In this document: positions 1 through 64,000 of the stretch, piece by piece
Layout: every line of letters starts with the position of its first letter
Numbering within the stretch: position 1 is the stretch's first letter
Assembly (NCBI RefSeq): GCF_004364245.1
Contig: NZ_SOAV01000003.1
Span: 434,001-498,000 of the forward strand
DNA from: Streptomyces sp. BK208
GTDB taxonomy: Bacteria; Actinomycetota; Actinomycetes; Streptomycetales; Streptomycetaceae
Length of the DNA stretch: 64,000 nt
Direction: 5' to 3'
The notes under the pieces: model-generated
Databases searched by the model: none
The model's input: only the letters and a program-made list of their open reading frames with translations
What the model was told of the DNA's origin: nothing
Program-made: the position numbers and the translations under genes

Positions 1-73
1 GGACGAGGGCAGTTAATTGCCCATAGATGAGCAGACAAGAACAGCGTAGTTTGTTGCACATGGACGTGCAAAT

Positions 74-101
74 AAGGCGCCCCCGTCCTCGGGGGCGCCT
101 T
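74..101. terminator. Strong hairpin, likely terminator of the TetR gene at 141-788
   Basis: A perfect 12-bp stem (74-85 pairs with 90-101) closes a 4-base loop, with A/T at the outer ends. It lies just past the stop codon of the minus-strand TetR gene and could also stop transcription arriving from the left edge. Bases 1-73 hold no gene I can support; only fragments of open frames with early stops are visible. Confidence 0.75.
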
Positions 102-140
102 TGGAGGGGCCTCGGGGGCGCCTCTGGAGGGGTGGGTTGC

Positions 141-788
141 CTACTCGGCCGGGAGCGTCGCGGCCGGCACCGCCGGGCCCACGTTCTCGACCACGGTCCG
201 CGCGGCCCGCTCCGGCACCCCGGCCGCCATGAGGATGGCGGCGGCGGCCCGGGTGCCGTCGTCCTCCAGGGCTCCGGTGTTGACCTGCTCCAGCAGCGCC
301 ACGACCATCGCTTCGAGTCCCGCGCTCAGCACGGCGGGCGGCAGGTGGGCCGGGAAGACCCCGTCCCGCTGGCCGCGCTCCAGGATGGCGGTGACCTCGG
401 CGCGGGCCGGGGCCAGGATCTCCGCCACGCGCTCCACGCCCAGATCGTGCCGGGCCAGGGCCAGCAGCATGCGGTAGCGGTCGCCCACCGGCCACATCAG
501 CAGCGTGAAGTGCGCGAGCGCCCGGTCGGCGGGCGCGGCCGGCTCCGCCGCCTCGGCCATCGCGCCGCGCAGCACCTCGGACGCCTCCTCGGCGAGGGCT
601 TCGAGCAGCGCCGCCCGCCCCGGGAAGTGACCGAAGAGGGTACGCCGTACGACACCGGCGGCCCGGGCCAGCTCCTCCAGCGTGGTGTCCGGGTTCCGTC
701 CCAGCTCCCGGCGGGCGGTGGCCAGGATGCGCGCCCGGTTGGACCGCGCGTTGCGCCGCTGCGGTTCACGGGCGACGGGCTTGGTCAC
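141..788 (-). CDS. TetR/AcrR-family transcriptional regulator
   Basis: A 215-residue one-domain repressor. The N-terminal helix-turn-helix reads ILATARRELGRNPDTT, LEELARAAGVVRRTLFGHF, typical of TetR DNA-binding domains (residues about 15-60), followed by an all-helical ligand-binding domain. I chose the GTG at 788, which has a GAGG-type ribosome site upstream; the open frame runs on upstream without a convincing start. It is on the same strand as the downstream-located permease gene (920-2266) but is separated from it by a terminator-like hairpin at 889-915, so it is probably its own transcription unit. The ligand and target genes cannot be told from the sequence; the permease next door is a possible target (inference). 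Confidence 0.85.
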   Translation of the reverse strand: MTKPVAREPQRRNARSNRARILATARRELGRNPDTTLEELARAAGVVRRTLFGHFPGRAALLEALAEEASEVLRGAMAEAAEPAAPADRALAHFTLLMWPVGDRYRMLLALARHDLGVERVAEILAPARAEVTAILERGQRDGVFPAHLPPAVLSAGLEAMVVALLEQVNTGALEDDGTRAAAAILMAAGVPERAARTVVENVGPAVPAATLPAE

Positions 789-888
789 GGCAACCTCGGG
801 GCGGGACGACGCGGGGAGGGGCGCCTGGGGATACGGGCGCGGGTCGTCCATTCTGTCACGGGGCGCCACGAGCGGGACGCCGAGAGGG

Positions 889-915
889 ACGGGGCGGCAC
901 CTCCGGCCGCCCCGT
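889..915 (-). terminator. Hairpin after the APC permease gene
   Basis: A perfect 10-bp inverted repeat (889-898 with 906-915) with a 7-base loop lies directly after the permease stop codon at 920-922. GC-rich stem with no long T run, as is usual for Streptomyces intrinsic terminators. Confidence 0.6.
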
Positions 916-919
916 GCCG

Positions 920-2266
920 CTACGCGTTCCCGGCCGCGTCCCTGGCCCTGCCGCGCCGTACGGCGGCGACCGCGGCGAGCACCGTCCCCACGGCCACGAC
1001 CAGCAGGCCGCGCAGCCACACCTCGGCCTCGATCTGCGTGGCGAGCGCGACGCAGGACGCCGCACCGAGCACCGGGAGCACGGTCGGGGTCCGGAAGTGG
1101 TCCGCTTCGCCCCGGTCGCGGCGCAGCACCAGGACGGCCGTGTTGACCATGAGGAAGACCACGAGCAGCAGCAGGACCAGGGTGGAGGCGAGGGTGGCGA
1201 CACTGCCGGTGAGCGCGAGCAGCATCGACAGCAGGGTGGTGACGGCGATCGCGACCCACGGCGTACGACGGCCCGGCAGCACCCGGGTCAGCGCGGCCGG
1301 CAGCAGCCCGTCACGGGCCATGCCGTAGGCCAGGCGCGAGGACATGATGCCGGTGAGCAGCGCGCCGTTCGCCACGGCGACCAGCGCGATGGCGCTGAAC
1401 AGCCGGGTCGGGACGCCGCCGGCCTCCTCGACGACCTCCAGCAGCGGTCCGCTCGACCCGGCCAGCCGGTCCGTCGGCACCGCGGCGGACGCGGCGAGGC
1501 CCACCAGCACGTACACGGCACCCGCGGTGGCGAGGGCGCCGAACAGGGCGCGCGGGTAGGAGCGTCGCGGGTCGCGGGTCTCCTCGGCGACGTTCACCGA
1601 GGTCTCGAAGCCGACGAAGGAGTAGTACGCCAGGACCGAGCCGCTCAGTACGGCCGCCGCCGCACCCTTCTCCGGCGTGCCGAGCTGCCCGAGCCGGCTC
1701 ACGTCGCCGTCGCCGCGCAGCAGCAGCCAGGCACCGAGGACGACGATGACGAGGAGGCCCCCGACCTCGACCACGGTGGCGACGACGTTGGCCCGGGTGG
1801 ACTCCTTGATGCCGCGCGCGTTGACCAGCGCGAGCAGGGCGAGGAACAGCACGGCGACGAGCCCGACCGGCAGCGTCACGAAGGCGGACAGGTAGTCGCC
1901 GCCGAAGCCGCGGGCCAGCGCCGCGACGGAGACGATGCCGGCGGCGAGCATGCAGAAACCGGCGACGAACCCGGCGAACGGCCCGAAGGCCCGGGTGGCG
2001 TAGTGCGAGGCTCCGCCCGCCCGCGGGTACTTCGTGGCCAGCTCGGCGTAGGAGGCGGCCGTCAGCATCGCCAGCAGCAGCGCGACGGCGAGCGGCACCC
2101 ACACCGCTCCCCCGGCGTCGGCGGCCACCTGGCCGACCAGGACGTAGACGCCCGCGCCGAGGACGTCGCCCAGGATGAAGAAGTACAGCAGCGGGGTGGT
2201 CAGCGCGCGCTTGAGGGCCGGGCTGTCCTGGGCGCCGGCCGCCTGTGGTGTTCCGAGTCTCGCCAT
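920..2266 (-). CDS. APC-superfamily amino acid permease
   Basis: A 448-residue polytopic membrane protein. Residues about 20-430 form some 12 hydrophobic segments. The first segment contains FFILGDVLGAGVYVLVGQ, the glycine-rich TM1 substrate-binding turn of the APC family, and TM2-3 contain SYAELATKYPRAGGASHY, which matches the conserved E-P-AGG motif of this family. The expected role is proton- or sodium-coupled uptake (or exchange) of an amino acid or amine at the cytoplasmic membrane; substrate unknown. The ATG at 2266 was chosen because the hydrophobic core starts about 25 residues later. The TetR genes on either side are candidate regulators, but no operator was identified at its start. 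Confidence 0.88.
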   Translation of the reverse strand: MARLGTPQAAGAQDSPALKRALTTPLLYFFILGDVLGAGVYVLVGQVAADAGGAVWVPLAVALLLAMLTAASYAELATKYPRAGGASHYATRAFGPFAGFVAGFCMLAAGIVSVAALARGFGGDYLSAFVTLPVGLVAVLFLALLALVNARGIKESTRANVVATVVEVGGLLVIVVLGAWLLLRGDGDVSRLGQLGTPEKGAAAAVLSGSVLAYYSFVGFETSVNVAEETRDPRRSYPRALFGALATAGAVYVLVGLAASAAVPTDRLAGSSGPLLEVVEEAGGVPTRLFSAIALVAVANGALLTGIMSSRLAYGMARDGLLPAALTRVLPGRRTPWVAIAVTTLLSMLLALTGSVATLASTLVLLLLVVFLMVNTAVLVLRRDRGEADHFRTPTVLPVLGAASCVALATQIEAEVWLRGLLVVAVGTVLAAVAAVRRGRARDAAGNA

Positions 2267-2319
2267 GCCGCCCCAGGTTTCCCGCCGGGCGGAAATCACG
2301 CCCCGGCGGGTGCGTGAAA

Positions 2320-2979
2320 TCAGCCGGTGACCTCCCCGTTCCCGGTGCCGCGCGCCGGCCGGCCCCCGTCGTCCGTCACCCACACGCCCGCGCGCGCGGC
2401 GGTGGTCACCGCGCGCGCCGCACGGTCGGCGTCGGCCTCGGAGAGGGACCGGCCCGTGTTGAGCAGCGCGTAGTAGAGCGGAGCGGAGACGGCCGCCACG
2501 ACACCCTGCGGGTCGGTACCGGCCGGGACTTCGCCCCGCGCGACGGCGTCCCGCACACAGCCGGCCCACTCGTCGACGCGGACGGCGTAGAAGCGGTGCA
2601 GGGCCTCGGCCGCCTGCTCGTTGCAGAGCGAGGCCGCGATCAGCGCCTTGAACAGGCGCCCCTGGCGGGGGTCGTTGAGCGTCCGGACGACGAGACGCGC
2701 GTTCGCCCGCAGGTCCTCCTCCAGGGTGCCGGTGTCGGCACGGGGCAGCGACTGGTCCGCCATGTCCGCCAGCAGGTCGGCGGCGAGGCCCCCGGGGCTC
2801 CCCCAGCGGCGGTAGACCGTCGTCTTGCCGACGCCCGCGCGGCGGGCGACCTCGCCCAGGTCGAGCGTGTCGAAGCCGTCGGTGGCGAGCGTGTCGCCCG
2901 CCACCTGGAGAACGGCCTCGCGGACACGGGCGGTGCGCCCTCCCGGGCGCAGGGTCCCGGGGGCGGCTGGATCCGACAT
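2320..2979 (-). CDS. TetR-family repressor of the adjacent efflux pump (inferred)
   Basis: A 219-residue TetR protein: helix-turn-helix at residues about 15-60 (VLQVAGDTLATDGFDTLDLG, EVARRAGVGKTTVYRRWGS) and a C-terminal TetR_C-like domain with the pattern RADTGTLEEDL and IAASLCNEQAAEALHRF. The ATG at 2979 is preceded by AAGGAG at a good distance. It is divergent from the DHA2 transporter at 3125, and the 145-bp gap contains two inverted repeats that look like TetR operators. The usual logic of such pairs is that the repressor is released from DNA by the drug the pump exports; that is family knowledge, not shown here. Confidence 0.88.
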   Translation of the reverse strand: MSDPAAPGTLRPGGRTARVREAVLQVAGDTLATDGFDTLDLGEVARRAGVGKTTVYRRWGSPGGLAADLLADMADQSLPRADTGTLEEDLRANARLVVRTLNDPRQGRLFKALIAASLCNEQAAEALHRFYAVRVDEWAGCVRDAVARGEVPAGTDPQGVVAAVSAPLYYALLNTGRSLSEADADRAARAVTTAARAGVWVTDDGGRPARGTGNGEVTG

Positions 2980-3036
2980 GACGACTCCTTCTCTCTCCGC
3001 TCGGCGTGCTCGCGACGCCATGACCCCCACCTTATC

Positions 3037-3050
3037 GGAACCACAGTTCC
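3037..3050. promoter_or_regulatory. Candidate TetR operator 1
   Basis: Inverted repeat GGAAC-CACA-GTTCC between the TetR and MFS genes. The 11-mer CGGAACCACAG at 3036-3046 recurs at 3086-3096, exactly 50 bp away, so the two sites are related. Confidence 0.6.
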
Positions 3051-3077
3051 CTTACTGGCTCAGCCATGCTAGCTTCT

Positions 3078-3096
3078 TTCCGTAACGGAACCACAG
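3078..3096. promoter_or_regulatory. Candidate TetR operator 2
   Basis: Perfect inverted repeat TTCCGT-A-ACGGAA (3078-3090) joined to the second copy of CGGAACCACAG (3086-3096). It sits about 30 bp before the start of the efflux gene, a position where a bound repressor would block transcription. Confidence 0.6.
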
Positions 3097-3124
3097 ACCC
3101 ATTAGCCCCTCGGAGGGGAATGCC

Positions 3125-4600
3125 ATGTCCATCACCGAACGCGCGTCGAGGCCGGCCGCAGGTCCGGGTTCGGCCTCCGGCCCGCTCGCGGCCGGGCCCG
3201 GATCCCAGCGGCTCACCGGCCGTACGAAGCTGGTCCTCGCGGTGCTGCTGGTCGCCCAGTTCATGCTGGCCGTCGACTTCTCGATCCTGAACGTCGCGCT
3301 GCCCGCGATCGGTGACGGACTCGGCTTCTCCCTCGCCGACCTGCAGTGGGTCGCCACCTCCTTCGCCCTGTCGGCCGCGGGTTTCACCCTCTTCTTCGGT
3401 CGCATCGGTGACCTGATCGGCCGCAAGAAGATCTTCATCGGCAGTCTCGGCCTGCTGGGCCTCGCCTCGCTGCTCGGTGGTCTCGCCACCAGCCCCGAGG
3501 TGCTCCTGGCCGCCCGGGTGGCCCAGGGCCTGGCCACGGCCGCCGCCACTCCGGCGGGTCTGTCCCTGCTGACGACCTCCTTCGCCGAGGGACCGCTGCG
3601 GCAGAAGGCGCTCGGCATCAACGGCGCGCTGATGTCGGCCGGCTTCACCACGGGCGCGATCCTCGGCGGCGTCCTGACCGACCTGCTCTCCTGGCGGTGG
3701 GCCTTCTTCGTCAACGTGCCCGTCGCCCTCGCCGTCGTCCTCGTCGCCCCGGCCGTCATCAAGGAGTCCCGGCCCGCCACCCGCCCCAGCCTCGACCTGC
3801 CCGGCGCGCTCACCGTCACCCTCGGTCTGCTGGGTCTCGTCTACGGCATGACCCAGGCCGGCGAGCACGGCTGGACCCACCCGCACGCACTGGCCGGTCT
3901 GCTCGCGGGCACGCTCCTCCTGACCGCGTTCGTCCTGATCGAGCGGCGGGTCGCCGCACCGCTGGTGCCGCTCGGCACGCTCCGACGCCGCAACGTGGCC
4001 TTCGGCAACCTGCTGGGCCTGCTCGCCTTCGTCACCGAGACCTCGCTGGTCTACCTGCTCACCCTGTACCTGCAGAAGACCCTGGGCTTCTCCCCCCTCG
4101 CGGCCGGCGTCTCCTTCGGCGTGCTCGGCGCGGGCACCGTCGTCGGCGGTCTGCTCGCGCCCAGGCTGCTCGCCAGGACGTCCACGCTGACCGTGCTGGT
4201 CGGCGGCGGTCTCGTCCAGGCGGCCTTCACCGCGGCCCTGCTCTTCCTCGGTACGACGACGGGGGCGTCCCTCGCCCTCCTGCTGCCCGCGACGTTCTTC
4301 GGCGGCGTCGGCAACATGCTGGTGATCGTCGGCTTCATGGTCACGGCCACCAGCGGGCTTCCGGACTCCGAACAGGGACTGGCCACCGGCCTGGCCTCGA
4401 TGTCCCAGCAGGTCGGCATCACCCTGGGAACGCCCGTCATGTCCGCCGTCGCCACCGCCGGCACCGCGGGCGCGGCCACCGCCTCCTCCATCCACCAGGG
4501 CGTCACCACGGCCATCGCCGTCAACGCGGCCCTCGTGCTCCTCGGAGTCGCCGTCGCCGCACTCTTCCTGCGGCGCCGCACCGGGACTCCGTCCGCCTGA
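3125..4600 (+). CDS. DHA2-type MFS drug efflux transporter (EmrB/QacA family)
   Basis: 491 residues with about 14 predicted membrane helices starting near residue 40. The family signature after TM1 is present (LNVALPAIGDGLG), as is the MFS motif A loop GRIGDLIGRKKIF and motif C-like glycine/proline-rich helix near residues 150-190 (NGALMSAGFTTGAILGG). The role is proton-driven export of a drug or metabolite across the cytoplasmic membrane. The ATG is preceded by a GGAGGGG ribosome site. It is divergent from and probably repressed by the TetR protein at 2320-2979. Followed by a strong hairpin terminator at 4622-4650. Substrate unknown. Confidence 0.9.
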   Translation: MSITERASRPAAGPGSASGPLAAGPGSQRLTGRTKLVLAVLLVAQFMLAVDFSILNVALPAIGDGLGFSLADLQWVATSFALSAAGFTLFFGRIGDLIGRKKIFIGSLGLLGLASLLGGLATSPEVLLAARVAQGLATAAATPAGLSLLTTSFAEGPLRQKALGINGALMSAGFTTGAILGGVLTDLLSWRWAFFVNVPVALAVVLVAPAVIKESRPATRPSLDLPGALTVTLGLLGLVYGMTQAGEHGWTHPHALAGLLAGTLLLTAFVLIERRVAAPLVPLGTLRRRNVAFGNLLGLLAFVTETSLVYLLTLYLQKTLGFSPLAAGVSFGVLGAGTVVGGLLAPRLLARTSTLTVLVGGGLVQAAFTAALLFLGTTTGASLALLLPATFFGGVGNMLVIVGFMVTATSGLPDSEQGLATGLASMSQQVGITLGTPVMSAVATAGTAGAATASSIHQGVTTAIAVNAALVLLGVAVAALFLRRRTGTPSA

Positions 4601-4621
4601 CTCCGCACGTGCGCGTCCCTT

Positions 4622-4650
4622 CGCCGCCGTCCCCCTCCGGGACGGCGGCG
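4622..4650 (+). terminator. Terminator of the DHA2 efflux gene
   Basis: Perfect 12-bp stem (4622-4633 with 4639-4650) with a 5-base loop, 21 bases after the stop codon, followed by TTG. Also positioned to stop the convergent monooxygenase gene ending at 4719. Confidence 0.75.
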
Positions 4651-4718
4651 TTGCCGTGGTGGCCCGGTGCCGAGGACGGGGAGGTCCCGAGTCCGGACGC
4701 CTCGTTCGCTCGCCCCGG

Positions 4719-5852
4719 TCATCGGCCGCCGAGGCCGCGCAGCCGTTCGTTGCGCCGCTCCAAAGCCTGCCTCGTGGCCGGGAAGAGGGTGCCGGCGCCC
4801 TCGCCGACCCGGTCCTGGGTGCGGGTCACCAGGTCGCGCGTGCCGTGCTCGTAGGCGGCGAAGCCCTCGGCGTGGTCCCGGCCCGCCAGGGAGCGGGCGA
4901 GGTGGTACGCGCCGGTCAGGGCGAGGCTGGTGCCCTGACCGGTGAGGAACGAGGGGGCGTGCGCGGCGTCGCCCAGCAGCGCGACCCGGCCGTGGGACCA
5001 GCGAGGCATGCGGATCTGGCCGACCGCGTCGAAGAACACGTCGTCCGCGTCGTGGAGGGCGGCCAGGATGTCCGGGACCTTCCAACCCGCGTCGGTGAAC
5101 GCATCGGCGACGAGCGCCCGTCGGGCCTGCGGATCCCCGGCGGCCTCCTGGGGCGGCTCGGGCCGGGCGAAGGTCAGGAAGGCGTGCACTTCGTCGTCGT
5201 CGCCCACGGCGTAGAGGGCGGCGGCCCTGCCCGGGGTGTTCCACAGGACCGTCTCGTGGGAGAGGCCGAGGGTGTTGGGCACGGTGAACACGGCGAAGCA
5301 GTGACCGAGGTACCGGTGGAACCGCTCCTCGGGACCGAACAGCATCTCCCGGGTGCGCGAGTGCATGCCGTCCGCGCCGAAGACCAGGTCGAACGTGCGG
5401 CTGCCGCCGCCGCGGAAGGTGACGTCGACGCCGTGCCCGGTCTGGTCGAGGGTGTCGATGGAGTCGTCGAACAGGAACTCCACGTCGTCCCGGACCGCCG
5501 CGTACAGCGCGTCCGTCAGGTCGCCGCGCCGTATCTCCAGGTCACGTCCGGTCACCCCGCCGGTGACGGCGTGCGGGTGGAGCGAGGTCACCTCGTCGCC
5601 GTCCCCGTCCAGGAAGGTGATCCGTCGCAGGTCGATGTGCGCGTCGCGCAGTTGCGGCAGGAGGCCCATCTTCTCCACGACGTCGAGTGCGGCGCCGCGT
5701 ACGTCGACGGGGTAGCCGCCGCTGCGCACGGTCGGTGCCTTCTCGACCACGGTGACCGCGTATCCGTGGCGGTGGAGCCAGTAGGCCAGGGCGGGGCCGG
5801 CGATGCTCGCGCCGGAGACGAGGACCTCGGGCCTGGGCGTGGTGCGGTTCAT
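4719..5852 (-). CDS. FAD-dependent monooxygenase (PHBH/TetX-like)
   Basis: 377 residues. The N-terminal FAD-binding Rossmann motif is VLVSGASIAGPALAYWLHRHG with the acidic end VVEKAP; the second FAD motif GDAAHAPSFLTGQGTSLAL lies near residue 290 and the mid-protein DG motif FGADGMHSRTRE near residue 165. This is the flavoprotein hydroxylase fold that oxidises aromatic compounds or antibiotics with NADPH and oxygen. It shares an ATGA start/stop overlap with the MFS transporter upstream (5849-7246), so the two are translationally coupled; an inactivate-and-export resistance or tailoring pair is a fair inference. Substrate cannot be given. Confidence 0.88.
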   Translation of the reverse strand: MNRTTPRPEVLVSGASIAGPALAYWLHRHGYAVTVVEKAPTVRSGGYPVDVRGAALDVVEKMGLLPQLRDAHIDLRRITFLDGDGDEVTSLHPHAVTGGVTGRDLEIRRGDLTDALYAAVRDDVEFLFDDSIDTLDQTGHGVDVTFRGGGSRTFDLVFGADGMHSRTREMLFGPEERFHRYLGHCFAVFTVPNTLGLSHETVLWNTPGRAAALYAVGDDDEVHAFLTFARPEPPQEAAGDPQARRALVADAFTDAGWKVPDILAALHDADDVFFDAVGQIRMPRWSHGRVALLGDAAHAPSFLTGQGTSLALTGAYHLARSLAGRDHAEGFAAYEHGTRDLVTRTQDRVGEGAGTLFPATRQALERRNERLRGLGGR

Positions 5853-7246
5853 GCGGTGACTCCCTTGCGCAGGGTGCGGGTGACGAACAGGGCCAGCGAC
5901 GTGACGACGCCGGCGACGACGAATCCGGTGACGTACGCCGATTCGGCGGCGACCTCCGACCCGGAAGGGGTGGCCGCGGTGAGGAGCGCGCCGCCGAGCT
6001 GCCCGCCGACGGCGTAGCCGAGGACGCGGCTGACCAGGATGAGGCTGGTGGCGATGCCGGTGTCGTTCCGGTCGACCGCGGTGGCGGTGCTGGTCATCAG
6101 CGCGGTGACGCACAGGCCGTTGGCCAGCGCGATCAGCGCCTTGCCGACGACGAGGTGCCAGATCTCGGAGTGCACGGCCGCCACGGCGACCAGGGACCCG
6201 GCCATCATGACGACGCCGGTGTTCACCACGGCGCGCGAGCCGAAACGCCGGTCCCCGATCCCGCCTAGCGGTCCGGCCAGCGTCGCGGCGACGGCGCCGG
6301 GCAGCAGGAACAAGCCGATCTCGGTGGCGCTCGCCCCGAATCCGTACCCGTCACCGCGCTCGTCGAGCAGCTGCGGTACGAGATAGACCGCCATCGCGGT
6401 GCCGAGGCAGATCACGAACGTCAGCAGGCACGCCTTCCAGATCGCGGGCCGGGCCAGCATGCGCAGGTCGATCATCGGTGACGCCGCTCGCCGTTCGACC
6501 CGCACCCACCCGGTGACGAACGCGGCCAGCACCAGTGCGAGGACGACGAACACGACCGGTTGCGCGGCCGCTTCGGGCGCCAGCGCGAGGACGAGCATGA
6601 GGGTGGTCAGCATCCCGCTCAGGAGCAGCAGGCCGGGCCAGTCGATCCCGGCGCCGTCCGTCCGGCCCGGCGGATCGGCGGGCATCAGCCGGTTCACGAG
6701 CAGGGTGGATCCGAGGACCGCGCCGGTCGGCAGCGCGAACATCCAGTGCCGGGAGAGCTGTTCCGCCACCGGACCGGCCGACAGCATGCCGGCCATCGAC
6801 CCGCCGACGAAGAGCCCGCTGACCACTCCGATGGCCACCTTGGACTCGCCGGCCGGCAGGTGCCTGCGGACCACGACGAACGACAGGGGCAGCGCGCCGA
6901 TCATCGCGCCCTGCAGGACCTGACCGAGCAGCAGCACGGGCAGGTTCGGGGCCAGGGCGGACACCGTGCCGCCGACCGAGACCACCGCCATCAGGCGGAT
7001 CAGGACCTTCTTGCCGCCGTAGCGGTCGCCGAACTTGCCCGCGAGGGGGGTGACGAGCGCGCCGGTGATGAGCAGGACGATGCTGAGCAGGGCCCCCTCG
7101 GACTGGCTCATGTCCAGTTCGCGTTCCAGGAGCGGGATCGTCGGTGACACCACCGACTCCAGGGCGCCGGTGGACAGCGCCAGCAGGCCGAGGGCGCCGA
7201 CCGCGGCCCTGCTGACGCGGGCCGGCGGGGCCAGGGCGGTGGTCAT
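5849..7246 (-). CDS. MFS transporter coupled to the monooxygenase
   Basis: 465 residues, about 14 hydrophobic segments, with the MFS motif A GKFGDRYGGKKVLI near residue 60 and SPTIPLLERELDM at the end of TM1, typical of DHA2-like exporters. Its TGA overlaps the ATG of the monooxygenase (ATGA). Its own ATG at 7246 in turn overlaps the stop of a 22-codon leader frame (7243-7311) that has a much better ribosome site than the transporter itself. The set leader-MFS-monooxygenase therefore looks like one tightly coupled minus-strand operon. Substrate unknown; efflux of an aromatic compound is an inference from the partner enzyme. Confidence 0.85.
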   Translation of the reverse strand: MTTALAPPARVSRAAVGALGLLALSTGALESVVSPTIPLLERELDMSQSEGALLSIVLLITGALVTPLAGKFGDRYGGKKVLIRLMAVVSVGGTVSALAPNLPVLLLGQVLQGAMIGALPLSFVVVRRHLPAGESKVAIGVVSGLFVGGSMAGMLSAGPVAEQLSRHWMFALPTGAVLGSTLLVNRLMPADPPGRTDGAGIDWPGLLLLSGMLTTLMLVLALAPEAAAQPVVFVVLALVLAAFVTGWVRVERRAASPMIDLRMLARPAIWKACLLTFVICLGTAMAVYLVPQLLDERGDGYGFGASATEIGLFLLPGAVAATLAGPLGGIGDRRFGSRAVVNTGVVMMAGSLVAVAAVHSEIWHLVVGKALIALANGLCVTALMTSTATAVDRNDTGIATSLILVSRVLGYAVGGQLGGALLTAATPSGSEVAAESAYVTGFVVAGVVTSLALFVTRTLRKGVTA

Positions 7247-7311
7247 GGGCGTCCTGCCGCGGCCGCGCCGGCCGGCTCGCCGGTGTCGTGTTCTTCCTGT
7301 CGGGTCGTCAT
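7243..7311 (-). CDS. Possible 22-residue leader peptide upstream of the MFS gene
   Basis: The frame reads MTTRQEEHDTGEPAGAAAAG followed by RP and stop. The start at 7311 is preceded by GAGGAGG at ideal distance, while the MFS gene has only a weak AGGA. Its TGA overlaps the MFS ATG (ATGA), the classic arrangement for translational coupling. No match to a known family; it may serve only to load ribosomes onto the transporter message. An alternative is that it is a chance frame. Confidence 0.45.
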   Translation of the reverse strand: MTTRQEEHDTGEPAGAAAAGRP

Positions 7312-7387
7312 CCCCGCCTCCTCGTCCGTGCGGGCGCCGTCCTCGGGTGGTACGGCGGCCCTTGGGTGACGGGAGGCAGGGTGCGGT

Positions 7388-7408
7388 GACGCCCGCGCAC
7401 CGGGCGTC
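7388..7408. promoter_or_regulatory. Inverted repeat in the MFS/monooxygenase leader region
   Basis: GACGCCCG-CGCAC-CGGGCGTC, a perfect 8-bp inverted repeat about 77 bp before the leader-peptide start. It could be a repressor site or a hairpin in the 5' leader; nothing decides between them. Confidence 0.35.
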
Positions 7409-7472
7409 ATACCCGGGAGCCAAGCTGGGGGTGCTACCGGGGTAGGGGGTGACGGCGGCCGAGCCGGGCAGG

Positions 7473-7689
7473 GGTGGGTGCGGAATAGCGGTGGGGTGCC
7501 GGACAGCGGTGGGCCCGGTCAGGGGTGGGTGCCGGTCAGAGGTGGGTGCCGGTCAGGGGTGGGTGCCGATCAGAGGTGGGTGCCGGTCAGAGGTGGGTGC
7601 CGATCAGAGGTGGGTGCCGGTCAGAGGTGGGTGCCGATCAGAGGTGGGTGCCGGTCAGAGGTGGGTGCCGGTCAGAGGTGGGTGCCGAT
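7473..7689. repeat. 17-bp tandem repeat array overlapping the end of the hydrolase gene
   Basis: About 13 head-to-tail copies of GGTGGGTGCCGGTCAGA. Ten copies from 7524 are near perfect and differ mainly at one base (CCGG versus CCGA), the variants largely alternating so that a 34-bp period is visible; three degenerate copies lie at 7473-7523. On the minus strand the last copy encodes the final residues G-T-H-L and stop of the serine hydrolase, so the array grew outward from the gene end. No CRISPR-like spacers. Confidence 0.95.
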
Positions 7690-8859
7690 CCGCAGGAAGG
7701 CCTGGAGCAGCGGCGCGGCCGGTACGGCCGGGGAGACGACCTGCGAGCCGAAGTGCACGGCGACCATGTCGAGGCCGGGCGAGACCAGGAGCCGCTGCCC
7801 GTGGATGCCGCTGGCCAGGTAGGAGCCGTACGGGTCGTTCGGGATCCACCACAGGTCGTGGTAGGAGAGCGTGGCCGGCGAGTCGGGTCGTGCGGCGGGG
7901 AACCGCACCCGGCGGGGATGGCCCTCGGGCACCCCGTCGGCGATCGTCGTCGCCACCTCCTCGGGCACGACCTGGCGGGCGCCCACCGCTCCGCCGCACC
8001 GCAGCATCTCGCCGAGGCGGGCGACGTCGCGCGCCGTGGCGCTGAAGCCCCCGCAGGCCGCCTCTACGCCCTCGCCGTCGAGGACGTAGTAGGCGTCCTC
8101 CTCGGCGCCGATCTTCGACCAGATCATCTCGCCGAGCAGCGCGGAGGTGGTGAGCCCGGTGACCCGGCGCAGGACCTCGGCCAGGGCCTCGACGTTGCCG
8201 TTCTCGTAGCGGAAGGCGATTCCCGGCCGGCCGGTGGCGCGGGCGGTCAGGAGGTGTTCGCGGATGGTGGTGGGGCCGGTGTATCCGAACGGCCGCAGCT
8301 GCGGGGCGATGACGGCGTGGTACCGCTGGGCCTCGATCGCCTTGTCGAAGGGGCGGCCCGCGTAACCGACCTGGGTGCCCATGTGCAGCAGGTCCTGGAC
8401 GGAGGCGTCGCCGAAGGCGGTCCCGGCGAGTTCGGGGACGTAGGCGTGGACGGGGGCGGACCGGTCCAGGAGCCCTTGGTGCGCCAGGGTCGCCGCCATC
8501 AGCCCGATGTACGACTTGGCCGCCGAGGCGTTGAAGTGCGGGGTGTGCGCCTCGGTGCCGTGCCGGTAGGTCTCGTGGACGATCGCGCCCCGGTGCAGCA
8601 CCAGGAACGCGTCCGTCTCGGCCGCGCTGAACAGGTCCTCCAGCTTGGCCGTGGTGCCGCCGAGTGCGAGGTCGAGGGCGTGCAGGTCGACGGGGCGCTC
8701 GGGCAGGGCACGGGCGGGCTCCGGGCCGCGCCACACACGGCGGCTGGGGGCCATTTCACGGCCGGCGGACGTGAAGCGGCGGATCCAGCCGGGGTCCGTG
8801 TAGCCGCGGGTCCATCGGAGATCACCCAGCCGCGTCGTGTCGTTCGTCGTGTCGTTCAT
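7672..8859 (-). CDS. Serine hydrolase of the beta-lactamase / 6-aminohexanoate-dimer hydrolase family
   Basis: 395 residues. The penicillin-binding fold signature is visible: SxxK as NASAAKSYIG near residue 120 (nucleophile Ser, general-base Lys) and YxN as RYENGN near residue 200. The absence of a signal peptide suggests a cytosolic enzyme, as in NylB-type amide or ester hydrolases; the substrate is unknown. ATG at 8859 with GGGGGAG upstream. It is divergent from the MFS gene at 8964, and the shared region holds a 17-bp element that recurs in front of the acyl-CoA ligase. Its last codons are part of the 17-bp tandem repeat array, an unusual gene end. Confidence 0.85.
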   Translation of the reverse strand: MNDTTNDTTRLGDLRWTRGYTDPGWIRRFTSAGREMAPSRRVWRGPEPARALPERPVDLHALDLALGGTTAKLEDLFSAAETDAFLVLHRGAIVHETYRHGTEAHTPHFNASAAKSYIGLMAATLAHQGLLDRSAPVHAYVPELAGTAFGDASVQDLLHMGTQVGYAGRPFDKAIEAQRYHAVIAPQLRPFGYTGPTTIREHLLTARATGRPGIAFRYENGNVEALAEVLRRVTGLTTSALLGEMIWSKIGAEEDAYYVLDGEGVEAACGGFSATARDVARLGEMLRCGGAVGARQVVPEEVATTIADGVPEGHPRRVRFPAARPDSPATLSYHDLWWIPNDPYGSYLASGIHGQRLLVSPGLDMVAVHFGSQVVSPAVPAAPLLQAFLRIGTHL

Positions 8860-8898
8860 GGACAACTCCCCCACTCCAGAGTCTTGAACAATGACGCC

Positions 8899-8915
8899 GC
8901 TAACGTACAACCTGT
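8899..8915. promoter_or_regulatory. Candidate shared TetR operator, copy 1
   Basis: GCTAACGTACAACCTGT between the divergent hydrolase and MFS genes matches 14 of 17 positions with 11371-11387, which lies between the TetR gene (10709-11305) and the acyl-CoA ligase. ACAACCTGT is identical in both. Confidence 0.5.
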
Positions 8916-8963
8916 TCGACATCGGGGGACAGAGTCCTTCCTCCAGAGCCGCAGGAGAGCCCC

Positions 8964-10742
8964 ATGGTCGAACCGTCCACGCCCGCGCCGCCCGGTGAGC
9001 CCGCCACGGCACCACCGCACCCCGCGTTCGACCGCCGACGGGCCTGGCTGATCACCGCGATGATCGTGGCGTTCATGCTGATCAACTACGCGGACAAGTC
9101 CGTGCTCGGTCTGGCGGCGGTGCCGATCATGGACGAGCTGGACATCAGCAACAGCACGTACGGGATGATCTCCAGTTCGTTCGCCCTGCTGTTCAGCCTG
9201 TCCGGCCTGGTCGTCGGCTTCGTGTCGGCGCGCGTCTCCAGCCGGGTGCTGCTGTTCACGATGGCCGTCGTCTGGGCGGTCGCCCAACTGCCCGTGCTCT
9301 TCGTGGCGTCGGTGCCGGCACTGGTGGCCGGGCGCGTGCTGCTCGGTGCGGCGGAGGGACCGGCGGCCTCGATGTCGATGCACGCCCTGTACAAGTGGTT
9401 CCCGGCGAACCTGCGGGGCCTGCCGTCGGCGCTGCAGATCAGCGGTGCCGCGCTGGGCACGCTGTTCGCGGCGCCGGTCGTGACCTGGCTGATCACCGGT
9501 TTCGGGTGGCGCTCCGCCTTCATGGTGCTGGCGGTGACGAGCGTGGTGTGGAGCCTGGCCTGGTGGAAGCTGGGGCACGACGGCCCCTACGGCGAGGACC
9601 GCACGCCGGCCGCGCACACCCCGGCACCGCCCGACCGCACCCTCGCCCCCGCACCGCGGGAGCGGCTGCCGTACCGGCGCCTGCTGCTGAACGGCACAGT
9701 GCTCGGCAGCATCGCCGGCGCCTTCGGCGCCTCCTGGGCGCTGGCGTTGAGCCACGCCTGGCTGCCCGTCTACCTGCGCACGCAGCTGGACCTGACGCCG
9801 GGCGGTGCCGCCGGGCTGATCAGCGCGATCTCCGGGTTCAGCCTGGTCCTGCTGCTGTCGGTGCCCCCGCTGGTGGACCGCCTCCGCCGCCGGGGCCGGT
9901 CGGCCCGCTGGTCGAGCGGCGCCCCCCAGGGGATCGCGGTGCTCCTGGCGGCCCTGGCCATGGCCGTCTTCCCCTTCGTGGACGGAACGGCGGCCCATCT
10001 CGTCCTGCTCGGCCTGGCGTTCGGCGGCCACGCCATCGTCTTCCCGCTGCACTACATGACCACGTCCGCCGTGGTCCCGCCGGTGCAGCGCGGGGCGGTC
10101 TTCGGCGTCGTCGCCGCGACCGGCACCCTCCCGAGCCTCGTGGCCCCCTATGTGACCGGGCGCCTGCTGGACTCGGCGTCCTCCCCCGACGCCGGCTACA
10201 CCCACGCCTTCCTGCTGTCCGCCGCCGTCATGCTGGTCTGCGGACTCCTCGCGCTGTTCACCATCCGGCCGGAACGTGACGCGCGACGGCTGGGCCTGCC
10301 TCCGCAGGCGGACGGCCCGCGAACGGACGGCGCGCGAACGGACGGCGCGTCGGTGGACGCCACGCGGCCCGGCGGCACGCGGACGGACGGCACGCGACCT
10401 GGCGGCGCGCGTGCGGACGACCCGCAGGCGGAGGACCCGCGGACGGACGGGACATGGCCCGGCGGCACGCAGGCGGACGGCACACGGACGGACGGCAGAC
10501 GGCCTGGCGGCGCGCGAGCGGACGACCCGAGGACCGAAGGCACACGCCCGGACAGCGCGCGAGCGGGCGGCAAGCCGCCGCAGGGCGCACGCGCGGGCGT
10601 CCCGTGCGCGGACCGCCGCCGGGAAGACGACCGGCACGCGGACGGCTCCCGGGCGGACGACCGCCAGGGAGAGGAGCATCGCGGAGACGCCCCCCGGGCG
10701 CGGGCCGCTCAGGCGGACGGGTCGAAGCCGCTGGCCCAGTAA
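8964..10742 (+). CDS. MFS transporter with a 145-residue pentapeptide-repeat tail
   Basis: 592 residues. Residues about 25-440 are a 12-helix MFS core resembling the anion:cation symporter or sugar-phosphate group (MLINYADKSVLGLAAVPIMD in TM1; two halves joined by a polar loop near residue 210). The remaining 145 residues are hydrophilic and consist of 29 consecutive five-residue units with consensus R-(T/P/A)-(D/G)-G-(T/A), clear in the first 18 or so and decayed later, running exactly to the stop codon. The tail is presumably cytoplasmic and disordered. The gene's last 34 bp overlap the convergent TetR gene. Likely co-regulated with the acyl-CoA genes (shared operator); cargo unknown, an organic acid is a guess. 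Confidence 0.82.
   Translation: MVEPSTPAPPGEPATAPPHPAFDRRRAWLITAMIVAFMLINYADKSVLGLAAVPIMDELDISNSTYGMISSSFALLFSLSGLVVGFVSARVSSRVLLFTMAVVWAVAQLPVLFVASVPALVAGRVLLGAAEGPAASMSMHALYKWFPANLRGLPSALQISGAALGTLFAAPVVTWLITGFGWRSAFMVLAVTSVVWSLAWWKLGHDGPYGEDRTPAAHTPAPPDRTLAPAPRERLPYRRLLLNGTVLGSIAGAFGASWALALSHAWLPVYLRTQLDLTPGGAAGLISAISGFSLVLLLSVPPLVDRLRRRGRSARWSSGAPQGIAVLLAALAMAVFPFVDGTAAHLVLLGLAFGGHAIVFPLHYMTTSAVVPPVQRGAVFGVVAATGTLPSLVAPYVTGRLLDSASSPDAGYTHAFLLSAAVMLVCGLLALFTIRPERDARRLGLPPQADGPRTDGARTDGASVDATRPGGTRTDGTRPGGARADDPQAEDPRTDGTWPGGTQADGTRTDGRRPGGARADDPRTEGTRPDSARAGGKPPQGARAGVPCADRRREDDRHADGSRADDRQGEEHRGDAPRARAAQADGSKPLAQ
10305..10739 (+). repeat. 15-bp in-frame tandem repeats (29 units) in the MFS gene tail
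   Basis: A degenerate 15-bp repeat built around CGGACGGCACGCG encodes pentapeptides such as RTDGT, RPGGA, RADDP and QADGT. Twenty-nine units fill the frame from 10305 to the base before the stop. Slippage on GC-rich DNA is the likely origin; copy number is expected to vary between strains. Confidence 0.85.
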
Positions 10743-11305
10743 CGGCCACGCATCGCCAGGTCGAGCAGCATGCGCACGACCTCCTCCGCGGGCAGGGACG
10801 GCGTCTCCTGCTCCACCCACCAGCGCAGCACTCCGAGTTGCTCGCCCACCCACACCCGGGCGAGCAGCTCGGGGTCGATGCGGGGCTGCACGGCGTTGCG
10901 CTCCGCGCGGGCGCGGAACTCCTCGGCCGTCGCGCGGGCGCAGGCGTCGGAGAACATCTGCAGCGGCTTGCCGTCGCCCTCGCCGCGCAGCACGATCCGG
11001 TACAGGTCGCGCTCCTCGCGCGCGTGCCGCAGCATCTCCAGGACCGGCTTGCCGGTGAAACCGACCGCGCTGTCGGCCATCGCGGGGGTCAGCCGGTCGG
11101 AGAGTCCGGCCAGCAGATCCGCCGTCACCCGGGCGAACAGGTCCTCCTTGTCCCGGAAGTGGGCGTAGAAGGTGGCGCGGGCCACGTCCGCCCGCTCGGT
11201 GATGTCCTCCACGGTCAGCGCGGTGAAGCCGCGCTCCAGGACCAGTTCGATCAGGGCTGCCCCCAGGGCACGGCGTGACCGTCTCGTCCGTCTGTCCTCG
11301 GCCAT
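10709..11305 (-). CDS. TetR-family regulator, probably of the acyl-CoA genes
   Basis: 198 residues. Helix-turn-helix at about 25-55: LTVEDITERADVARATFYAHF, preceded by a basic RRTRRSRR start. The C-terminal half is helical with WVGEQLGVLRWWVEQE. It is divergent from the acyl-CoA ligase at 11446 and shares with it a region containing the candidate operator 11371-11387. A second operator copy in front of the MFS gene at 8964 suggests it controls both. The 3' end overlaps the MFS gene by 34 bp tail to tail. By analogy with other regulators next to fatty-acid or aromatic-acid CoA genes, the inducer may be an acyl-CoA (inference). Confidence 0.85.
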   Translation of the reverse strand: MAEDRRTRRSRRALGAALIELVLERGFTALTVEDITERADVARATFYAHFRDKEDLFARVTADLLAGLSDRLTPAMADSAVGFTGKPVLEMLRHAREERDLYRIVLRGEGDGKPLQMFSDACARATAEEFRARAERNAVQPRIDPELLARVWVGEQLGVLRWWVEQETPSLPAEEVVRMLLDLAMRGRYWASGFDPSA

Positions 11306-11356
11306 GGGGCCCTCCTCCGTCGTCCCGCCCGGTGCGGTGCCCAGTGTAGGTGCCCC

Positions 11357-11387
11357 TTGACACCCGGCCAGTTAATGAACAACCTGT
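11357..11387 (+). promoter_or_regulatory. TTGACA box plus candidate TetR operator, copy 2
   Basis: A consensus -35 hexamer TTGACA at 11357-11362 is followed by GTTAATGAACAACCTGT at 11371-11387, which shares 14 of 17 bases with 8899-8915. The operator would overlap the promoter spacer and -10 zone of the acyl-CoA ligase gene. No clear -10 hexamer could be assigned. Confidence 0.5.
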
Positions 11388-11445
11388 CTGCAAACATCCT
11401 CAGTGTTAAGTTTCTGTCTCTCCGCTCACGGAAGCAGGCCGTCCC

Positions 11446-13029
11446 ATGAATCTCGGCACCTACCTGACGCGCAGCGCCCGCTACTGGCCCGATGCTCCGG
11501 CCCTCGTGTGCGGTGACCGTTCCTGGACCTTCGCGGAGCTGGACCGTGCGACCGGCCGCCTGGCCGCCGCCCTCACCGCCCGGGGCCTGCGGCCCGGCGA
11601 CGCGGTGGCCTCGCTCGCCTGGAACCGCGGCGAGCTGGTGGAGGTGGAGTTCGCCCTGTACAAGGCCGGGTTGACGCGCGCACCGGTCAACGCGCGCCTC
11701 GGGCGCGGCGAGATCGAGCACATCCTGCGCTACGCCCCGGTCCGTGCCCTGATCTTCGACGCCGCCCACCGCGAGGACGCCCTGGCCGCCATCGCCGCGT
11801 CCGGTACGGGCTGCCTGCCGGTACCGCTGGACGCCCCGGCGGACGCGGGACCCGACGAGGTCCCGTACACCGCGCTCCTCGAAGAGGGCGCCGGGAGCGG
11901 CGGGAGCCACGAGGGCCCGGCCCTCGTGGAGGTGGACGAGGACCAGCCCTGCGTCCTGAACTTCACCTCCGGCTCCACCGGGGCGCTGAAGGCCGCGGTG
12001 CAGACCGTCGGCAACCGGCTCGCCAACATGCGCAAGCTGCTGATGTCCGACGAGTCGCGCCCCCGCCCCGGCACCCGCTACCTCGCCTGCGGCCCCATCA
12101 CCCACGCCACCGGAATGGGCCTGCTGGCGGGCGTGTTCGGCGGTTCGACGACGTACGTCCTGCCGTCCTGGAGCCCGCAGAGCTTCCTGGAGACGGTCGA
12201 GAAGGAGCGCATCACCGCCACCTTCCTCGTACCGGCCATGGTGAACACGGTGCTCGCCCACCCCGGCGCCGCCGGCCACGACCTCTCCTCGCTCACCAGC
12301 GTGCGCGTGGGCGGCGCGCCCATCTCGCCCCAGCGTCTGCGCGACGCGGTCGAGTTCTTCGGCCCAGTGGTGGCCCAGGGCTACGGCCTCGGCGAGACCA
12401 CCAGCGTGGTCGCGGGCCTCAGCGGCGCGGAGATCGCCCACGCCGTGAAGGAGGACGCGGAACTCCTCCAGTCGTGCGGCCGGGCCACGTACGACACCGA
12501 GATACGCGTCGTCGACGAGGCGGGCCGGGAGCTGGCCCCGCGCGAGGTCGGCGAGGTCATCGTGCGCGGACCCGACTGCGTACGGGAGTACTGGCGGGAG
12601 CCGGAGCTGTCGGCCGAGACGTTCCGCGACGGCTGGGTGCACACCGGGGACCTGGCGTGGATGCGGGAGGACGGATACCTGTTCCTCGTCGACCGCAAGA
12701 AGGACATGATCATCTCGGGCGGGTTCAACATCTACTGCACCGAGGTCGAGGCCGCCCTCTACGAGCACCCCGCCGTCGAGGAGACGTGTGTCGTCGGCGT
12801 CCCCGACGAGCAGTGGGGCGAGGCCGTCAAGGCCGTCGTGGTCCGCCGGGCCGGGAGCGCGGTCACCGCCGACGAGCTGATCGCCTTCTGCGCCGACCGC
12901 CTGGACCGCTTCAAGAAGCCGCGCTCGGTCGAGTTCACGGCCTCGCTCCCCCACAACCGCAACGGCAAGCTCGACCGCAAGGCGGTCCGCGAACCGTACT
13001 GGGCCGACACCACCCGCCGCGTCAACTGA
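11446..13029 (+). CDS. Acyl-CoA ligase (AMP-forming, class I)
   Basis: 527 residues, full length for an ANL-superfamily fatty or aromatic acid:CoA ligase. The ATP-binding P-loop is FTSGSTGALKAAV (about residue 180), the second adenylate motif GYGLGETTS (about 310), the hinge and A8 region HTGDLAWMREDGYLFLVDRK and SGGFNIYCTEVE, and the C-terminal catalytic lysine NGKLDRK near residue 515. It activates a carboxylic acid to acyl-AMP and then acyl-CoA in the cytosol. An acyl-CoA dehydrogenase begins 25 bp downstream, so the pair probably performs the first two steps of degradation of one acid. Controlled by the divergent TetR gene (inference). The acid is not identifiable. Confidence 0.92.
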   Translation: MNLGTYLTRSARYWPDAPALVCGDRSWTFAELDRATGRLAAALTARGLRPGDAVASLAWNRGELVEVEFALYKAGLTRAPVNARLGRGEIEHILRYAPVRALIFDAAHREDALAAIAASGTGCLPVPLDAPADAGPDEVPYTALLEEGAGSGGSHEGPALVEVDEDQPCVLNFTSGSTGALKAAVQTVGNRLANMRKLLMSDESRPRPGTRYLACGPITHATGMGLLAGVFGGSTTYVLPSWSPQSFLETVEKERITATFLVPAMVNTVLAHPGAAGHDLSSLTSVRVGGAPISPQRLRDAVEFFGPVVAQGYGLGETTSVVAGLSGAEIAHAVKEDAELLQSCGRATYDTEIRVVDEAGRELAPREVGEVIVRGPDCVREYWREPELSAETFRDGWVHTGDLAWMREDGYLFLVDRKKDMIISGGFNIYCTEVEAALYEHPAVEETCVVGVPDEQWGEAVKAVVVRRAGSAVTADELIAFCADRLDRFKKPRSVEFTASLPHNRNGKLDRKAVREPYWADTTRRVN

Positions 13030-13054
13030 CCCGTCACCTCCCAGGAGTTCCGCA

Positions 13055-14260
13055 GTGACCTTCTCCCTGCATCCCGTCCACGACGATCCGCGCACCGCCG
13101 AACTGGTCGAGCGCCTGCGCCACTACCTGGACGGCGAGCTGGCCGACTACGAGCGCGAACGCGGCATCACCCACGCCACCCGCCTCACCCGCGCCGACCT
13201 CGAACCGGTCTGGCGACGCAGCCGCGAACTGGGCTTCTACGGCATCCACCTGCCCGAGGAGTACGGCGGCCAGGACCTCACGTACACCCAACTGGCCGCC
13301 CTCAAGGAGGAGGTGGGTGCCAGCGGACGCGTCCTGTCGCACTGCGTCCTCGGCGACATGGGCGGACCGCTGCGCGCCGGCGACATCCTCAAGCACGCCA
13401 CACCCAGGCAGTTGGACACCTACCTGCTGCCGCTGATCCGCGGCGAGCGGGCCTGCTGCTTCTCCCTCACCGAGACCGACGCGGGCTCCGACGTCCGCTC
13501 CATGCGCACCGTCGCCGTGCGCGACACCGACGGCGGCCGCGACGGCTACCGGCTGACCGGCCACAAGGTCTTCTCCTCCGCGGGGCCCTTCGCCGACTTC
13601 GCGATCGTCGTGGCCCGGATGGCCGGGACCGGGGAACGGGAGGGCGACAAGCCCCGGTTCTCCGCCTTCCTCGTGGACCTCGACAGCCCCGGCTGCCGTG
13701 TCGAGGACGGCGCGACGCCGATGTCCGGCGAGCACATAGAGAGCGACGTCGTCCTCGACGACTGCTACGTGCCCGCCGCGAACCTCCTCGGCGCCGAGGG
13801 CGAGGGCATGCGCATCGCCCTCGGCCGGGTCACCACCAACCGCCTCCTGCACTGCCCCACCGTGCTGGGTGCCACCCGCCGCGCCCTCCGGCTCACCCTG
13901 GACCGGACCCGCACCCGCCAGGTCGCCGGTCAGCCGCTGCTCATGCTCCAGGCCATCCAGCACAAGGTCGCCGACATGGCCACCGAGCTGTACGCCGCGC
14001 GCTCCATGACCTACGCGGCGCTCGCCGCCCTCGACCAGGGCAAGGAGGTCCCGGCCGAGGCCTTCATGTGCAAGCTCTTCGTCGCCGAGTCCGCCTTCCG
14101 CATCCTCGACCAGGCCGTGCAGATCCACGGCAAGGAGGGGCTCACACAGGGCAACGAGGTCGAGTACCTGTTCCGCAAGATCCGTATGTTCCGGGTCCTC
14201 ACCGGCACGTCCGAGATCCAGCGCAACGGCATCGCAAAACTCCTCGCCTTCCAGCACTGA
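13055..14260 (+). CDS. Acyl-CoA dehydrogenase
   Basis: 401 residues with the three ACAD domains: N-terminal helices, the middle FAD/substrate strand domain CFSLTETDAGSDVRSM (about residues 130-145), and a C-terminal helical domain ending in FRVLTGTSEIQRNGIAKLL. It oxidises acyl-CoA to enoyl-CoA with FAD, passing electrons to ETF. GTG start at 13055 with CAGGAG upstream, 25 bp after the ligase stop. Oddity: the residue in front of GTSEIQ is Thr, where the classical short/medium-chain enzymes have the catalytic Glu, so the base must lie elsewhere (as in isovaleryl- and some FadE types) or the activity differs. Confidence 0.92.
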   Translation: MTFSLHPVHDDPRTAELVERLRHYLDGELADYERERGITHATRLTRADLEPVWRRSRELGFYGIHLPEEYGGQDLTYTQLAALKEEVGASGRVLSHCVLGDMGGPLRAGDILKHATPRQLDTYLLPLIRGERACCFSLTETDAGSDVRSMRTVAVRDTDGGRDGYRLTGHKVFSSAGPFADFAIVVARMAGTGEREGDKPRFSAFLVDLDSPGCRVEDGATPMSGEHIESDVVLDDCYVPAANLLGAEGEGMRIALGRVTTNRLLHCPTVLGATRRALRLTLDRTRTRQVAGQPLLMLQAIQHKVADMATELYAARSMTYAALAALDQGKEVPAEAFMCKLFVAESAFRILDQAVQIHGKEGLTQGNEVEYLFRKIRMFRVLTGTSEIQRNGIAKLLAFQH

Positions 14261-14393
14261 GCCGGGGAGACGCCCCGACACCTCCCTGAGTGATCAGCGG
14301 CTCCGAGGGTGCCGCGCCGGCCGCCGATCCGATCGGGCTCCCCGCCTCAGCCGTCGGGCGTTACGTCCGCCCGGCGTCGGGCACTCGCCGCGC

Positions 14394-15179
14394 ATGGCAT
14401 TCACACAGGGCTCGCATGCGCGCGGTTCCGGACTGGGCGCGGCCGCGAGCATCGGCATCGGCGCCGCGGCAGGCGTGACGGCCGCGGTCGGCCTCCTGAT
14501 CGGCCGCAGAGCCGCCACTGCCGGCAAGATCGGCAAGGGCCACCCGCTCAAGCACCGCGTGCTGGACCTGGCCGCCGGCTCGCTCCAGCGGAAGTACCCG
14601 CTGGAGGCGATGAGCACCTACCTCAACGGCTTCCACATGTACGCCGACGACATGGGCCGCCAGGTGGAGGCCACGCACTTCTGCATCCACCTGCGGCACG
14701 ACCTGCACCAGTGCGTCATCTTCGACCGCAACGCGCCCGACGCCCGTCTGATCGGCATCGAGTACATCATCAGCGAGGAGCGCTTCCGCGGCCTGCCCGA
14801 GGACGAGAAGCGGCTCTGGCACAGCCACCACTACGAGGTGAAGTCCGGCAGCCTCACCGCCCCGGGCATCCCCGAGCTGGCCGAGCACGCCTACTTCGAG
14901 GACCTCGTCACCACCTACGGGAAGACCTTCCACACCTGGCAGTACGACCGCGACGACTTCCCCTACGGCATCCCCCAGCTGATGATGGGCTTCACCGGGG
15001 ACGGGCAGGCGTCGGACGAGATGATCCGTGCCCGGGACGACCGGCTCGGCCTCTCCACGCCGGGCAAGCGCGAGAACCGGGCGGACATCCCGATGCCGGA
15101 GGTGGCACCGGGCGCCAACATGTGGGAGAGCGGCCGGACCGTGCAGACCCGAGTCGAGGAGACCGACTTCAAGCGCTGA
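14394..15179 (+). CDS. Oil-body-associated protein homologue (DUF1264/OBAP family)
   Basis: 261 residues. From about residue 65 the sequence carries hallmarks of DUF1264: LNGFHMYADDMGRQVEATHFC, IGIEYIISEERFRGLP, LWHSHHYEVKSG and YGKTFHTWQYDRDDFPYGIP. In plants these proteins localise to seed lipid bodies; in bacteria the role is not established. The first 45 residues are glycine/alanine rich with a hydrophobic stretch (GAAASIGIGAAAGVTAAVGLLIG) that could be a membrane anchor. It follows the acyl-CoA genes by 133 bp, a suggestive lipid context given that Streptomyces store triacylglycerol (inference). The end of the gene forms one arm of a 14-bp inverted repeat. Confidence 0.8.
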   Translation: MAFTQGSHARGSGLGAAASIGIGAAAGVTAAVGLLIGRRAATAGKIGKGHPLKHRVLDLAAGSLQRKYPLEAMSTYLNGFHMYADDMGRQVEATHFCIHLRHDLHQCVIFDRNAPDARLIGIEYIISEERFRGLPEDEKRLWHSHHYEVKSGSLTAPGIPELAEHAYFEDLVTTYGKTFHTWQYDRDDFPYGIPQLMMGFTGDGQASDEMIRARDDRLGLSTPGKRENRADIPMPEVAPGANMWESGRTVQTRVEETDFKR

Positions 15180-15194
15180 CCTGCACGGTCCGGC
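15133..15194 (+). terminator. 14-bp inverted repeat spanning the OBAP stop codon
   Basis: 15133-15146 is the exact reverse complement of 15181-15194, with a 34-base loop that contains the stop codon. It lies between the convergent OBAP and GH62 genes and is a plausible bidirectional terminator or mRNA 3'-end stabiliser. Confidence 0.55.
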
Positions 15195-15233
15195 ATGCCT
15201 TTCCGTCCGGTGCCCCGGCGTGGACCGGGAAGG

Positions 15234-18575
<3,342 letters not shown>

Positions 18576-18743
18576 CGGCATCCCGTCACTGACGAGGGAG
18601 TGAAGACGATGACGAGCTACGGCGCGGCGTCTCCCCCCTCCCGTGCAACGCGCGACGCACCTCGCCGAACGGGTCCGGAAGGCAGGTGACGCACTGAGGA
18701 CGACGGCGCGGCCGCGTCATCCGCACCGTCCGTCCTCCTCCGC

Positions 18744-21014
18744 TCACCGGCGGCCGGCAGCCAGGGCGAGGCTTCCCAGCAGTGGGCTCGGCTCGCCGTG
18801 CCAGACGAGGGTCAGCGCGTCCCGGGCCCGGGTCGCGGCGACGAAGAGCAGCGACCGGGCGCGCTTGCACTCCGCCTGGTAGCGAGCCGGGTCCGTGCGG
18901 CGCAGCGCCTCCACCGACGCCCTAGGGACGAGACCTCGCTGCACGCCCGCGATGATCATCCGACGGTATTCGAGGCCCTTGAACCGGTACATCGTGCCGA
19001 CGTGGACACCCTCATCACCGCGTGGGCCGTCGGCGGTGATCTCCGTCGACACGATGCCGCTCCTTGCCAGACGGCTCCCGACCTGGGTGACCATGTCGTT
19101 CGTCGGTACGCAGACGGCGATGTCCTCGCGCCGGATGTCGTGCCAGGCCTTGATCTGTTCGGTGATCGCGTCCAACTCGTCGTCGAAGGAGTCGGTGCAC
19201 CGCACGACCGGCTCACTGCCGTACAGCACCGAGCGGTAGCCGGCGAGCGTCTCCTCGTCACCGTCCAGGTCGTCGAAGTGCTCGTCCCCGAGCACACGGA
19301 GGGCGGACTTGAGGATCTCGTGCGTGGTCCGGTAGCTCAGAGTGAGCTTGGCGGAGCGGCCGCGGATGTGGACGCCGAGGCTGCCCAGCGTGACGCGGTT
19401 GTCATAGATGCGCTGGTGGGTGTCGCCGACCAGGAAGATGTCGTCCGGTCCCGGCGCGACCATGGCACGCAACATCTTCCAGTGAGCGGCGGCCAGGTCC
19501 TGGGCCTCGTCGACGACGATGTGGCGGTAGCGATGGCGCTGCCAGGCGCCGGTCGCGGACCCGGCGTGCACGTTGCCGAGTCCGCCGCGCTCCTCCTGGG
19601 CCCGCGCCGCCGCCTCGATCCGCGCCGTCCGCTCGATCTCCAGGCGAGCGGCACGCTCGGCGACCTGGCGGTGGGTCTCCAGGTTCTTCTCGTCGAGCCG
19701 CTGGGTGAACCGTTCGGAAAGCTGCCAGATCTCGGCCCGGTCCGCGCGGGTGATGCTCCTGCCCCGTCCCGCCCGGCGTGCCTTGAAGTAACCGGCCCGG
19801 GAGTTGACCGCCTGGCCGAGGATGACCTGTGTCCACTCGTCCATCAGGAATTCGGCGTCCCACTTCGTCTCGCCGGTTTCCAGCAGTATCTGACGCCACT
19901 CGTTCAGGGCGCGAGTGTCGTCGATCCGGCTCTTGGTGCTGCCCGGATCGGCCTCTCGCACCACACGGGTCGCCAGCTGGTCGACGTGGGCGATCTCGAC
20001 CCGGGCCAGAGTCTCGGGCCCGCCGAGAGCGAGCAGTCGCGCGCGCAGGTCCGCGGCCAGGTTCTTGTTGAAGGTGGTGAACAGGACCGGCTTGCCGTTG
20101 CCGGGGCCCAGCCGGTCCACCAGGTGCTTCACTCGATGCAGTGCCACGATCGTCTTGCCGGTGCCGGGGCCGCCGCCTACTCGGGCCGGGCCGGAGTACC
20201 GGCGGGTGACGAGCCGCTTCTGGGTGGGGTGCAGGAAGACCTTCCAGCGCCCGAAGTCCCGCTCCTCGATGATGCTTTCGAGATCCTTGTCGGTCGTGAT
20301 GACCGTCGTGTCGGTGCGTTCGACCGCCGCCCGGTAGTCCTCCGGGTCTACGTCCTTCACCTCGACGGGTCGGGTGACCTCTTCGAGGACCTGCTGGTAC
20401 GGCACGTCACGCAGACGCAGCAGCACCTCCCCGGTGTGCCGGGGCGCGTACTCGACCAGTCCGAGCAACTCCTCGTCAGTGGTGAGCCGTGCGACGACCG
20501 GGATGAGGGGCTCCGCCACACCGAGATCGGCCAGTTGCTGTGACGTCACGTTCGCGAACAGCGGTCGCTCCCGCACGGGCTCCGGTTCCGCCGGGGCCGT
20601 GGAAGAGGCGGCAGGTGCCGCGGGCGGGCGGCCCTTGCGCAGCACGCCGGACTCGACGATCTCCAGGTCGACGTAGTCGATGCTGCCCGTGACCTGGTTG
20701 ATGCCGTACGAGAGACGGTCCAGATTCTCGTACACGTGCCCCCGGTGCTTGACGGCTACCAGTAGCCACTCGGACTCGCTCAGGTGCAGCAGGAGCGCCC
20801 GGTAGTCGGCGTTGACCCGCGCGGAGTACAAGCGGTCGTGGCCTTCGAGCTGCTTCAGCCGCAGGCCGGGGTGCCGCGGGTTGGCACGGAAGTCGTGCTG
20901 GAACTTGTAGACGGCGCCGACGATCGCGCGGTCCAGTTTGACGATCTCCCGGTCGGTCTTCTCCAGCAGGCGCAGGGTGACCTTGGTCGGTGCGGCAAAG
21001 GGGGTCGTGGTCAT
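18744..21014 (-). CDS. UvrD/Rep-type SF1 helicase with RelE-like N-terminal domain
   Basis: 756 residues. Residues about 10-110 resemble the RelE/ParE toxin fold (HPGLRLKQLEGHDRLYSARV, NADYRALLLHL), including the basic core seen in that family. The SF1 helicase follows: Walker A GGGPGTGKTIVALHR, Walker B VVDEAQDLAAAHWKM, motif V RFKGLEYRRMIIAG and motif VI FVAATRARDAL. The start at 21014 overlaps the stop of the giant helicase (ATGA), so it is the last gene of the drmA-drmB operon. Its role is probably DNA unwinding or remodelling in the defence system; whether the RelE-like part is toxic or only structural is unknown. Confidence 0.85.
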   Translation of the reverse strand: MTTTPFAAPTKVTLRLLEKTDREIVKLDRAIVGAVYKFQHDFRANPRHPGLRLKQLEGHDRLYSARVNADYRALLLHLSESEWLLVAVKHRGHVYENLDRLSYGINQVTGSIDYVDLEIVESGVLRKGRPPAAPAASSTAPAEPEPVRERPLFANVTSQQLADLGVAEPLIPVVARLTTDEELLGLVEYAPRHTGEVLLRLRDVPYQQVLEEVTRPVEVKDVDPEDYRAAVERTDTTVITTDKDLESIIEERDFGRWKVFLHPTQKRLVTRRYSGPARVGGGPGTGKTIVALHRVKHLVDRLGPGNGKPVLFTTFNKNLAADLRARLLALGGPETLARVEIAHVDQLATRVVREADPGSTKSRIDDTRALNEWRQILLETGETKWDAEFLMDEWTQVILGQAVNSRAGYFKARRAGRGRSITRADRAEIWQLSERFTQRLDEKNLETHRQVAERAARLEIERTARIEAAARAQEERGGLGNVHAGSATGAWQRHRYRHIVVDEAQDLAAAHWKMLRAMVAPGPDDIFLVGDTHQRIYDNRVTLGSLGVHIRGRSAKLTLSYRTTHEILKSALRVLGDEHFDDLDGDEETLAGYRSVLYGSEPVVRCTDSFDDELDAITEQIKAWHDIRREDIAVCVPTNDMVTQVGSRLARSGIVSTEITADGPRGDEGVHVGTMYRFKGLEYRRMIIAGVQRGLVPRASVEALRRTDPARYQAECKRARSLLFVAATRARDALTLVWHGEPSPLLGSLALAAGRR

Positions 21015-24000
21015 CGTTCGTCTGCTCCCGTGCGGTCCGTGCCGGTGATACGTCGTGCGAGGTCGGTGGGGTCCCACTGGACGGCGGTACGGGCGTCCCA
21101 GCCCGCGTCCGCGAAGGCCCGGTCCCGGTCGGCGGCCTCGTAGTCGGGCCCGTCCTCCTCCTGTGCGGCGAGGACCACGGCCACCCGTGCCGCCGGCCAG
21201 GCGAGTTCGGCCTGCCAGCCCGCCGCCCCGAGCTCGTATCCCGCCTCGCCCGCGCGGGCGCCCGCGTCGGCGAGCCGGTGGGCGAGGTCGAGAAGGTGTG
21301 GCTCCTCGTCGTCGAGCAGGGGCAGTACGGCGTCCCAGGCCGGGTCCCTGACCATCTGCGAATGCTCGTCGCGCCACCCCGCGGGACCAGCGGCGACCGT
21401 GAGCTGTGCGGCGTCGAACAGCGGCAGTTCGCCGACGGCCAGCTGCCGGGCGTCGCCGTCTCCCCCGCCGAGGAACTGGAGCAGGTTTCCCCAGTACAGC
21501 CAGGCCTGCCAACGGCGCTGGTGTGCCGCGGGGTCCTCGGCGACGGCATCGGCGCTGTCGTCGAGGACGACGAGTCCGGTCCAGGCCGCGTCGAGCGGCC
21601 CGGGAGTCATGTCGACGGCCAGCACCAGCAAACAGCCGCTCGCGTCCGTCACCCGCACGACCTGAAGGGGTCCTTGGCCGCCGGTTTCCGCCGTGTGCCC
21701 GCCGCGGAGGCAGGCGTCGATGACTGCCGCAGCATCCTGGACCGGCGTCGCCGTCCGCACCGCTTCCGGCAGGGCGATCAGGCCGGACAGCGCCGCCTGG
21801 ACACGCAGCCGCCAGCGCCCGGGGTCGGGGTCGGCGAGGAACTTCAGCAGCGTCACCACCGGGTTCTGCCACACTGCGTCGCGCAGTTCGCGCGGATCAC
21901 CGCCGTACTGGCCCTGCAGAACCTGCCCCGCTATGCGCATGGCGTTGTTCTGGTACGGCTCCCACGCCGGCCGTCCGTTCTTCGCCCCGTCGCCGTCCCA
22001 GTGCGCCAGGTCGGTCCAGGTCAGCTGGAAGACGACCCAGCCCTCGGCGCGGAGCCGGGCGCGCCGGGCGGCGTCCTCGGCGATGCGGTTGTGGTCGGCC
22101 GAGGCGTGGTAGTGGAAGCCGTCGAGGTAGACCGCGACGCGCAGGGGTTCGGCGTCCAGTCTCCGGGCGACGAAGTCCGGCCGCGTCCATCCGAGGTCCT
22201 CCTGTGGCTTGATCTGCCAGTGGACGACGGTGTGTCCGTCCGGGCCGGTGAGCCTGAGGTCGGTGGCGACGGTGCCGGAAGGGTCCTGGGCGTGCCGGAC
22301 GCTCGCCTGGGTGTCCTTGCGGCGGGCCCAGGCGACGAGGCCTTCCAGGAAGCGGGCCTCGAGTTCGCTCTCCACCTGACGCCCGAGGGGGATCTCGTGG
22401 GTGGCCGTGGCCGGCGTCACCTGCCAGCCCTCGGTCGTGTCGCCCAGGATCTCGCGCAGCATGCCGAGCGCGGCTTTCCGGCTGACGTGTGCGTACTCGG
22501 AACCGGAGACGTGGCGCAGCAGGCAACGGTGGCAGGCCGCCCTGCCCTCCTCGGTGCAGGGGCAGGTGTCGATGCGGTGGCGTGCCGCATCGAGGACCTC
22601 CCGGAAGGTGTCCGGGGTGGCCAGGCGGTGCAGATAGCCGGTGCCGCCGGGAAGAGTGTCGTACAGCACGAGGAAACGGCGCCGGATCTCGCCGTCGCCC
22701 GACTGGTCGGGCATGGACGCGACAACGGCCTCCAGATGGTCGGGGTTGCCGCCGTAGGTTTCGGCGATACCGGCCCGCAGCAGCGCCTTGAAGGAGGACA
22801 ACCGCTCCTCGACATGGGTGGTGGCGGCGGGCAGCAGGATGCGCAGGGCTTCGGTGTGGAGTTCGTGGGCGAGCAGCAGGGGGACGTCGGCGTCCGGTCG
22901 CCCTCCTCCACGGAAGCGGGGGCACCACGGACGGTGGTGGGACCGGTCGGGCCGCCGGGCGAGGGACGGGCTGAGGGCGTCCGGGGACTGGTCCGGCGCC
23001 GGCCGTCCCTTCGCCGTCGCCCCGCCGCACTGCGTGCAGACATAGAAGGGGTTGAGGCGGACGTCCTCGCCGGCGAAGGAGTCGGTGGCGGGAGCGTCGA
23101 AGCGCGTCTGGCCCAGATTGAACGCGCGCACCGCTGCGCGCCGGCTGAAGTCCCATCCGAAGGTGGCCTGTTGATGGCGCCACGCGGTCTCGATGTGCTC
23201 GGTGGGGATGTCGACGGCGGTGACCACCGTGTAGGTGAGGCGCTCACGGTCGTCCGACTCGTCCCGGACCCGGGCGTCGTCGCGCCGGTCGCGGGAGGTG
23301 ACGCGGGTGGGCTGGAGCACGCGGTGCAGACAGCCGCGGTCGCCGATGGCGCTGGTGTGGCAGCGGGGACAGCGGGAGGTGTCGTCCTCGGCCCGGTGGG
23401 TACGGACGTAACCGCAGTTGGGGCAGACCCGCCAGACCAGCCATTTGGGGCGTTCGGCGCTGCCGACGTCCAGGCCGGAGACGCGGTGCTTGTAGCCTTT
23501 GAAGTAGAAGAAGTTGCCCGGCGCGTAGTCGGTGAGCGCCAGCCTGGCGGCCCGCTCGTGGCTGACGACCTTGCTGTCGTAGACGGTGTTACCCGCCTCG
23601 TCCTCCTCGCTCCAGGTGAGCGTCGCCTCCAGCTCCGTGCCACCGTCCACCAGGCTGTAGTTGGGCAGGAGGCCCAGATCGACCAGGGTGCCGTGGGCGT
23701 TCTCCCGGCCGATCTCTGCGAACCGGCGGGACACGGCGGCCCGTTCGGCCCTGAGTTCACGGTCCTGCCGGACGTGCTCCGGGTCACCGGCGATGAGCTG
23801 GGCACGGGCCTCGTCGATCGCGGCGAGGCGCCCACGCAGGTCGGTAAGGCGCTCTTCCCAGGTGGCGGCGGCCCGCTCGACGGCCGCGCGCAGGCCGCCG
23901 GTGGCGAAGGCGCGCAGGGTGTCCGCTGTCTCCTCATCGATCGCGGACCCGTCTTTCTGGTCCACGAAGAGGTGCAGGAACTCCTCCACCAGATGTGGGC

Positions 24001-27000
24001 CCCGGGCCAGTGCGGCGTCGGTGAGGTCGTGCAGCCAGCCGGTGTCGCCGAACAGTGCGGAGGCCTGCCGCGGCAGAGGGAGGACTTCGGGGGCGCCGTC
24101 CTCGTCGGGTCCGTGCAGCAGGCCGCGGGCCGCGAGGTCGAGCAGCCGGGCCACATACTGGCGGCGCAGGATCTCGGCGGCCGACAGGTAGCAGCCGGGC
24201 GGGTGGATCTCTCCGGCGATCATCTGCCGGGGTTCCTGGAGGTAGTAGAGGTCACGCGGGCCGCGGTCGACGAGGGTGAGGAGATAGGCATTGCCGCTGG
24301 ACCGTCCGGCACGGCCGACCCGCTGCACGTAGTTCGCCGGCCCCTTGGGCAGGGAGGCGAGCACGACGGCCGACAGGGCGCCGATGTCGATGCCGAGTTC
24401 GAGGGTGGGGGTGCAGGACAGCACGTTGGGGTCGGTGTAGTGGGTGCCGCGACGGAAGGCGGCCTCGACCGTCTCTCGCTCCTTACGGGTGAGGGCGCCG
24501 GTGTGCTCGGCGGTCACGACGGTGTAGGCACCGGTCTCCCGGTACAGCCGCCGGTAGTAGTCCTTGGTGTAGTCGCGCAGGCGTGCCAGGGAGTCACTGT
24601 CGGGGTCGGCGTTCCGTGCCCCGGCGGCGAGCAGGACGCCGGAACACTGGTAGCGCGGGCAGGGCTGGCGGTGCCAGTGGTCCAGCCGCTCGGGGTGGAC
24701 CGTCTGCTGCCACGCGCAGACGGAACAGCGCGCGTAGGCGTCGCCCAGGACGTCGTCGGCGAGCGCACGGATCCGGATGTGGCCGGGTTGCAGTCCGTAG
24801 ACGCGGGTCGCTCCGTCCTTGGCCGTGCGGACACAGAGGATGCCCGCCTCGGCCAGGCGGGGCAGCAGTGCGCGGACGAACTCCGCGGCGGCGTCGCGGG
24901 GCAGGCCTAGGCAGCGCGTGGTCCAGTCCTGGTACCAGTTCTGTGCCGAGCCCAGGGTGTCGAACTGAGTCCTGTCTTTGGCCCGGTCGAGGAGGAAGGC
25001 GGGCGCCGAGATGCCGGGCGGGAAGGCGGGCATGCCCGGCGGCCTGCCGCCCCACACCAGCCAGCGGCGTACTCCCGCCTCGTCGAGCCAGGGGTCGAGC
25101 CAACGGTGGCGCACGGCCCCCCGCAGGCGCAGCCGTTCCAGGATGCCGCGGACATAGCCGCGGTAGCGGTCCTCGTCCGGCACCTCCCCGTCCGGGAGCG
25201 CCACCATGGCCGGTGTCCGCCGCAGCAGGTCCCGGACCAGTTCGGCGGCGACGGCAGGGTCGGGGAGATCGACCTCGGCTGCGGCGGTGCGGGTCAGTTC
25301 CAGAGTGCGGCCCTGACGGGAGCGCAGTCCGAACTCCAGCACGGCCGCGAAGGAGAGGCGCTCCCCGATGCGCTGCCAGGTGGCGCGACTGCCCTTGCTG
25401 CGGCCGGACAGCAGCAGGTCCACGCCCTGGATGTCGTGCAGGTCCGGGGGCGCCACGGCGGCCAGCACGTCGCGGTCGACGACCTCGGCCAGGCAGTCCG
25501 CCACGATGTCGTTGAGCGGGCGCGCGTACTCCTCGTCCAGTTGGGCGGCGAGCAGGGCACGCAGGGAGAAGTCGTAGGACCGGCTGGCGACGAAGCCGGC
25601 GCGGTGGGCGGCGTCCTGCACGGAGTCGTTGAACAGCAGTGTGCGCTGCTCCGGCCCGGGGGGCAGTTCTCCGCCGGTGAACAGCTGGGTGACGGAGGCG
25701 GCGGCGAGCGGGGCGAGGCCACGGCCCAGGAAGCGGATGGCGTTGCCGGTGGCGCAGTGGGGGCAGCGGTCGTCGGCGGCGGCCTGGTCGTTCATCAGGT
25801 CGACGTGGACGAACGCGGCGTCCCTCAGGCCCTTGGCCGCCCGTACGCCGTGCCGGTCGGGCCGTTCGAAGTCCTTGGCCGGGTCGATGGGCCGGATCCG
25901 GCCCTGCTCGCCGTCGAGGACGAGGACGGATCCGCGTCGGCCGGTGTCCTCGGCCGGGGCGAAGGCGGCCCGGTGGGCCTCGGCGACCGTGGCTGCGATG
26001 AGGGGGCGCACCAGGCGTTTGTCCCTGCTGAGGGATGCCTGCCGGATTTTCGCCGGGACCGTCTCCAGCTCGGCCCGGTCGTGTTCCCGGGACAGAGCGG
26101 CCCAGCCCGACCGTCCGCACTGCCGGCAGTGTACGGCGGGCAGGAAGACGTTCGCGGGAGGTGCGGCGGAATCGAGGGCCACCGCTGCCTCGGGTTCGTC
26201 GGTGGGACGGGCGTCAACCGTGCCGACGGAGCCGGCCGGTTCCTGACGGGACCGGTCCTCGTCCCAGCGGAACTCCGGTTTCGGACCGACGCCGCGCAGG
26301 ACGCGCGAGACGGACCGGACCCACTGGTGGACCTCCACCGTCAGCAGGGGGCGCGGCCGCTCCTCGGTGCTGTCGGGTCCTTGGGCGACGGAGAGGAGGG
26401 CGATGAACCGGGACAGGGCCTGTGCGGCCTCCTCGGGCTGCTGCTGGACGGCCATGCCCCAGTGGTAGGCGTAGCGCGGCAGCGCGTCCATGATCTCGGT
26501 GCGGGTCTTGGGCCGGCCGTCCAGGATCTCCAGGACGGCCGCGGTGAGCCGGTGGGTGCGCAGGATGCTGCCGAGTTCGACCGGTGTCGGCGGACGGTCG
26601 CGGCGCTCGCCGGGGCGGCGGGTGAAGGCGTCGACGAGGTGATCCATGGCGTCCGGTTCCCGCAGCGGGTCACCGAGGGAGATGACATCCTGCGGGGCCG
26701 GGAAGGGGAGGGTGAAGTCCGACTTGCCGGCGAACTGCTGGACCGTCATGCGGTCCTCGCCGATGACCGCGTCCGGCTCGAACCTGGTGCCGAAGACCTG
26801 GGTCGCGACGTCGAGGATGGTGCCTCCTCCCTCCGCCGCCGGGAGACGGAGCGCCCCGGTCGCCGAGGGCGCACTCTCGCCGAGGGTCGCCGAGGTGGCG
26901 ACGGGGCAGACGTCGCCGAGAGGGCGGCCCGGCCGCGCCTTACCGGTGGCTGCTCCGAGGCGGCGCATCAGCATGGCCACATCCGTGCCCTGGGCGCCGT

Positions 27001-27688
27001 CGTAGGTGTGGAACTCGTCGAGCACGACATAGGCGAGGGCTTCGTCCTGCCAGAGCGGGATGTCCTCGGCACGCTGGAGCAGCAGGTCCAGCATCTTGTA
27101 GTTGGTGATGATGATGTCGGGCCGCTCGCCGCGGATGCGGGCCCGGTCGGTCTCCACTCGCGCGTAACCGCCGGCCGGCTCGTCACCGATGTAGAGGGCC
27201 GCGGACACCTGGGCCAGGCGCGGGTCCTGGAGTTGGTCGTTGAGCCGCCCGGCCTGGTCGGTGGCAAGCGCGTTCATCGGGTAGAGCAGGATCGCCTTGA
27301 CACCTCGCTGTCCGGCCGCCCGCGCGCGTCGGCAGTGGTCGAGTACGGGCACCAGAAAGGACTCGGTCTTGCCCGATCCGGTGCCGGTGGTGATCAGCGT
27401 GGGCCGGGCGGGGCCGTGCAGGGTGGACAGCCGCTGCCAGGCCCGGGCCTGGTGCCGGTAGGGCTGGAACCCGTCGGGCACCCAGTCCAGCGCCGCCTTC
27501 CACGCGTCACCGGCCGGTTTGAAGGGAGTACGGATCCGCAGGTAGGGGCCACGGAAGATGCCGTCCCGCTCGTCCCGCAGGAAATCCTCCAGAGCACGCC
27601 GTTCCCCCTCGTCCGCAAGCGCGAACGTAGTGGTCAGGTACTGGGTGAGACTGTCCCCGACCTGTTCGGCGGCGAGAGTGGGGCGCAC
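21011..27688 (-). CDS. Giant DEFH-box helicase with DUF1998-type zinc region and nuclease-like segment
   Basis: 2225 residues. N-terminal SF2 motor: Walker A TTGTGSGKTESFLVP (about residue 110), DEFH box VLDEFHTYDGAQGTD (about 220), helicase C half with VQRVGRAGRSSGNAYL (about 1120). Two cysteine clusters follow: CPNCGYVRTH with CPRCHTS, then CTEEGRAACHRCLLRHVSGSEY, the DUF1998/MZB zinc pattern. Residues about 1800-1900 read RPDFVARR, VAVYLDGFHYHAS, RLRAEGWVVFQLTW, reminiscent of Vsr/DUF559 PD-(D/E)XK nucleases. The last 320 residues are unrecognised. GTG at 27688 has AAGGAG at good distance. It overlaps the UvrD gene downstream. Likely a helicase-nuclease effector of the island (inference). 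Confidence 0.85.
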   Translation of the reverse strand: MRPTLAAEQVGDSLTQYLTTTFALADEGERRALEDFLRDERDGIFRGPYLRIRTPFKPAGDAWKAALDWVPDGFQPYRHQARAWQRLSTLHGPARPTLITTGTGSGKTESFLVPVLDHCRRARAAGQRGVKAILLYPMNALATDQAGRLNDQLQDPRLAQVSAALYIGDEPAGGYARVETDRARIRGERPDIIITNYKMLDLLLQRAEDIPLWQDEALAYVVLDEFHTYDGAQGTDVAMLMRRLGAATGKARPGRPLGDVCPVATSATLGESAPSATGALRLPAAEGGGTILDVATQVFGTRFEPDAVIGEDRMTVQQFAGKSDFTLPFPAPQDVISLGDPLREPDAMDHLVDAFTRRPGERRDRPPTPVELGSILRTHRLTAAVLEILDGRPKTRTEIMDALPRYAYHWGMAVQQQPEEAAQALSRFIALLSVAQGPDSTEERPRPLLTVEVHQWVRSVSRVLRGVGPKPEFRWDEDRSRQEPAGSVGTVDARPTDEPEAAVALDSAAPPANVFLPAVHCRQCGRSGWAALSREHDRAELETVPAKIRQASLSRDKRLVRPLIAATVAEAHRAAFAPAEDTGRRGSVLVLDGEQGRIRPIDPAKDFERPDRHGVRAAKGLRDAAFVHVDLMNDQAAADDRCPHCATGNAIRFLGRGLAPLAAASVTQLFTGGELPPGPEQRTLLFNDSVQDAAHRAGFVASRSYDFSLRALLAAQLDEEYARPLNDIVADCLAEVVDRDVLAAVAPPDLHDIQGVDLLLSGRSKGSRATWQRIGERLSFAAVLEFGLRSRQGRTLELTRTAAAEVDLPDPAVAAELVRDLLRRTPAMVALPDGEVPDEDRYRGYVRGILERLRLRGAVRHRWLDPWLDEAGVRRWLVWGGRPPGMPAFPPGISAPAFLLDRAKDRTQFDTLGSAQNWYQDWTTRCLGLPRDAAAEFVRALLPRLAEAGILCVRTAKDGATRVYGLQPGHIRIRALADDVLGDAYARCSVCAWQQTVHPERLDHWHRQPCPRYQCSGVLLAAGARNADPDSDSLARLRDYTKDYYRRLYRETGAYTVVTAEHTGALTRKERETVEAAFRRGTHYTDPNVLSCTPTLELGIDIGALSAVVLASLPKGPANYVQRVGRAGRSSGNAYLLTLVDRGPRDLYYLQEPRQMIAGEIHPPGCYLSAAEILRRQYVARLLDLAARGLLHGPDEDGAPEVLPLPRQASALFGDTGWLHDLTDAALARGPHLVEEFLHLFVDQKDGSAIDEETADTLRAFATGGLRAAVERAAATWEERLTDLRGRLAAIDEARAQLIAGDPEHVRQDRELRAERAAVSRRFAEIGRENAHGTLVDLGLLPNYSLVDGGTELEATLTWSEEDEAGNTVYDSKVVSHERAARLALTDYAPGNFFYFKGYKHRVSGLDVGSAERPKWLVWRVCPNCGYVRTHRAEDDTSRCPRCHTSAIGDRGCLHRVLQPTRVTSRDRRDDARVRDESDDRERLTYTVVTAVDIPTEHIETAWRHQQATFGWDFSRRAAVRAFNLGQTRFDAPATDSFAGEDVRLNPFYVCTQCGGATAKGRPAPDQSPDALSPSLARRPDRSHHRPWCPRFRGGGRPDADVPLLLAHELHTEALRILLPAATTHVEERLSSFKALLRAGIAETYGGNPDHLEAVVASMPDQSGDGEIRRRFLVLYDTLPGGTGYLHRLATPDTFREVLDAARHRIDTCPCTEEGRAACHRCLLRHVSGSEYAHVSRKAALGMLREILGDTTEGWQVTPATATHEIPLGRQVESELEARFLEGLVAWARRKDTQASVRHAQDPSGTVATDLRLTGPDGHTVVHWQIKPQEDLGWTRPDFVARRLDAEPLRVAVYLDGFHYHASADHNRIAEDAARRARLRAEGWVVFQLTWTDLAHWDGDGAKNGRPAWEPYQNNAMRIAGQVLQGQYGGDPRELRDAVWQNPVVTLLKFLADPDPGRWRLRVQAALSGLIALPEAVRTATPVQDAAAVIDACLRGGHTAETGGQGPLQVVRVTDASGCLLVLAVDMTPGPLDAAWTGLVVLDDSADAVAEDPAAHQRRWQAWLYWGNLLQFLGGGDGDARQLAVGELPLFDAAQLTVAAGPAGWRDEHSQMVRDPAWDAVLPLLDDEEPHLLDLAHRLADAGARAGEAGYELGAAGWQAELAWPAARVAVVLAAQEEDGPDYEAADRDRAFADAGWDARTAVQWDPTDLARRITGTDRTGADER

Positions 27689-27758
27689 CCGCGTGGCTCC
27701 TTGTCTTCCTTGCCCGGCACGGTGCCCCGTCCGGGAACTGCGGCTGGTATGAAGTGTC

Positions 27759-28835
27759 TTACACGGAGCGGAGCAGGAGGTCTTCGGGAACACCGGCGAC
27801 CGGTGGCGGTTCCCGGACCCCCTCGTAGCCGAGGTGGATCTCTTGCCGAGCCCGGGTGAGGAGTACGTAGTACGTCATCCGCAGCGCGGCCGCTCCCGGA
27901 TCGCCGCCGTCGGTGTGGACGTCGGGCACGAAAACGCTGTCGAACTCCAGCCCTTTGGCGCTGGCCCTGCTGATGACGCGGACCCCCGGCCGTCGCAGGT
28001 CGAGCGTGCGGTGGCGGCCCTCGGCCGCGGCACCGACGTACACCTGGGAACGCAGGCGGGGCGCGGTGCGCTCCAGGTGTTCGTGCAGGGCAAGTTGCTG
28101 CCGCGTGGTGCGCACGATCACACCGATGGTGTGCTGCGGACGCCGTTCGGCGTGGGCGACTAGCTGCGCGATCAGGGCCCGCTGGTCGGCGTACCGCCGC
28201 AGCTGGGGAACGGGCCCCGTCCGGGACGGCAGGGGCGGTGCAGTGTCCCCTGTGTGGAAGTGGGCGGCCAGCGCGGCGACGGGCCGGGTCGAGCGGTGCT
28301 GGAGGGTGAGCTGGTGGCGTGCACACTCGCCCAGGGCCGAGCTGATCTCGTCGAGGGTGGACTGGGTGTCGGTGATGCGCTGGCACTCGTCGGCGAAGAC
28401 GGTGACGGGGACGCCGAGCAGGCGGCACAGCCGGTAGAAGGATGGGGGCAGGTCCTGTCCCTCGTCCACGACGAGGGCGAAGCCCTCGCCGTCCTCCTCG
28501 ACGGCGGCCAGGGCGAACAGCTCGGGCCAGTCGAACCAGTCCGCGTCGGCCCGGGGTGCGGGCTCGCCGGTGCGCGCCCGGTGCCAGGCGTGGATCCACG
28601 CGTGCACGGTGCTGACCTCGACGTCGCCGTGGACGGTCAGAGTCTGGCGCAGCAGGTTCGACCGGGTGAGCAGGTGCACCCGGACGCCGGTGAGGGCGAC
28701 GAGGGAGGCGTGCTGCGCGGCGAGGACGCTCTTGCCGGAACCGGGTGGTCCGGTGACCAGGTGGCATCCGTCGAACGGCAGGTTCCGCAGCAGGTCCTGC
28801 TGTTCGTCGGCGAGGTCGAGGTAGGCCGGGCTCAC
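27759..28835 (-). CDS. Compact UvrD-like SF1 ATPase/helicase
   Basis: 358 residues, much shorter than UvrD (about 700), keeping only the motor core: Walker A TGPPGSGKSVLAAQHA, Walker B ALVVDEGQDLPPSFYRL, motif III-like FADECQRIT, motif V ASAKGLEFDSVFVPD and motif VI YVLLTRARQEIHL. The 1B/2B subdomains are nearly absent. GTG start at 28835 overlaps the drmB stop (GTGA), so it is translated with drmB; the giant helicase starts 70 bp downstream. Role in the DISARM-type complex is unknown; a DNA-loading ATPase is one guess. Not part of canonical DISARM as I know it. Confidence 0.82.
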   Translation of the reverse strand: MSPAYLDLADEQQDLLRNLPFDGCHLVTGPPGSGKSVLAAQHASLVALTGVRVHLLTRSNLLRQTLTVHGDVEVSTVHAWIHAWHRARTGEPAPRADADWFDWPELFALAAVEEDGEGFALVVDEGQDLPPSFYRLCRLLGVPVTVFADECQRITDTQSTLDEISSALGECARHQLTLQHRSTRPVAALAAHFHTGDTAPPLPSRTGPVPQLRRYADQRALIAQLVAHAERRPQHTIGVIVRTTRQQLALHEHLERTAPRLRSQVYVGAAAEGRHRTLDLRRPGVRVISRASAKGLEFDSVFVPDVHTDGGDPGAAALRMTYYVLLTRARQEIHLGYEGVREPPPVAGVPEDLLLRSV

Positions 28836-30685
28836 CGGGCGTCGTCCTCGATCTCCCGTACGGCGAGCTCCCGGGCGGTGGTGATGACGTCCTCGAAGTA
28901 GCCGGGGACGCCCGCCCCGCCGACCAGCAGGACGCGGTCGAGGAGGGCGTTGCCGGTCTCACAGCTGGTCTCGGGCAGCAGACAGCAGGCGTGGCAGGCG
29001 GCCCGGTTGAGGTTGGCGTATCCCTGTCCGGTGTGTTCGGCGCACAGCGGGTCGGCCGAGCACCAGGCGGCGGTTTCGGTCAGGCGCAGCAGGGTTTCGG
29101 CGAGCCGGGGTGGCTCCCCCTGCCGGACCAGGCCGCCGAGGGTGCCCTCGGCGTCGCCCGCCGCGGTGTAGACGAGGACGCCGGCCTGTGCGGCGCCGCC
29201 CGACCGGGCGTACACACGCTCCCGCAGGGACGCCGTGGAATAGCCCGACTCGAAGGAGAGCTGCCGGACCAGCAGATGGGCGAGCGTGTGCAGCAGGACG
29301 AACCGGGGCAGCAGCTCGAGGCCGGTGAGTGATTCGAGACGGTCCTTCTGGAAGGCCCGGTCGAGGTCGTCCCGCAGTCCGCGCACCCGCTCGCGCACGG
29401 CGCGGTCCCGCTCCCACTCGGCGAGCCGGCGCTCGTCCAGGGCCAGGAAGACTCCCTCGCCGAAGACTTCGACGGCGGGCAGCCAGCGTGCCCGGCGGCC
29501 GGTGTCCACGGGAACGAACCTGGCGGTCGGGGTGACGCGGCTGAAGCCCTGGATGGCGCGGACCTCGCGCAGTCGGTCGGCCACGACCACGCGCGCGACC
29601 TTGTCCCGCAGGTCGGGCCAGGGTGCCGTGTGTTCGCCTTCCAGCCCCAGCCCGACCTCCCGGATGACGAAGTCCCGGGTGGGCTCGGGGGCGGGGGCCG
29701 TGAACGCGGCCCACTCGTCGCTGCTGAGGTCCGGGTACACCACCTGGTGGGTGCGTTCCCCGGACTCGTCGATCGGAGTGCCGGTCTCTTCCGCGAGGAG
29801 GGCGTCCAGCAGGTCGTCGTCGGCTCCGGTGTCCTCCGAGATCATCGAACGGATCAGCGGTGCGCGCGGGCCGTCCGGCGCCTTGCACAGAGCGAGCCAC
29901 ATGTCGTGCAACCGCACCGTCTCGGCGAGTTCGCCGTCGGTGACGGACGCGCCGCTGTCGGGGATGTCGAGGGCGGAGTGCACGACGGGGTAGTACAGGT
30001 TTCCGGCGGTGCGCTGGACGATCTGGACGGGGCCCGGGCAGTCCTTGACCGCTTCGCTCCTGCGCTGCCATGGATTACGGCCGGTGCAGCGCAGCCGCTT
30101 GGCGCCCAGCACGTCGAGCAGGTCCCGGGACGGTTTGGGGCAGCCCGGCGCCGTGCAGGCCACCGACAGCGCTTCCAGACCGGTCGCCCTCTCCTCGAAA
30201 CGGAACCGGAGGTGGTCGCGACTGTGGCAGGACTCCCGCTGCTCGGGAGTGAGTTCGGAGTGGGCCCAGTACCACCAGTCGACATCGCCGAGATGGCCGG
30301 ACGGGCAGATCTGGACGAACCGCATCGGCGTGAGCTGCCGCTGCGGTGAGCAGCTGCGGCAGCGCGGCGGCGTTCCGGGCCGCTCGTCGGCCACGCGCCA
30401 GTGGGTCATACGGCGGCACGCCGGGCAGAACAGCCAGGCGGGGAAGCGGATGTACGGCGGTCCGGCGGCGTCCGGGATGTCCCAGGCATCGTGCGGGGCG
30501 GGGGGCGCCGCGCGGAAGCCGCTGACGCCGAGGCGCGCGGCCAGCCGGGGCGACGAGACGGCCTGATGGGCGCGGGGCCAGTCACCGATGCCCGCGGCAA
30601 CGAAGGACTCTCCCTGGACGTCGAGGACGGCACCGGTGCCGAAGGGCACCACGGTCTGCGCCTGACGCACCCGGCGGCGGCTCAT
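28832..30685 (-). CDS. drmB: DISARM DUF1998 protein DrmB
   Basis: 617 residues. N-terminal RRVRQAQTVVPFGTGAVLDV and SFVAAGIGDW match the start of DrmB proteins. Cys pairs FCPACRRM, CRSC and CTAPGC look like zinc sites. The C-terminal DUF1998 signature is complete: CSADPLCAEH, GYANLNRAACHACCLLPE, TSCETGNALLDRVLL. In DISARM, DrmB partners the helicase DrmA to form the core DNA-sensing complex (established for the family). Its ATG overlaps the drmA stop and its stop overlaps the next start, so stoichiometric synthesis with both neighbours is likely. Assignment rests on motifs and the drmA context. Confidence 0.86.
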   Translation of the reverse strand: MSRRRVRQAQTVVPFGTGAVLDVQGESFVAAGIGDWPRAHQAVSSPRLAARLGVSGFRAAPPAPHDAWDIPDAAGPPYIRFPAWLFCPACRRMTHWRVADERPGTPPRCRSCSPQRQLTPMRFVQICPSGHLGDVDWWYWAHSELTPEQRESCHSRDHLRFRFEERATGLEALSVACTAPGCPKPSRDLLDVLGAKRLRCTGRNPWQRRSEAVKDCPGPVQIVQRTAGNLYYPVVHSALDIPDSGASVTDGELAETVRLHDMWLALCKAPDGPRAPLIRSMISEDTGADDDLLDALLAEETGTPIDESGERTHQVVYPDLSSDEWAAFTAPAPEPTRDFVIREVGLGLEGEHTAPWPDLRDKVARVVVADRLREVRAIQGFSRVTPTARFVPVDTGRRARWLPAVEVFGEGVFLALDERRLAEWERDRAVRERVRGLRDDLDRAFQKDRLESLTGLELLPRFVLLHTLAHLLVRQLSFESGYSTASLRERVYARSGGAAQAGVLVYTAAGDAEGTLGGLVRQGEPPRLAETLLRLTETAAWCSADPLCAEHTGQGYANLNRAACHACCLLPETSCETGNALLDRVLLVGGAGVPGYFEDVITTARELAVREIEDDAR

Positions 30686-33600
30686 GCGTCGGCTCCCTTC
30701 ACCACGACCTGGCATTCCCGGTCGACGTTGCGCATGGAGTGCGGGGTCTCCCACAGGCCTCCGCCGCGGTCGAAGTCACGCAGGAGGTTGTGCTGGCCCT
30801 TGCCCTGGGTTCGGTAGTGCAGGCGCTTGCCGTCGTCGCGTGCCTCCCGCGCCGCCTCCAGCCATTGCTGGAACAGCTCGAAGAGGTCGTCGCGGACCCC
30901 GGGGGCGGCCTCCGGATCACTGCGGGTGACCCAGTCCACGATCCGTTCCGCCTGTGTGCTCACCTCGGCCACGTGCTCGAGGACGTCACCGGCCGCGTCC
31001 TCCGCGCCGAGGCCGAGGCCGTGCCGGACGAGCACCACCAGTGCCGCGTGCAGGGCACGCCTGCGGGAGGGCACGGACCAGGGGGTGATGGTCGTCGGTT
31101 CCACGTGCCGGTACAGGGCCGCGTGGTACGTACCGAACGTCTCGTAGTGCGAACGGTCGCGCGGCTTGGTGGCGTTGAGGAAGGTCACGACCAGGCCGGG
31201 CACGCCGTGCCGGCCCACCCGGCTGGTGGCCTGGATGTACTCGGCGGTGGCCTTGGGCTGGCCGAGCATCAGCATCAGCGCGAGACGCTTCACGTCGACG
31301 CCCACGGAGAGCATGTTGGTGCAGGGCAGCAGGGAGATGGCCGCGGGGTGGTCCCAGGGCTTCTCCAGCCGGTCGAGGACGAGCGGTTGTTCGCTGCGGT
31401 CCAGGCTGCTGGTGAGTTCCTGCACCTGCCCTTCGGTGAGCACGCGCCGTTCGCCGACCGGGCCGGTGCCGGCGAGCTGGGCGGGGATGTCGTCGGCCGC
31501 GGCGGTGACGGTTCGGCCCAGCTCCCTCAGGCTGTGGTGGTAGGCGACCAGCGTCCAGTAGTCGTCCCGGTGTTCGCCGGAGAGCTGCACTGCTCCCTGG
31601 AGGAGGGTCGCGGCGGTCGCCACGGTGGCACGGCCGGCGGTGTGGCCCTGCGCCATGACGCCGACGTACAGCCGGCCGGGACGTTCTGTGTCGGGCTCCG
31701 CGAAATAGGAGGAGCGCGCGTCCGGACCGGACGGCGGGAAGAGCTGCACGGGCCGGCCGTAGAGCCTGCGGACCTGTTCGCCGGCGCGCCGGATGGTGGC
31801 CGTGGAGGCGACGATCTTCGGTCCCTGCCGGGCGGGCGAGCACAGTTGCAGGACGGCCGCCTCGTACAGACCGACGGTGGTGCCGAGCGGGCCGGTGAGC
31901 AGGTGCAGCTCGTCCTGGATGACGAGGTCGGGCGGCAGGCCGCCGCCGCTGCCGAAGAGACGGCCCGCTTCCGGCTCCCAGGCGAGCCGGGCGAACTTGT
32001 CGACGGTGCCGAGGACGAATGCGGGCGGGTCGTCGTAGAGGTGCTGGTCGACGACGGCGACGGGCAGCCGGTGGTGGAAGGCGCAGTCGTCGCGAGGGCA
32101 GAAGAACCGGAAGGACGCGGCGCGCGCGTCGATGCCGTAGTCGGCGTGGTCCGGTGACTTGCGTGCGGGCACGATGCGGGTGCCGCACCAGGGGCAGCGG
32201 TCGAGGATGAAGCGGTCGTCCGGCGTGGCGGCCGCACGCAGCTCGTCGAAGGCGTCCACGGCCCCCTGGTAGGAGTTGGGTGTCGTCGCCTCACCGACCC
32301 ACAGTCCGATCGAGAACGGCTCGCCGCCGAGCGTCACCGGGTCGGCCTGCCGCAGGCGTTCCAGGGCGCACACGGTGGTCGCGGCCCGCTGGAACTGCTG
32401 GGTGGTCAGCAGCGAGAGCGTGTACCGGCTCAGCACCGTGGTCCCCCGGCCGGTGTCACCGTGCGGCGGCCGGAGGCGACGCAGGACCATGACGAAGGCG
32501 GCCAGCAGCAGGTACGCCTCCGTTTTGCCGCCGCCGGTCGGGAACCAGATCAGATCGACCGTCTCCCGGTCGGAATGCGACGGGTCGGCCGCGCCGTCCA
32601 GGGTCATGAGGAAGAAGGCCAGCTGGAACGGGCGCCAGGCGGCCGTGGGGTCGGGTTCCGGGTCGAGCTGCACGGCGGCCGAGCGGTCGTGCCGCCGGCC
32701 CGCCTGGTCGGCTTCGCTGTGGCGCATCTGGAGTGCCATCGCCGCGTTCGCCGTACGGAAGGCCCGCCGCAGGTCCTCGTTCTCCTCGGCGCACAGCGTC
32801 CGCACACCGGACTCCATCCGCCGTACGGCGGCCTCGATCCGTTCCAGGATCCGGCGGGCGGCGGGCCGCCCCCAGGCCGGTACGTCGGTGGCCCGCTGCT
32901 CCTCGTACCAGGCGCGGTAGCCCGCGACGAACTCGTCGAGTCCTCCGCGCAGCCGGCTCACCGGTACGGACGGGTCGGAGAGGCGCCTCAGCAGCAGCAC
33001 CGGGCTGTTCGGCCCCGCCGCCCGGACGGCGGGCACCTCGGTCCGCGGCATCACCTCGGCGTGGACACCGGTCACCCGGCCGTCGTCCGTGCGTTCTTCC
33101 CGGGTGGCGCAACCGTGGCCGACGGCATAGGTCCTGACGTGCCGGTACTGGAGGCGGAGTTCCTGTTCCTCCTCGTCGCGGCTGGCGAGCCGGACGCCTG
33201 GATACGGCAGGACCTCCCCGTCGATCGCCTCGACCCCCAGCCGGACCTGGAACAGCATGGCGTCCCAGAGCCGTTCACGCTCGGCGGCAGTGAGCGAAGG
33301 GGACCGGCGGGGCGCGCGAGCCGTGTTGATGAGCGCGACCGTCACCAGCCGGCCGTGCCCGAAGGTCCGCCATGTCACGCGGATCTCGCCGCGCCCGTCG
33401 AATACCAGGCCGCTCGTCTCCCCCGGTTTGAAGGCGGGGGACTCGGCCGTCAGCGGGATGCGCCGCCAGCGGCGCCGCCCGTCATCGTCCCGCTCGGTCA
33501 GATAGCGAGCGCCCTCGACCGTGACGCGGAGTTCGGCGGCCGTCGTGAACAAGGACAGTCCCAGGGACGAGGGGAGCCACGAGTTCGCCTCGGGGACGGG

Positions 33601-33840
33601 ATCGTCCCGCTGGGCGGTGTCCTCCCTCTGCTCCTCGGCGCCCGGCGCGTCGACCACCTCGGCGGAGAGCGTCAACTGACGGTGCAGGTCGGCTTCCCGC
33701 GGGTAGAGGGTGCCCATCAGGTACTGCCGGTCCGGTGGCGAGGCCACCGTCTCGTGTTCACCCCGGGCGGGCCCCACGAGCTGGTCCCGCACGAACGAGA
33801 CGAGTTCTTCTCTGGGTCCCATGGCCCCTGTACCCCCCAT
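30682..33840 (-). CDS. drmA: DISARM helicase DrmA
   Basis: 1052 residues. SF2 motor motifs: Walker A IWFPTGGGKTEAYLLL (about residue 440), DELH box DLVIQDELHLLTGPLGTTVG (about 640), and motif VI YIQATSRVGRHGVPGLV (about 880). A zinc-like insertion CPWCGTRIV with CPRDDCAFHH precedes the DELH box. The QDELHL-GPLGT-GLYE block is characteristic of DrmA. In DISARM, DrmA loads on foreign DNA and needs DrmB. First gene of a five-gene operon. ATG at 33840 preferred (AGGG seven bases upstream); 33822 is an alternative. Divergent from a sigma factor across a gap holding an 18-bp palindrome. Confidence 0.88.
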   Translation of the reverse strand: MGGTGAMGPREELVSFVRDQLVGPARGEHETVASPPDRQYLMGTLYPREADLHRQLTLSAEVVDAPGAEEQREDTAQRDDPVPEANSWLPSSLGLSLFTTAAELRVTVEGARYLTERDDDGRRRWRRIPLTAESPAFKPGETSGLVFDGRGEIRVTWRTFGHGRLVTVALINTARAPRRSPSLTAAERERLWDAMLFQVRLGVEAIDGEVLPYPGVRLASRDEEEQELRLQYRHVRTYAVGHGCATREERTDDGRVTGVHAEVMPRTEVPAVRAAGPNSPVLLLRRLSDPSVPVSRLRGGLDEFVAGYRAWYEEQRATDVPAWGRPAARRILERIEAAVRRMESGVRTLCAEENEDLRRAFRTANAAMALQMRHSEADQAGRRHDRSAAVQLDPEPDPTAAWRPFQLAFFLMTLDGAADPSHSDRETVDLIWFPTGGGKTEAYLLLAAFVMVLRRLRPPHGDTGRGTTVLSRYTLSLLTTQQFQRAATTVCALERLRQADPVTLGGEPFSIGLWVGEATTPNSYQGAVDAFDELRAAATPDDRFILDRCPWCGTRIVPARKSPDHADYGIDARAASFRFFCPRDDCAFHHRLPVAVVDQHLYDDPPAFVLGTVDKFARLAWEPEAGRLFGSGGGLPPDLVIQDELHLLTGPLGTTVGLYEAAVLQLCSPARQGPKIVASTATIRRAGEQVRRLYGRPVQLFPPSGPDARSSYFAEPDTERPGRLYVGVMAQGHTAGRATVATAATLLQGAVQLSGEHRDDYWTLVAYHHSLRELGRTVTAAADDIPAQLAGTGPVGERRVLTEGQVQELTSSLDRSEQPLVLDRLEKPWDHPAAISLLPCTNMLSVGVDVKRLALMLMLGQPKATAEYIQATSRVGRHGVPGLVVTFLNATKPRDRSHYETFGTYHAALYRHVEPTTITPWSVPSRRRALHAALVVLVRHGLGLGAEDAAGDVLEHVAEVSTQAERIVDWVTRSDPEAAPGVRDDLFELFQQWLEAAREARDDGKRLHYRTQGKGQHNLLRDFDRGGGLWETPHSMRNVDRECQVVVKGADA

Positions 33841-33881
33841 GCCACACCCTGGCGACCGAACGTACCGGTCCGCAAGATCGT

Positions 33882-33899
33882 ATCCGGCATATGCCGGAT
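33882..33899. promoter_or_regulatory. Perfect 18-bp palindrome between drmA and the sigma factor
   Basis: ATCCGGCATATGCCGGAT is fully self-complementary and sits 42 bp upstream of drmA and about 105 bp upstream of the sigma-factor ATG. It is the most obvious candidate operator for the island. Confidence 0.7.
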
Positions 33900-34003
33900 G
33901 GCGCCCCTCGTACCGGGAAATCGCTCACATCCAGCCACGGGGAGTGGACGCAGCGTCCCCCTCTCGGGGTCGATTGTCAGTGCCCTGTGTCAAAGTCTCC
34001 CTC

Positions 34004-35602
34004 ATGACGGCGGACGCACCGGGCACCCGGGAAATCAGGGTGCGTGAACTGCGGGGCGCGTTGGGTGCGTTGCTCGCGGATCTGCACGGCCGTGCGCACG
34101 CCGGCAGGGTGGGTGAGGACGACTTCAGGGCCGCCACCGCTTCCCTGGATCTGGACGCGGACGGCCTGAAAAGGTTGGAAGCGGCTCTGGCCCAGCAAGG
34201 GCTGGTCGTGGAGCACGCCGCCGCACCCTCCCACGCCGGGATACGGGTCGGCAGGGTCCTTGGGCTGGCCCGCAAGTACGTCTCGGCGGGAGTCGTCCCC
34301 GTCCCCGCGTTCACCGGCCTGGTCTCGCTGTGCGGGCTGGATGCCGCGGAGCGGGAGCTGCTGACGGCGGCGTTGGGGGACGAGGGGGTGGTGATCGGCG
34401 CGATTCCGTCCCCCCGGCCGGCGGACGTCTCCGAGGCCGCGGCGGCCTCGGCCGAGGAGCCCGGGCCGGAGGAGCTGGGAGCGAGCGGCGAGGTTCCCAC
34501 CGATCTGGACGGGGCGATGGCCGCCGCGCGGGCCCGCATGGACGAGGACCGGTTCGCACGGAGCGCGTGGAAGAGGTTGCTGACCGCCGAGGAGGAGGTC
34601 GGTCTGAGCGTCCTGCTCAAGGGCGGCCCCGAGCACCTCGACCACGTCCCGCAGGAGACGGAGCTGGCGGCCCTCCCCGCCGGCGACATCCGCCGCAGGG
34701 CCTACGAGACGCTGGTCGCGCACAATGTACGGCTGGTGCACAAGCTGGCGCAGCGACTGCAGGGGCAGGGCCTCGATCACGAGGACCTGGTGCAGCACGG
34801 CGTGCTGGGGGTGATGCACGCGGCCTGCATGTTCGATCCGAGCAAGGGTTTCAAGTTCTCGACGTACGCGACGTGGTGGGCCCGTCAGGCGCTGGAGCGG
34901 TCCCTTGGGAACGAGAGCCGGCTGATCCGCATCCCGGTGCACATGCACGAGAAGGTGCGCAAGGTGGCGGTGGCCGAGGCCCGGCTGTCCGCCCAGGGGA
35001 AGTCCGTCTCCGCCGGCGCGGTGGCCGTGGCGGCGAACCTCACGGTGGAGGAGGTCGACGCGGTACGCCGGATCAGCCGACCCACGGACTCCTTGGACCG
35101 CGAGATCGGCGACGGGACGCATCTGGGCGAGCTGGTGGCGACGCTCCACCTGGCTCCCACCCCGGAAGAGATGCTGCACCCCAAGTACTCCCGGCAGCGT
35201 GTGGAGGAGCTGCTCGCGCGGGCCGGGCTGACCGAGCGCGAGGCCGACGTGATGCGAAGGCGCAGTGGACTGGTGGGCGGTGAGCGCCAGACGCTGGAGG
35301 AGATCGGCGAAGAGTACGGCGTCTCCCGGGAACGCATCCGGCAGCTGGAGACCCGGGCCCGCGACCGGCTGAAGGTCGTCCTGGCGGGTGGGGCTCCGGA
35401 GCCGCGGGGCAAGAAGCGCCGGCGCAAGCCGCGCGAGGAGGCGCGGGAGGCGGAGCCCCAGCAGACGGACCGGACAGCGGTGCCTGAGGTTCCGTCGCAC
35501 CCGGAGCCGGAGCGGGAGCCGAAACCGGAACCGAAGCCGAAGGCGTCTCAAGCAGCGGCGAGCAAGTCCGGGGTGCCGGAAGGGCAGGGCACCCTGTTCT
35601 GA
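34004..35602 (+). CDS. Sigma-70 family RNA polymerase sigma factor of the defence island
   Basis: 532 residues from the ATG at 34004 (a GTG at 33980 is possible; neither has a good ribosome site, so the mRNA may be leaderless). The first 150 residues are unusual for a sigma factor. Then region 1.2 (DLDGAMAAARARMDE), region 2 (NVRLVHKLAQRLQGQGLDHE DLVQ..., FKFSTYATWWARQAL), region 3 and region 4 (LTEREADVMRRRSGL, TLEEIGEEYGVSRERIRQLE) follow. The last 70 residues are a charged, Pro/Lys/Glu-rich tail. Regions 2 and 4 resemble primary-type rather than ECF sigma factors. Divergent from drmA, suggesting it may direct transcription of the island (inference). Confidence 0.85.
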   Translation: MTADAPGTREIRVRELRGALGALLADLHGRAHAGRVGEDDFRAATASLDLDADGLKRLEAALAQQGLVVEHAAAPSHAGIRVGRVLGLARKYVSAGVVPVPAFTGLVSLCGLDAAERELLTAALGDEGVVIGAIPSPRPADVSEAAAASAEEPGPEELGASGEVPTDLDGAMAAARARMDEDRFARSAWKRLLTAEEEVGLSVLLKGGPEHLDHVPQETELAALPAGDIRRRAYETLVAHNVRLVHKLAQRLQGQGLDHEDLVQHGVLGVMHAACMFDPSKGFKFSTYATWWARQALERSLGNESRLIRIPVHMHEKVRKVAVAEARLSAQGKSVSAGAVAVAANLTVEEVDAVRRISRPTDSLDREIGDGTHLGELVATLHLAPTPEEMLHPKYSRQRVEELLARAGLTEREADVMRRRSGLVGGERQTLEEIGEEYGVSRERIRQLETRARDRLKVVLAGGAPEPRGKKRRRKPREEAREAEPQQTDRTAVPEVPSHPEPEREPKPEPKPKASQAAASKSGVPEGQGTLF

Positions 35603-35611
35603 CGGGCGCCG

Positions 35612-36538
35612 CTAGACCTCTGGCCTGATCTTGCTGCCGATGTGGGCGAGGCGGATCGTGCGTTCCTCCGGGACCAGGCGGAAGTGGATGCGGCCGACGC
35701 CCGGCGTGAACCGGGCGTGCAGGTCGAACGTGCGCGTTTCCCCGTCCAGGTCGGTGAAGCGGCACACGCGCTTGCGGGTCTCGCCCTCCGGGCTGACCTT
35801 GCTCTGCCACTCGGGCTCGGCCATGGCCGCCGGGTCCCATGCGGCGACGGCTTCCTCCAGCCGTTCCAGGGATCGGCGCACGGGTACCACCCAGTGCGGG
35901 TTCAGACCGCTGAGCTGACCCTTGACGCGCGGCAGGAAGGTGAGGTGCGGGTAGAGGTCGGCCCGGCTGTCCCAGATCCGCAGGCCGGTGGTGACGCTTT
36001 CCCGCCGTGCCTTCCGGATCCACTCCAGGTGCCCGTCGAGATGCGGCTCGGCGGACAGGTGCCGGACGTCCACGGTGTCGTGCCGCATCTCCAGCGTGCC
36101 CGCGTCGTCCTCGGCGAGTTCGGCGCGCTCCAGGGTGACGTGGTCGGTCTGCCATGGGCGGGCCACCGCGAGACTGACGGCGATGCCGTCCATGAAGTGC
36201 GCGGCACCCAGACCGAGGACGACCCCTCCGTCGTGGCGGTACTCCAAGTGGTCGGCGGCGTCCTCCGCGGGGAAGACGCTCCGCACGGGAGCGCGGCCCT
36301 GTAAGGCCCTCAGGCGCTGCCAGAGGGCGCGGTTGCGCGGGCTGGCGCCGATCCACTTGTTGACGGGGTAGCCCTCGGCGATCTCCAGTGCCTTGACGTC
36401 CACCTCGCTCACGAGGGTGGCGCCTCCGGCGGCCGCGGCGGCACGGACGACGGCCACGAAGTCGGCCATGGCCCGCTCGGCCCGCGCCGGGTCGCAGGCC
36501 GTCCCCCAGGACTTCTCGTTCAGAAACAGCAGTGGCAC
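35612..36538 (-). CDS. Unrecognised protein linked to DUF262/DUF3696 genes
   Basis: 308 residues, GTG start at 36538 with AAGAGG upstream. I do not recognise the family. Visible features: PLLFLNEKSWG near the start, VNKWIGASPRNRALWQRL near residue 80, and GLRIWDSRADLYPHLTFLP near residue 180. The last 50 residues read CRFTDLDGETRTFDLHAR and GRIHFRLVPEERTIRLAHIG, a pattern similar to the end of RelE/HigB-like folds, but this is weak. It follows the DUF3696 ATPase by 33 bp and ends 9 bp from the sigma-factor stop. It is probably the effector or accessory subunit of the DUF262-DUF3696 set (inference). Confidence 0.75.
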   Translation of the reverse strand: MPLLFLNEKSWGTACDPARAERAMADFVAVVRAAAAAGGATLVSEVDVKALEIAEGYPVNKWIGASPRNRALWQRLRALQGRAPVRSVFPAEDAADHLEYRHDGGVVLGLGAAHFMDGIAVSLAVARPWQTDHVTLERAELAEDDAGTLEMRHDTVDVRHLSAEPHLDGHLEWIRKARRESVTTGLRIWDSRADLYPHLTFLPRVKGQLSGLNPHWVVPVRRSLERLEEAVAAWDPAAMAEPEWQSKVSPEGETRKRVCRFTDLDGETRTFDLHARFTPGVGRIHFRLVPEERTIRLAHIGSKIRPEV

Positions 36539-36571
36539 GCTTACCTCTTCCCCCTGTGTCGTCCCGTGCCG

Positions 36572-37720
36572 TCAGTCCAGCAGCCGGTCGAGCGAGTTCT
36601 CCCACTCGTCGAAGAAGCCCTCGGGCCACTGTTCGAGCATGCCGTCCTTGTCGATGCGCGGGGTGACGACCTCGGTGCCCGCCCCGTTGCCGCTGAAGTA
36701 GTGCACGACCGCGTCCTGCGGCTGGAGGACGCCCTGTTTCACGGCGATGCGGACACCGTTCAGCACGTGGTCGCTGTGGGTCTCGACGACCAGCTGCGCG
36801 CCGGTGGCGGCGGCCGCGGACAGCAGTGCCGCCATCCTGCTCTGCCCTTTCGGGTGCAGATGGGCCTCGGGGTTCTCCAGCAGGATCAGGCTCTCGGGCG
36901 TCGCGGTGAGGCAGGCGACCACGACGGGCAGCGCGTAGGTGAGACCGAAGCCGACATTGGTGGGGCGCCGGCGGCGGGTGGCGTTGATGCCGGCGGTGCC
37001 GCCGAAGCCGTAGGACAGGCGGACCGAGTCGGTTCCCTCGATGGGGTCGGTCTCGATGTTGACGCCCGGACACAGCTCCTGCATCCACGCGATCGCCTGG
37101 TCCAGGAGCTGGGGGGAGGTGGCGCCGGGGTGGCGGAGGGGGCCGTCGGGCACCTCCATGGGGACTTCCTGGTCCGTGTGGTGGCGCAGGTAGTTGATGG
37201 TGTGTTCACCGCGCACGCCGAGGAAACCCCGCGCGACGGCGATCTGGTGGGAGCGCGGGTAGGTGACCGCCGGGGTGATGCGGTCGGCGTGCAGGTACTG
37301 GAACGGCTGCTCGGCCAGGTGGGCGCGGACCGATCCCTCCGCCAGCGGCATGACGTCCCGGTCGGGGTGGCGGATGTCGTACGCGGCGGCCCAGGTCCGC
37401 TGCTCGCCGTCTTCCTCGATCACGAAGCCGACGAGTGGCTCGCGGACGGCGGGGAGTTCCTCCACCGGCCCGAAGTCCTCGTGCAGGACGTCCTGTGCGG
37501 TGCCGAGGCTCACCAGGTCGCCGTTGAGCAGCAGCCCGCCTCCGGCGCGCTTGGTCCGCATGAGCATCTGCGTCTCGTACGACTGGCGCAGCAGGCCCAG
37601 CGCCTGCAGGACGCTGCTCTTGCCCGAGGAGTTGAGACCGGTGAGGAGCGTGAGCGGGCCGAGGGGGAGTTCCAGACGCCGGAACGCCTTGAAGTTGATC
37701 AGCGTGATGCGGTTGATCAC
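36572..37720 (-). CDS. AAA ATPase with DUF3696 (OLD/RecF-like)
   Basis: 382 residues. ABC-type ATPase: NFKAFRRLELPLGPLTLLTG leads into Walker A GLNSSGKSSVLQAL (about residue 30), signature/Walker B region LILLENPEAHLHPKGQSRM (about 280) and the H-loop VVETHSDHVLNGVRI (about 310), followed by the short DUF3696 C-terminus. Such ATPases, often paired with nucleases, recur in phage defence systems. GTG start at 37720 overlaps the DUF262 stop (GTGA). No TOPRIM nuclease domain follows, so the partner effector must be elsewhere, perhaps the 35612-36538 protein or DUF262 itself. Confidence 0.86.
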   Translation of the reverse strand: MINRITLINFKAFRRLELPLGPLTLLTGLNSSGKSSVLQALGLLRQSYETQMLMRTKRAGGGLLLNGDLVSLGTAQDVLHEDFGPVEELPAVREPLVGFVIEEDGEQRTWAAAYDIRHPDRDVMPLAEGSVRAHLAEQPFQYLHADRITPAVTYPRSHQIAVARGFLGVRGEHTINYLRHHTDQEVPMEVPDGPLRHPGATSPQLLDQAIAWMQELCPGVNIETDPIEGTDSVRLSYGFGGTAGINATRRRRPTNVGFGLTYALPVVVACLTATPESLILLENPEAHLHPKGQSRMAALLSAAAATGAQLVVETHSDHVLNGVRIAVKQGVLQPQDAVVHYFSGNGAGTEVVTPRIDKDGMLEQWPEGFFDEWENSLDRLLD

Positions 37721-39021
37721 TGCCCGTCCCCGCTCCGCCCCTCGGTGAGCGCTGTCTCCAGAAGCTCCTTGATCGCGTCGAACCGCTTGCGCACCTTCCT
37801 GGCGTCACCGGTGCCCACGGAGATGGCGCGTTCGAACTCCACGTCTTCCATGAGGTGCGCGAAGGCGTCGAGGACGTCGGTCTGCCCCAGCGCCGCACGG
37901 TCGTCGTCGTCAAGTCCGGCGAGGTTGACGGCGACCGCCTCGAAGAGCGCCTTGTTGATGGGTGACTTGCGCTGCTGGTTGTGGCGGTACTTGCGGAAGG
38001 CGTGGGGGCCGAAGATCTCCTCGGCCGCGCGCATCGCCGTGAGGAACTCGGTGCTCAGGCGGTTCTCCTCCGCGCTGTCGAGACGGTTCACCTGGTGCAT
38101 CGCCTCGGCGAGGAACGCGTCGAAGTCACCGGGCTTGTACGCGTGCGGTGAAGTCATCCGGAAGGCCAGGAAGCGCAGGACCATCTCCCGGTCGGCCATC
38201 CGGTCGCCGACGACGCTGTGGCCCGTGGCCCGCTTGAACTCCTCGGTCTCCGCCAGCTCCGCGAGCAGCGTGCGCGCCCGGCCCGAGATGAGCGCGTGCC
38301 GGATCTCCTGCCGGGTCAGGGGCTCACCTCCCGTGTTGATGCGCGCGAAGACGTTGAACATCACCGGCTCCGGAGTACCGCGTCGGATGACGTGGACGAC
38401 GACCTCGGTCTCCCGCAGCCGGATCTGGAGCTTCCCGGACAGGTTCGCGAAGCCGGTGCCCTCGAAGTTGCGCAGGTACTCCAGCCCCGTCAGTTTCAGC
38501 GGGTCGGCGCCGACCGCCTCGGGCTCCAGGAAGCGGGCGATGGACGTGAGGCGCTGGATGCCGTCGACGATGGCCCAACTGCCGTCCTTCTTCTCCGCGG
38601 CGTAGAAGGACGGGATGGGGATGCGCAGCAGCAGGGACTCGATGAGCCGGGACTGCTTGCCGTCGGTCCAGATGCCCGCCTTGCGCTGGAAGTCCGGGGC
38701 GAGGTCGATCATCTCGTTGCGCAGCCGGGACAACAGCAGGTCGACGGTGGTCGTCCGGGTGTCGATGTCGATGTGCTCGGGGTCGAAGGGAGAGGTGATC
38801 TGCTCGATCACCACATCCTCGGCCTCCTCGCGCTCGATGTCGGTCGGCCGGCCGTCGGTGGTGACCTCCACGGAGAACAAGGGGGATTCATGCTCCCCGG
38901 CGTCGGCCGCGGCGTCCTGATACCGCTCGAACACCGACCGTTGGTCCCGTGTACGCCCCTGGCTCTCCTCCAACGCCGCCATTCCTCTGGTCGCCCTCCC
39001 CCTCGTGCCGTACGGCATCAT
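37717..39021 (-). CDS. DUF262 (ParB/GmrS-like) protein
   Basis: 434 residues. DUF262 core at about 95-310: IDLAPDFQRKAGIWTDGKQS RL, IPSFYAAEKKDGSWAIVDG, IQRLTSIARFL, FNVFARINTGGEPLTRQEIR. The DGIQR motif matches the DGQQR NTPase/nuclease motif of SspE and GmrSD-type restriction proteins. The first 90 residues are an acidic, low-complexity stretch. The start is uncertain: the ATG pair at 39018-39021 has no clear ribosome site, while 38982 has AGAGGA but too close. Overlaps the DUF3696 gene by 4 bp. Expected role: DNA-modification sensing or nucleotide-dependent nicking of invading DNA (family knowledge). Confidence 0.85.
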   Translation of the reverse strand: MMPYGTRGRATRGMAALEESQGRTRDQRSVFERYQDAAADAGEHESPLFSVEVTTDGRPTDIEREEAEDVVIEQITSPFDPEHIDIDTRTTTVDLLLSRLRNEMIDLAPDFQRKAGIWTDGKQSRLIESLLLRIPIPSFYAAEKKDGSWAIVDGIQRLTSIARFLEPEAVGADPLKLTGLEYLRNFEGTGFANLSGKLQIRLRETEVVVHVIRRGTPEPVMFNVFARINTGGEPLTRQEIRHALISGRARTLLAELAETEEFKRATGHSVVGDRMADREMVLRFLAFRMTSPHAYKPGDFDAFLAEAMHQVNRLDSAEENRLSTEFLTAMRAAEEIFGPHAFRKYRHNQQRKSPINKALFEAVAVNLAGLDDDDRAALGQTDVLDAFAHLMEDVEFERAISVGTGDARKVRKRFDAIKELLETALTEGRSGDGQ

Positions 39022-39042
39022 CGTGTCCGCTGCGATCGCCCT

Positions 39043-40257
39043 TCAGCCTACCGTCCGTGATCCCGCGGTGACGCCGGAACGATCAGAGCAGTGACGGCAG
39101 GGCGTTGAGGACGACGGCGCCGGGCGGTTCGGCTCCTCGTCCCCGGCCTCGCCCTCCACGGCGGTGGTCGGACCGCCGACGAGGTACTGCATGCCCCGGT
39201 GCAGGAAGTCGCGAAGCGGCGGGCAGATCACGGCCAGGCCGGCCACGCCCGCCGCGGCGAGCAGATCCGGGACCACTCCCCCGCCCGGGAGGAGGAACGC
39301 CCCGCCGAGGAGCCCCACGGCCACCGCGAGCCTGCCCGCGCCGGCCAGCAGGCGGCTGCCGAGCGGCTCGGTCACGGCGTCGGCCGCGCCGGACTCCGGC
39401 ACGTCTGCGAGGAGCCGGGCGTCGACGACCACCAGACTGTCCCGCCTGGATCGCGCACGGCAGCTGTGCCGCAGGGTTGAGGCGACGAGCCGGGACAGGT
39501 CGCGCAGGGCACTGTCGCGGTCTGCTCCCTCACCGAGGAGGTAACGCTGGTTGGCGTCGGCGAGTGCCGCGACCAGTCTCTCCGTACTCGCCCGCACCCG
39601 CTCACGCGTGACGGGCGGCATGGTGCGGGTGCCGTGCCGGGCTTGACCGCGCAGGGCGTTGCAGAGGCGGCCGAACTGCCTGCCGTGGACGTCGAGAGCG
39701 GAGTCCTGGGACCGACGCCGGGACGGCATGAGCAGCAGCTCCAGGAAGCCGACCGCCTCCACGGTGACGACTCCGGCCGCGTCGGAGACGGCGACGGCCC
39801 GTACGTCGGCGACCATGAGCGTGACGGAGACGGCACCGAAACCGGCGATGGCGACGCACATCCAGAACGGGGTGACCGTGGTGCGGTGCAGTGAGGCCAG
39901 CCACCAGAAGGGAAGCACCGCGAGCAGGACAGGCACCACCTGGAGAAGTGCCGATACGCACCGGCCGGCGACGATACGGTGCCACCGGTCGACGAGTTCC
40001 CCCTTGTCCGGCCCGTCCTGCGCCGGTACGCCCCGCCCTTCCAGCTCGGCGAGCAACGCCTCGACGCGCCTCTCGCACGCTGTGCGCCGGATGCGCCGCA
40101 GGCCGGGCATCCGGTACACCCCGCCGCCAAGCACACGGGTGCGGGTCCGCCACAGCACGGCGATCCACACCGCCTCGAAGAAGGTCCACCAGCCCCAGAG
40201 GAACGCGACGTTCGCGAAGTGCGTGCGTGTGATGACGCTCAGCGTCGCAGACGCCAC
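39043..40257 (-). CDS. Membrane protein of unknown function
   Basis: 404 residues, GTG start at 40257. Hydrophobic segments near residues 15-38 (FANVAFLWGWWTFFEAVWIAVL), 103-125, 132-150, and a C-terminal pair near 315-355 suggest four to five membrane spans with a roughly 150-residue cytoplasmic middle. No family recognised. It lies 6 bp after the HATPase gene and 21 bp before DUF262, all on one strand, so it is probably in their operon. Membrane proteins are common effectors in defence operons, but its ordinary-looking cytoplasmic domain gives no direct support. Confidence 0.7.
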   Translation of the reverse strand: MASATLSVITRTHFANVAFLWGWWTFFEAVWIAVLWRTRTRVLGGGVYRMPGLRRIRRTACERRVEALLAELEGRGVPAQDGPDKGELVDRWHRIVAGRCVSALLQVVPVLLAVLPFWWLASLHRTTVTPFWMCVAIAGFGAVSVTLMVADVRAVAVSDAAGVVTVEAVGFLELLLMPSRRRSQDSALDVHGRQFGRLCNALRGQARHGTRTMPPVTRERVRASTERLVAALADANQRYLLGEGADRDSALRDLSRLVASTLRHSCRARSRRDSLVVVDARLLADVPESGAADAVTEPLGSRLLAGAGRLAVAVGLLGGAFLLPGGGVVPDLLAAAGVAGLAVICPPLRDFLHRGMQYLVGGPTTAVEGEAGDEEPNRPAPSSSTPCRHCSDRSGVTAGSRTVG

Positions 40258-40263
40258 TGACAG

Positions 40264-40740
40264 TCAGCCCAGGACGACTTCGCACCAGACGGTCTTGGTG
40301 TACGGGGCGTGCGTGGCCGTTCCCCAGTGAGTGGACAGCGCCTCCACGAGGAGTAGCCCCCGGCCGGAGTCGACGTCTGCAGACGGCGGAGCGAGCGCGC
40401 CGGGGCGGGGAGGGAAGCGGTCGGCGCGGGCGTCCGTCACCTCGATACGGAGGGCGGGGCCCTGCGGGTGGAGGCTCAGCCGCAGGTGGAAGTCCCGACC
40501 GGACACCCGGCCGTGCCGTACGGCGTTCGCGGCGAGTTCGGCGACGAGCAGTGCCGCCGTGCGGTTGGCCTCGGTGTCGTACGACCACCCCCAGCCGTGG
40601 AGTTGTTCGGCGGCGAGACGACGGGCGAGGCGGGCACCTCGGGGAGTGGCCGAGAGGCGGATGGTGAAGGGGCGGGGCGCGTCGGCGGGTTGGGCGCGCT
40701 CGGGGCGCGGTGCCCGGGAGTGGGCAATATCGGCGTTCAT
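40264..40740 (-). CDS. HATPase (RsbW/SpoIIAB-like) regulatory protein
   Basis: 158 residues. GHKL ATPase domain with N-box AELAANAVRHGRV (about residue 68), G1-like EVTDARADRFPP and G2-like DVDSGRGLLLVEAL (about 125). These single-domain kinases are anti-sigma-factor-like and very numerous in Streptomyces, usually next to XRE and DUF397 genes, as here. ATG at 40740 lacks a clear ribosome site. It is first in a minus-strand run that continues into the membrane protein and DUF262 genes, and divergent from the XRE regulator. Whether it acts on the island's sigma factor is an open and testable idea. Confidence 0.82.
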   Translation of the reverse strand: MNADIAHSRAPRPERAQPADAPRPFTIRLSATPRGARLARRLAAEQLHGWGWSYDTEANRTAALLVAELAANAVRHGRVSGRDFHLRLSLHPQGPALRIEVTDARADRFPPRPGALAPPSADVDSGRGLLLVEALSTHWGTATHAPYTKTVWCEVVLG

Positions 40741-40801
40741 GTCACTCAGCGTGGTCGGCCGTCCCTACCCTGACCAGTAACGGCGGCGGTACCCACCGTC
40801 A

Positions 40802-40834
40802 CTGTCCGGTCGCTGTCCGGCTCTGTCCGGACAG
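40802..40834. promoter_or_regulatory. CTGTCCGG repeats and 12-bp palindrome in the HATPase/XRE gap
   Basis: CTGTCCGG occurs at 40802-40809, 40813-40820 and 40823-40830, spaced 11 and 10 bp (one helical turn). The last copy is part of the perfect palindrome CTGTCCGGACAG (40823-40834). Likely binding site of the divergent XRE regulator. Confidence 0.6.
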
Positions 40835-40898
40835 TGCCGCGTGACGCGGTGCGCCGGTGAGGGGTTGAGCACGGGCGGCATGCGGAGGTGTCGGAGAC

Positions 40899-41765
40899 GT
40901 GGGCGTGACGGGGCAGGGATCGCAGGGCGGTGACGGGATGGAGCCGTACGGCGCGGACGACGAGGAGTCGGCGGCGGTACTGCGGACGGTCGGCAGGGTC
41001 ATCAAGACGTGCCGTGAGCGGAAGGGGCTCCGCCAGGCCGAGTTGGGGACGGCGATCGGGTACAGCGAGGAGCAGGTGTCCTCGGTGGAACGGGGGCGGC
41101 GGGCGCCGAGTCCGACGTTCCTGGAGGCGGCGGACAGGGCTCTGGACGCCGGTGGGCTGCTCGCCGGGCTGCGGAAGGACGTGGAGCAGGCCCGGTACCC
41201 GAAGAAGGTGCGGGATCTGGCGAAGTTGGAGGCGGAGGCGGTGGAGATCTGCGCCTACGACAACTCCGTCGTCAACGGGCTCTTGCAGACGGAGGAGTAC
41301 CTGCGGGCGGTGTTCGGGTCACGGCGGCCGGCGTTTTCGGAGGAGCAGGTGGAGCGGCTTGTCGCTGCGCGGCTGGCGCGACAGTCGGTCATCGCTGGAA
41401 AGCAGATGATCCCGTCGTTCAGCTTCGTGCATGATGAAGCGACGCTGCGGAGGCGAGTCGGGGGCAGAATGGTGCTACGCCGACAGCTCGAACGACTGTT
41501 GGAAGTCGGGCAGATGCGGAACGTGGAGATCCAGGTGCTTCCCATGGATCGTGAGGACAACGCCGGTCTCGGCGGCCCCTTCCACCTACTGCGGCTGAAC
41601 GAGGGCACCACGGTGGGGCACAACGAGGTTCAGCGGACCAGTCGACTGATCTCCGAGCCCAAAGAGATCCAGATCCTCGAACTCCGCTACGGGGTCCTCC
41701 GCGCTCAGGCCCTCCCGCCGCAGGAGTCGCTGGCCTTCGTCGAGAAAGTCCTTGGAGAGACATGA
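40899..41765 (+). CDS. XRE-family regulator with DUF5753 (Scr1-like)
   Basis: 288 residues from GTG 40899 (GGAGG about ten bases upstream); an ATG at 40938 is a shorter alternative. HTH at about 30-80: VIKTCRERKGLRQAELGTAI, GYSEEQVSSVERGRRAPSPT. The rest is the DUF5753 domain (NGLLQTEEYLRAVFGS, RLARQSVIAGKQ, RQLERLLEVGQMRNVEIQVLP). Its stop overlaps the DUF397 start (ATGA). Together with the divergent HATPase this is the WhiJ-type regulatory trio that recurs across Streptomyces genomes and acts in developmental control; some are described as toxin-antitoxin-like. The CTGTCCGG repeats upstream are its probable operator. Confidence 0.88.
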   Translation: MGVTGQGSQGGDGMEPYGADDEESAAVLRTVGRVIKTCRERKGLRQAELGTAIGYSEEQVSSVERGRRAPSPTFLEAADRALDAGGLLAGLRKDVEQARYPKKVRDLAKLEAEAVEICAYDNSVVNGLLQTEEYLRAVFGSRRPAFSEEQVERLVAARLARQSVIAGKQMIPSFSFVHDEATLRRRVGGRMVLRRQLERLLEVGQMRNVEIQVLPMDREDNAGLGGPFHLLRLNEGTTVGHNEVQRTSRLISEPKEIQILELRYGVLRAQALPPQESLAFVEKVLGET

Positions 41766-41968
41766 GCATGAATCCCCCGGCCGGTCACGGCTTCGAGATG
41801 ACATGGATAAAGAGCAGTTACAGCACCGACGACGGGCCAGCCTGCGTCGAGGTCGCGTCCACTCCCGCCACGATGCACGTCCGGGACTCGAAGCAGAGGC
41901 AGGGACCCCGACTCGTCTTCGGGGCCCAGCAGTGGGCCGCGTTCGTGTCGTACGCCGCAGATCACTGA
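41762..41968 (+). CDS. DUF397 small protein
   Basis: 68 residues with the DUF397 pattern: MTWIKSSYSTDDGPACVEVA, MHVRDSKQRQGPRLVF and AAFVSYA. The start overlaps the XRE stop by four bases. DUF397 proteins work with the preceding XRE protein, modulating its DNA binding (shown for WhiJ-type loci; assumed here). Ends 64 bp before the convergent methyltransferase gene. Confidence 0.88.
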   Translation: MSMNPPAGHGFEMTWIKSSYSTDDGPACVEVASTPATMHVRDSKQRQGPRLVFGAQQWAAFVSYAADH

Positions 41969-42032
41969 CGGGCAATCTGCCGACGCCCCGCCTCTGGTGC
42001 CGTACCGGATGCGGTGCGTCGGCGTTCTCCAG

Positions 42033-45000
42033 TCAGGTGGGCGGCGGAGTCCACTTGCCCTGGTCGATGGCCGCCTGGAGCCGCGCCGAGAAGTAGGCGT
42101 GTGCCTCTCGCATCTCGGCTTCGCGGTTGGCCTTGTAGAAGGGGGGCGTGTAGCCCTCCGGCGGGTCCGTGCGCTCGCCGTCGAAGTGGGCGCGGAGGTG
42201 CTCGTAGTGTTCCTTGGTTTGGCCGTGGCCGTAGGTGTAGCGGTTTCCTGCGATCCGGCGTTCGCGGGCATCGAACCAAGTCACGGCGTCGAAGTCCTGC
42301 AAAATTGGAAAGCGGGCACGGTACATGGCGATGAGTGCATCGGCGTCGACGCCGAGCCAGACGGCGACCAAAGCATCAACCTCAACCTGTGCTGCGCGAC
42401 GAGTCCGTTCGCTGCGCAATGGAGTGGCATGGGTCCATCCCGGGCCGACCTCATGCAGGGGCTGCAACTCAGGCCACTTGCACGCCCACGGCTCGTACGC
42501 CGGCCAGGTCGGGTCATAGAGCTCAGACCAAATCTCTCCATAGGCCGACGTTAGGCAATTGAGGCGCAGGGTGCGCAGCAACAGGGCCGACTCCAGGGGG
42601 TGACCCTGCGATGGGGCAGGCATGCGCCGCGCCGGTGCCTTTTTCAGATGACCCACGCCTGTCGTGCGCAGGAGGTAGTCCACGGGCAGGCCGGCCCAAA
42701 AGCCTGCCGTGAGCGCGGTCAAGCGGTTATCACCCATGTACATGCTGTGCACCAAGTCGATGTGAGCCGCACCTGGCGGAATGAGCGCCACGTACAAGCT
42801 CCGCTCAGTATCAGGTGCGATCATCTCGCGCCACGCCACGCGGTAATACTTCGTGTAGGAATGCGTCGACCGCCCCACGAAGTAACGATCAACATCGTCG
42901 GAGTCGATCTCGTTCTCCGGCACGTCTCGCGCCTCCGCCAGCACACGTCGCGCCTGTGCTGCCGCCTCCTCCGACCCCCGCAGTCGCATGAACCCGCCCT
43001 TGTCGAACCATTTATCCTGCTTGTCTGCGTACTTCTCCGGAGTCGCGACGCGTACGTATTCCGTCTCCGGTACCGCATCGTCGGAAACCGCCAGGAGGTT
43101 CAGGCCTAGCACCTCGCCGCTGCCCTGGCTGGGCTGCTTAAACAGCGGGTTCGACAACCCGAGTTGTGGACCCCGAAGGATGACGTCATCCCACCTTTCA
43201 GGCCGGAATACTGCACCGTCTTCGCTCGGGTGGTTGTAGTCGATCACGCCATCGCGCTTGGCCAACGTCTCGTTGTAACCCGACGAAATCGGTGGTAGTT
43301 CCCCCACCTTCAACTGATAGTTGGCAAGCGCTTCGATCGCCGCTCCCTCCGCCACACTGACCGGTGACAGCAACCTCCCCTGCTCCACCACCTGGTCCTC
43401 ATTCCCGGTTAGCCGCTGCCACCGCTCCAACGTCGCACGATCCACCCGGATAATCCGCTTCTTGTGCGGCCGCTCATCCCATGTTTCCCCATATCGCACA
43501 CCCGGGTCCGGACCAGAACCGTCGTGCTGCGCAGACAATCGCAACGCGTCAACGGAGAACAACCAAGAGAGGTGGTCAAAGCCGATCTCGCCCTCAACTC
43601 CGTAAATGTGCAGGCCAAAGTGACTCGACCTGCCAACCGGCGGCGGGAAGAAGCGGTTGCCCGAATTGACGAATTCACCATGCACACGCAATCGCTTGTA
43701 GGCAGCCGCCCGCAGCAGCCCGTCCCTGTCGCCATTGAAGTGCGAATCCGGATGGATGAGACCGACCGTGCCGTTTCGCGCGGCGTGGGCCCAGGTCTGA
43801 CACATGAAAGCGCGGTACAGGTCGGGGCGCTTACCGTCGAGAATCGGGTACACGACTGGAGAACCGAGCTGGTTCGACACTCCCATGATGGTGACGAGTT
43901 CGTTCACGAAGTAGGCCCGCGCCTCGGCCCTCTGGAACAGCTCAGCCACTCGGGCCTTACGCACCGCCGCACTCGGCTTCTCGGTGAGCATGAACCACGG
44001 ATCGCGCTCGGCGAGAACAGGGTCCTCCTTCCACTCAGGCCTGACCCACGGCGGATTCCCCACCTGCAAGTCGAACCCCCCGGCCTCCCCCGCGAAGACG
44101 TGCGCGAAGTGCAGCTCCCAGTGGAAGAAGCCCATCCCCCCGTCCGCCCCGGCGTCGTCCCGGTCCTCGGACCCGGCCACGTCCTCCACCGTGTCCAGCC
44201 ACGGGAACCGCGCCTTGAGGCGGAACGGCGAGTCCATGCCCATGAACGCGTCCAGTTCGACCTCGTAGTCGCGCAGAGCGGCAAGGCTCGGGAACTCGGC
44301 GACCAGTGAGTCCGCCGGCACGTCCGTCGCACCGAGCGCGCACTCCAGGAAGTCGATCCAGTCGTCCAGCGTGGCGAGGGGAATGACCTCACGCCGCCCC
44401 TTCGGCCGAGCGGCGGTCCGCTTCCGCGCCGGCTTCTTGTCCCCTGCGGCCGAAGCAGACCCGGTGTCCTCCATCTCCAACTGCTGCGGCAGCCCGTCGT
44501 CGAACAGGCTCTCCTTCACCCACGCCTGGTCCCCCGGCGCGGGCCCGGACGGGTCCACCGTCGCCTCAACCGAGGGCTGCCCGGCTCGGGCGTCGTCCCC
44601 GTCGCCGTACGACACCGCCTCGGAACCGTCCAGCTCCCCCACCCGGTCCAGCGGCCAGAACCACAACGCGCACCATACGTCCATGACGGTCTTCAACCGC
44701 CAGTACGGCGTCCCCGGACGCGTGAGGTCGCCGTAGACGACCTCCTTCGGCACCGCCTGCTCCGGATGCTCCAGCCAGTCCGCGCCCCAGACGTCGATCT
44801 CCCGGGAGATCTCCCGCTCGGACTGCTTCAGCCGCTCGATCACCAGTTTCCACAGGAACTCGGCCCTCCGGGCGACCCCCTGGAGCCGGCGCCGCTGGGC
44901 CACCGTCTTCGGAGCGCGCAGGACACCGGACCGCCACTTCTCCATCCGCTGGACGGCCGCCTTGTCCAGTTCCTCGGCGATCTTCTTGGACTTGGCGTCC

Positions 45001-47420
45001 GCGACCACCGCTCCCCAGCCCAACGCGGGCAGGAGGAAGTGGTGGACCGAGCCCTCCGGCAACGCTCCGTCACGGAAGGGGAGTTCCCTCGGAGCGAGCG
45101 TGTCCTTCTTCGACAGCCACTTGCCCTTGCCCAGCGCGTCCTTGTCGTAGATCCTGCGCCCTGCGCCGACCAGCGAGTTCCCGCGCCGCAGATGCAGGCC
45201 GAACCACGGGGCCTGCATCCCCGGGTGCATGGTGTTCAGCCACAGCGACACCTCCGCCAGCTCCACCGCCGTGGCGTTGAGGTCGACGCCGTACGCGTTG
45301 TGCAGGGCGACGTAGGCCTTGGCCTTCTGGAGTTCCACCGTGCGCTGGTCGGGCGCGATCTCCACGCCGGTCTCGGCCTCACGGCGCCGCAGGTACTCCG
45401 CGGCGACCTGGTCGACCGCCTCGTTGAGGAAGGCACCGGAGCCGAGGGCGGGCTCGCAGATCTTCCACTCCAGCAGCTCCCGCGCGGACGTCACCTCGCC
45501 GTTCTGGTCGAGGCGGTGCTTGAGCGCCAGTTCGACCGTGACTTCGGTCAGGGACTCCGGCGTGTAGTACGAGGCCGTGTTCTCGCGGTCGCGTCCCGCC
45601 AAGCGGTAGACGAACGACCCCGGCGGGTACTCGGCCCGCTCCGTGAGGCCCGTCTCCTCGTTCTGCCGCTGGACGAACACCTCGCTCGGATAGTCGTTCG
45701 CCCGGGACTCCGGGATCATCCAGCTGCCCTTGGCGGGGTCCCCGCCCTTCGCGACCTCGAAGAGGGTCTCGTCGGCGATGAAGCCGGTGTACGACATCAG
45801 GCCCTCGTACACGGCGCCGAGCTGGTTGATGCCGAGCTTGGCGTAGGAGATGAAGCCTCCGCGCTCGCCCCTGCGGCCCTTGGTCAGCATCAGGCGGCGC
45901 AGCACCTTGTGCAGGGTGGCGTTGCGCAGCCGGGTGTCGAAGTGCTCCGGTCCGGTGGCCGGGTCGTCCTCGTCGTGGGCGGGATTGGGCACTGCCGGGC
46001 CGATCAGGCGGATCGCGCCCGGCTCGAAGAGGTCGGAGCGCAGCGGCTCGAAGCGCAGGCCCACGTCCTCGCTGCGGCGGGCCCGACGGGCCTGCTCGAA
46101 GCGACGGGCGCGCAGGGCCAGCTGGGCCTCCGTCAGTTCTTCGCCCGTCGCCGACGGCTGCGCGGCTTCCGCAGCCGCTGCCACGCTGTCCGTGTCCCGC
46201 TCCGCCCGGTCCTCCGGCTCGGTGCCGTACGGGCGGTGGCCCTTGTTCACCATGCGGGTGAGGAGGTCGACCGACTGGTACAGGTGAAAGCCGTCCCGGG
46301 CCGTGGGGCCGACCAAGGTCTTCACCGCCAGGTCACCCAGACGCTGAAGGCCGTAACCGGCGCCGTACTCGGGATAGTCCGAGGGGAGGATGCCCAGCTC
46401 CGGGCGGGCCTCGGCGTAGAGCAGGAACAGGATGCGGTAGAGGTAGCGCAGCGATTCGCGGGTCAGGCGGCGGGCCAGGCGCTGGGGGTCGTCGAGGTCG
46501 GCGGGGGTCACGCCCTGCTCGGCCAGGCGCTCCAGGACGGCCTGGGCGATCAGCTCGACGGAGTCCTTCAGGCCCTCGCGGAGTTCCGTCGAGACGCCCA
46601 CGGCGTGTTTGGCCGACTTGGAGACGAGATCGTCCAGCGGGTTGGTACCCCCTGTCTCCGGGACGCGGAGCGAGTCGGCGCCGAACAGGGCTGCCACCGT
46701 GTCGAGTTCGCCGCCCGGGCGGTCGTCCCGGCGTTCCAGGGCGGAGTCGAGGCTGACGGCGAGGTAGCGGCCCTCGCTCCAGGCGGTCCGGTCGGCGAGG
46801 ACGACGACTCCGCCGACCAGGACGAGGACGTAGCGCGGTGGCTCGTCGGCGGCGAAGAGGAAGCGGACAAGGGTGTCGGCATCGGTGATCGGCTCGCCCT
46901 GGGGGATGTCGACCGGGTGCAGGAGCCGGCCGGGGCCGGCGGGGTCCCGGGCGGCGTCCGGTTCGGCGGCCCAGCCGCAGGCGAGGGCGACCAGGCCGGG
47001 TTCGGCGTGGGCGACCGGGATGTCGTAGGTGCGGCCGGCGCGCTCGATGGTCAGCGTGGCCGGCGCGGGGGTGTAGCCGAGGGCGCGCAGCACCCGGTCG
47101 TGGAGGTCCGCGGCCGTCTTGGTCCAGCGGGCGTCGTCGTAGGTGCGCCACCCCGATTCCTCGTCGGGAGCGTCCACCTCCGCCTGGGCGCGCTCGGCGA
47201 GGAAGGCACGGTCGGTGAAGTAGGGGGCGCGCAAGGCGCGCAGGCCCTGGCGGGGGGTGAGGAGGCGCGGCTCGTCCTCCGGTTTCCTGCTCTCCTCGGC
47301 CTCGTGTTCGGCCCAGCGGGCCAGCAGTCCGTCCTTCGCCTTGAGATCCTTGGGGAGGACTTCGGCGAGGTAGTGCGCGGAGAAGTAGTCGCCGTGGTTG
47401 ACCAGCGAGTCGTACGTCAC
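42033..47420 (-). CDS. drmMI: DISARM class 1-type adenine-specific DNA methyltransferase (DrmMI-like)
   Basis: 1795 residues, GTG start at 47420. N-terminal 600 residues are helical and of unclear role. MTase motif I is CEPALGSGAFLNEAVDQVA (about residue 660) and the catalytic motif IV is LQVGNPPWVRPEW (about 1122), NPPW being the N6-adenine signature; a long insertion separates them. From about residue 1140 onward (bases 42033-44000) is the presumed target-recognition half. Base use changes here: 43441-43500 has 34 G/C of 60, against 45 of 60 at 46441-46500. In class 1 DISARM, DrmMI marks self DNA. It follows drmD by 61 bp. An Eco57I-like or PglX-like enzyme is the alternative label. Confidence 0.83.
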   Translation of the reverse strand: MTYDSLVNHGDYFSAHYLAEVLPKDLKAKDGLLARWAEHEAEESRKPEDEPRLLTPRQGLRALRAPYFTDRAFLAERAQAEVDAPDEESGWRTYDDARWTKTAADLHDRVLRALGYTPAPATLTIERAGRTYDIPVAHAEPGLVALACGWAAEPDAARDPAGPGRLLHPVDIPQGEPITDADTLVRFLFAADEPPRYVLVLVGGVVVLADRTAWSEGRYLAVSLDSALERRDDRPGGELDTVAALFGADSLRVPETGGTNPLDDLVSKSAKHAVGVSTELREGLKDSVELIAQAVLERLAEQGVTPADLDDPQRLARRLTRESLRYLYRILFLLYAEARPELGILPSDYPEYGAGYGLQRLGDLAVKTLVGPTARDGFHLYQSVDLLTRMVNKGHRPYGTEPEDRAERDTDSVAAAAEAAQPSATGEELTEAQLALRARRFEQARRARRSEDVGLRFEPLRSDLFEPGAIRLIGPAVPNPAHDEDDPATGPEHFDTRLRNATLHKVLRRLMLTKGRRGERGGFISYAKLGINQLGAVYEGLMSYTGFIADETLFEVAKGGDPAKGSWMIPESRANDYPSEVFVQRQNEETGLTERAEYPPGSFVYRLAGRDRENTASYYTPESLTEVTVELALKHRLDQNGEVTSARELLEWKICEPALGSGAFLNEAVDQVAAEYLRRREAETGVEIAPDQRTVELQKAKAYVALHNAYGVDLNATAVELAEVSLWLNTMHPGMQAPWFGLHLRRGNSLVGAGRRIYDKDALGKGKWLSKKDTLAPRELPFRDGALPEGSVHHFLLPALGWGAVVADAKSKKIAEELDKAAVQRMEKWRSGVLRAPKTVAQRRRLQGVARRAEFLWKLVIERLKQSEREISREIDVWGADWLEHPEQAVPKEVVYGDLTRPGTPYWRLKTVMDVWCALWFWPLDRVGELDGSEAVSYGDGDDARAGQPSVEATVDPSGPAPGDQAWVKESLFDDGLPQQLEMEDTGSASAAGDKKPARKRTAARPKGRREVIPLATLDDWIDFLECALGATDVPADSLVAEFPSLAALRDYEVELDAFMGMDSPFRLKARFPWLDTVEDVAGSEDRDDAGADGGMGFFHWELHFAHVFAGEAGGFDLQVGNPPWVRPEWKEDPVLAERDPWFMLTEKPSAAVRKARVAELFQRAEARAYFVNELVTIMGVSNQLGSPVVYPILDGKRPDLYRAFMCQTWAHAARNGTVGLIHPDSHFNGDRDGLLRAAAYKRLRVHGEFVNSGNRFFPPPVGRSSHFGLHIYGVEGEIGFDHLSWLFSVDALRLSAQHDGSGPDPGVRYGETWDERPHKKRIIRVDRATLERWQRLTGNEDQVVEQGRLLSPVSVAEGAAIEALANYQLKVGELPPISSGYNETLAKRDGVIDYNHPSEDGAVFRPERWDDVILRGPQLGLSNPLFKQPSQGSGEVLGLNLLAVSDDAVPETEYVRVATPEKYADKQDKWFDKGGFMRLRGSEEAAAQARRVLAEARDVPENEIDSDDVDRYFVGRSTHSYTKYYRVAWREMIAPDTERSLYVALIPPGAAHIDLVHSMYMGDNRLTALTAGFWAGLPVDYLLRTTGVGHLKKAPARRMPAPSQGHPLESALLLRTLRLNCLTSAYGEIWSELYDPTWPAYEPWACKWPELQPLHEVGPGWTHATPLRSERTRRAAQVEVDALVAVWLGVDADALIAMYRARFPILQDFDAVTWFDARERRIAGNRYTYGHGQTKEHYEHLRAHFDGERTDPPEGYTPPFYKANREAEMREAHAYFSARLQAAIDQGKWTPPPT

Positions 47421-47481
47421 GTCAGGACCGTTTCTGCGGATGGTTCTGCGGGTGGCTTTCGGATGGTGGGGCCGGTGCCGG

Positions 47482-50439
47482 TCAGGCGCGGTCGAGGACG
47501 GCCAGGACGCGCAGCAGCGGGCGGCCGGTGGCGGTGAGCTTGTCGGCCAGTTCCGTCTGGTCGCGGATGGTGTCCTCGATCACGCGGCCGGGCAGCAGGG
47601 CCTCCTGCTGCCAGCGGCCGAGGCGTGCACGGTAGTCGTCGAGCTGGGCGCTGATCTGCCGGGTCCAGGCGTCCTTGCGTTCCTCCAGGTGCTCGCGGGC
47701 GGCGGCGACGGCAGCCGGGACGAGCCTCTGAAGGGCGGGCAGGTCACTGGGTGCTGCCGGATTCGCCATGTCGGGGCCGACGCCGGCCTCCGTCAGGGCG
47801 TCCGGCATCGGCACCACCTCGGCGGTGCCGGGCAGACCGCGGACGGCCATCCACTCCACGACCGTGGGGCGGCCCAGCTTGTTGGAGTAGATGCCCTGGA
47901 CGAGGAAGACCGGGCCGGTCGCGCCGGGGGTGAGGAGGACGGGTGCCTGCTGGCGGCCGAGCTGGACGAGGACCTTGTCGACGAGCCATTCCACCAGGGG
48001 ATGGATGTCGGTGAGGTAGCCCACGGCGGGCCAGCTGGAGCCGGACTTGCCTCGGGCCTCGTCCAGACTGTGCTGTCCGAGGCGCCGATCGAAGGTGACC
48101 CGGAGCCGGTCCTTCAGCTTCTGCTCCCGCAGATAGTCGGGGGGCAGGACGTCCAGGCGGTGCAGGAGATCGGGTGCCTTCGCGGTGGCGAGACTCAGGT
48201 AGGGGGAGGACTCGCCGTGCGGGAGCTTCTGATGGTGCTCGGAGAGGTCGAGCACGTCGTGCGGGCGTTCGTCGTAGACCTCGTCGAGGGCCGCACGGAC
48301 GAACGCCTCGGTGTCGCCGCCGAACAGGGTAGGGACCTGTGCCCTGGGCACCGGCCGGTGCTCGGGCAGGACGGACGACTGGGAGAAGAGCGCGGTCAGC
48401 GGATCGCCCTGGGTGGGCGAACCGGCCAGCGACTCCTCGACGGTGCGGCCCGCGAGAAGATCCCTGATCAGGCGGCGTTCCTCCTCCTCCGCGCGGTACA
48501 GGCCGGTGACCGCCTCGGCGGTACCGTCCAGGCGATAGGCCTCCTCCTCGCGTTCGAGGAGTTTCTCGGCGACCGTGCGGTCGTCCTTCGCGCCCTGGGT
48601 AGCGGAGTGCAGGATCAGTGCCCGGAACCGGGGGTTGTGCTTCTGGCCGTAGCGGTCGATGCGGCCGTTGCGCTGCTCGATGCGGATCAGCGACCAGGGG
48701 ATGTCGTAGTGCACGAGGTCGTGGCACTGGCGGTGCAGGTTGACGCCCTCGGAAGCCACGTCACCGGTGAACAGGATGCGCACGGGGTGGTGGGCCAGAC
48801 CGAACGCCTCCACGACCTCCATCTGTTCCTTGTCGGACAGCCCGCCGTGCATGATCCGCACGGCCTGCTTCGCCTGGCCCTCGGTGAATCCGAGCCTGTC
48901 CGGCACGACCTTGGCGAGCCACTTCAGCGTTTCGACGCGTTCGGAGAAGACGACGACGCGCGTGGCCGAACCGGGGCGTACTCCCATGGCGGAAAGCTGC
49001 TCCACGAGGGCGTCCAGCTTCGACGAGTCGCCCCGTGTGCCGGCCTCCCCGATGGCGGACGTGAGCGCCCGCAGGCGCTCCAGTGCGGCGAGTTCCGTGG
49101 CGATGCGAGTGGCCGCCGGGGTGCCGGGGGCGGTCTTCGCCGTCTTGTCGTTCAGGGTGCTGATCCGGGTGGTCACGGTCTTGGCGAGCGCCCGGTGGGA
49201 AGAGAGGAAGGCCTTCAGGAGCGTGTACGGGAAGAGGCGGTCCTCGGTGGGCGCCGCACGGCCGGACGGCGCGGTGCCGAACTCGGTGGAGGTGTCCGGC
49301 GCCGGGATCCAGTGCCGCGTCAACTCGGCGAAGATCCGTTCCTCGGCCTCGGTGGCGGTGCACGGCACGGAGACGGTGGGATCGCGGTCGGCCCACTCCT
49401 TGCCGATCTGGTCCCGTACCTCGGGGTGGACCTTGGTCCGGCGGATGAAGAGGTGCCCCAGGTCCTTCTCGGCGTCGTAGTCGCTCGGGTCCGCGATCGC
49501 GGCCGGGTCGAGGAGGCTGATCAGTTCGGCGAAGGACCTGCCGTCCCCGTTGTGCGGAGTGGCGCTGGCCAGGAGCAGGGCGTCGGTGTTCGGGGCGAGG
49601 ACGCGTGCCAGGGCGTTGCGCTGGCTGCCCCGGTTGATGAGGTTGTGCGACTCGTCGATGACGACCGCGTCCCACTGGATCCTCTCCAGGTGGTGGCGGT
49701 ACTGGCCGATGTTCTTGAGAGTGTCGACGGAGACGATGACCCGCTTGTAGTGGGTGAAGGGGTTGCGGCCGGCCGGGATCTCCCGCTGGATGCGCTGGAT
49801 ACCGACCGAGTCCAGGCGGATGAGCGGGATCGAGAAGCGGGTCCACAGCTCGTGCTGGAACTGCTCCAGGACGTGCTGCGGAGTGACGACGAGGATGCGC
49901 TCGCCCCGGCCGCGGCGGATCAGCTCGGCCAGGGTGAGGCCGATCTCCAGGGTCTTGCCGAGGCCGACGACGTCGGCGATGAGCAGTCGGGGGCGCAGGT
50001 TGGCGAGAGAGAGGGCCAGCTCGGCGGGGCGCTGCTGGTAGCTGAGCGGGTCGACGAGGAAACGGTCGGCGAGCGCCAGTCCGCGTTCGGTCTGCGGGAG
50101 CGGGGTCTTGCGCAGCAGAGCCTCCAGGAAGAGACGGCTGCGGCGGAAGTGGTCGGTGGGGTCTTCGACCAGCTCCGTGTCCTCGGGGTCCAGAAGGCGG
50201 ACCCCGTCACCGGCCAGGCGCTCGATCTCGGTGAAGAAGACGGCCGGCTCGTCCCGGACGAACTCCGAGACGCCCACGGCCTCGATCTTGGCTCCGTCAC
50301 GGCTCGGGCTGACGCTCTTCACCAGCCATTCCTCGTCTCGGACGAGGATCTGGGCCCCCGGCGGGAACCTCATCTCGGAGGCGTCCGCCGCCTCAGAGGT
50401 CACCGACTGCTCCGGCCGCCCGTCCGGCTGGTGGGTCAC
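47482..50439 (-). CDS. drmD: SNF2-type helicase DrmD-like
   Basis: 985 residues from GTG 50439, which has GGAGG eight bases upstream; an ATG at 50508 would add 23 residues but has no ribosome site. N-terminal PPGAQILVRDEEWLV is a small SH3-like beta segment seen in DrmD/RapA-type proteins. Motor motifs: Walker A IADVVGLGKTLEIGLTLA (about 130), DESH box AVVIDESHNLINRGSQ (about 230), SATPHNGDGRSF, and helicase C motif VI IRIEQRNGRIDRYGQKHNP (about 585). A 350-residue C-terminal part follows. In class 1 DISARM, drmD lies directly before drmMI, as here. RapA-like remodelling ATPase is the conservative description. Confidence 0.83.
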   Translation of the reverse strand: MTHQPDGRPEQSVTSEAADASEMRFPPGAQILVRDEEWLVKSVSPSRDGAKIEAVGVSEFVRDEPAVFFTEIERLAGDGVRLLDPEDTELVEDPTDHFRRSRLFLEALLRKTPLPQTERGLALADRFLVDPLSYQQRPAELALSLANLRPRLLIADVVGLGKTLEIGLTLAELIRRGRGERILVVTPQHVLEQFQHELWTRFSIPLIRLDSVGIQRIQREIPAGRNPFTHYKRVIVSVDTLKNIGQYRHHLERIQWDAVVIDESHNLINRGSQRNALARVLAPNTDALLLASATPHNGDGRSFAELISLLDPAAIADPSDYDAEKDLGHLFIRRTKVHPEVRDQIGKEWADRDPTVSVPCTATEAEERIFAELTRHWIPAPDTSTEFGTAPSGRAAPTEDRLFPYTLLKAFLSSHRALAKTVTTRISTLNDKTAKTAPGTPAATRIATELAALERLRALTSAIGEAGTRGDSSKLDALVEQLSAMGVRPGSATRVVVFSERVETLKWLAKVVPDRLGFTEGQAKQAVRIMHGGLSDKEQMEVVEAFGLAHHPVRILFTGDVASEGVNLHRQCHDLVHYDIPWSLIRIEQRNGRIDRYGQKHNPRFRALILHSATQGAKDDRTVAEKLLEREEEAYRLDGTAEAVTGLYRAEEEERRLIRDLLAGRTVEESLAGSPTQGDPLTALFSQSSVLPEHRPVPRAQVPTLFGGDTEAFVRAALDEVYDERPHDVLDLSEHHQKLPHGESSPYLSLATAKAPDLLHRLDVLPPDYLREQKLKDRLRVTFDRRLGQHSLDEARGKSGSSWPAVGYLTDIHPLVEWLVDKVLVQLGRQQAPVLLTPGATGPVFLVQGIYSNKLGRPTVVEWMAVRGLPGTAEVVPMPDALTEAGVGPDMANPAAPSDLPALQRLVPAAVAAAREHLEERKDAWTRQISAQLDDYRARLGRWQQEALLPGRVIEDTIRDQTELADKLTATGRPLLRVLAVLDRA

Positions 50440-50580
50440 GCTCGCCGCCTCCGTCTCCTGCACACGCCGGCCACGGGAAGTGGCCGAAATACCGGGCAAG
50501 TCTTCCATGCCGGAGGATGTCCGCGCAGGTCACTGCGGTAATCCTGCGGCGCGACACGAGACGTCCTCGCCGCGGCCGGA

Positions 50581-51768
50581 TCAGCGGGCCCCACTGCACG
50601 CCGGGACGAACGCCGCGTTCCTCGCATATGCCGTACGCAGGTCCTCGGCGATGGCATGCGCAGTGGCCGCATCGGGTGTGCGCCCGCCCGTCGAGCGCCT
50701 GCGCGGCGCGGCCGGAACCGGGGGCGGGGCGAGAGTGACCGTGCGTACCTCGGCGGAGCCCGGCAGGACAGGCACGGGACCGGGAGGTGACACGGACGGG
50801 ATCGGAAGCCCTTCGGCGGGTTCCGGGGAGGGTTCGACGAGCGTCGGCTCGTACTCGGCGATCGGCCCCGGCGGCAGCACCGGCCGACCGTCGACATGCG
50901 GCGCCGTCCGCTCGATCAGCCGCTGCCGGGCCTGGCGGGCGGTGAGGCCCGAGTCGGTGAGGACGGTCACCAGACCACCGGTCACCTCGATGAGAGACGG
51001 ACGGTCGACCGGGTCGTGGGCGAGCATCGCGGACACCATGGGGAGCAGGTGGCCGGGCAGGCCGGTCAGATCGGGCGCCTGGTCCGGGTCACCGATCCTG
51101 GACGCCACCGCGAGCCAGTTCGTGCCGTCGTACGGGTAGTGGCCGGTGGCCGCGAAGAGCAGCACCGCGCCGAGGGCGTAGACATCGGCGGCCGCGGTCA
51201 GGTGATGGTTCCCCTCCGCCTGCTCGGGCGGCATGCACAGTACGCTGCCGACCACGACTCCGGTCGCGGTCAGCGTCGTACGCCGCTCCGCGAGGACCGC
51301 GAGTCCGAAGTCGATCACCTTGGGCCCGTCCGGCCCCAACAGGATGTTCTGCGGTTTGAGGTCGCGGTGCAGCAGCTCGGCCAGGTGGACGGAGGTGAGC
51401 CCCTCGGCGAGCAGCGCTCCGAGGCTCGCGGTCTCGACGAGCGGCAGTGGGCCGTGATCTTGGACGTGGCGCAGGAGATCGGGTCCGGGGACGTAGTCGA
51501 CGGCCAGCCAGGGCCGTTCGGCCAGCGGATCGGCACCGGCGAACGCGGCGACGCGCGGACCGAACACCTTCTTCAGGTTTTCCACCTCGAGCACGAACCG
51601 GCTGCGGGTCTCGGCGTCGAGTACGGACGCCTTGATCACCTTGACGCCCACCAGCTGGCCGGCGGGTGACTCACCCAGATACACCCGGCCCATGCCGCCG
51701 GATCCGATCCGGCCGCGGAGGGCGTAGCCCCCGATGTGCGTGGGGTCGTCACTCCTCAGCGGTTCCAC
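50581..51768 (-). CDS. Soluble eukaryotic-type Ser/Thr protein kinase
   Basis: 395 residues, GTG start at 51768. Complete kinase core: glycine loop GSGGMGRVYLG (about 19-29), catalytic Lys VKVIK, catalytic loop LHRDLKPQNILL (about 138), DFG as IDFGLAV and the P+1 region MPPEQAEG. After residue 275 comes a proline-rich tail and a short helical end; no membrane segment or PASTA/beta-propeller sensor is present, unlike PknB. It is 141 bp upstream of the drmD GTG on the same strand, so co-transcription with drmD-drmMI is possible. Kinases occur in some defence systems (PglW, Stk2), but they are also common in Streptomyces. Confidence 0.87.
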   Translation of the reverse strand: MEPLRSDDPTHIGGYALRGRIGSGGMGRVYLGESPAGQLVGVKVIKASVLDAETRSRFVLEVENLKKVFGPRVAAFAGADPLAERPWLAVDYVPGPDLLRHVQDHGPLPLVETASLGALLAEGLTSVHLAELLHRDLKPQNILLGPDGPKVIDFGLAVLAERRTTLTATGVVVGSVLCMPPEQAEGNHHLTAAADVYALGAVLLFAATGHYPYDGTNWLAVASRIGDPDQAPDLTGLPGHLLPMVSAMLAHDPVDRPSLIEVTGGLVTVLTDSGLTARQARQRLIERTAPHVDGRPVLPPGPIAEYEPTLVEPSPEPAEGLPIPSVSPPGPVPVLPGSAEVRTVTLAPPPVPAAPRRRSTGGRTPDAATAHAIAEDLRTAYARNAAFVPACSGAR

Positions 51769-51848
51769 AGCAACCCAACTCCCCCTGAGCGTCCGGTACC
51801 CGGCCCGCGCGGCACCCGCACGGCCGGTGGGCCACAGTGTAGAGCGAC

Positions 51849-51881
51849 GGCCCGCCCCCGCAACGAGGACGGCGGCGGGCC
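51849..51881 (-). terminator. Hairpin after xlnC
   Basis: GGCCCGCC at 51849-51856 pairs with GGCGGGCC at 51874-51881 (17-base loop), 36 bp beyond the xlnC stop and upstream of the kinase start. It would insulate the kinase-drmD-drmMI run from xylanase transcription. Confidence 0.5.
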
Positions 51882-51917
51882 CGCTACAGGGAGGGAGCTG
51901 ATGGCACCGGGCAGAGG

Positions 51918-52625
51918 TCAGCCGCTGACCGTGACGGTGGAGCTTCCACTGCTCTGGTAGCCCTCGGTGGCCATGATCATGTAGTACCTGAACTGGCCCA
52001 GGTTCATGCCCGCGCGCGCCCAGGCGTCGAAGTGGTTGCCGGTGGTGATGGTGCCGGAGCCGCTGGTCACCTTCGACTGCCGGACGCTCCAGTACTGGTC
52101 GAAGGTGCGGGTGCCCTCGACGGAGGGGGCGTTGTACCGCGTCGTCTTGTAGATGTCGTACGTGCCGCCGTCGCTGGAGACGGTGCCCCGGTACTCGCCG
52201 GTGGGCCGGTAGCTGCCCCAGTTGTCGACGATGTAGTACTCCACCAGCGGGTTGGAGGTCCAGCCGTAGAGGCAGCCGTATCCGTTGCCCGACGGGTTGA
52301 AGTAGCCGTTGTAGCGGACCGTCCTGCGTCCGCCGGTGCTCCAGCCCTTGCCGGCGACGAAGTTCCCGCAGTTGGTCCACTTGGTGCTGTAGCTGCCGCC
52401 GCCGTTGAGCGTCATGGAGACCGAACCGCCGCCGTCGGTCCAGAACGAGTAGTACAGGCCGTCGGTGCCGGTCTGGCTGGTGGTGATGGTGGTGGCGGCC
52501 TGGGCGGTGCCGGGCAGCAACAGCCCGGACGCGGTGGCGAGCGCGACGGTGCCGGCGCCGCCGAGGAAGCCCCGTCGGCTCAAGCCGTTGAGCGGAGCGG
52601 GGTTGTTGCTCTGGTCCTGCTGCAT
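51918..52625 (-). CDS. xlnC: Tat-secreted GH11 endo-1,4-beta-xylanase
   Basis: 235 residues, no carbohydrate-binding module. Twin-arginine signal [20 protein letters not shown] with cleavage after AQAA near residue 45, as in S. lividans XlnC, which it matches closely from memory. GH11 jelly-roll: nucleophile Glu in [19 protein letters not shown] and acid/base Glu in [14 protein letters not shown]. Secreted folded through Tat; cuts xylan. ATG at 52625 with GGGAGG four bases upstream. Its upstream region carries the CGAAACTTTCG box shared with xlnA, so both xylanases flanking the defence island probably belong to one regulon. Confidence 0.96.
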
Positions 52626-53135
52626 GCATCCTCCCGATGAAGGCTGGTGGGGGGCGGGCGAGTTGTGTCGCCCGCGGCCTTGCATGGACCACGGCGGGGA
52701 TCGTTCGACGCCGTGCCGTGACGAGCCGGCCGCCCTTCCCGAGCGCATGGCGCGAGGAAGCGCGGTCTCCTGTCGTTCGGTGGCCACAGTTTTCGTAGAC
52801 CGACATGCCCCTGTCAACAGTTTCGACGAGCTTTCGGAAACAGCCCTCAGGGCGGCGATGGGCCCCGACTTATCCATCTACGCAGATGAAGCAGGCTCTT
52901 GGGCAGCTCTTCACAGACGCTGCAACCGGGCTTCGAACCGCAATCTCCGCAAGCATGTACGAAGGATTCGAAACTTTCGAGCGGCCTTGGACGCATGCGG
53001 TTCGTGCAGACCGGCCCGGCGGCTCAGCCCAGGGCCGGGACACGACGAACCGGGGACCGGTTCACGCCTCGTGCACATCGGCGTCCGGCCCCCGGGCGGC
53101 CCCGGGCGGCTCGTGGGCGGCTCCCGGGCCGTGGT
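52626..53135 (-). promoter_or_regulatory. xlnC upstream region with xylanase-type box
   Basis: 510 bp without a gene, less GC-rich than its surroundings. Contains the perfect palindrome CGAAACTTTCG at 52969-52979 and TTTCG half-sites at 52821-52825 and 52832-52836. The last 130 bp before 53135 are CCCGGG-rich and probably hold the RNase J terminator. The full box is rather far (344 bp) from the xlnC start, so half-sites closer in may matter more. Confidence 0.6.
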
Positions 53136-54821
53136 TCAGGCGTCGATGATGACGGGGATGATGAGGGGCTTGCGGCGGTGGGTGCGAAATGCCCAGTTCG
53201 CCACCGCGCGGGCGAGGAGCTGTTCGAGTTGGCGCGCGTCTCCGACGCCTTCCTCGGCCGCGGCGGCCAGCGTCTTCTCGATGACCGGGACGACCGGCTC
53301 GAAGGTGGTGTCGTCGTGGACGAAGCCGCGGGCCAGGAAGTCCGGGGCCTCGGCGAGAGCGCCGGTGTCCGCGTCGACGATCGCCACCACCGTGACCACG
53401 CCTTCCTCCGCGAGGGTGAGGCGGTCCTTGAGGGACGCTTCGGTGGCGCCGCCGACCTCCATGCCGTCCACGTAGACGTTGCCCGCGGGAACCTTGCCGG
53501 TGATGGACGCGCGCCCGTCGACGAGGTCGACGACGACGCCGTCCTCGGCGATGACGACCCGGTCGGGGTCGACACCGGTACGGATGGCGAGGTCGGCGTT
53601 GGCCCGAAGGTGCCGCCATTCGCCGTGCACCGGCATGACGTTGCGGGGCTTGACGATGTTGTAGCAGTAGACGAGCTCGCCGGCGCTGGCGTGCCCGGAG
53701 ACGTGCACCTTGGCGTTGCCCTTGTGGACGACGTGGGCGCCCCACCGGGTGAGTCCGTTGATCACCCGGTAGATGGCGTTCTCGTTGCCGGGGATGAGGG
53801 AACTGGCGAGCAGGACGGTGTCCCCCTTGCCGATGCGGATCATGTGATCGCGGTTGGCCATCCGCGACAGTGCCGCCATCGGTTCGCCCTGGGAGCCGGT
53901 GCACACCAGAGTGACCTTGTGGTCCGGGAGCTTCTCCAGCTCCTTCGTCGTCACGACCAGACCGGACGGGACCTTCAGATAGCCCAGGTCACGGGCGATT
54001 CCCATGTTGCGGACCATCGACCGGCCGACGAAGGCGACCTTGCGGCCGTGCTGGTGGGCGGCGTCCAGGACCTGCTGGATGCGGTGCACATGGCTGGCGA
54101 AGCTGGAGACGATGACCCGGCGCGGCGCGGTGCGCATCACCTGCTCGATCGCCGGATTCAGCTCACGCTCGGAGGTGGTGAAGCCGGGTACCTCGGCGTT
54201 GGTGGAGTCGGTGAGGAACAGGTCCACGCCCTCCTCGCCGAGGCGGGCGAAGGCGCGCAGGTCGGTGATGCGGTCGTCGAGGGGGAACTGGTCCATCTTG
54301 AAGTCGCCGGTGTGCAGCACCATCCCGGCCCGGGTGCGGAGCGCGACCGCGAGGCTGTCGGGGATGGAGTGGTTGACCGCCACGAACTCGCAGTCGAAGG
54401 GCCCGAAACGGCGGCGGTCGCCCTCCCGCACCCGTACGGTGCGCGGCCGGATCCCGTGTTCCTTGAGCTTGGCCTCCAAGAACGCCAGCGTCAGCTTGGA
54501 GCCGACGACGGGAATGTCGGACCGCTCGCGCAGCAGGTACGGCACGCCGCCGATGTGGTCCTCGTGGCCGTGGGTGAGGATCACGGCCACGACATCGTCC
54601 AGCCGGTCCCGGATCGAGGTGAAGTCCGGCAGGATCACGTCCACACCGGGCTGGGTCTCCTCGGGGAACAGCACGCCGCAGTCGACGACGAGCAGCTTGC
54701 CCTCGTGCTCGAAGACGGTCATGTTGCGGCCGATCTCGCCCAGGCCGCCCAGGGCGATGACCCGCAGCCCTCCCTCGGGAAGAGGCGGGGCGGCTTTCAG
54801 TCCGGGGTGCGGGTGGCTCAT
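53136..54821 (-). CDS. rnj: Ribonuclease J
   Basis: 561 residues, the usual size for actinobacterial RNase J. Metallo-beta-lactamase core with ALGGLGEIGRNMTVFE at the start, zinc ligands THGHEDHIGG (about residue 80), NHSIPDS and LHTGDFKMDQ, the beta-CASP domain (SFASHVHRIQQVLDAA, GRSMVRN, TGSQGEPMAALSRMA), and HVSGHASAGEL before the C-terminal dimerisation domain. It is a 5' exo- and endoribonuclease for mRNA turnover and rRNA maturation. From memory the S. coelicolor gene lies elsewhere (SCO5745), so this may be a second copy. It starts a block of RNA-related genes. Confidence 0.93.
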   Translation of the reverse strand: MSHPHPGLKAAPPLPEGGLRVIALGGLGEIGRNMTVFEHEGKLLVVDCGVLFPEETQPGVDVILPDFTSIRDRLDDVVAVILTHGHEDHIGGVPYLLRERSDIPVVGSKLTLAFLEAKLKEHGIRPRTVRVREGDRRRFGPFDCEFVAVNHSIPDSLAVALRTRAGMVLHTGDFKMDQFPLDDRITDLRAFARLGEEGVDLFLTDSTNAEVPGFTTSERELNPAIEQVMRTAPRRVIVSSFASHVHRIQQVLDAAHQHGRKVAFVGRSMVRNMGIARDLGYLKVPSGLVVTTKELEKLPDHKVTLVCTGSQGEPMAALSRMANRDHMIRIGKGDTVLLASSLIPGNENAIYRVINGLTRWGAHVVHKGNAKVHVSGHASAGELVYCYNIVKPRNVMPVHGEWRHLRANADLAIRTGVDPDRVVIAEDGVVVDLVDGRASITGKVPAGNVYVDGMEVGGATEASLKDRLTLAEEGVVTVVAIVDADTGALAEAPDFLARGFVHDDTTFEPVVPVIEKTLAAAAEEGVGDARQLEQLLARAVANWAFRTHRRKPLIIPVIIDA

Positions 54822-55018
54822 GCCTTCACGGTACCCGGAGTGCGGGACGGCATGATCCACCGCCGGTTCGACTGGTCCACTCGGTGTACGGGCGACCGGG
54901 ACGCCGTGGGCGTTACCGGACACGTGCGGGGCGGGCGCTGCTGCACTCGGGCGGACCCTGCCGGCGTGTGCCGGCCGGGCCCTCCGTGCTGTGTCGTGTC
55001 TCCCGTGTCTCCCGTGGG

Positions 55019-55327
55019 TCAGCCGGGCAGGGGGGTGCCGAGCAGTGCGGAAGCCCGCTGCAACGGGCTGTCCACGCGCGCGGGTGCGGCGCCGGGAAGA
55101 GCGCGACAGGTGAAGCCGAGCCGCGACATGGCCCGCAGGACCTCACCGGCGGTGAAATCGCGGCGGTCCTGGCGGGTGACGACCTCGCCGACCTGCTTGG
55201 CGGGGTAGTGGCGTCGTCCGACGATCACGGACTCGCCGGTGACCGGTTCGGGCTTGATGCCCTTCATCGACTCCAGGACGCCGCTCTTGGTCAGGTCGAA
55301 CGGGAAGCGGGCGATGACACAGCGCAT
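55019..55327 (-). CDS. SCO5918-family small protein
   Basis: 102 residues: MRCVIARFPFDLTKSGVLES, MKGIKPEPVTGESVIVGRR, YPAKQVGEVVTRQDRRDFTA. The sequence and the neighbouring CBS, DEAD-box helicase and cold-shock genes match the Streptomyces SCO5918 neighbourhood as I remember it. Function unknown; the linkage to RNA helicase and cold-shock genes suggests RNA or ribosome adaptation (inference). ATG at 55327 has GAGG about ten bases upstream. It is in line with the CBS and helicase genes (49- and 46-bp gaps). Confidence 0.85.
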   Translation of the reverse strand: MRCVIARFPFDLTKSGVLESMKGIKPEPVTGESVIVGRRHYPAKQVGEVVTRQDRRDFTAGEVLRAMSRLGFTCRALPGAAPARVDSPLQRASALLGTPLPG

Positions 55328-55376
55328 GATGCCTCACGGGGAAGAGGAGGGACGGGGCCGACCGCCGTGAAGCGGT

Positions 55377-55781
55377 TCAGCGGGAGAGGGCGAGGACGCC
55401 CAGGGCGTTGCCCTGTTCGTCGACCACGGGCAGCGCCCCGAGCCGGCGGTGCCGCATCGCGTGCTCGGCTTCGGCCCTCGTGGCCAGCGGTGAGGCGAAG
55501 GGGGCGCTGACGTCGGCGATGTCACGCAGACAGGTCCGGTCCGTGTACCCGGAGTCGTCGCGAACGGCTGTGAGCCGGGTCCGGGTGACCAGACCGGTGC
55601 ACAGACCGTCGTCGTCGCAGACGACCAGATGCCCCGTACGGGCGGCGGCCATCACGGAGAGTGCCACCTCCACGGTCATGTCTCCCCAGACCTGCGGTCC
55701 GGCCGCTTCCATGGTGTCGGCCACCGTGCGGTGCGCGTGGTGGGCACTTCCCGGGCGGTACTGCGTCTGGACCAGCGTCAA
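55377..55781 (-). CDS. CBS-domain protein
   Basis: 134 residues forming one CBS pair: TVEVALSVMAAARTGHLVVC, DDDGLCTGLVTRTRLTAVRD, then FASPLATRAEAEHAMRHRRL, GALPVVDEQGNALGVLALS. Such pairs bind adenosine nucleotides and report energy state. I chose the TTG at 55781 because AGGAGG lies six bases upstream; longer starts lack a site. It lies between the DEAD-box helicase (46 bp upstream) and the SCO5918-family gene and is probably co-transcribed with them. Partner protein unknown. Confidence 0.85.
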   Translation of the reverse strand: MTLVQTQYRPGSAHHAHRTVADTMEAAGPQVWGDMTVEVALSVMAAARTGHLVVCDDDGLCTGLVTRTRLTAVRDDSGYTDRTCLRDIADVSAPFASPLATRAEAEHAMRHRRLGALPVVDEQGNALGVLALSR

Positions 55782-55827
55782 AGGGTGCCTCCTGCGGAGA
55801 TGGGCCGGGGTCCTGATCACGGAAGTG

Positions 55828-57324
55828 CTACGCCGCCGTACCGAGGTTCGCCTGCCGTACGGAGGCGCGGCGGGCCGCCGCGGCGGGACGGCGTCGGCCG
55901 CGCGAGGTCGCGCCGCGCTTCTTGGCGCGTTCGGCCACCGGTGCGGTGATGACGACCGGGACGCCGGAAGGGGTCCGGGCGCCGGTGATGCGGTTCAGGG
56001 CTTCCCCGCCGACGCGGACCTGGGTGGTCTGCGGGACGATGCCGGCCGCTGCCATGAGACGGGTCATGGCGCGGCGCTGGCTCGGGGTGACGAGGGTGAC
56101 GACGCTGCCCCGTTCACCGGCGCGGGCCGTGCGTCCGCCGCGGTGGAGGTAGTCCTTGTGGTCGGTGGGGGGATCCACGTTGACGACGAGGTCGAGGCTG
56201 TCGACGTGGATGCCGCGCGCCGCGACGTTGGTCGCCACCAGCACGTTGACGTGCCCGGTCTTGAACTGCGTCAGCGTGCGGGTGCGCTGCGGCTGCGACT
56301 TCCCTCCGTGCAGGGCGGCGGCCCTCACCCCGCTGTTCAGGAGGTGCTCGGTGAGGCGGTCGACGGCGTGCTTGGTGTCGAGGAACATGATCACGCGGCC
56401 GTCGCGCGCGGCGATCTCGGTGGTGGCCGTGTGCTTGTCCGCGCCGTGGACGTGCAGCACGTGGTGCTCCATCGTGGTGACCGCGCCGGCCGAAGGGTCG
56501 ACGGAGTGTACGACGGGGTCGCTGAGGTAGCGGCGCACGAGCAGGTCGACGTTGCGGTCGAGGGTGGCGGAGAACAGCATGCGCTGGCCCTCGGGGCGGA
56601 CCTGGTCGAGAAGGGCGGTGACCTGCGGCATGAAACCCATGTCGGCCATCTGGTCGGCTTCGTCCAGGACGGTGACGCGCACCTGGTCGAGTCGGCAGTC
56701 GCCACGCTCGATGAGGTCCTTGAGGCGCCCCGGTGTGGCGACGACGATCTCGGCGCCGCCGCGCAACGCGCTCGCCTGCCTGCCGATCGGCATCCCGCCC
56801 ACCACGGTGGCCAGCCGCAGCTTCACGGAGCGGGCGTACGGGGTGAGCGCGTCGGTGACCTGCTGTGCCAGCTCACGCGTCGGTACGAGGACCAGTCCCA
56901 GCGGCTGCCGGGCCTCGGCGCGCTGCCCGGCCGTACGGGCCAGCAGCGCCAGGCCGAAGGCCAGGGTCTTGCCGGAGCCGGTGCGGCCACGGCCGAGGAC
57001 GTCCCGTCCGGCGAGCGAATTCGGCAGGGTCGCGCCCTGGATCGGGAACGGCACGGTCACGCCTTGTGAACCCAGCGCGGCCAGCAGTTCCTCGGGCATG
57101 TCGAGATCGGCGAAGACCTCGGCAGCGGGAAGAGCGGGAGTCACCGTCTCGGGCAGCGCGAACTCCCCCTGGAGCGCGGCGGGTCGGCGGCCATGGCCGT
57201 CGGAACGGCTCGACCTGCCCGACCGGTTCGGGGCCGACGAACCGAAACGGCTGCCGCCCCTTCCGGAGTCGGCACCGCCGTTACGGCTACGGGTGAAGCG
57301 GTCGTTCGTACGGGTGCGGTTCAT
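55828..57324 (-). CDS. DEAD-box ATP-dependent RNA helicase
   Basis: 498 residues. Arg/Ser/Gly-rich N-terminus, then Q motif and motif I GRTGSGKTLAFGLALL, motif Ia PTRELAQQV, motif II VLDEADQMADMGF, motif III FSATLD, motif V TNVAARGIHVDSLDLVVN and motif VI HRGGRTARAGERG. The tail is basic (KKRGATSRGRRRPAAAARR), suitable for RNA binding. It unwinds RNA structures, typically in cold adaptation and ribosome assembly. ATG at 57324 with GGAAGG upstream. It lies 3' of the cold-shock gene, from which it is separated by a strong terminator and a 284-base leader, suggesting RNA-level regulation. Confidence 0.94.
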   Translation of the reverse strand: MNRTRTNDRFTRSRNGGADSGRGGSRFGSSAPNRSGRSSRSDGHGRRPAALQGEFALPETVTPALPAAEVFADLDMPEELLAALGSQGVTVPFPIQGATLPNSLAGRDVLGRGRTGSGKTLAFGLALLARTAGQRAEARQPLGLVLVPTRELAQQVTDALTPYARSVKLRLATVVGGMPIGRQASALRGGAEIVVATPGRLKDLIERGDCRLDQVRVTVLDEADQMADMGFMPQVTALLDQVRPEGQRMLFSATLDRNVDLLVRRYLSDPVVHSVDPSAGAVTTMEHHVLHVHGADKHTATTEIAARDGRVIMFLDTKHAVDRLTEHLLNSGVRAAALHGGKSQPQRTRTLTQFKTGHVNVLVATNVAARGIHVDSLDLVVNVDPPTDHKDYLHRGGRTARAGERGSVVTLVTPSQRRAMTRLMAAAGIVPQTTQVRVGGEALNRITGARTPSGVPVVITAPVAERAKKRGATSRGRRRPAAAARRASVRQANLGTAA

Positions 57325-57350
57325 GCGGAACCTTCCTCGATGCGGCTCAT
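57321..57350 (-). CDS. Possible 9-residue leader peptide of the DEAD-box helicase
   Basis: The frame MSRIEEGSA-stop ends with a TGA that overlaps the helicase ATG (ATGA). The same frame is open for about 100 codons upstream, so a longer leader protein is also possible. No convincing ribosome site of its own. Confidence 0.3.
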   Translation of the reverse strand: MSRIEEGSA

Positions 57351-57608
57351 ATCAAGGAATTCCTGCAGCAATGAGCCGCACGGAGAATCGCAAGAACGGG
57401 CCGGTGTAACGCGACAGCACAGCTGGCCGACGGAAATCCGTACGCGCACAGGAGCTGAAATGAGTGACGCGAAATGGACGCAATACTTGGGCGTCATCGC
57501 GATGAAGCCGGGAGGGGGCGCGCATATCCTGAAAGATTTTTCGGATGCGGTCAGCCCGCGGATTTCCCGACTGTCGTCCGCAGCAGAACAGCTGCGGGAA
57601 AAACAAGC
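57325..57608 (-). promoter_or_regulatory. Long leader/promoter region of the DEAD-box helicase
   Basis: About 284 bases between the csp terminator and the helicase start, noticeably less GC-rich than the genes. No protein gene can be supported on either strand with confidence. Long leaders are typical of cold-regulated mRNAs, so a thermosensing or autoregulatory RNA is plausible (inference). Confidence 0.4.
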
Positions 57609-57646
57609 AGCTGGGACCCGCACCCCAAAGGATGCGGGTCCCAGCT
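57609..57646 (-). terminator. Rho-independent terminator of the cold-shock gene
   Basis: A 14-bp perfect stem (57609-57622 with 57633-57646) with a 10-base loop; read on the minus strand it is followed by GCTTGTTTTTC, a real U tract, rare in Streptomyces. It lies 18 bp after the csp stop. Confidence 0.88.
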
Positions 57647-57664
57647 ACGAAAGGCGCGTCACCG

Positions 57665-57868
57665 TCAGGCGAGCACGATGTTCTCGGCCGTCGGGCCCTT
57701 CTGACCCTGCGCGATGTCGAAGGTCACCTTCTGACCCTCGAGCAGCTCACGGAATCCCTGGGCGGCGATGTTCGAGTAGTGGGCGAACACGTCAGCGCCG
57801 CCACCGTCCTGCTCGATGAAGCCGAAACCCTTTTCCGCGTTGAACCACTTCACAGTACCGGAAGCCAT
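57665..57868 (-). CDS. CspA-family cold-shock protein
   Basis: 67 residues, [20 protein letters not shown] at the start (RNP1 KGFGFI), DVFAHYSNI (RNP2 VFAHY) and a [11 protein letters not shown] end. An OB-fold RNA/ssDNA chaperone that keeps mRNA single-stranded, complementary to the RNA helicase downstream. ATG at 57868 with GGAGA. A strong terminator follows, so it is mostly expressed as a small single-gene message. Confidence 0.96.
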
Positions 57869-58423
57869 GTCATTCTCCTTTGGGGCAGTGCCTCGGGATC
57901 CGCACCGTGCGGACCCCGTGTCGCCGCGATGATCACCCCATCCGGAAAAGACCGGACCTACAAAAGCGCTTCCAGCGGCACAGGGGCCGGGCCGGAGGAA
58001 CTTGAAGTTTTCGGGAACCACGACTGCAACTGGGATCGACAGTAGCACGACGCAACGGTCTGTGTGCGGGGACTAATCGGGGCCTGTCCACGGCAACAGA
58101 GAATCTGTGCACGTGTTCTGTCGAAATCTAAGCCCGCGGGCACAGATATCGGTCCGGCCGAAGCGCAGCATTTCAGGGGCGTGGAACGCCCCGACGCCCG
58201 TCCGCGTCGCGTCTCGGACCCGCGCAGGGGCCTTCGGGCCGGCCGGAGCGTTGAGCGAGCCCGCCGACGGGTGGCAACGAGCAGGACTCCCTCGCCGTTC
58301 GGCCGGAAGTCCGGTGCGATCGGTGGGCTTCAGCCTCCGGTGCTGGTCCCTGATGATGGTCGACGGCGATGTCGCTCGGTCGCCTTTCCGGGCCGGCCGT
58401 GCCGTTGTCGCCGTCAACGGGCG
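57869..58423. other. 555-bp intergenic region with csp promoter
   Basis: Between the csp start and the end of the DHA2 gene at 58424. It should hold the csp promoter and 5' leader on the minus strand. A 7-bp hairpin GGGGCGT-GGA-ACGCCCC at 58176-58192 may terminate the upstream DHA2 gene. An open frame of 114 codons on the minus strand (58073-58417) has no family resemblance or ribosome site and I do not call it. Confidence 0.6.
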
Positions 58424-59950
58424 TCAACGGCTGTTCATGGATGCCTCGTTCGAGGTGGTGACCGCACCTGGACGGGTGGCTCGGCGCGGCGTCGCCGGGA
58501 CTTCCGCGGGCTTGGACCTCGCCAGCCACAGGCCGGTGAAGACGGCGGTGGCCAGAGTGACGGCACCGGCGGCGAGGAAGGCGCTGTCGAGCCCGGTCTC
58601 GAAGGAGGCTCCGCCCGATTGCCGGGTGCGGACGACGGCTCCGAGTACCGCCACGCCGAGCACCGCGCCGATCTGCCGGGTGGTGCTGCTGATGCCGGAG
58701 GCGAGGCCGCCTTCCTGCGGGGCGACCGCTTGGATGGCGGCGCCTGTCAGGGGGGACATGGCCAGCGCGAAGCCGGCGCCGGCGAGTCCCAGCCGCCACC
58801 ACACGTTCCCGTACCCGGTGTCGGCGTGCACCGTGCCGAGCGCGAGCAGTCCCAGGCCGGCCAGGGCCAGGCCGGTGGTCACCACGATGCGGAAACCGTG
58901 GCGTGCGGCGAGCCGGCCCGCGTACGGACTGACGAGCACCATGGCGAGGGACAACGGCAGGGTCTGCAGACCGGCGCGCAGGATCGAGCTGCCCTGGACG
59001 TACACGAAGAACTGGGAGAAGAAGAACGACGAACCCATGAGCGCGAACCCGACCACGGTCATGGCGGCGTTGGACACGGTGAACAGGCGCTGCCGGAACA
59101 GCCGCAACGGCAGCATCGGTGCGGAGCGACGCGCTTCGACGGCGACGAAGGCGGCGAGGAGGACGGCCGCGGCGGCGAAGCTGCCCAGGATGGCCGGTGA
59201 GGTCCAGCCGCGGGCGCCACCCTCGATCAGACCGTAGGTCAGCGCCCCCACCGCCAGGATGGACAGCACGGTTCCGGGGACGTCGATCGCGGGGGCGCCC
59301 GGATTGCGGGTCTCGCCGAGGTGGCGCAGGCCGACCAGCAGCAGGACCAGGCCGATGGGCAGATTGACCAGGAAGATGGCGGGCCAGCCGAAGGCTTCCG
59401 TCAGCACGCCGCCGGCCACGGGGCCCGCGGCCAGCCCGATTCCGCTGAGTCCGGCCCACAGCCCGATCGCCTTGACGCGTTCCTGCGGCACGGGATAGGC
59501 GGCGGCGAGCAGGGCGAGCGAGGCAGGGCTCAGGGCGGCGGCCCCGACGCCCTGCAGCACCCGGCCGGTGACCAGCCAGCCGACCGAGGGAGCGAGGCTG
59601 CACAGCACCGAAGCGGCGGTGAACACCGCCACGCCGGTCAGGTACACCCGCTTGCGGCCGAACCGGTCGGCGAAGACACCGCCGGACAGCAGCAGCATGG
59701 CGACCAGCAGTACGTACGCGTCGACGATCCACTGCAGACCGGTCAGCTGCGTATGCAGCCGGTGCTGCATGTCGGGCAGCGCCGCTCCGACGATCGTGTT
59801 GTCGAGCAGGACCATGAACTGGCCCAGGCAGGTCACCGTGAGCAGCACGCCCCGGTTCGATCGGCTGCCTGCGGCCACTTGCGATGCGGCGATGGGAATC
59901 CCCCTCGGTCGGTGGGTGCGCCCGGCCACGGCCGACGAAGGTGGCGACAC
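58424..59950 (-). CDS. DHA2-type MFS efflux transporter
   Basis: 508 residues, about 14 membrane helices. TM1 FMVLLDNTIVGAALPDMQHR is the DHA2 D1-type motif (LD-TIVN-ALP), followed by motif A GGVFADRFGRKRVYLTG and motif C-like LSGIGLAAGPVAGGVL. Proton-coupled drug or metabolite export. GTG start at 59950 has no ribosome site and may be leaderless or too long at the N-terminus by up to 30 residues. Divergent from the TetR gene at 60043 with inverted repeats between, so TetR repression is expected. Confidence 0.9.
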   Translation of the reverse strand: MSPPSSAVAGRTHRPRGIPIAASQVAAGSRSNRGVLLTVTCLGQFMVLLDNTIVGAALPDMQHRLHTQLTGLQWIVDAYVLLVAMLLLSGGVFADRFGRKRVYLTGVAVFTAASVLCSLAPSVGWLVTGRVLQGVGAAALSPASLALLAAAYPVPQERVKAIGLWAGLSGIGLAAGPVAGGVLTEAFGWPAIFLVNLPIGLVLLLVGLRHLGETRNPGAPAIDVPGTVLSILAVGALTYGLIEGGARGWTSPAILGSFAAAAVLLAAFVAVEARRSAPMLPLRLFRQRLFTVSNAAMTVVGFALMGSSFFFSQFFVYVQGSSILRAGLQTLPLSLAMVLVSPYAGRLAARHGFRIVVTTGLALAGLGLLALGTVHADTGYGNVWWRLGLAGAGFALAMSPLTGAAIQAVAPQEGGLASGISSTTRQIGAVLGVAVLGAVVRTRQSGGASFETGLDSAFLAAGAVTLATAVFTGLWLARSKPAEVPATPRRATRPGAVTTSNEASMNSR

Positions 59951-59964
59951 CCGAGCACTTTAAA

Positions 59965-60032
59965 GCAGTTACTGACTGCGTTAGTCGACTATAAGGAGGC
60001 TCACCCCACAAACGCAAGTGCTTCCTGCGTTA
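59965..60032. promoter_or_regulatory. Twin candidate TetR operators
   Basis: Inverted repeat GCAGT-TACTG-ACTGC at 59965-59979 and AACGCA-9-TGCGTT at 60011-60031. CTGCGTTA is common to both (59976-59983 and 60025-60032, 49 bp apart). One site lies at each divergent start. Confidence 0.55.
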
Positions 60033-60042
60033 AGGTGGCGGC

Positions 60043-60621
60043 ATGAACGAGCGACAGCCAGTCCGGCGGCCCGGCGGGCGCAGCGCCCGCGTCGGCGCAC
60101 AGGTGCACCAGGCCGTCACCGACCTGATCGGTGAGCGTGGCTACGGCAACTTCACCGTCGGCGAGGTCGCCGCCCGCGCGGGCGTGGCCGACAGCAGCAT
60201 CTACCGCCGGTGGGGCAGCCTGGAGGCCCTGCTCAGCGAGGTGGCGCTCACCCGCCTCAACGCTCAGTCGCCGATGCCCGACACCGGCAGCCTCGCCGGC
60301 GACCTGCGCACTTACGCGGCACAAGTGGCCCGCGAGATCACCGGACCCGACGGTCCGGCGGTGCTGCACCTGGCCGTCGCCCTGTCGGGCAGCGGGGAGC
60401 TGGGGCGGCAGGCCGGTGCCGACCTCCGCTCCGAACGCACCCGGCAGATGCAGGTCATGCTCGACCGCGCCCACGCACGCGGCGAGCAGGCGCCCGACGC
60501 GCTGGACGTGCTGGACCACGTCCTGGCCCCGATGTACATCCGCGTCCTGTTCGGCATGGTCCCGCTCACCCCGGACTACGTCGACGGGCTGGTCGGCCGG
60601 CTGCTCGACCGGGCGCTGTGA
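60043..60621 (+). CDS. TetR-family repressor of the adjacent DHA2 pump (inferred)
   Basis: 192 residues. HTH at about 28-58: NFTVGEVAARAGVADSSIYR, RWGSLEALLSEV. C-terminal domain PDTGSLAGDLRTYAAQVARE resembles the TetR_C_11/16 type also seen in the repressor at 2320-2979. Divergent from the DHA2 gene across 92 bp containing two related inverted repeats. The pair repeats the logic of the TetR/DHA2 pair at the other end of the window. Confidence 0.87.
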   Translation: MNERQPVRRPGGRSARVGAQVHQAVTDLIGERGYGNFTVGEVAARAGVADSSIYRRWGSLEALLSEVALTRLNAQSPMPDTGSLAGDLRTYAAQVAREITGPDGPAVLHLAVALSGSGELGRQAGADLRSERTRQMQVMLDRAHARGEQAPDALDVLDHVLAPMYIRVLFGMVPLTPDYVDGLVGRLLDRAL

Positions 60622-60671
60622 CGCGACCGCCCGAGTGCGTCGGCCGGCGGTACCGACCGCGCCGGTTGCCG

Positions 60672-61631
60672 TCAGCCCCCCGCCACGCCCGCGAGCTTCA
60701 CCTGGTCCGCTTCAGGAAGCCAGTCCCGCTTCGGTACGTAGTCCAGCCAGCGCCGGGTGCGGCCCAGGTCCGTGAATCCCCGCAGCAGGGCGTCGAGTTG
60801 TGGGTGGCGGTGGGTCTCGCGCCAGGCGAGGGACCAGGCGTACAGCGGGGTCGGTGCGGTGAGCGGGATCGAGCGCAGGCCCGCGTGGTCGGGCAGCGGG
60901 GCGTCGCTGGGGAACAGCGTGAAGCACGTCGCGTCACCGCGAACGCGCTGGACGAGGTGGTCGAGGCCCAGGTTGGGGCCGTCCTGGTGCCTCTCGATGC
61001 CGAACTCGTCCGCGAAACGCCGCAGGAAGTCGAGGCGGGACAGCTCGGCCGGACACCACAAGGTGCTGTCGCGCAGGTCGGCCGGGGAGAGTTCGTCCGC
61101 GTCGGCCAGCGGGTGGGACGCGCTGACCACCGCGTCGACGGGCTCCAGGCGAACGAGTCGCTGAGCGAGGCCGGCGTCACGGCCCCCGGGGAGCGGGTGC
61201 ACCCGGCCGAAACCCAGATCTGCGTCTCCCCGCAGCAACGCCTGCGCGGCAGACGGCCAGTCACGAGCCGGTCCCGGCTCCAGGCGCATGCCGTCGAGCG
61301 TCTCCACCACCTGCGCGACGGTGCGCATCGGCGCGTACAAATGGCCCCACACGTCGATCCGTACGGTCGGTCCGGCGCCCTGTGCGGCCGCGACCGCGCG
61401 CGAGCCCGCCGCCAGGACCTCACGCGCGGCCGTCTCGAACCGCTCACCGGCCTCGGTCAACCGCGTGCCGCCCTCACGCTCGAACAGGCCGACGCCGAGC
61501 AACGCTTCCAGGCGCGCGACGCGCTTGGACAGTGCCTGCTGGCTGGTGTTGAGCCGTTCGGCCGCGCGCCCGAAGTGCAACGTCTCGGCGGTCACGACGA
61601 ACGCACGGACCAGGGCGAGGTCAAGGTCCAT
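60672..61631 (-). CDS. LysR-family transcriptional regulator
   Basis: 319 residues. HTH at 1-60: LALVRAFVVTAETLHFGRAA, ERLNTSQQALSKRVARLEAL, FEREGGTRLTEAG. A periplasmic-binding-like effector domain follows (residues 90-300). The start at 61631 gives the usual MDL..LVRAFV beginning; 61643 is an alternative; neither has a ribosome site. Divergent from the MDR oxidoreductase at 61765, which it probably controls, a common LysR arrangement. Effector unknown. Confidence 0.88.
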   Translation of the reverse strand: MDLDLALVRAFVVTAETLHFGRAAERLNTSQQALSKRVARLEALLGVGLFEREGGTRLTEAGERFETAAREVLAAGSRAVAAAQGAGPTVRIDVWGHLYAPMRTVAQVVETLDGMRLEPGPARDWPSAAQALLRGDADLGFGRVHPLPGGRDAGLAQRLVRLEPVDAVVSASHPLADADELSPADLRDSTLWCPAELSRLDFLRRFADEFGIERHQDGPNLGLDHLVQRVRGDATCFTLFPSDAPLPDHAGLRSIPLTAPTPLYAWSLAWRETHRHPQLDALLRGFTDLGRTRRWLDYVPKRDWLPEADQVKLAGVAGG

Positions 61632-61722
61632 GCGGCTGACCATATATGACAACCACACGTTGTCGGCCGGCCGCTTTCGTTGTTGGCCCGGCCGGTGCCT
61701 CCCGCGGTGAGGTGTTCCCAGG

Positions 61723-61746
61723 CGACACCGACACCGACACCGACAC
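61723..61746 (+). repeat. Four copies of the hexamer CGACAC
   Basis: A short perfect microsatellite in the LysR/MDR gap, just before the AAGGAGG ribosome site of the MDR gene. Slippage would move the ribosome site relative to upstream promoter elements. Confidence 0.8.
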
Positions 61747-61764
61747 CGCCAAGGAGGCAGCGAG

Positions 61765-62685
61765 ATGAAAGCTTTCGTACCGACCGGGGACCCCGCCGAA
61801 CCGGTCGTCCTCGCCGACGTCCCCGAGCCCACGCCGCGCCCCGACGAGGCGCTGGTGAGGGTGGAGGCCTTCTCCGTGAACCGGGGTGAGACCTTCAAGC
61901 TGGAGGCGCCGGTGCCGGGGGAACGGCCCGGCAAGGACATCGCCGGGCTCGTGGTGCAGCCGGCCGCCGACGGGAGTGGGCCGGCCGGCATCGCACGCGT
62001 CGTCGGCCACCCCATGGGCGGCGGCTGGGCGGAGTTCGCGGCGGTGCCGACCAGCGCGCTTGCGGTTCTGCCCGACAGCGTCTCGGCGACGGACGGCGCG
62101 GCGCTGCCGCTCGCCGGGCTCACCGCGCTGCGGCTGCTGCGCGCGGCCGGGCCCGTAGTGGGGCGGCGCGTGCTGCTGACCGGAGCGTCAGGGGGCGTGG
62201 GGCACTACGTGACCGAACTCGCGACCGCTGCGGGCGCGGAGGTCACCGCGGTGACCCGGGACACCGAACGCGGTGCCCGGCTCAGCGAACTCGGCGCGGC
62301 CGAGATCGTCCACCGTCCGGCCGACGCACGCGGACCGTACGACATCGTGCTGGAGTCGACCGGCGGCCAGGCCCTCCCCGTCGCCCTCGCGCGGCTCGCG
62401 AAGCGGGGCACGCTCATCTGGTTCGGGCAGGCCAGCCGCACCCCGGTGACGCTCGACTTCTTCGCCTTCTTCGACGGCCCCGAGTCGGCCGTCATCCGCC
62501 ACTTCCACTACCTCGACGCCGACACCGTCCTCGGCGACGACCTGGCGACGCTCGTCCGGCTCACCGCCGAAGGCCGCCTGCACCCCGAGATCGGCCGCGT
62601 CGCGGACTGGGCCGACACCGCGAGCACCCTCACCGACCTGCGGGACCGGCGCATTCGGGGCAAGGCCGTACTCACCCTCTCCTGA
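61765..62685 (+). CDS. MDR-family NADPH:quinone oxidoreductase-like protein
   Basis: 306 residues. GroES-like N-terminal domain (EALVRVEAFSVNRGETFKLE, GKDIAGLVV) without the zinc-binding cysteines, then the Rossmann motif VLLTGASGGVGHYVTELATA at about 135-155. This zinc-free medium-chain dehydrogenase group reduces quinones or enones with NADPH. ATG with AAGGAGG upstream. It starts a plus-strand run with a SnoaL-like gene (87-bp gap). Divergent LysR is the likely regulator. Confidence 0.88.
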   Translation: MKAFVPTGDPAEPVVLADVPEPTPRPDEALVRVEAFSVNRGETFKLEAPVPGERPGKDIAGLVVQPAADGSGPAGIARVVGHPMGGGWAEFAAVPTSALAVLPDSVSATDGAALPLAGLTALRLLRAAGPVVGRRVLLTGASGGVGHYVTELATAAGAEVTAVTRDTERGARLSELGAAEIVHRPADARGPYDIVLESTGGQALPVALARLAKRGTLIWFGQASRTPVTLDFFAFFDGPESAVIRHFHYLDADTVLGDDLATLVRLTAEGRLHPEIGRVADWADTASTLTDLRDRRIRGKAVLTLS

Positions 62686-62771
62686 GCAGCCGAAACCCCA
62701 GCGCCCCGAAGACATGAACCTGAACCCACTGAACCCACTGACCCGTTGAACCCACCAGAAGGAGCCCTTCC

Positions 62772-63266
62772 ATGACCGAGACCACCGGCACCACCGGCAC
62801 CACCGCTCCCGCCACCTCGACCGATCCCCGGGCCGTCGTCATCCGCTACGTCGAGGCCGTCCGGGACGGCGACGCCGACGTCGTCCTCGAAAGCTTCGCC
62901 GAGGACGCGACCTGGCACTACCCGGGCAACGACCTGCCGATCTCGAAGGTGTGGCGGGGCCGCGACGCGATCGTCAACGACTTCCTGGGCGGCATGGGAC
63001 CGATCCTCGTTCCCGGCACGATGAAGGTCGAGCTGGTCAGCACGATCGCCGAGGGCGACCGTGTGGTCGCCGAGTGGACCTCCAAGGCCCGGACCGTGTA
63101 CGGCGGCACGTACGACAACCGCTGCATCGGGATCTACACGGTCCACGCCGGCCGGATCACGTCCGTCGTCGAATACGCGGACACCCGGCACGTGGCGGCG
63201 GCCCTCTTCCCGGAGACCCCGGCCGCACGGGCCGACCAGGCTCATGCCGATGGTGGGCCTCGGTGA
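62772..63266 (+). CDS. SnoaL-like (NTF2-fold) protein
   Basis: 164 residues. After a Thr-rich start (TETTGTTGTTAPAT) comes the NTF2/SnoaL pattern: VIRYVEAVRDGDADVVLESF, AEDATWHYPGN, GRDAIVNDFLGG, CIGIYTVHAGRITSVVEYAD. These cone-shaped proteins are small cyclases, hydrolases or isomerases, or simply ligand binders; the activity cannot be assigned. ATG at 62772 with AAGGAG. Probably co-transcribed with the oxidoreductase. Confidence 0.86.
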   Translation: MTETTGTTGTTAPATSTDPRAVVIRYVEAVRDGDADVVLESFAEDATWHYPGNDLPISKVWRGRDAIVNDFLGGMGPILVPGTMKVELVSTIAEGDRVVAEWTSKARTVYGGTYDNRCIGIYTVHAGRITSVVEYADTRHVAAALFPETPAARADQAHADGGPR

Positions 63267-63402
63267 TCCGCTCGCCCTGCGCCCGGCGAAGGAGTCGCCG
63301 CGCAGAACCGGCGACGGCAACCGCTGGACACGCGCCCCGGTCCCGGCCGGCGCCCGTTTCGGGCCGGGGCATACCCGTCGAACGTTCCGACCAGGAGGCA
63401 GT

Positions 63403-63918
63403 GTGATCACTCTCAGGCCCGACATCATCCGCACCGAGCGGCTGACCATGCTGCCCCTCAAGGCCGAGCACGCCGACGAGATGGCCACGGTGCTCTCCGA
63501 CCCCGGCCTGCACACGTTCATCGGCGGTGCTCCGGACACGGCCGAGGCCCTGCGCACCCGCTACGAACGGTGGGCGGCCGGTTCGCCCGACCCCGCCGCA
63601 TCCTGGTGCAACTGGGCGATCCAGCTCCGCGACGCGACCTGCCTGGCCGGTACGCTCCAGGCGACGATCACTGCCGACGACCGCGGTGCCACCGCGGAGA
63701 TCGCCTGGGTGGTGGGTACCCCCTGGCAGCGGCGCGGCATAGCCACCGAGGCAGCCCGAGGACTCGTCGCCTGGCTCCGCGAGCACCCGGTGCACACGGT
63801 CGTCGCCCACATCAACCCCGACCACAAGGCATCCGCCGCCGTCGCGACCGCAGTCGGACTCACCCCCACCGACCAGTGGCACGACGGCGAGATCCGATGG
63901 CAACGTGACATCGGCTGA
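63403..63918 (+). CDS. GNAT-family N-acetyltransferase (RimJ/RimL-like)
   Basis: 171 residues. LRPDIIRTERLTMLPLKAEH is the typical start of RimJ/RimL acetyltransferases; the acetyl-CoA loop is WVVGTPWQRRGIATEAARGL (Q/R-x-x-G-x-A motif) near residue 105, followed by VVAHINPDHKASAAVATAVG. Transfers acetyl from acetyl-CoA to an amine, possibly a protein N-terminus or small molecule. GTG at 63403 with AGGAGG five bases upstream. Bases 63919-64000 hold no supported gene. Confidence 0.87.
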   Translation: MITLRPDIIRTERLTMLPLKAEHADEMATVLSDPGLHTFIGGAPDTAEALRTRYERWAAGSPDPAASWCNWAIQLRDATCLAGTLQATITADDRGATAEIAWVVGTPWQRRGIATEAARGLVAWLREHPVHTVVAHINPDHKASAAVATAVGLTPTDQWHDGEIRWQRDIG

Positions 63919-64000
63919 TCGCACGCATCCACTGGTCCTGACGAACGATCGGATCACGGCCGGACAGCCGGACGCCGCAAGCTTCCTGACGTGATCGTCC

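Follow-up and report, generated by a model that had tools for sequence, protein, structure and literature searches.

Mosaic alleles point to two exchangeable cassettes in the putative specificity region of ArmB, the methyltransferase of ARMADA Type II

Introduction

ARMADA Type II, described in a preprint (PMC12458937), comprises four genes in the order armA-armB-armC-armD, including one for a methyltransferase with an NPPW motif, and mutation of N971 in the E. coli ArmB protein abolished defence. Its ArmA is a BrxHII/RapA-like SNF2 helicase, ArmB a PglX-like methyltransferase with GxG and NPPW motifs, ArmC a YprA-family helicase that has a Zn domain of the DUF1998 type and a nuclease at its C-terminus, and ArmD a GajB-like UvrD helicase carrying a fused RelE-like domain. 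The word 'methylation' is absent from the main text of the preprint, the one place where target recognition comes up deals with Zn-binding motifs in the helicases, and the discrimination of self from non-self by ARMADA does not appear to be addressed there.

The exchange of recognition domains has long been known from Type I and Type III systems (PMC3983042, PMC5198162). HsdS of Type I systems contains two variable cassettes with a conserved connector between them, which are shuffled separately, and domain movement within HsdS of H. pylori makes use of flanking repeats (PMC3983042, PMC5198162). In BREX systems, PglX/BrxX consists of a methyltransferase domain followed by a C-terminal recognition region, and PglX contains a single target-recognition domain (TRD, residues 662-849) followed by spacer helices and a conserved C-terminal region (PMC11341690).

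Here we describe the ArmB methyltransferase encoded in a 64,000-nt stretch of DNA from Streptomyces sp. BK208, hereafter the window (contig NZ_SOAV01000003.1, positions 434,001-498,000 of the forward strand), and compare it with its homologues. As in PglX, a methyltransferase domain is followed by a candidate C-terminal recognition region. Like HsdS, ArmB appears to carry two variable cassettes (A and B) separated by a conserved connector; unlike HsdS, it has them within the methyltransferase polypeptide itself, with no separate specificity subunit. The two-cassette form of ArmB appears to be new within the literature searched: the titles and abstract openings covered, which include few subscription papers, held no description of cassette exchange in ArmB or of a family-wide step in third-position GC content (GC3) at its catalytic motif.

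Gene content of the ARMADA Type II locus

The window retains the gene order of ARMADA Type II (Table 1), with ~14 kb of other genes separating armB and armC, an interval suggestive of a hotspot for nested genes within the ARMADA operon. The top PADLOC model for the armB product was REase_MTase_IIG (PDLC03611, 894 bits), compared with 172 bits for the best DrmMI model, and Pfam Eco57I matched it with 47 bits. On these scores we rejected a DISARM drmMI label, corresponding to the name drmMI-like used in a preliminary description of this DNA; for the helicase, NCBIfam DrmD reached 296 bits against a cut-off of 610. Genes for DrmA and DrmB are present ~8 kb further along in the window. Judged by the model scores and by its orthologues, which occur in the ARMADA Type II order armA-armB-armC, the methyltransferase is best filed as ARMADA Type II ArmB. 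It shares 30-32% identity with E. coli ArmB, and the asparagine of the NPPW motif is residue 971 in the E. coli homologue L050. Type IIG enzymes have an N-terminal PD-(D/E)XK nuclease in the same chain; the Pfam matches of the window protein included no nuclease domain, and Methylase_S, the Pfam family of the HsdS TRD, gave no match at E 5 or E 1. In profile-profile comparison, ArmB matched Streptomyces Type IIG-like NPPW methyltransferases over the catalytic and C-terminal regions (E 5.7e-39, ~23% identity), and the SAM region alone aligned with Streptomyces PglX. Furthermore, the nuclease family PF18741 scored 20.4 bits in ArmC, under the cut-off of 38.2, and no RelE family was found among the nine Pfam families listed for ArmD up to E 5.

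The order kinase-SNF2 helicase-methyltransferase is repeated in 10 loci from named genomes and on two Streptomyces plasmids. The upstream kinase distinguishes the Streptomyces loci from ARMADA Type II as described in the preprint, the main text of which does not contain the word 'kinase' (PMC12458937). A kinase gene also precedes armA in L002-L011, L048 and L049 and was not seen in E. coli L050 or Tsukamurella L051. A YprA helicase of ~2200 residues is encoded directly after armB in L005, L007, L008, L009, L011, L048 and L049 and after nested genes in L003, L004 and L006, while the loci L002 and L010 end before YprA. The E. coli locus L239 encodes WP_000937974.1, the YprA protein named for ARMADA Type II in the text of the preprint (PMC12458937). 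Between armB and armC, L003 contains the HTH-to-Nsn part alone and seven other loci contain nothing. A Tsukamurella plasmid (L051:2237-20969) carries DrmA-like and DrmB-like genes immediately before homologues of armA-armB-armC, a mixture of DISARM and ARMADA that resembles the arrangement in the window.

Table 1. Features of the ARMADA Type II locus and of armB in the window
Feature	Position	Strand	Remarks
armD, UvrD-family helicase	18744..20711	-	UvrD domain; start uncertain
armC, YprA-family helicase with MrfA Zn-binding domain	21011..27793	-	DEAD, Helicase_C and MZB domains
Genes between armB and armC	27759..41765		HTH/DUF5753, HATPase, NsnA/B/C, MzaA-like (opposite strand), DrmA, DrmB, AAA/UvrD_C-like
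armB, ARMADA Type II adenine methyltransferase, PglX/YeeA-like	42033..47420	-	1795 aa, open frame
Conserved tail, codons 1745-1795	42036..42188	-	GC3 0.92; proposed 3' recombination arm
Block of raised divergence from the S. rochei orthologue, codons 1127-1752	42165..44042	-	identity 0.749 within the block and 0.896 elsewhere
Best-fit low-GC3 block, codons 1121-1725	42246..44060	-	5-codon grid; GC3 0.745 inside, 0.931 outside
Cassette B, codons 1519-1670, second exchangeable half of the putative specificity region	42411..42866	-	best-fit diverged block, S. rochei vs S. griseoviridis
Cassette A, approximately codons 1141-1500, first of the two exchangeable halves of the putative specificity region	42921..44000	-	
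Catalytic motif NPPW, codons 1122-1125	44046..44057	-	aligned to N971 in E. coli ArmB
SAM-binding motif CEPALGSGAF, codons 655-664	45429..45458	-	unchanged across an 11-sequence alignment
armA, SNF2/BrxHII-like helicase	47482..50508	-	SNF2 and Helicase_C domains; DrmD/BrxH/HmaA PADLOC models
Protein kinase gene preceding armA	50581..52806	-	kinase also found before armA in L002-L011, L048 and L049

Base composition of armB and its homologues

The lowest-GC stretches of 1000 nt and 2000 nt in the window both fall in the 3' part of armB. The preliminary description had counted 34/60 G or C at 43441-43500, 36/60 at 42301-42360 and 45/60 at 46441-46500, all of which are exact, and 60-nt blocks contained on average 37.8 G or C in 42033-44000 (n=32) compared with 42.7 in 44001-47420 (n=57; Mann-Whitney P 3.6e-9). 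GC3 drops from 0.933 (codons 1-1120) to 0.745 (codons 1121-1725) and then climbs back to 0.914 (codons 1726-1795). The boundary was correctly placed at the NPPW motif, as the best-fit low-GC3 block starts one codon ahead of it, but the low GC ascribed to the whole C-terminal third does not reach the end of the gene. GC1 drops at the boundary as well (from 0.733 to 0.664), while GC2 is flat (0.471 and 0.466). With a log-likelihood gain of 57, the GC3 step of armB ranks first among the 15 window genes scored. Among 59 mechanically called genes of at least 500 codons, taken from a 400-kb part of this genome, three exceed its raw score; their low blocks begin at ORF codons 1, 1 and 26, and over-extended ORF starts are the likely cause, because mechanical calls often take in non-coding sequence at or near such positions.

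The step is shared across the family. GC3 is lower in codons 1141-1735 than in codons 61-1130 in all 71 actinobacterial orthologues (mean difference 0.18), the same dip is present at four-fold sites in 71/71 (mean 0.21), and the dip of 0.185 in the window gene is average, with 34 of the 71 orthologues exceeding it. L118 (split reading frame) and L113 and L117 (duplicates of L005 and L011) were left out before this count, and L023 and L070 (same genome as L003), G166 (over two contigs) and further ArmB matches from a search of 392 Streptomyces genomes were not used. Homologues from other phyla (two from E. coli, four from Alphaproteobacteria and three from Cyanobacteriota) show the dip in eight of nine cases, and their GC3 mostly recovers in the tail. 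In the AT-rich cyanobacterium Aulosira, three segments of the block, each 100 codons long, have a GC3 of 0.15-0.16; the sole homologue lacking a dip is that of Cylindrospermopsis. Other Streptomyces methyltransferases of the Eco57I family behave similarly: 36 loci were picked from search matches, three of which gave no usable frame, and GC3 is lower after the motif in 32 of the 33 used, namely 19/19 IIG-like (mean 0.165) and 13/14 PglX-like enzymes (mean 0.07). The same applies after NPPW to all nine aligned Type IIG-like NPPW methyltransferases.

Since the dip is shared by orthologues and by other methyltransferases, low GC after the catalytic motif alone can neither date nor prove a swap here. 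Dating from base composition was rejected on these grounds, and the terms 'recent' and 'foreign', which the preliminary description had drawn from GC content, do not follow from it. More generally, the fixed GC3 step cautions against taking low GC in part of a methyltransferase gene, on its own, as a sign that something happened recently in the genome concerned.

Composition also varies differently on the two sides of the motif. GC3 is correlated between the two backbone halves (0.83) and between the two block halves (0.63), with a value of 0.04 between backbone and block (n=70; L010, truncated, and L062, with an outlier backbone, were left out before the correlation and pair counts), and its standard deviation is larger in the block (0.083) than in the backbone (0.037). 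If a foreign recognition domain of lower GC had been imported once and recently, into the window gene alone, this would agree with a block composition that is uncorrelated with its own backbone and with the sharp boundary in both GC3 and identity at NPPW. Set against the dip in every actinobacterial orthologue, among which the window gene is average, and in eight of nine distant homologues, AT-rich Aulosira included, such an import is largely refuted as the cause of the GC dip. Furthermore, a closer donor was absent among the matches listed from a DNA search of the 392 Streptomyces genomes, and we regard a single import as very unlikely. Phage records gave no match to the window protein block, and none of 30 candidate stretches from viral contigs searched with an ArmB profile was confirmed.

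Divergence among actinobacterial alleles

The window gene (W) was compared with its orthologues in S. rochei (L002) and S. griseoviridis (L003). Nucleotide identity between W and S. rochei falls from ~90% to 75% at codon 1127, as the preliminary description had anticipated in looking for a sharp drop near base 44000, and recovers past codon 1752. The corresponding divergence block has a log-likelihood gain of 96.5, compared with a maximum of 24.6 over 20 shuffles; the best-fit low-identity block between W and S. griseoviridis covers codons 931-1706 and is wider on the 5' side. Synonymous divergence (dS) between W and S. rochei is 0.34 in codons 1-1135, 0.88 in codons 1141-1500, 0.93 in codons 1501-1735 and 0.32 in the tail. 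In the same four segments, dS is 0.40, 0.88, 1.22 and 0.20 between W and S. griseoviridis and 0.35, 0.47, 0.82 and 0.27 between S. rochei and S. griseoviridis, with a sharp difference in the last pair that is confined to cassette B.

A uniformly raised silent rate would not produce this three-way pattern. It bears on the alternative that no exchange took place and that the specificity region evolves fast by vertical descent, under diversifying selection and relaxed codon constraint. That dS and low GC3 run together along armB is in line with such a process, and relaxed codon constraint could account for part of the raised dS; cassette A of W is also monophyletic with its counterparts in the backbone sisters S. 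rochei and S. griseoviridis (tree support 0.999). However, the three backbones are about equidistant (dS 0.34-0.40), yet cassette A diverges by 0.88 from W and by 0.47 between the other two, and dS of cassette B is high in all three strain pairs. Together with the E. coli alleles described below, these values make vertical descent without exchange very unlikely.

Cassette B of W has a weakly conflicting history according to its tree, whereas cassette A appears to be a diverged allele of the same type. Cassette B falls with L052, L099 and L102 (support 0.577), inside a group with a support of 0.93 that contains L003 but not L002. Its protein identity is 0.78 to L052, 0.70 to L002 and 0.68 to L003, while its nucleotide identity is no higher to L052 (71%) than to L002 (72%).

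Among 45 actinobacterial pairs with a backbone nucleotide identity of at least 88%, which share sequences and hence are not independent, 31 lose over 10 points of identity in A as well as B, nine in B only and two in A only. Conservation is uniform across the boundary in the remaining three close pairs, and is not so for the window gene. The Streptomyces plasmid genes L048 and L049 are 97% identical in the backbone, 44% in cassette A and 51% in cassette B, with 83-93% identity over the last ~45 codons. Pairwise identity is correlated at 0.97 between the backbone halves, at 0.53-0.55 between the backbone and either A or B and at 0.72 between A and B, and in 70 sequences the nearest neighbour agreed in 45 cases between the backbone halves, in 12 between backbone and A, in 18 between backbone and B and in 23 between A and B. 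Because the correlation between A and B exceeds that of either with the backbone, the two cassettes seem often to be exchanged together in actinobacteria. Given this correlation and the 31 joint drops, their independence rests mainly on the E. coli alleles and on the pairs that differ in B only.

By a stricter measure, which demands a four-fold divergence of the block more than twice that of the backbone, 38 of 71 pairs pass, these pairs again sharing sequences and not being independent; the pairs of W with S. rochei and with S. griseoviridis fail it, at 1.7-fold each. The ArmB genes L059 and L060 show the reversed pattern, with a four-fold divergence of 0.11 in the specificity region and 0.24 in the backbone, as though one set of cassettes had been distributed among diverged backbones.

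Mosaic ArmB alleles in E. coli

At least 489 of 5426 E. coli genomes contain a megablast match (≥80% coverage) to the ArmB gene of plasmid pPSJ-12_1. We compared 13 E. coli alleles, made up of 12 matches picked for differing coverage, and hence not at random, minus one, plus two plasmid alleles; L231, an armB copy broken by an IS3 element, was excluded. Protein identity among the 13 is 96.5-99.9% in the backbone, 48-86% in the block (codons 1001-1480) and 95-100% in the tail. At 90% nucleotide identity they contain 10 types of cassette A and eight types of cassette B in 13 combinations; none of the three pairs sharing A shares B, and none of the six pairs sharing B shares A. L050 and L232, for example, are 99-100% identical in A and ~52% in B. 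Four-fold divergence for L236-L241 and L238-L241 is 0.005 and 0.012 in the backbone compared with 0.314 and 0.521 in the block. For the ArmB family, vertical descent without exchange is refuted by these alleles.

Cassette B of E. coli (codons 1340-1450) maps to codons 1529-1640 of W, within the block found independently in Streptomyces (codons 1519-1670). Exchange also extends beyond the block: in backbone codons ~650-900, L229 and L240 contain segments where identity is 80-91%, and 0.29-0.52 of four-fold sites differ when the tails of L240 and L241 are compared with those of the other E. coli alleles. The B type of L232 is present at ≥80% coverage in 48 of the 5426 genomes. The 18 full-coverage matches listed divide between the annotations methyltransferase (eight) and hypothetical protein (10), and several in the second set belong to O145 strains, like strains whose ArmB carries that annotation. 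Among the plasmid matches listed for one E. coli block, 12 relatives comprised 10 annotated methyltransferases and two without annotation, and no free-standing cassette was seen.

Proposed model of cassette exchange

We consider it likely that the specificity region of ArmB consists of two exchangeable cassettes between conserved arms and that recombination in the flanks reshuffles them. Alleles with near-identical backbones carry cassettes so diverged, silent sites included, that exchange must have occurred, and some pairs differ in cassette A alone or in cassette B alone. The swapping of recognition regions by recombination that the preliminary description had proposed is supported by silent-site divergence and mosaic alleles, but not by base composition.

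In the proposed model, codons ~1121-1750 would form the DNA-specificity region, flanked by the NPPW segment as 5' arm and the final ~50 codons as 3' arm and divided by the connector. Cassettes would be swapped by allelic homologous recombination between ArmB genes that meet in shared hosts, on plasmids or in islands, with crossovers in these three conserved parts, where identity is high. Each cassette may read part of the target, as suggested by their position after the catalytic motif (as in PglX), the profile similarity to IIG-like enzymes and the precedent of HsdS. Exchange would then alter the methylated 'self' motif, and hence the phages restricted, while the catalytic core and the contacts with partner proteins stay in place. 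Related bacteria could thus probably change which sequence is marked as self and leave the enzyme otherwise as it is. Neither Pfam nor PDB yielded a match that would identify a target-recognition fold in the block, searches of PDB with the sequence and profile of ArmB gave no result, and AlphaFold2 models of residues 596-1795 and 1135-1760 were unusable (mean pLDDT 39.4 and 40.5).

In E. coli, GC3 drops from ~0.63 to 0.27-0.49 in 13/13 alleles, the two cassettes having the lowest values and the connector mostly intermediate ones. Selection on low GC3 itself, through slower translation while the recognition domain folds or through an open transcript, would operate independently of exchange and would explain why the dip occurs in nearly all hosts examined and in the direction of AT, why the tail returns in most of them and why other methyltransferase families show it too. 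It accords less well with a dip that in E. coli is strongest in both hypervariable cassettes and eases partly in the connector that separates them, with the greater spread of GC3 in the block than in the backbone and with the one distant homologue that has no dip, and we think it unlikely, though a serious rival. Where sequences turn over fast and codon selection is weak, AT-biased mutation can give rise to AT-rich silent sites. Accumulation of this kind, supplemented by imports, probably makes the AT-rich silent sites of ArmB a standing property of the cassette pool; turnover and AT-biased mutation are preferred over an import pool of intermediate composition because the dip occurs even in AT-rich hosts.

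A broader reading, which we put forward tentatively and at somewhat less than even chances, is that ArmB carries a two-part combinatorial reading head, the parts of which are shuffled separately in Actinomycetota and Pseudomonadota, and that an AT-rich silent-site signature marks recognition regions driven by exchange. If so, many methylation specificities could arise from few parts, and the silent-site signature at the catalytic motif could be used to find such regions from sequence. Natural alleles with a ~99% common backbone and one differing cassette represent ready-made reagents for assigning cassettes to bases.

In the E. coli allele L242, the cassette region (L242:3358-4700) reaches a GC3 as low as 0.10 in a 50-codon stretch, compared with 0.63 in the backbone. 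Its closest plasmid relatives among the matches listed are E. coli ArmB genes, with at most 57% protein identity.
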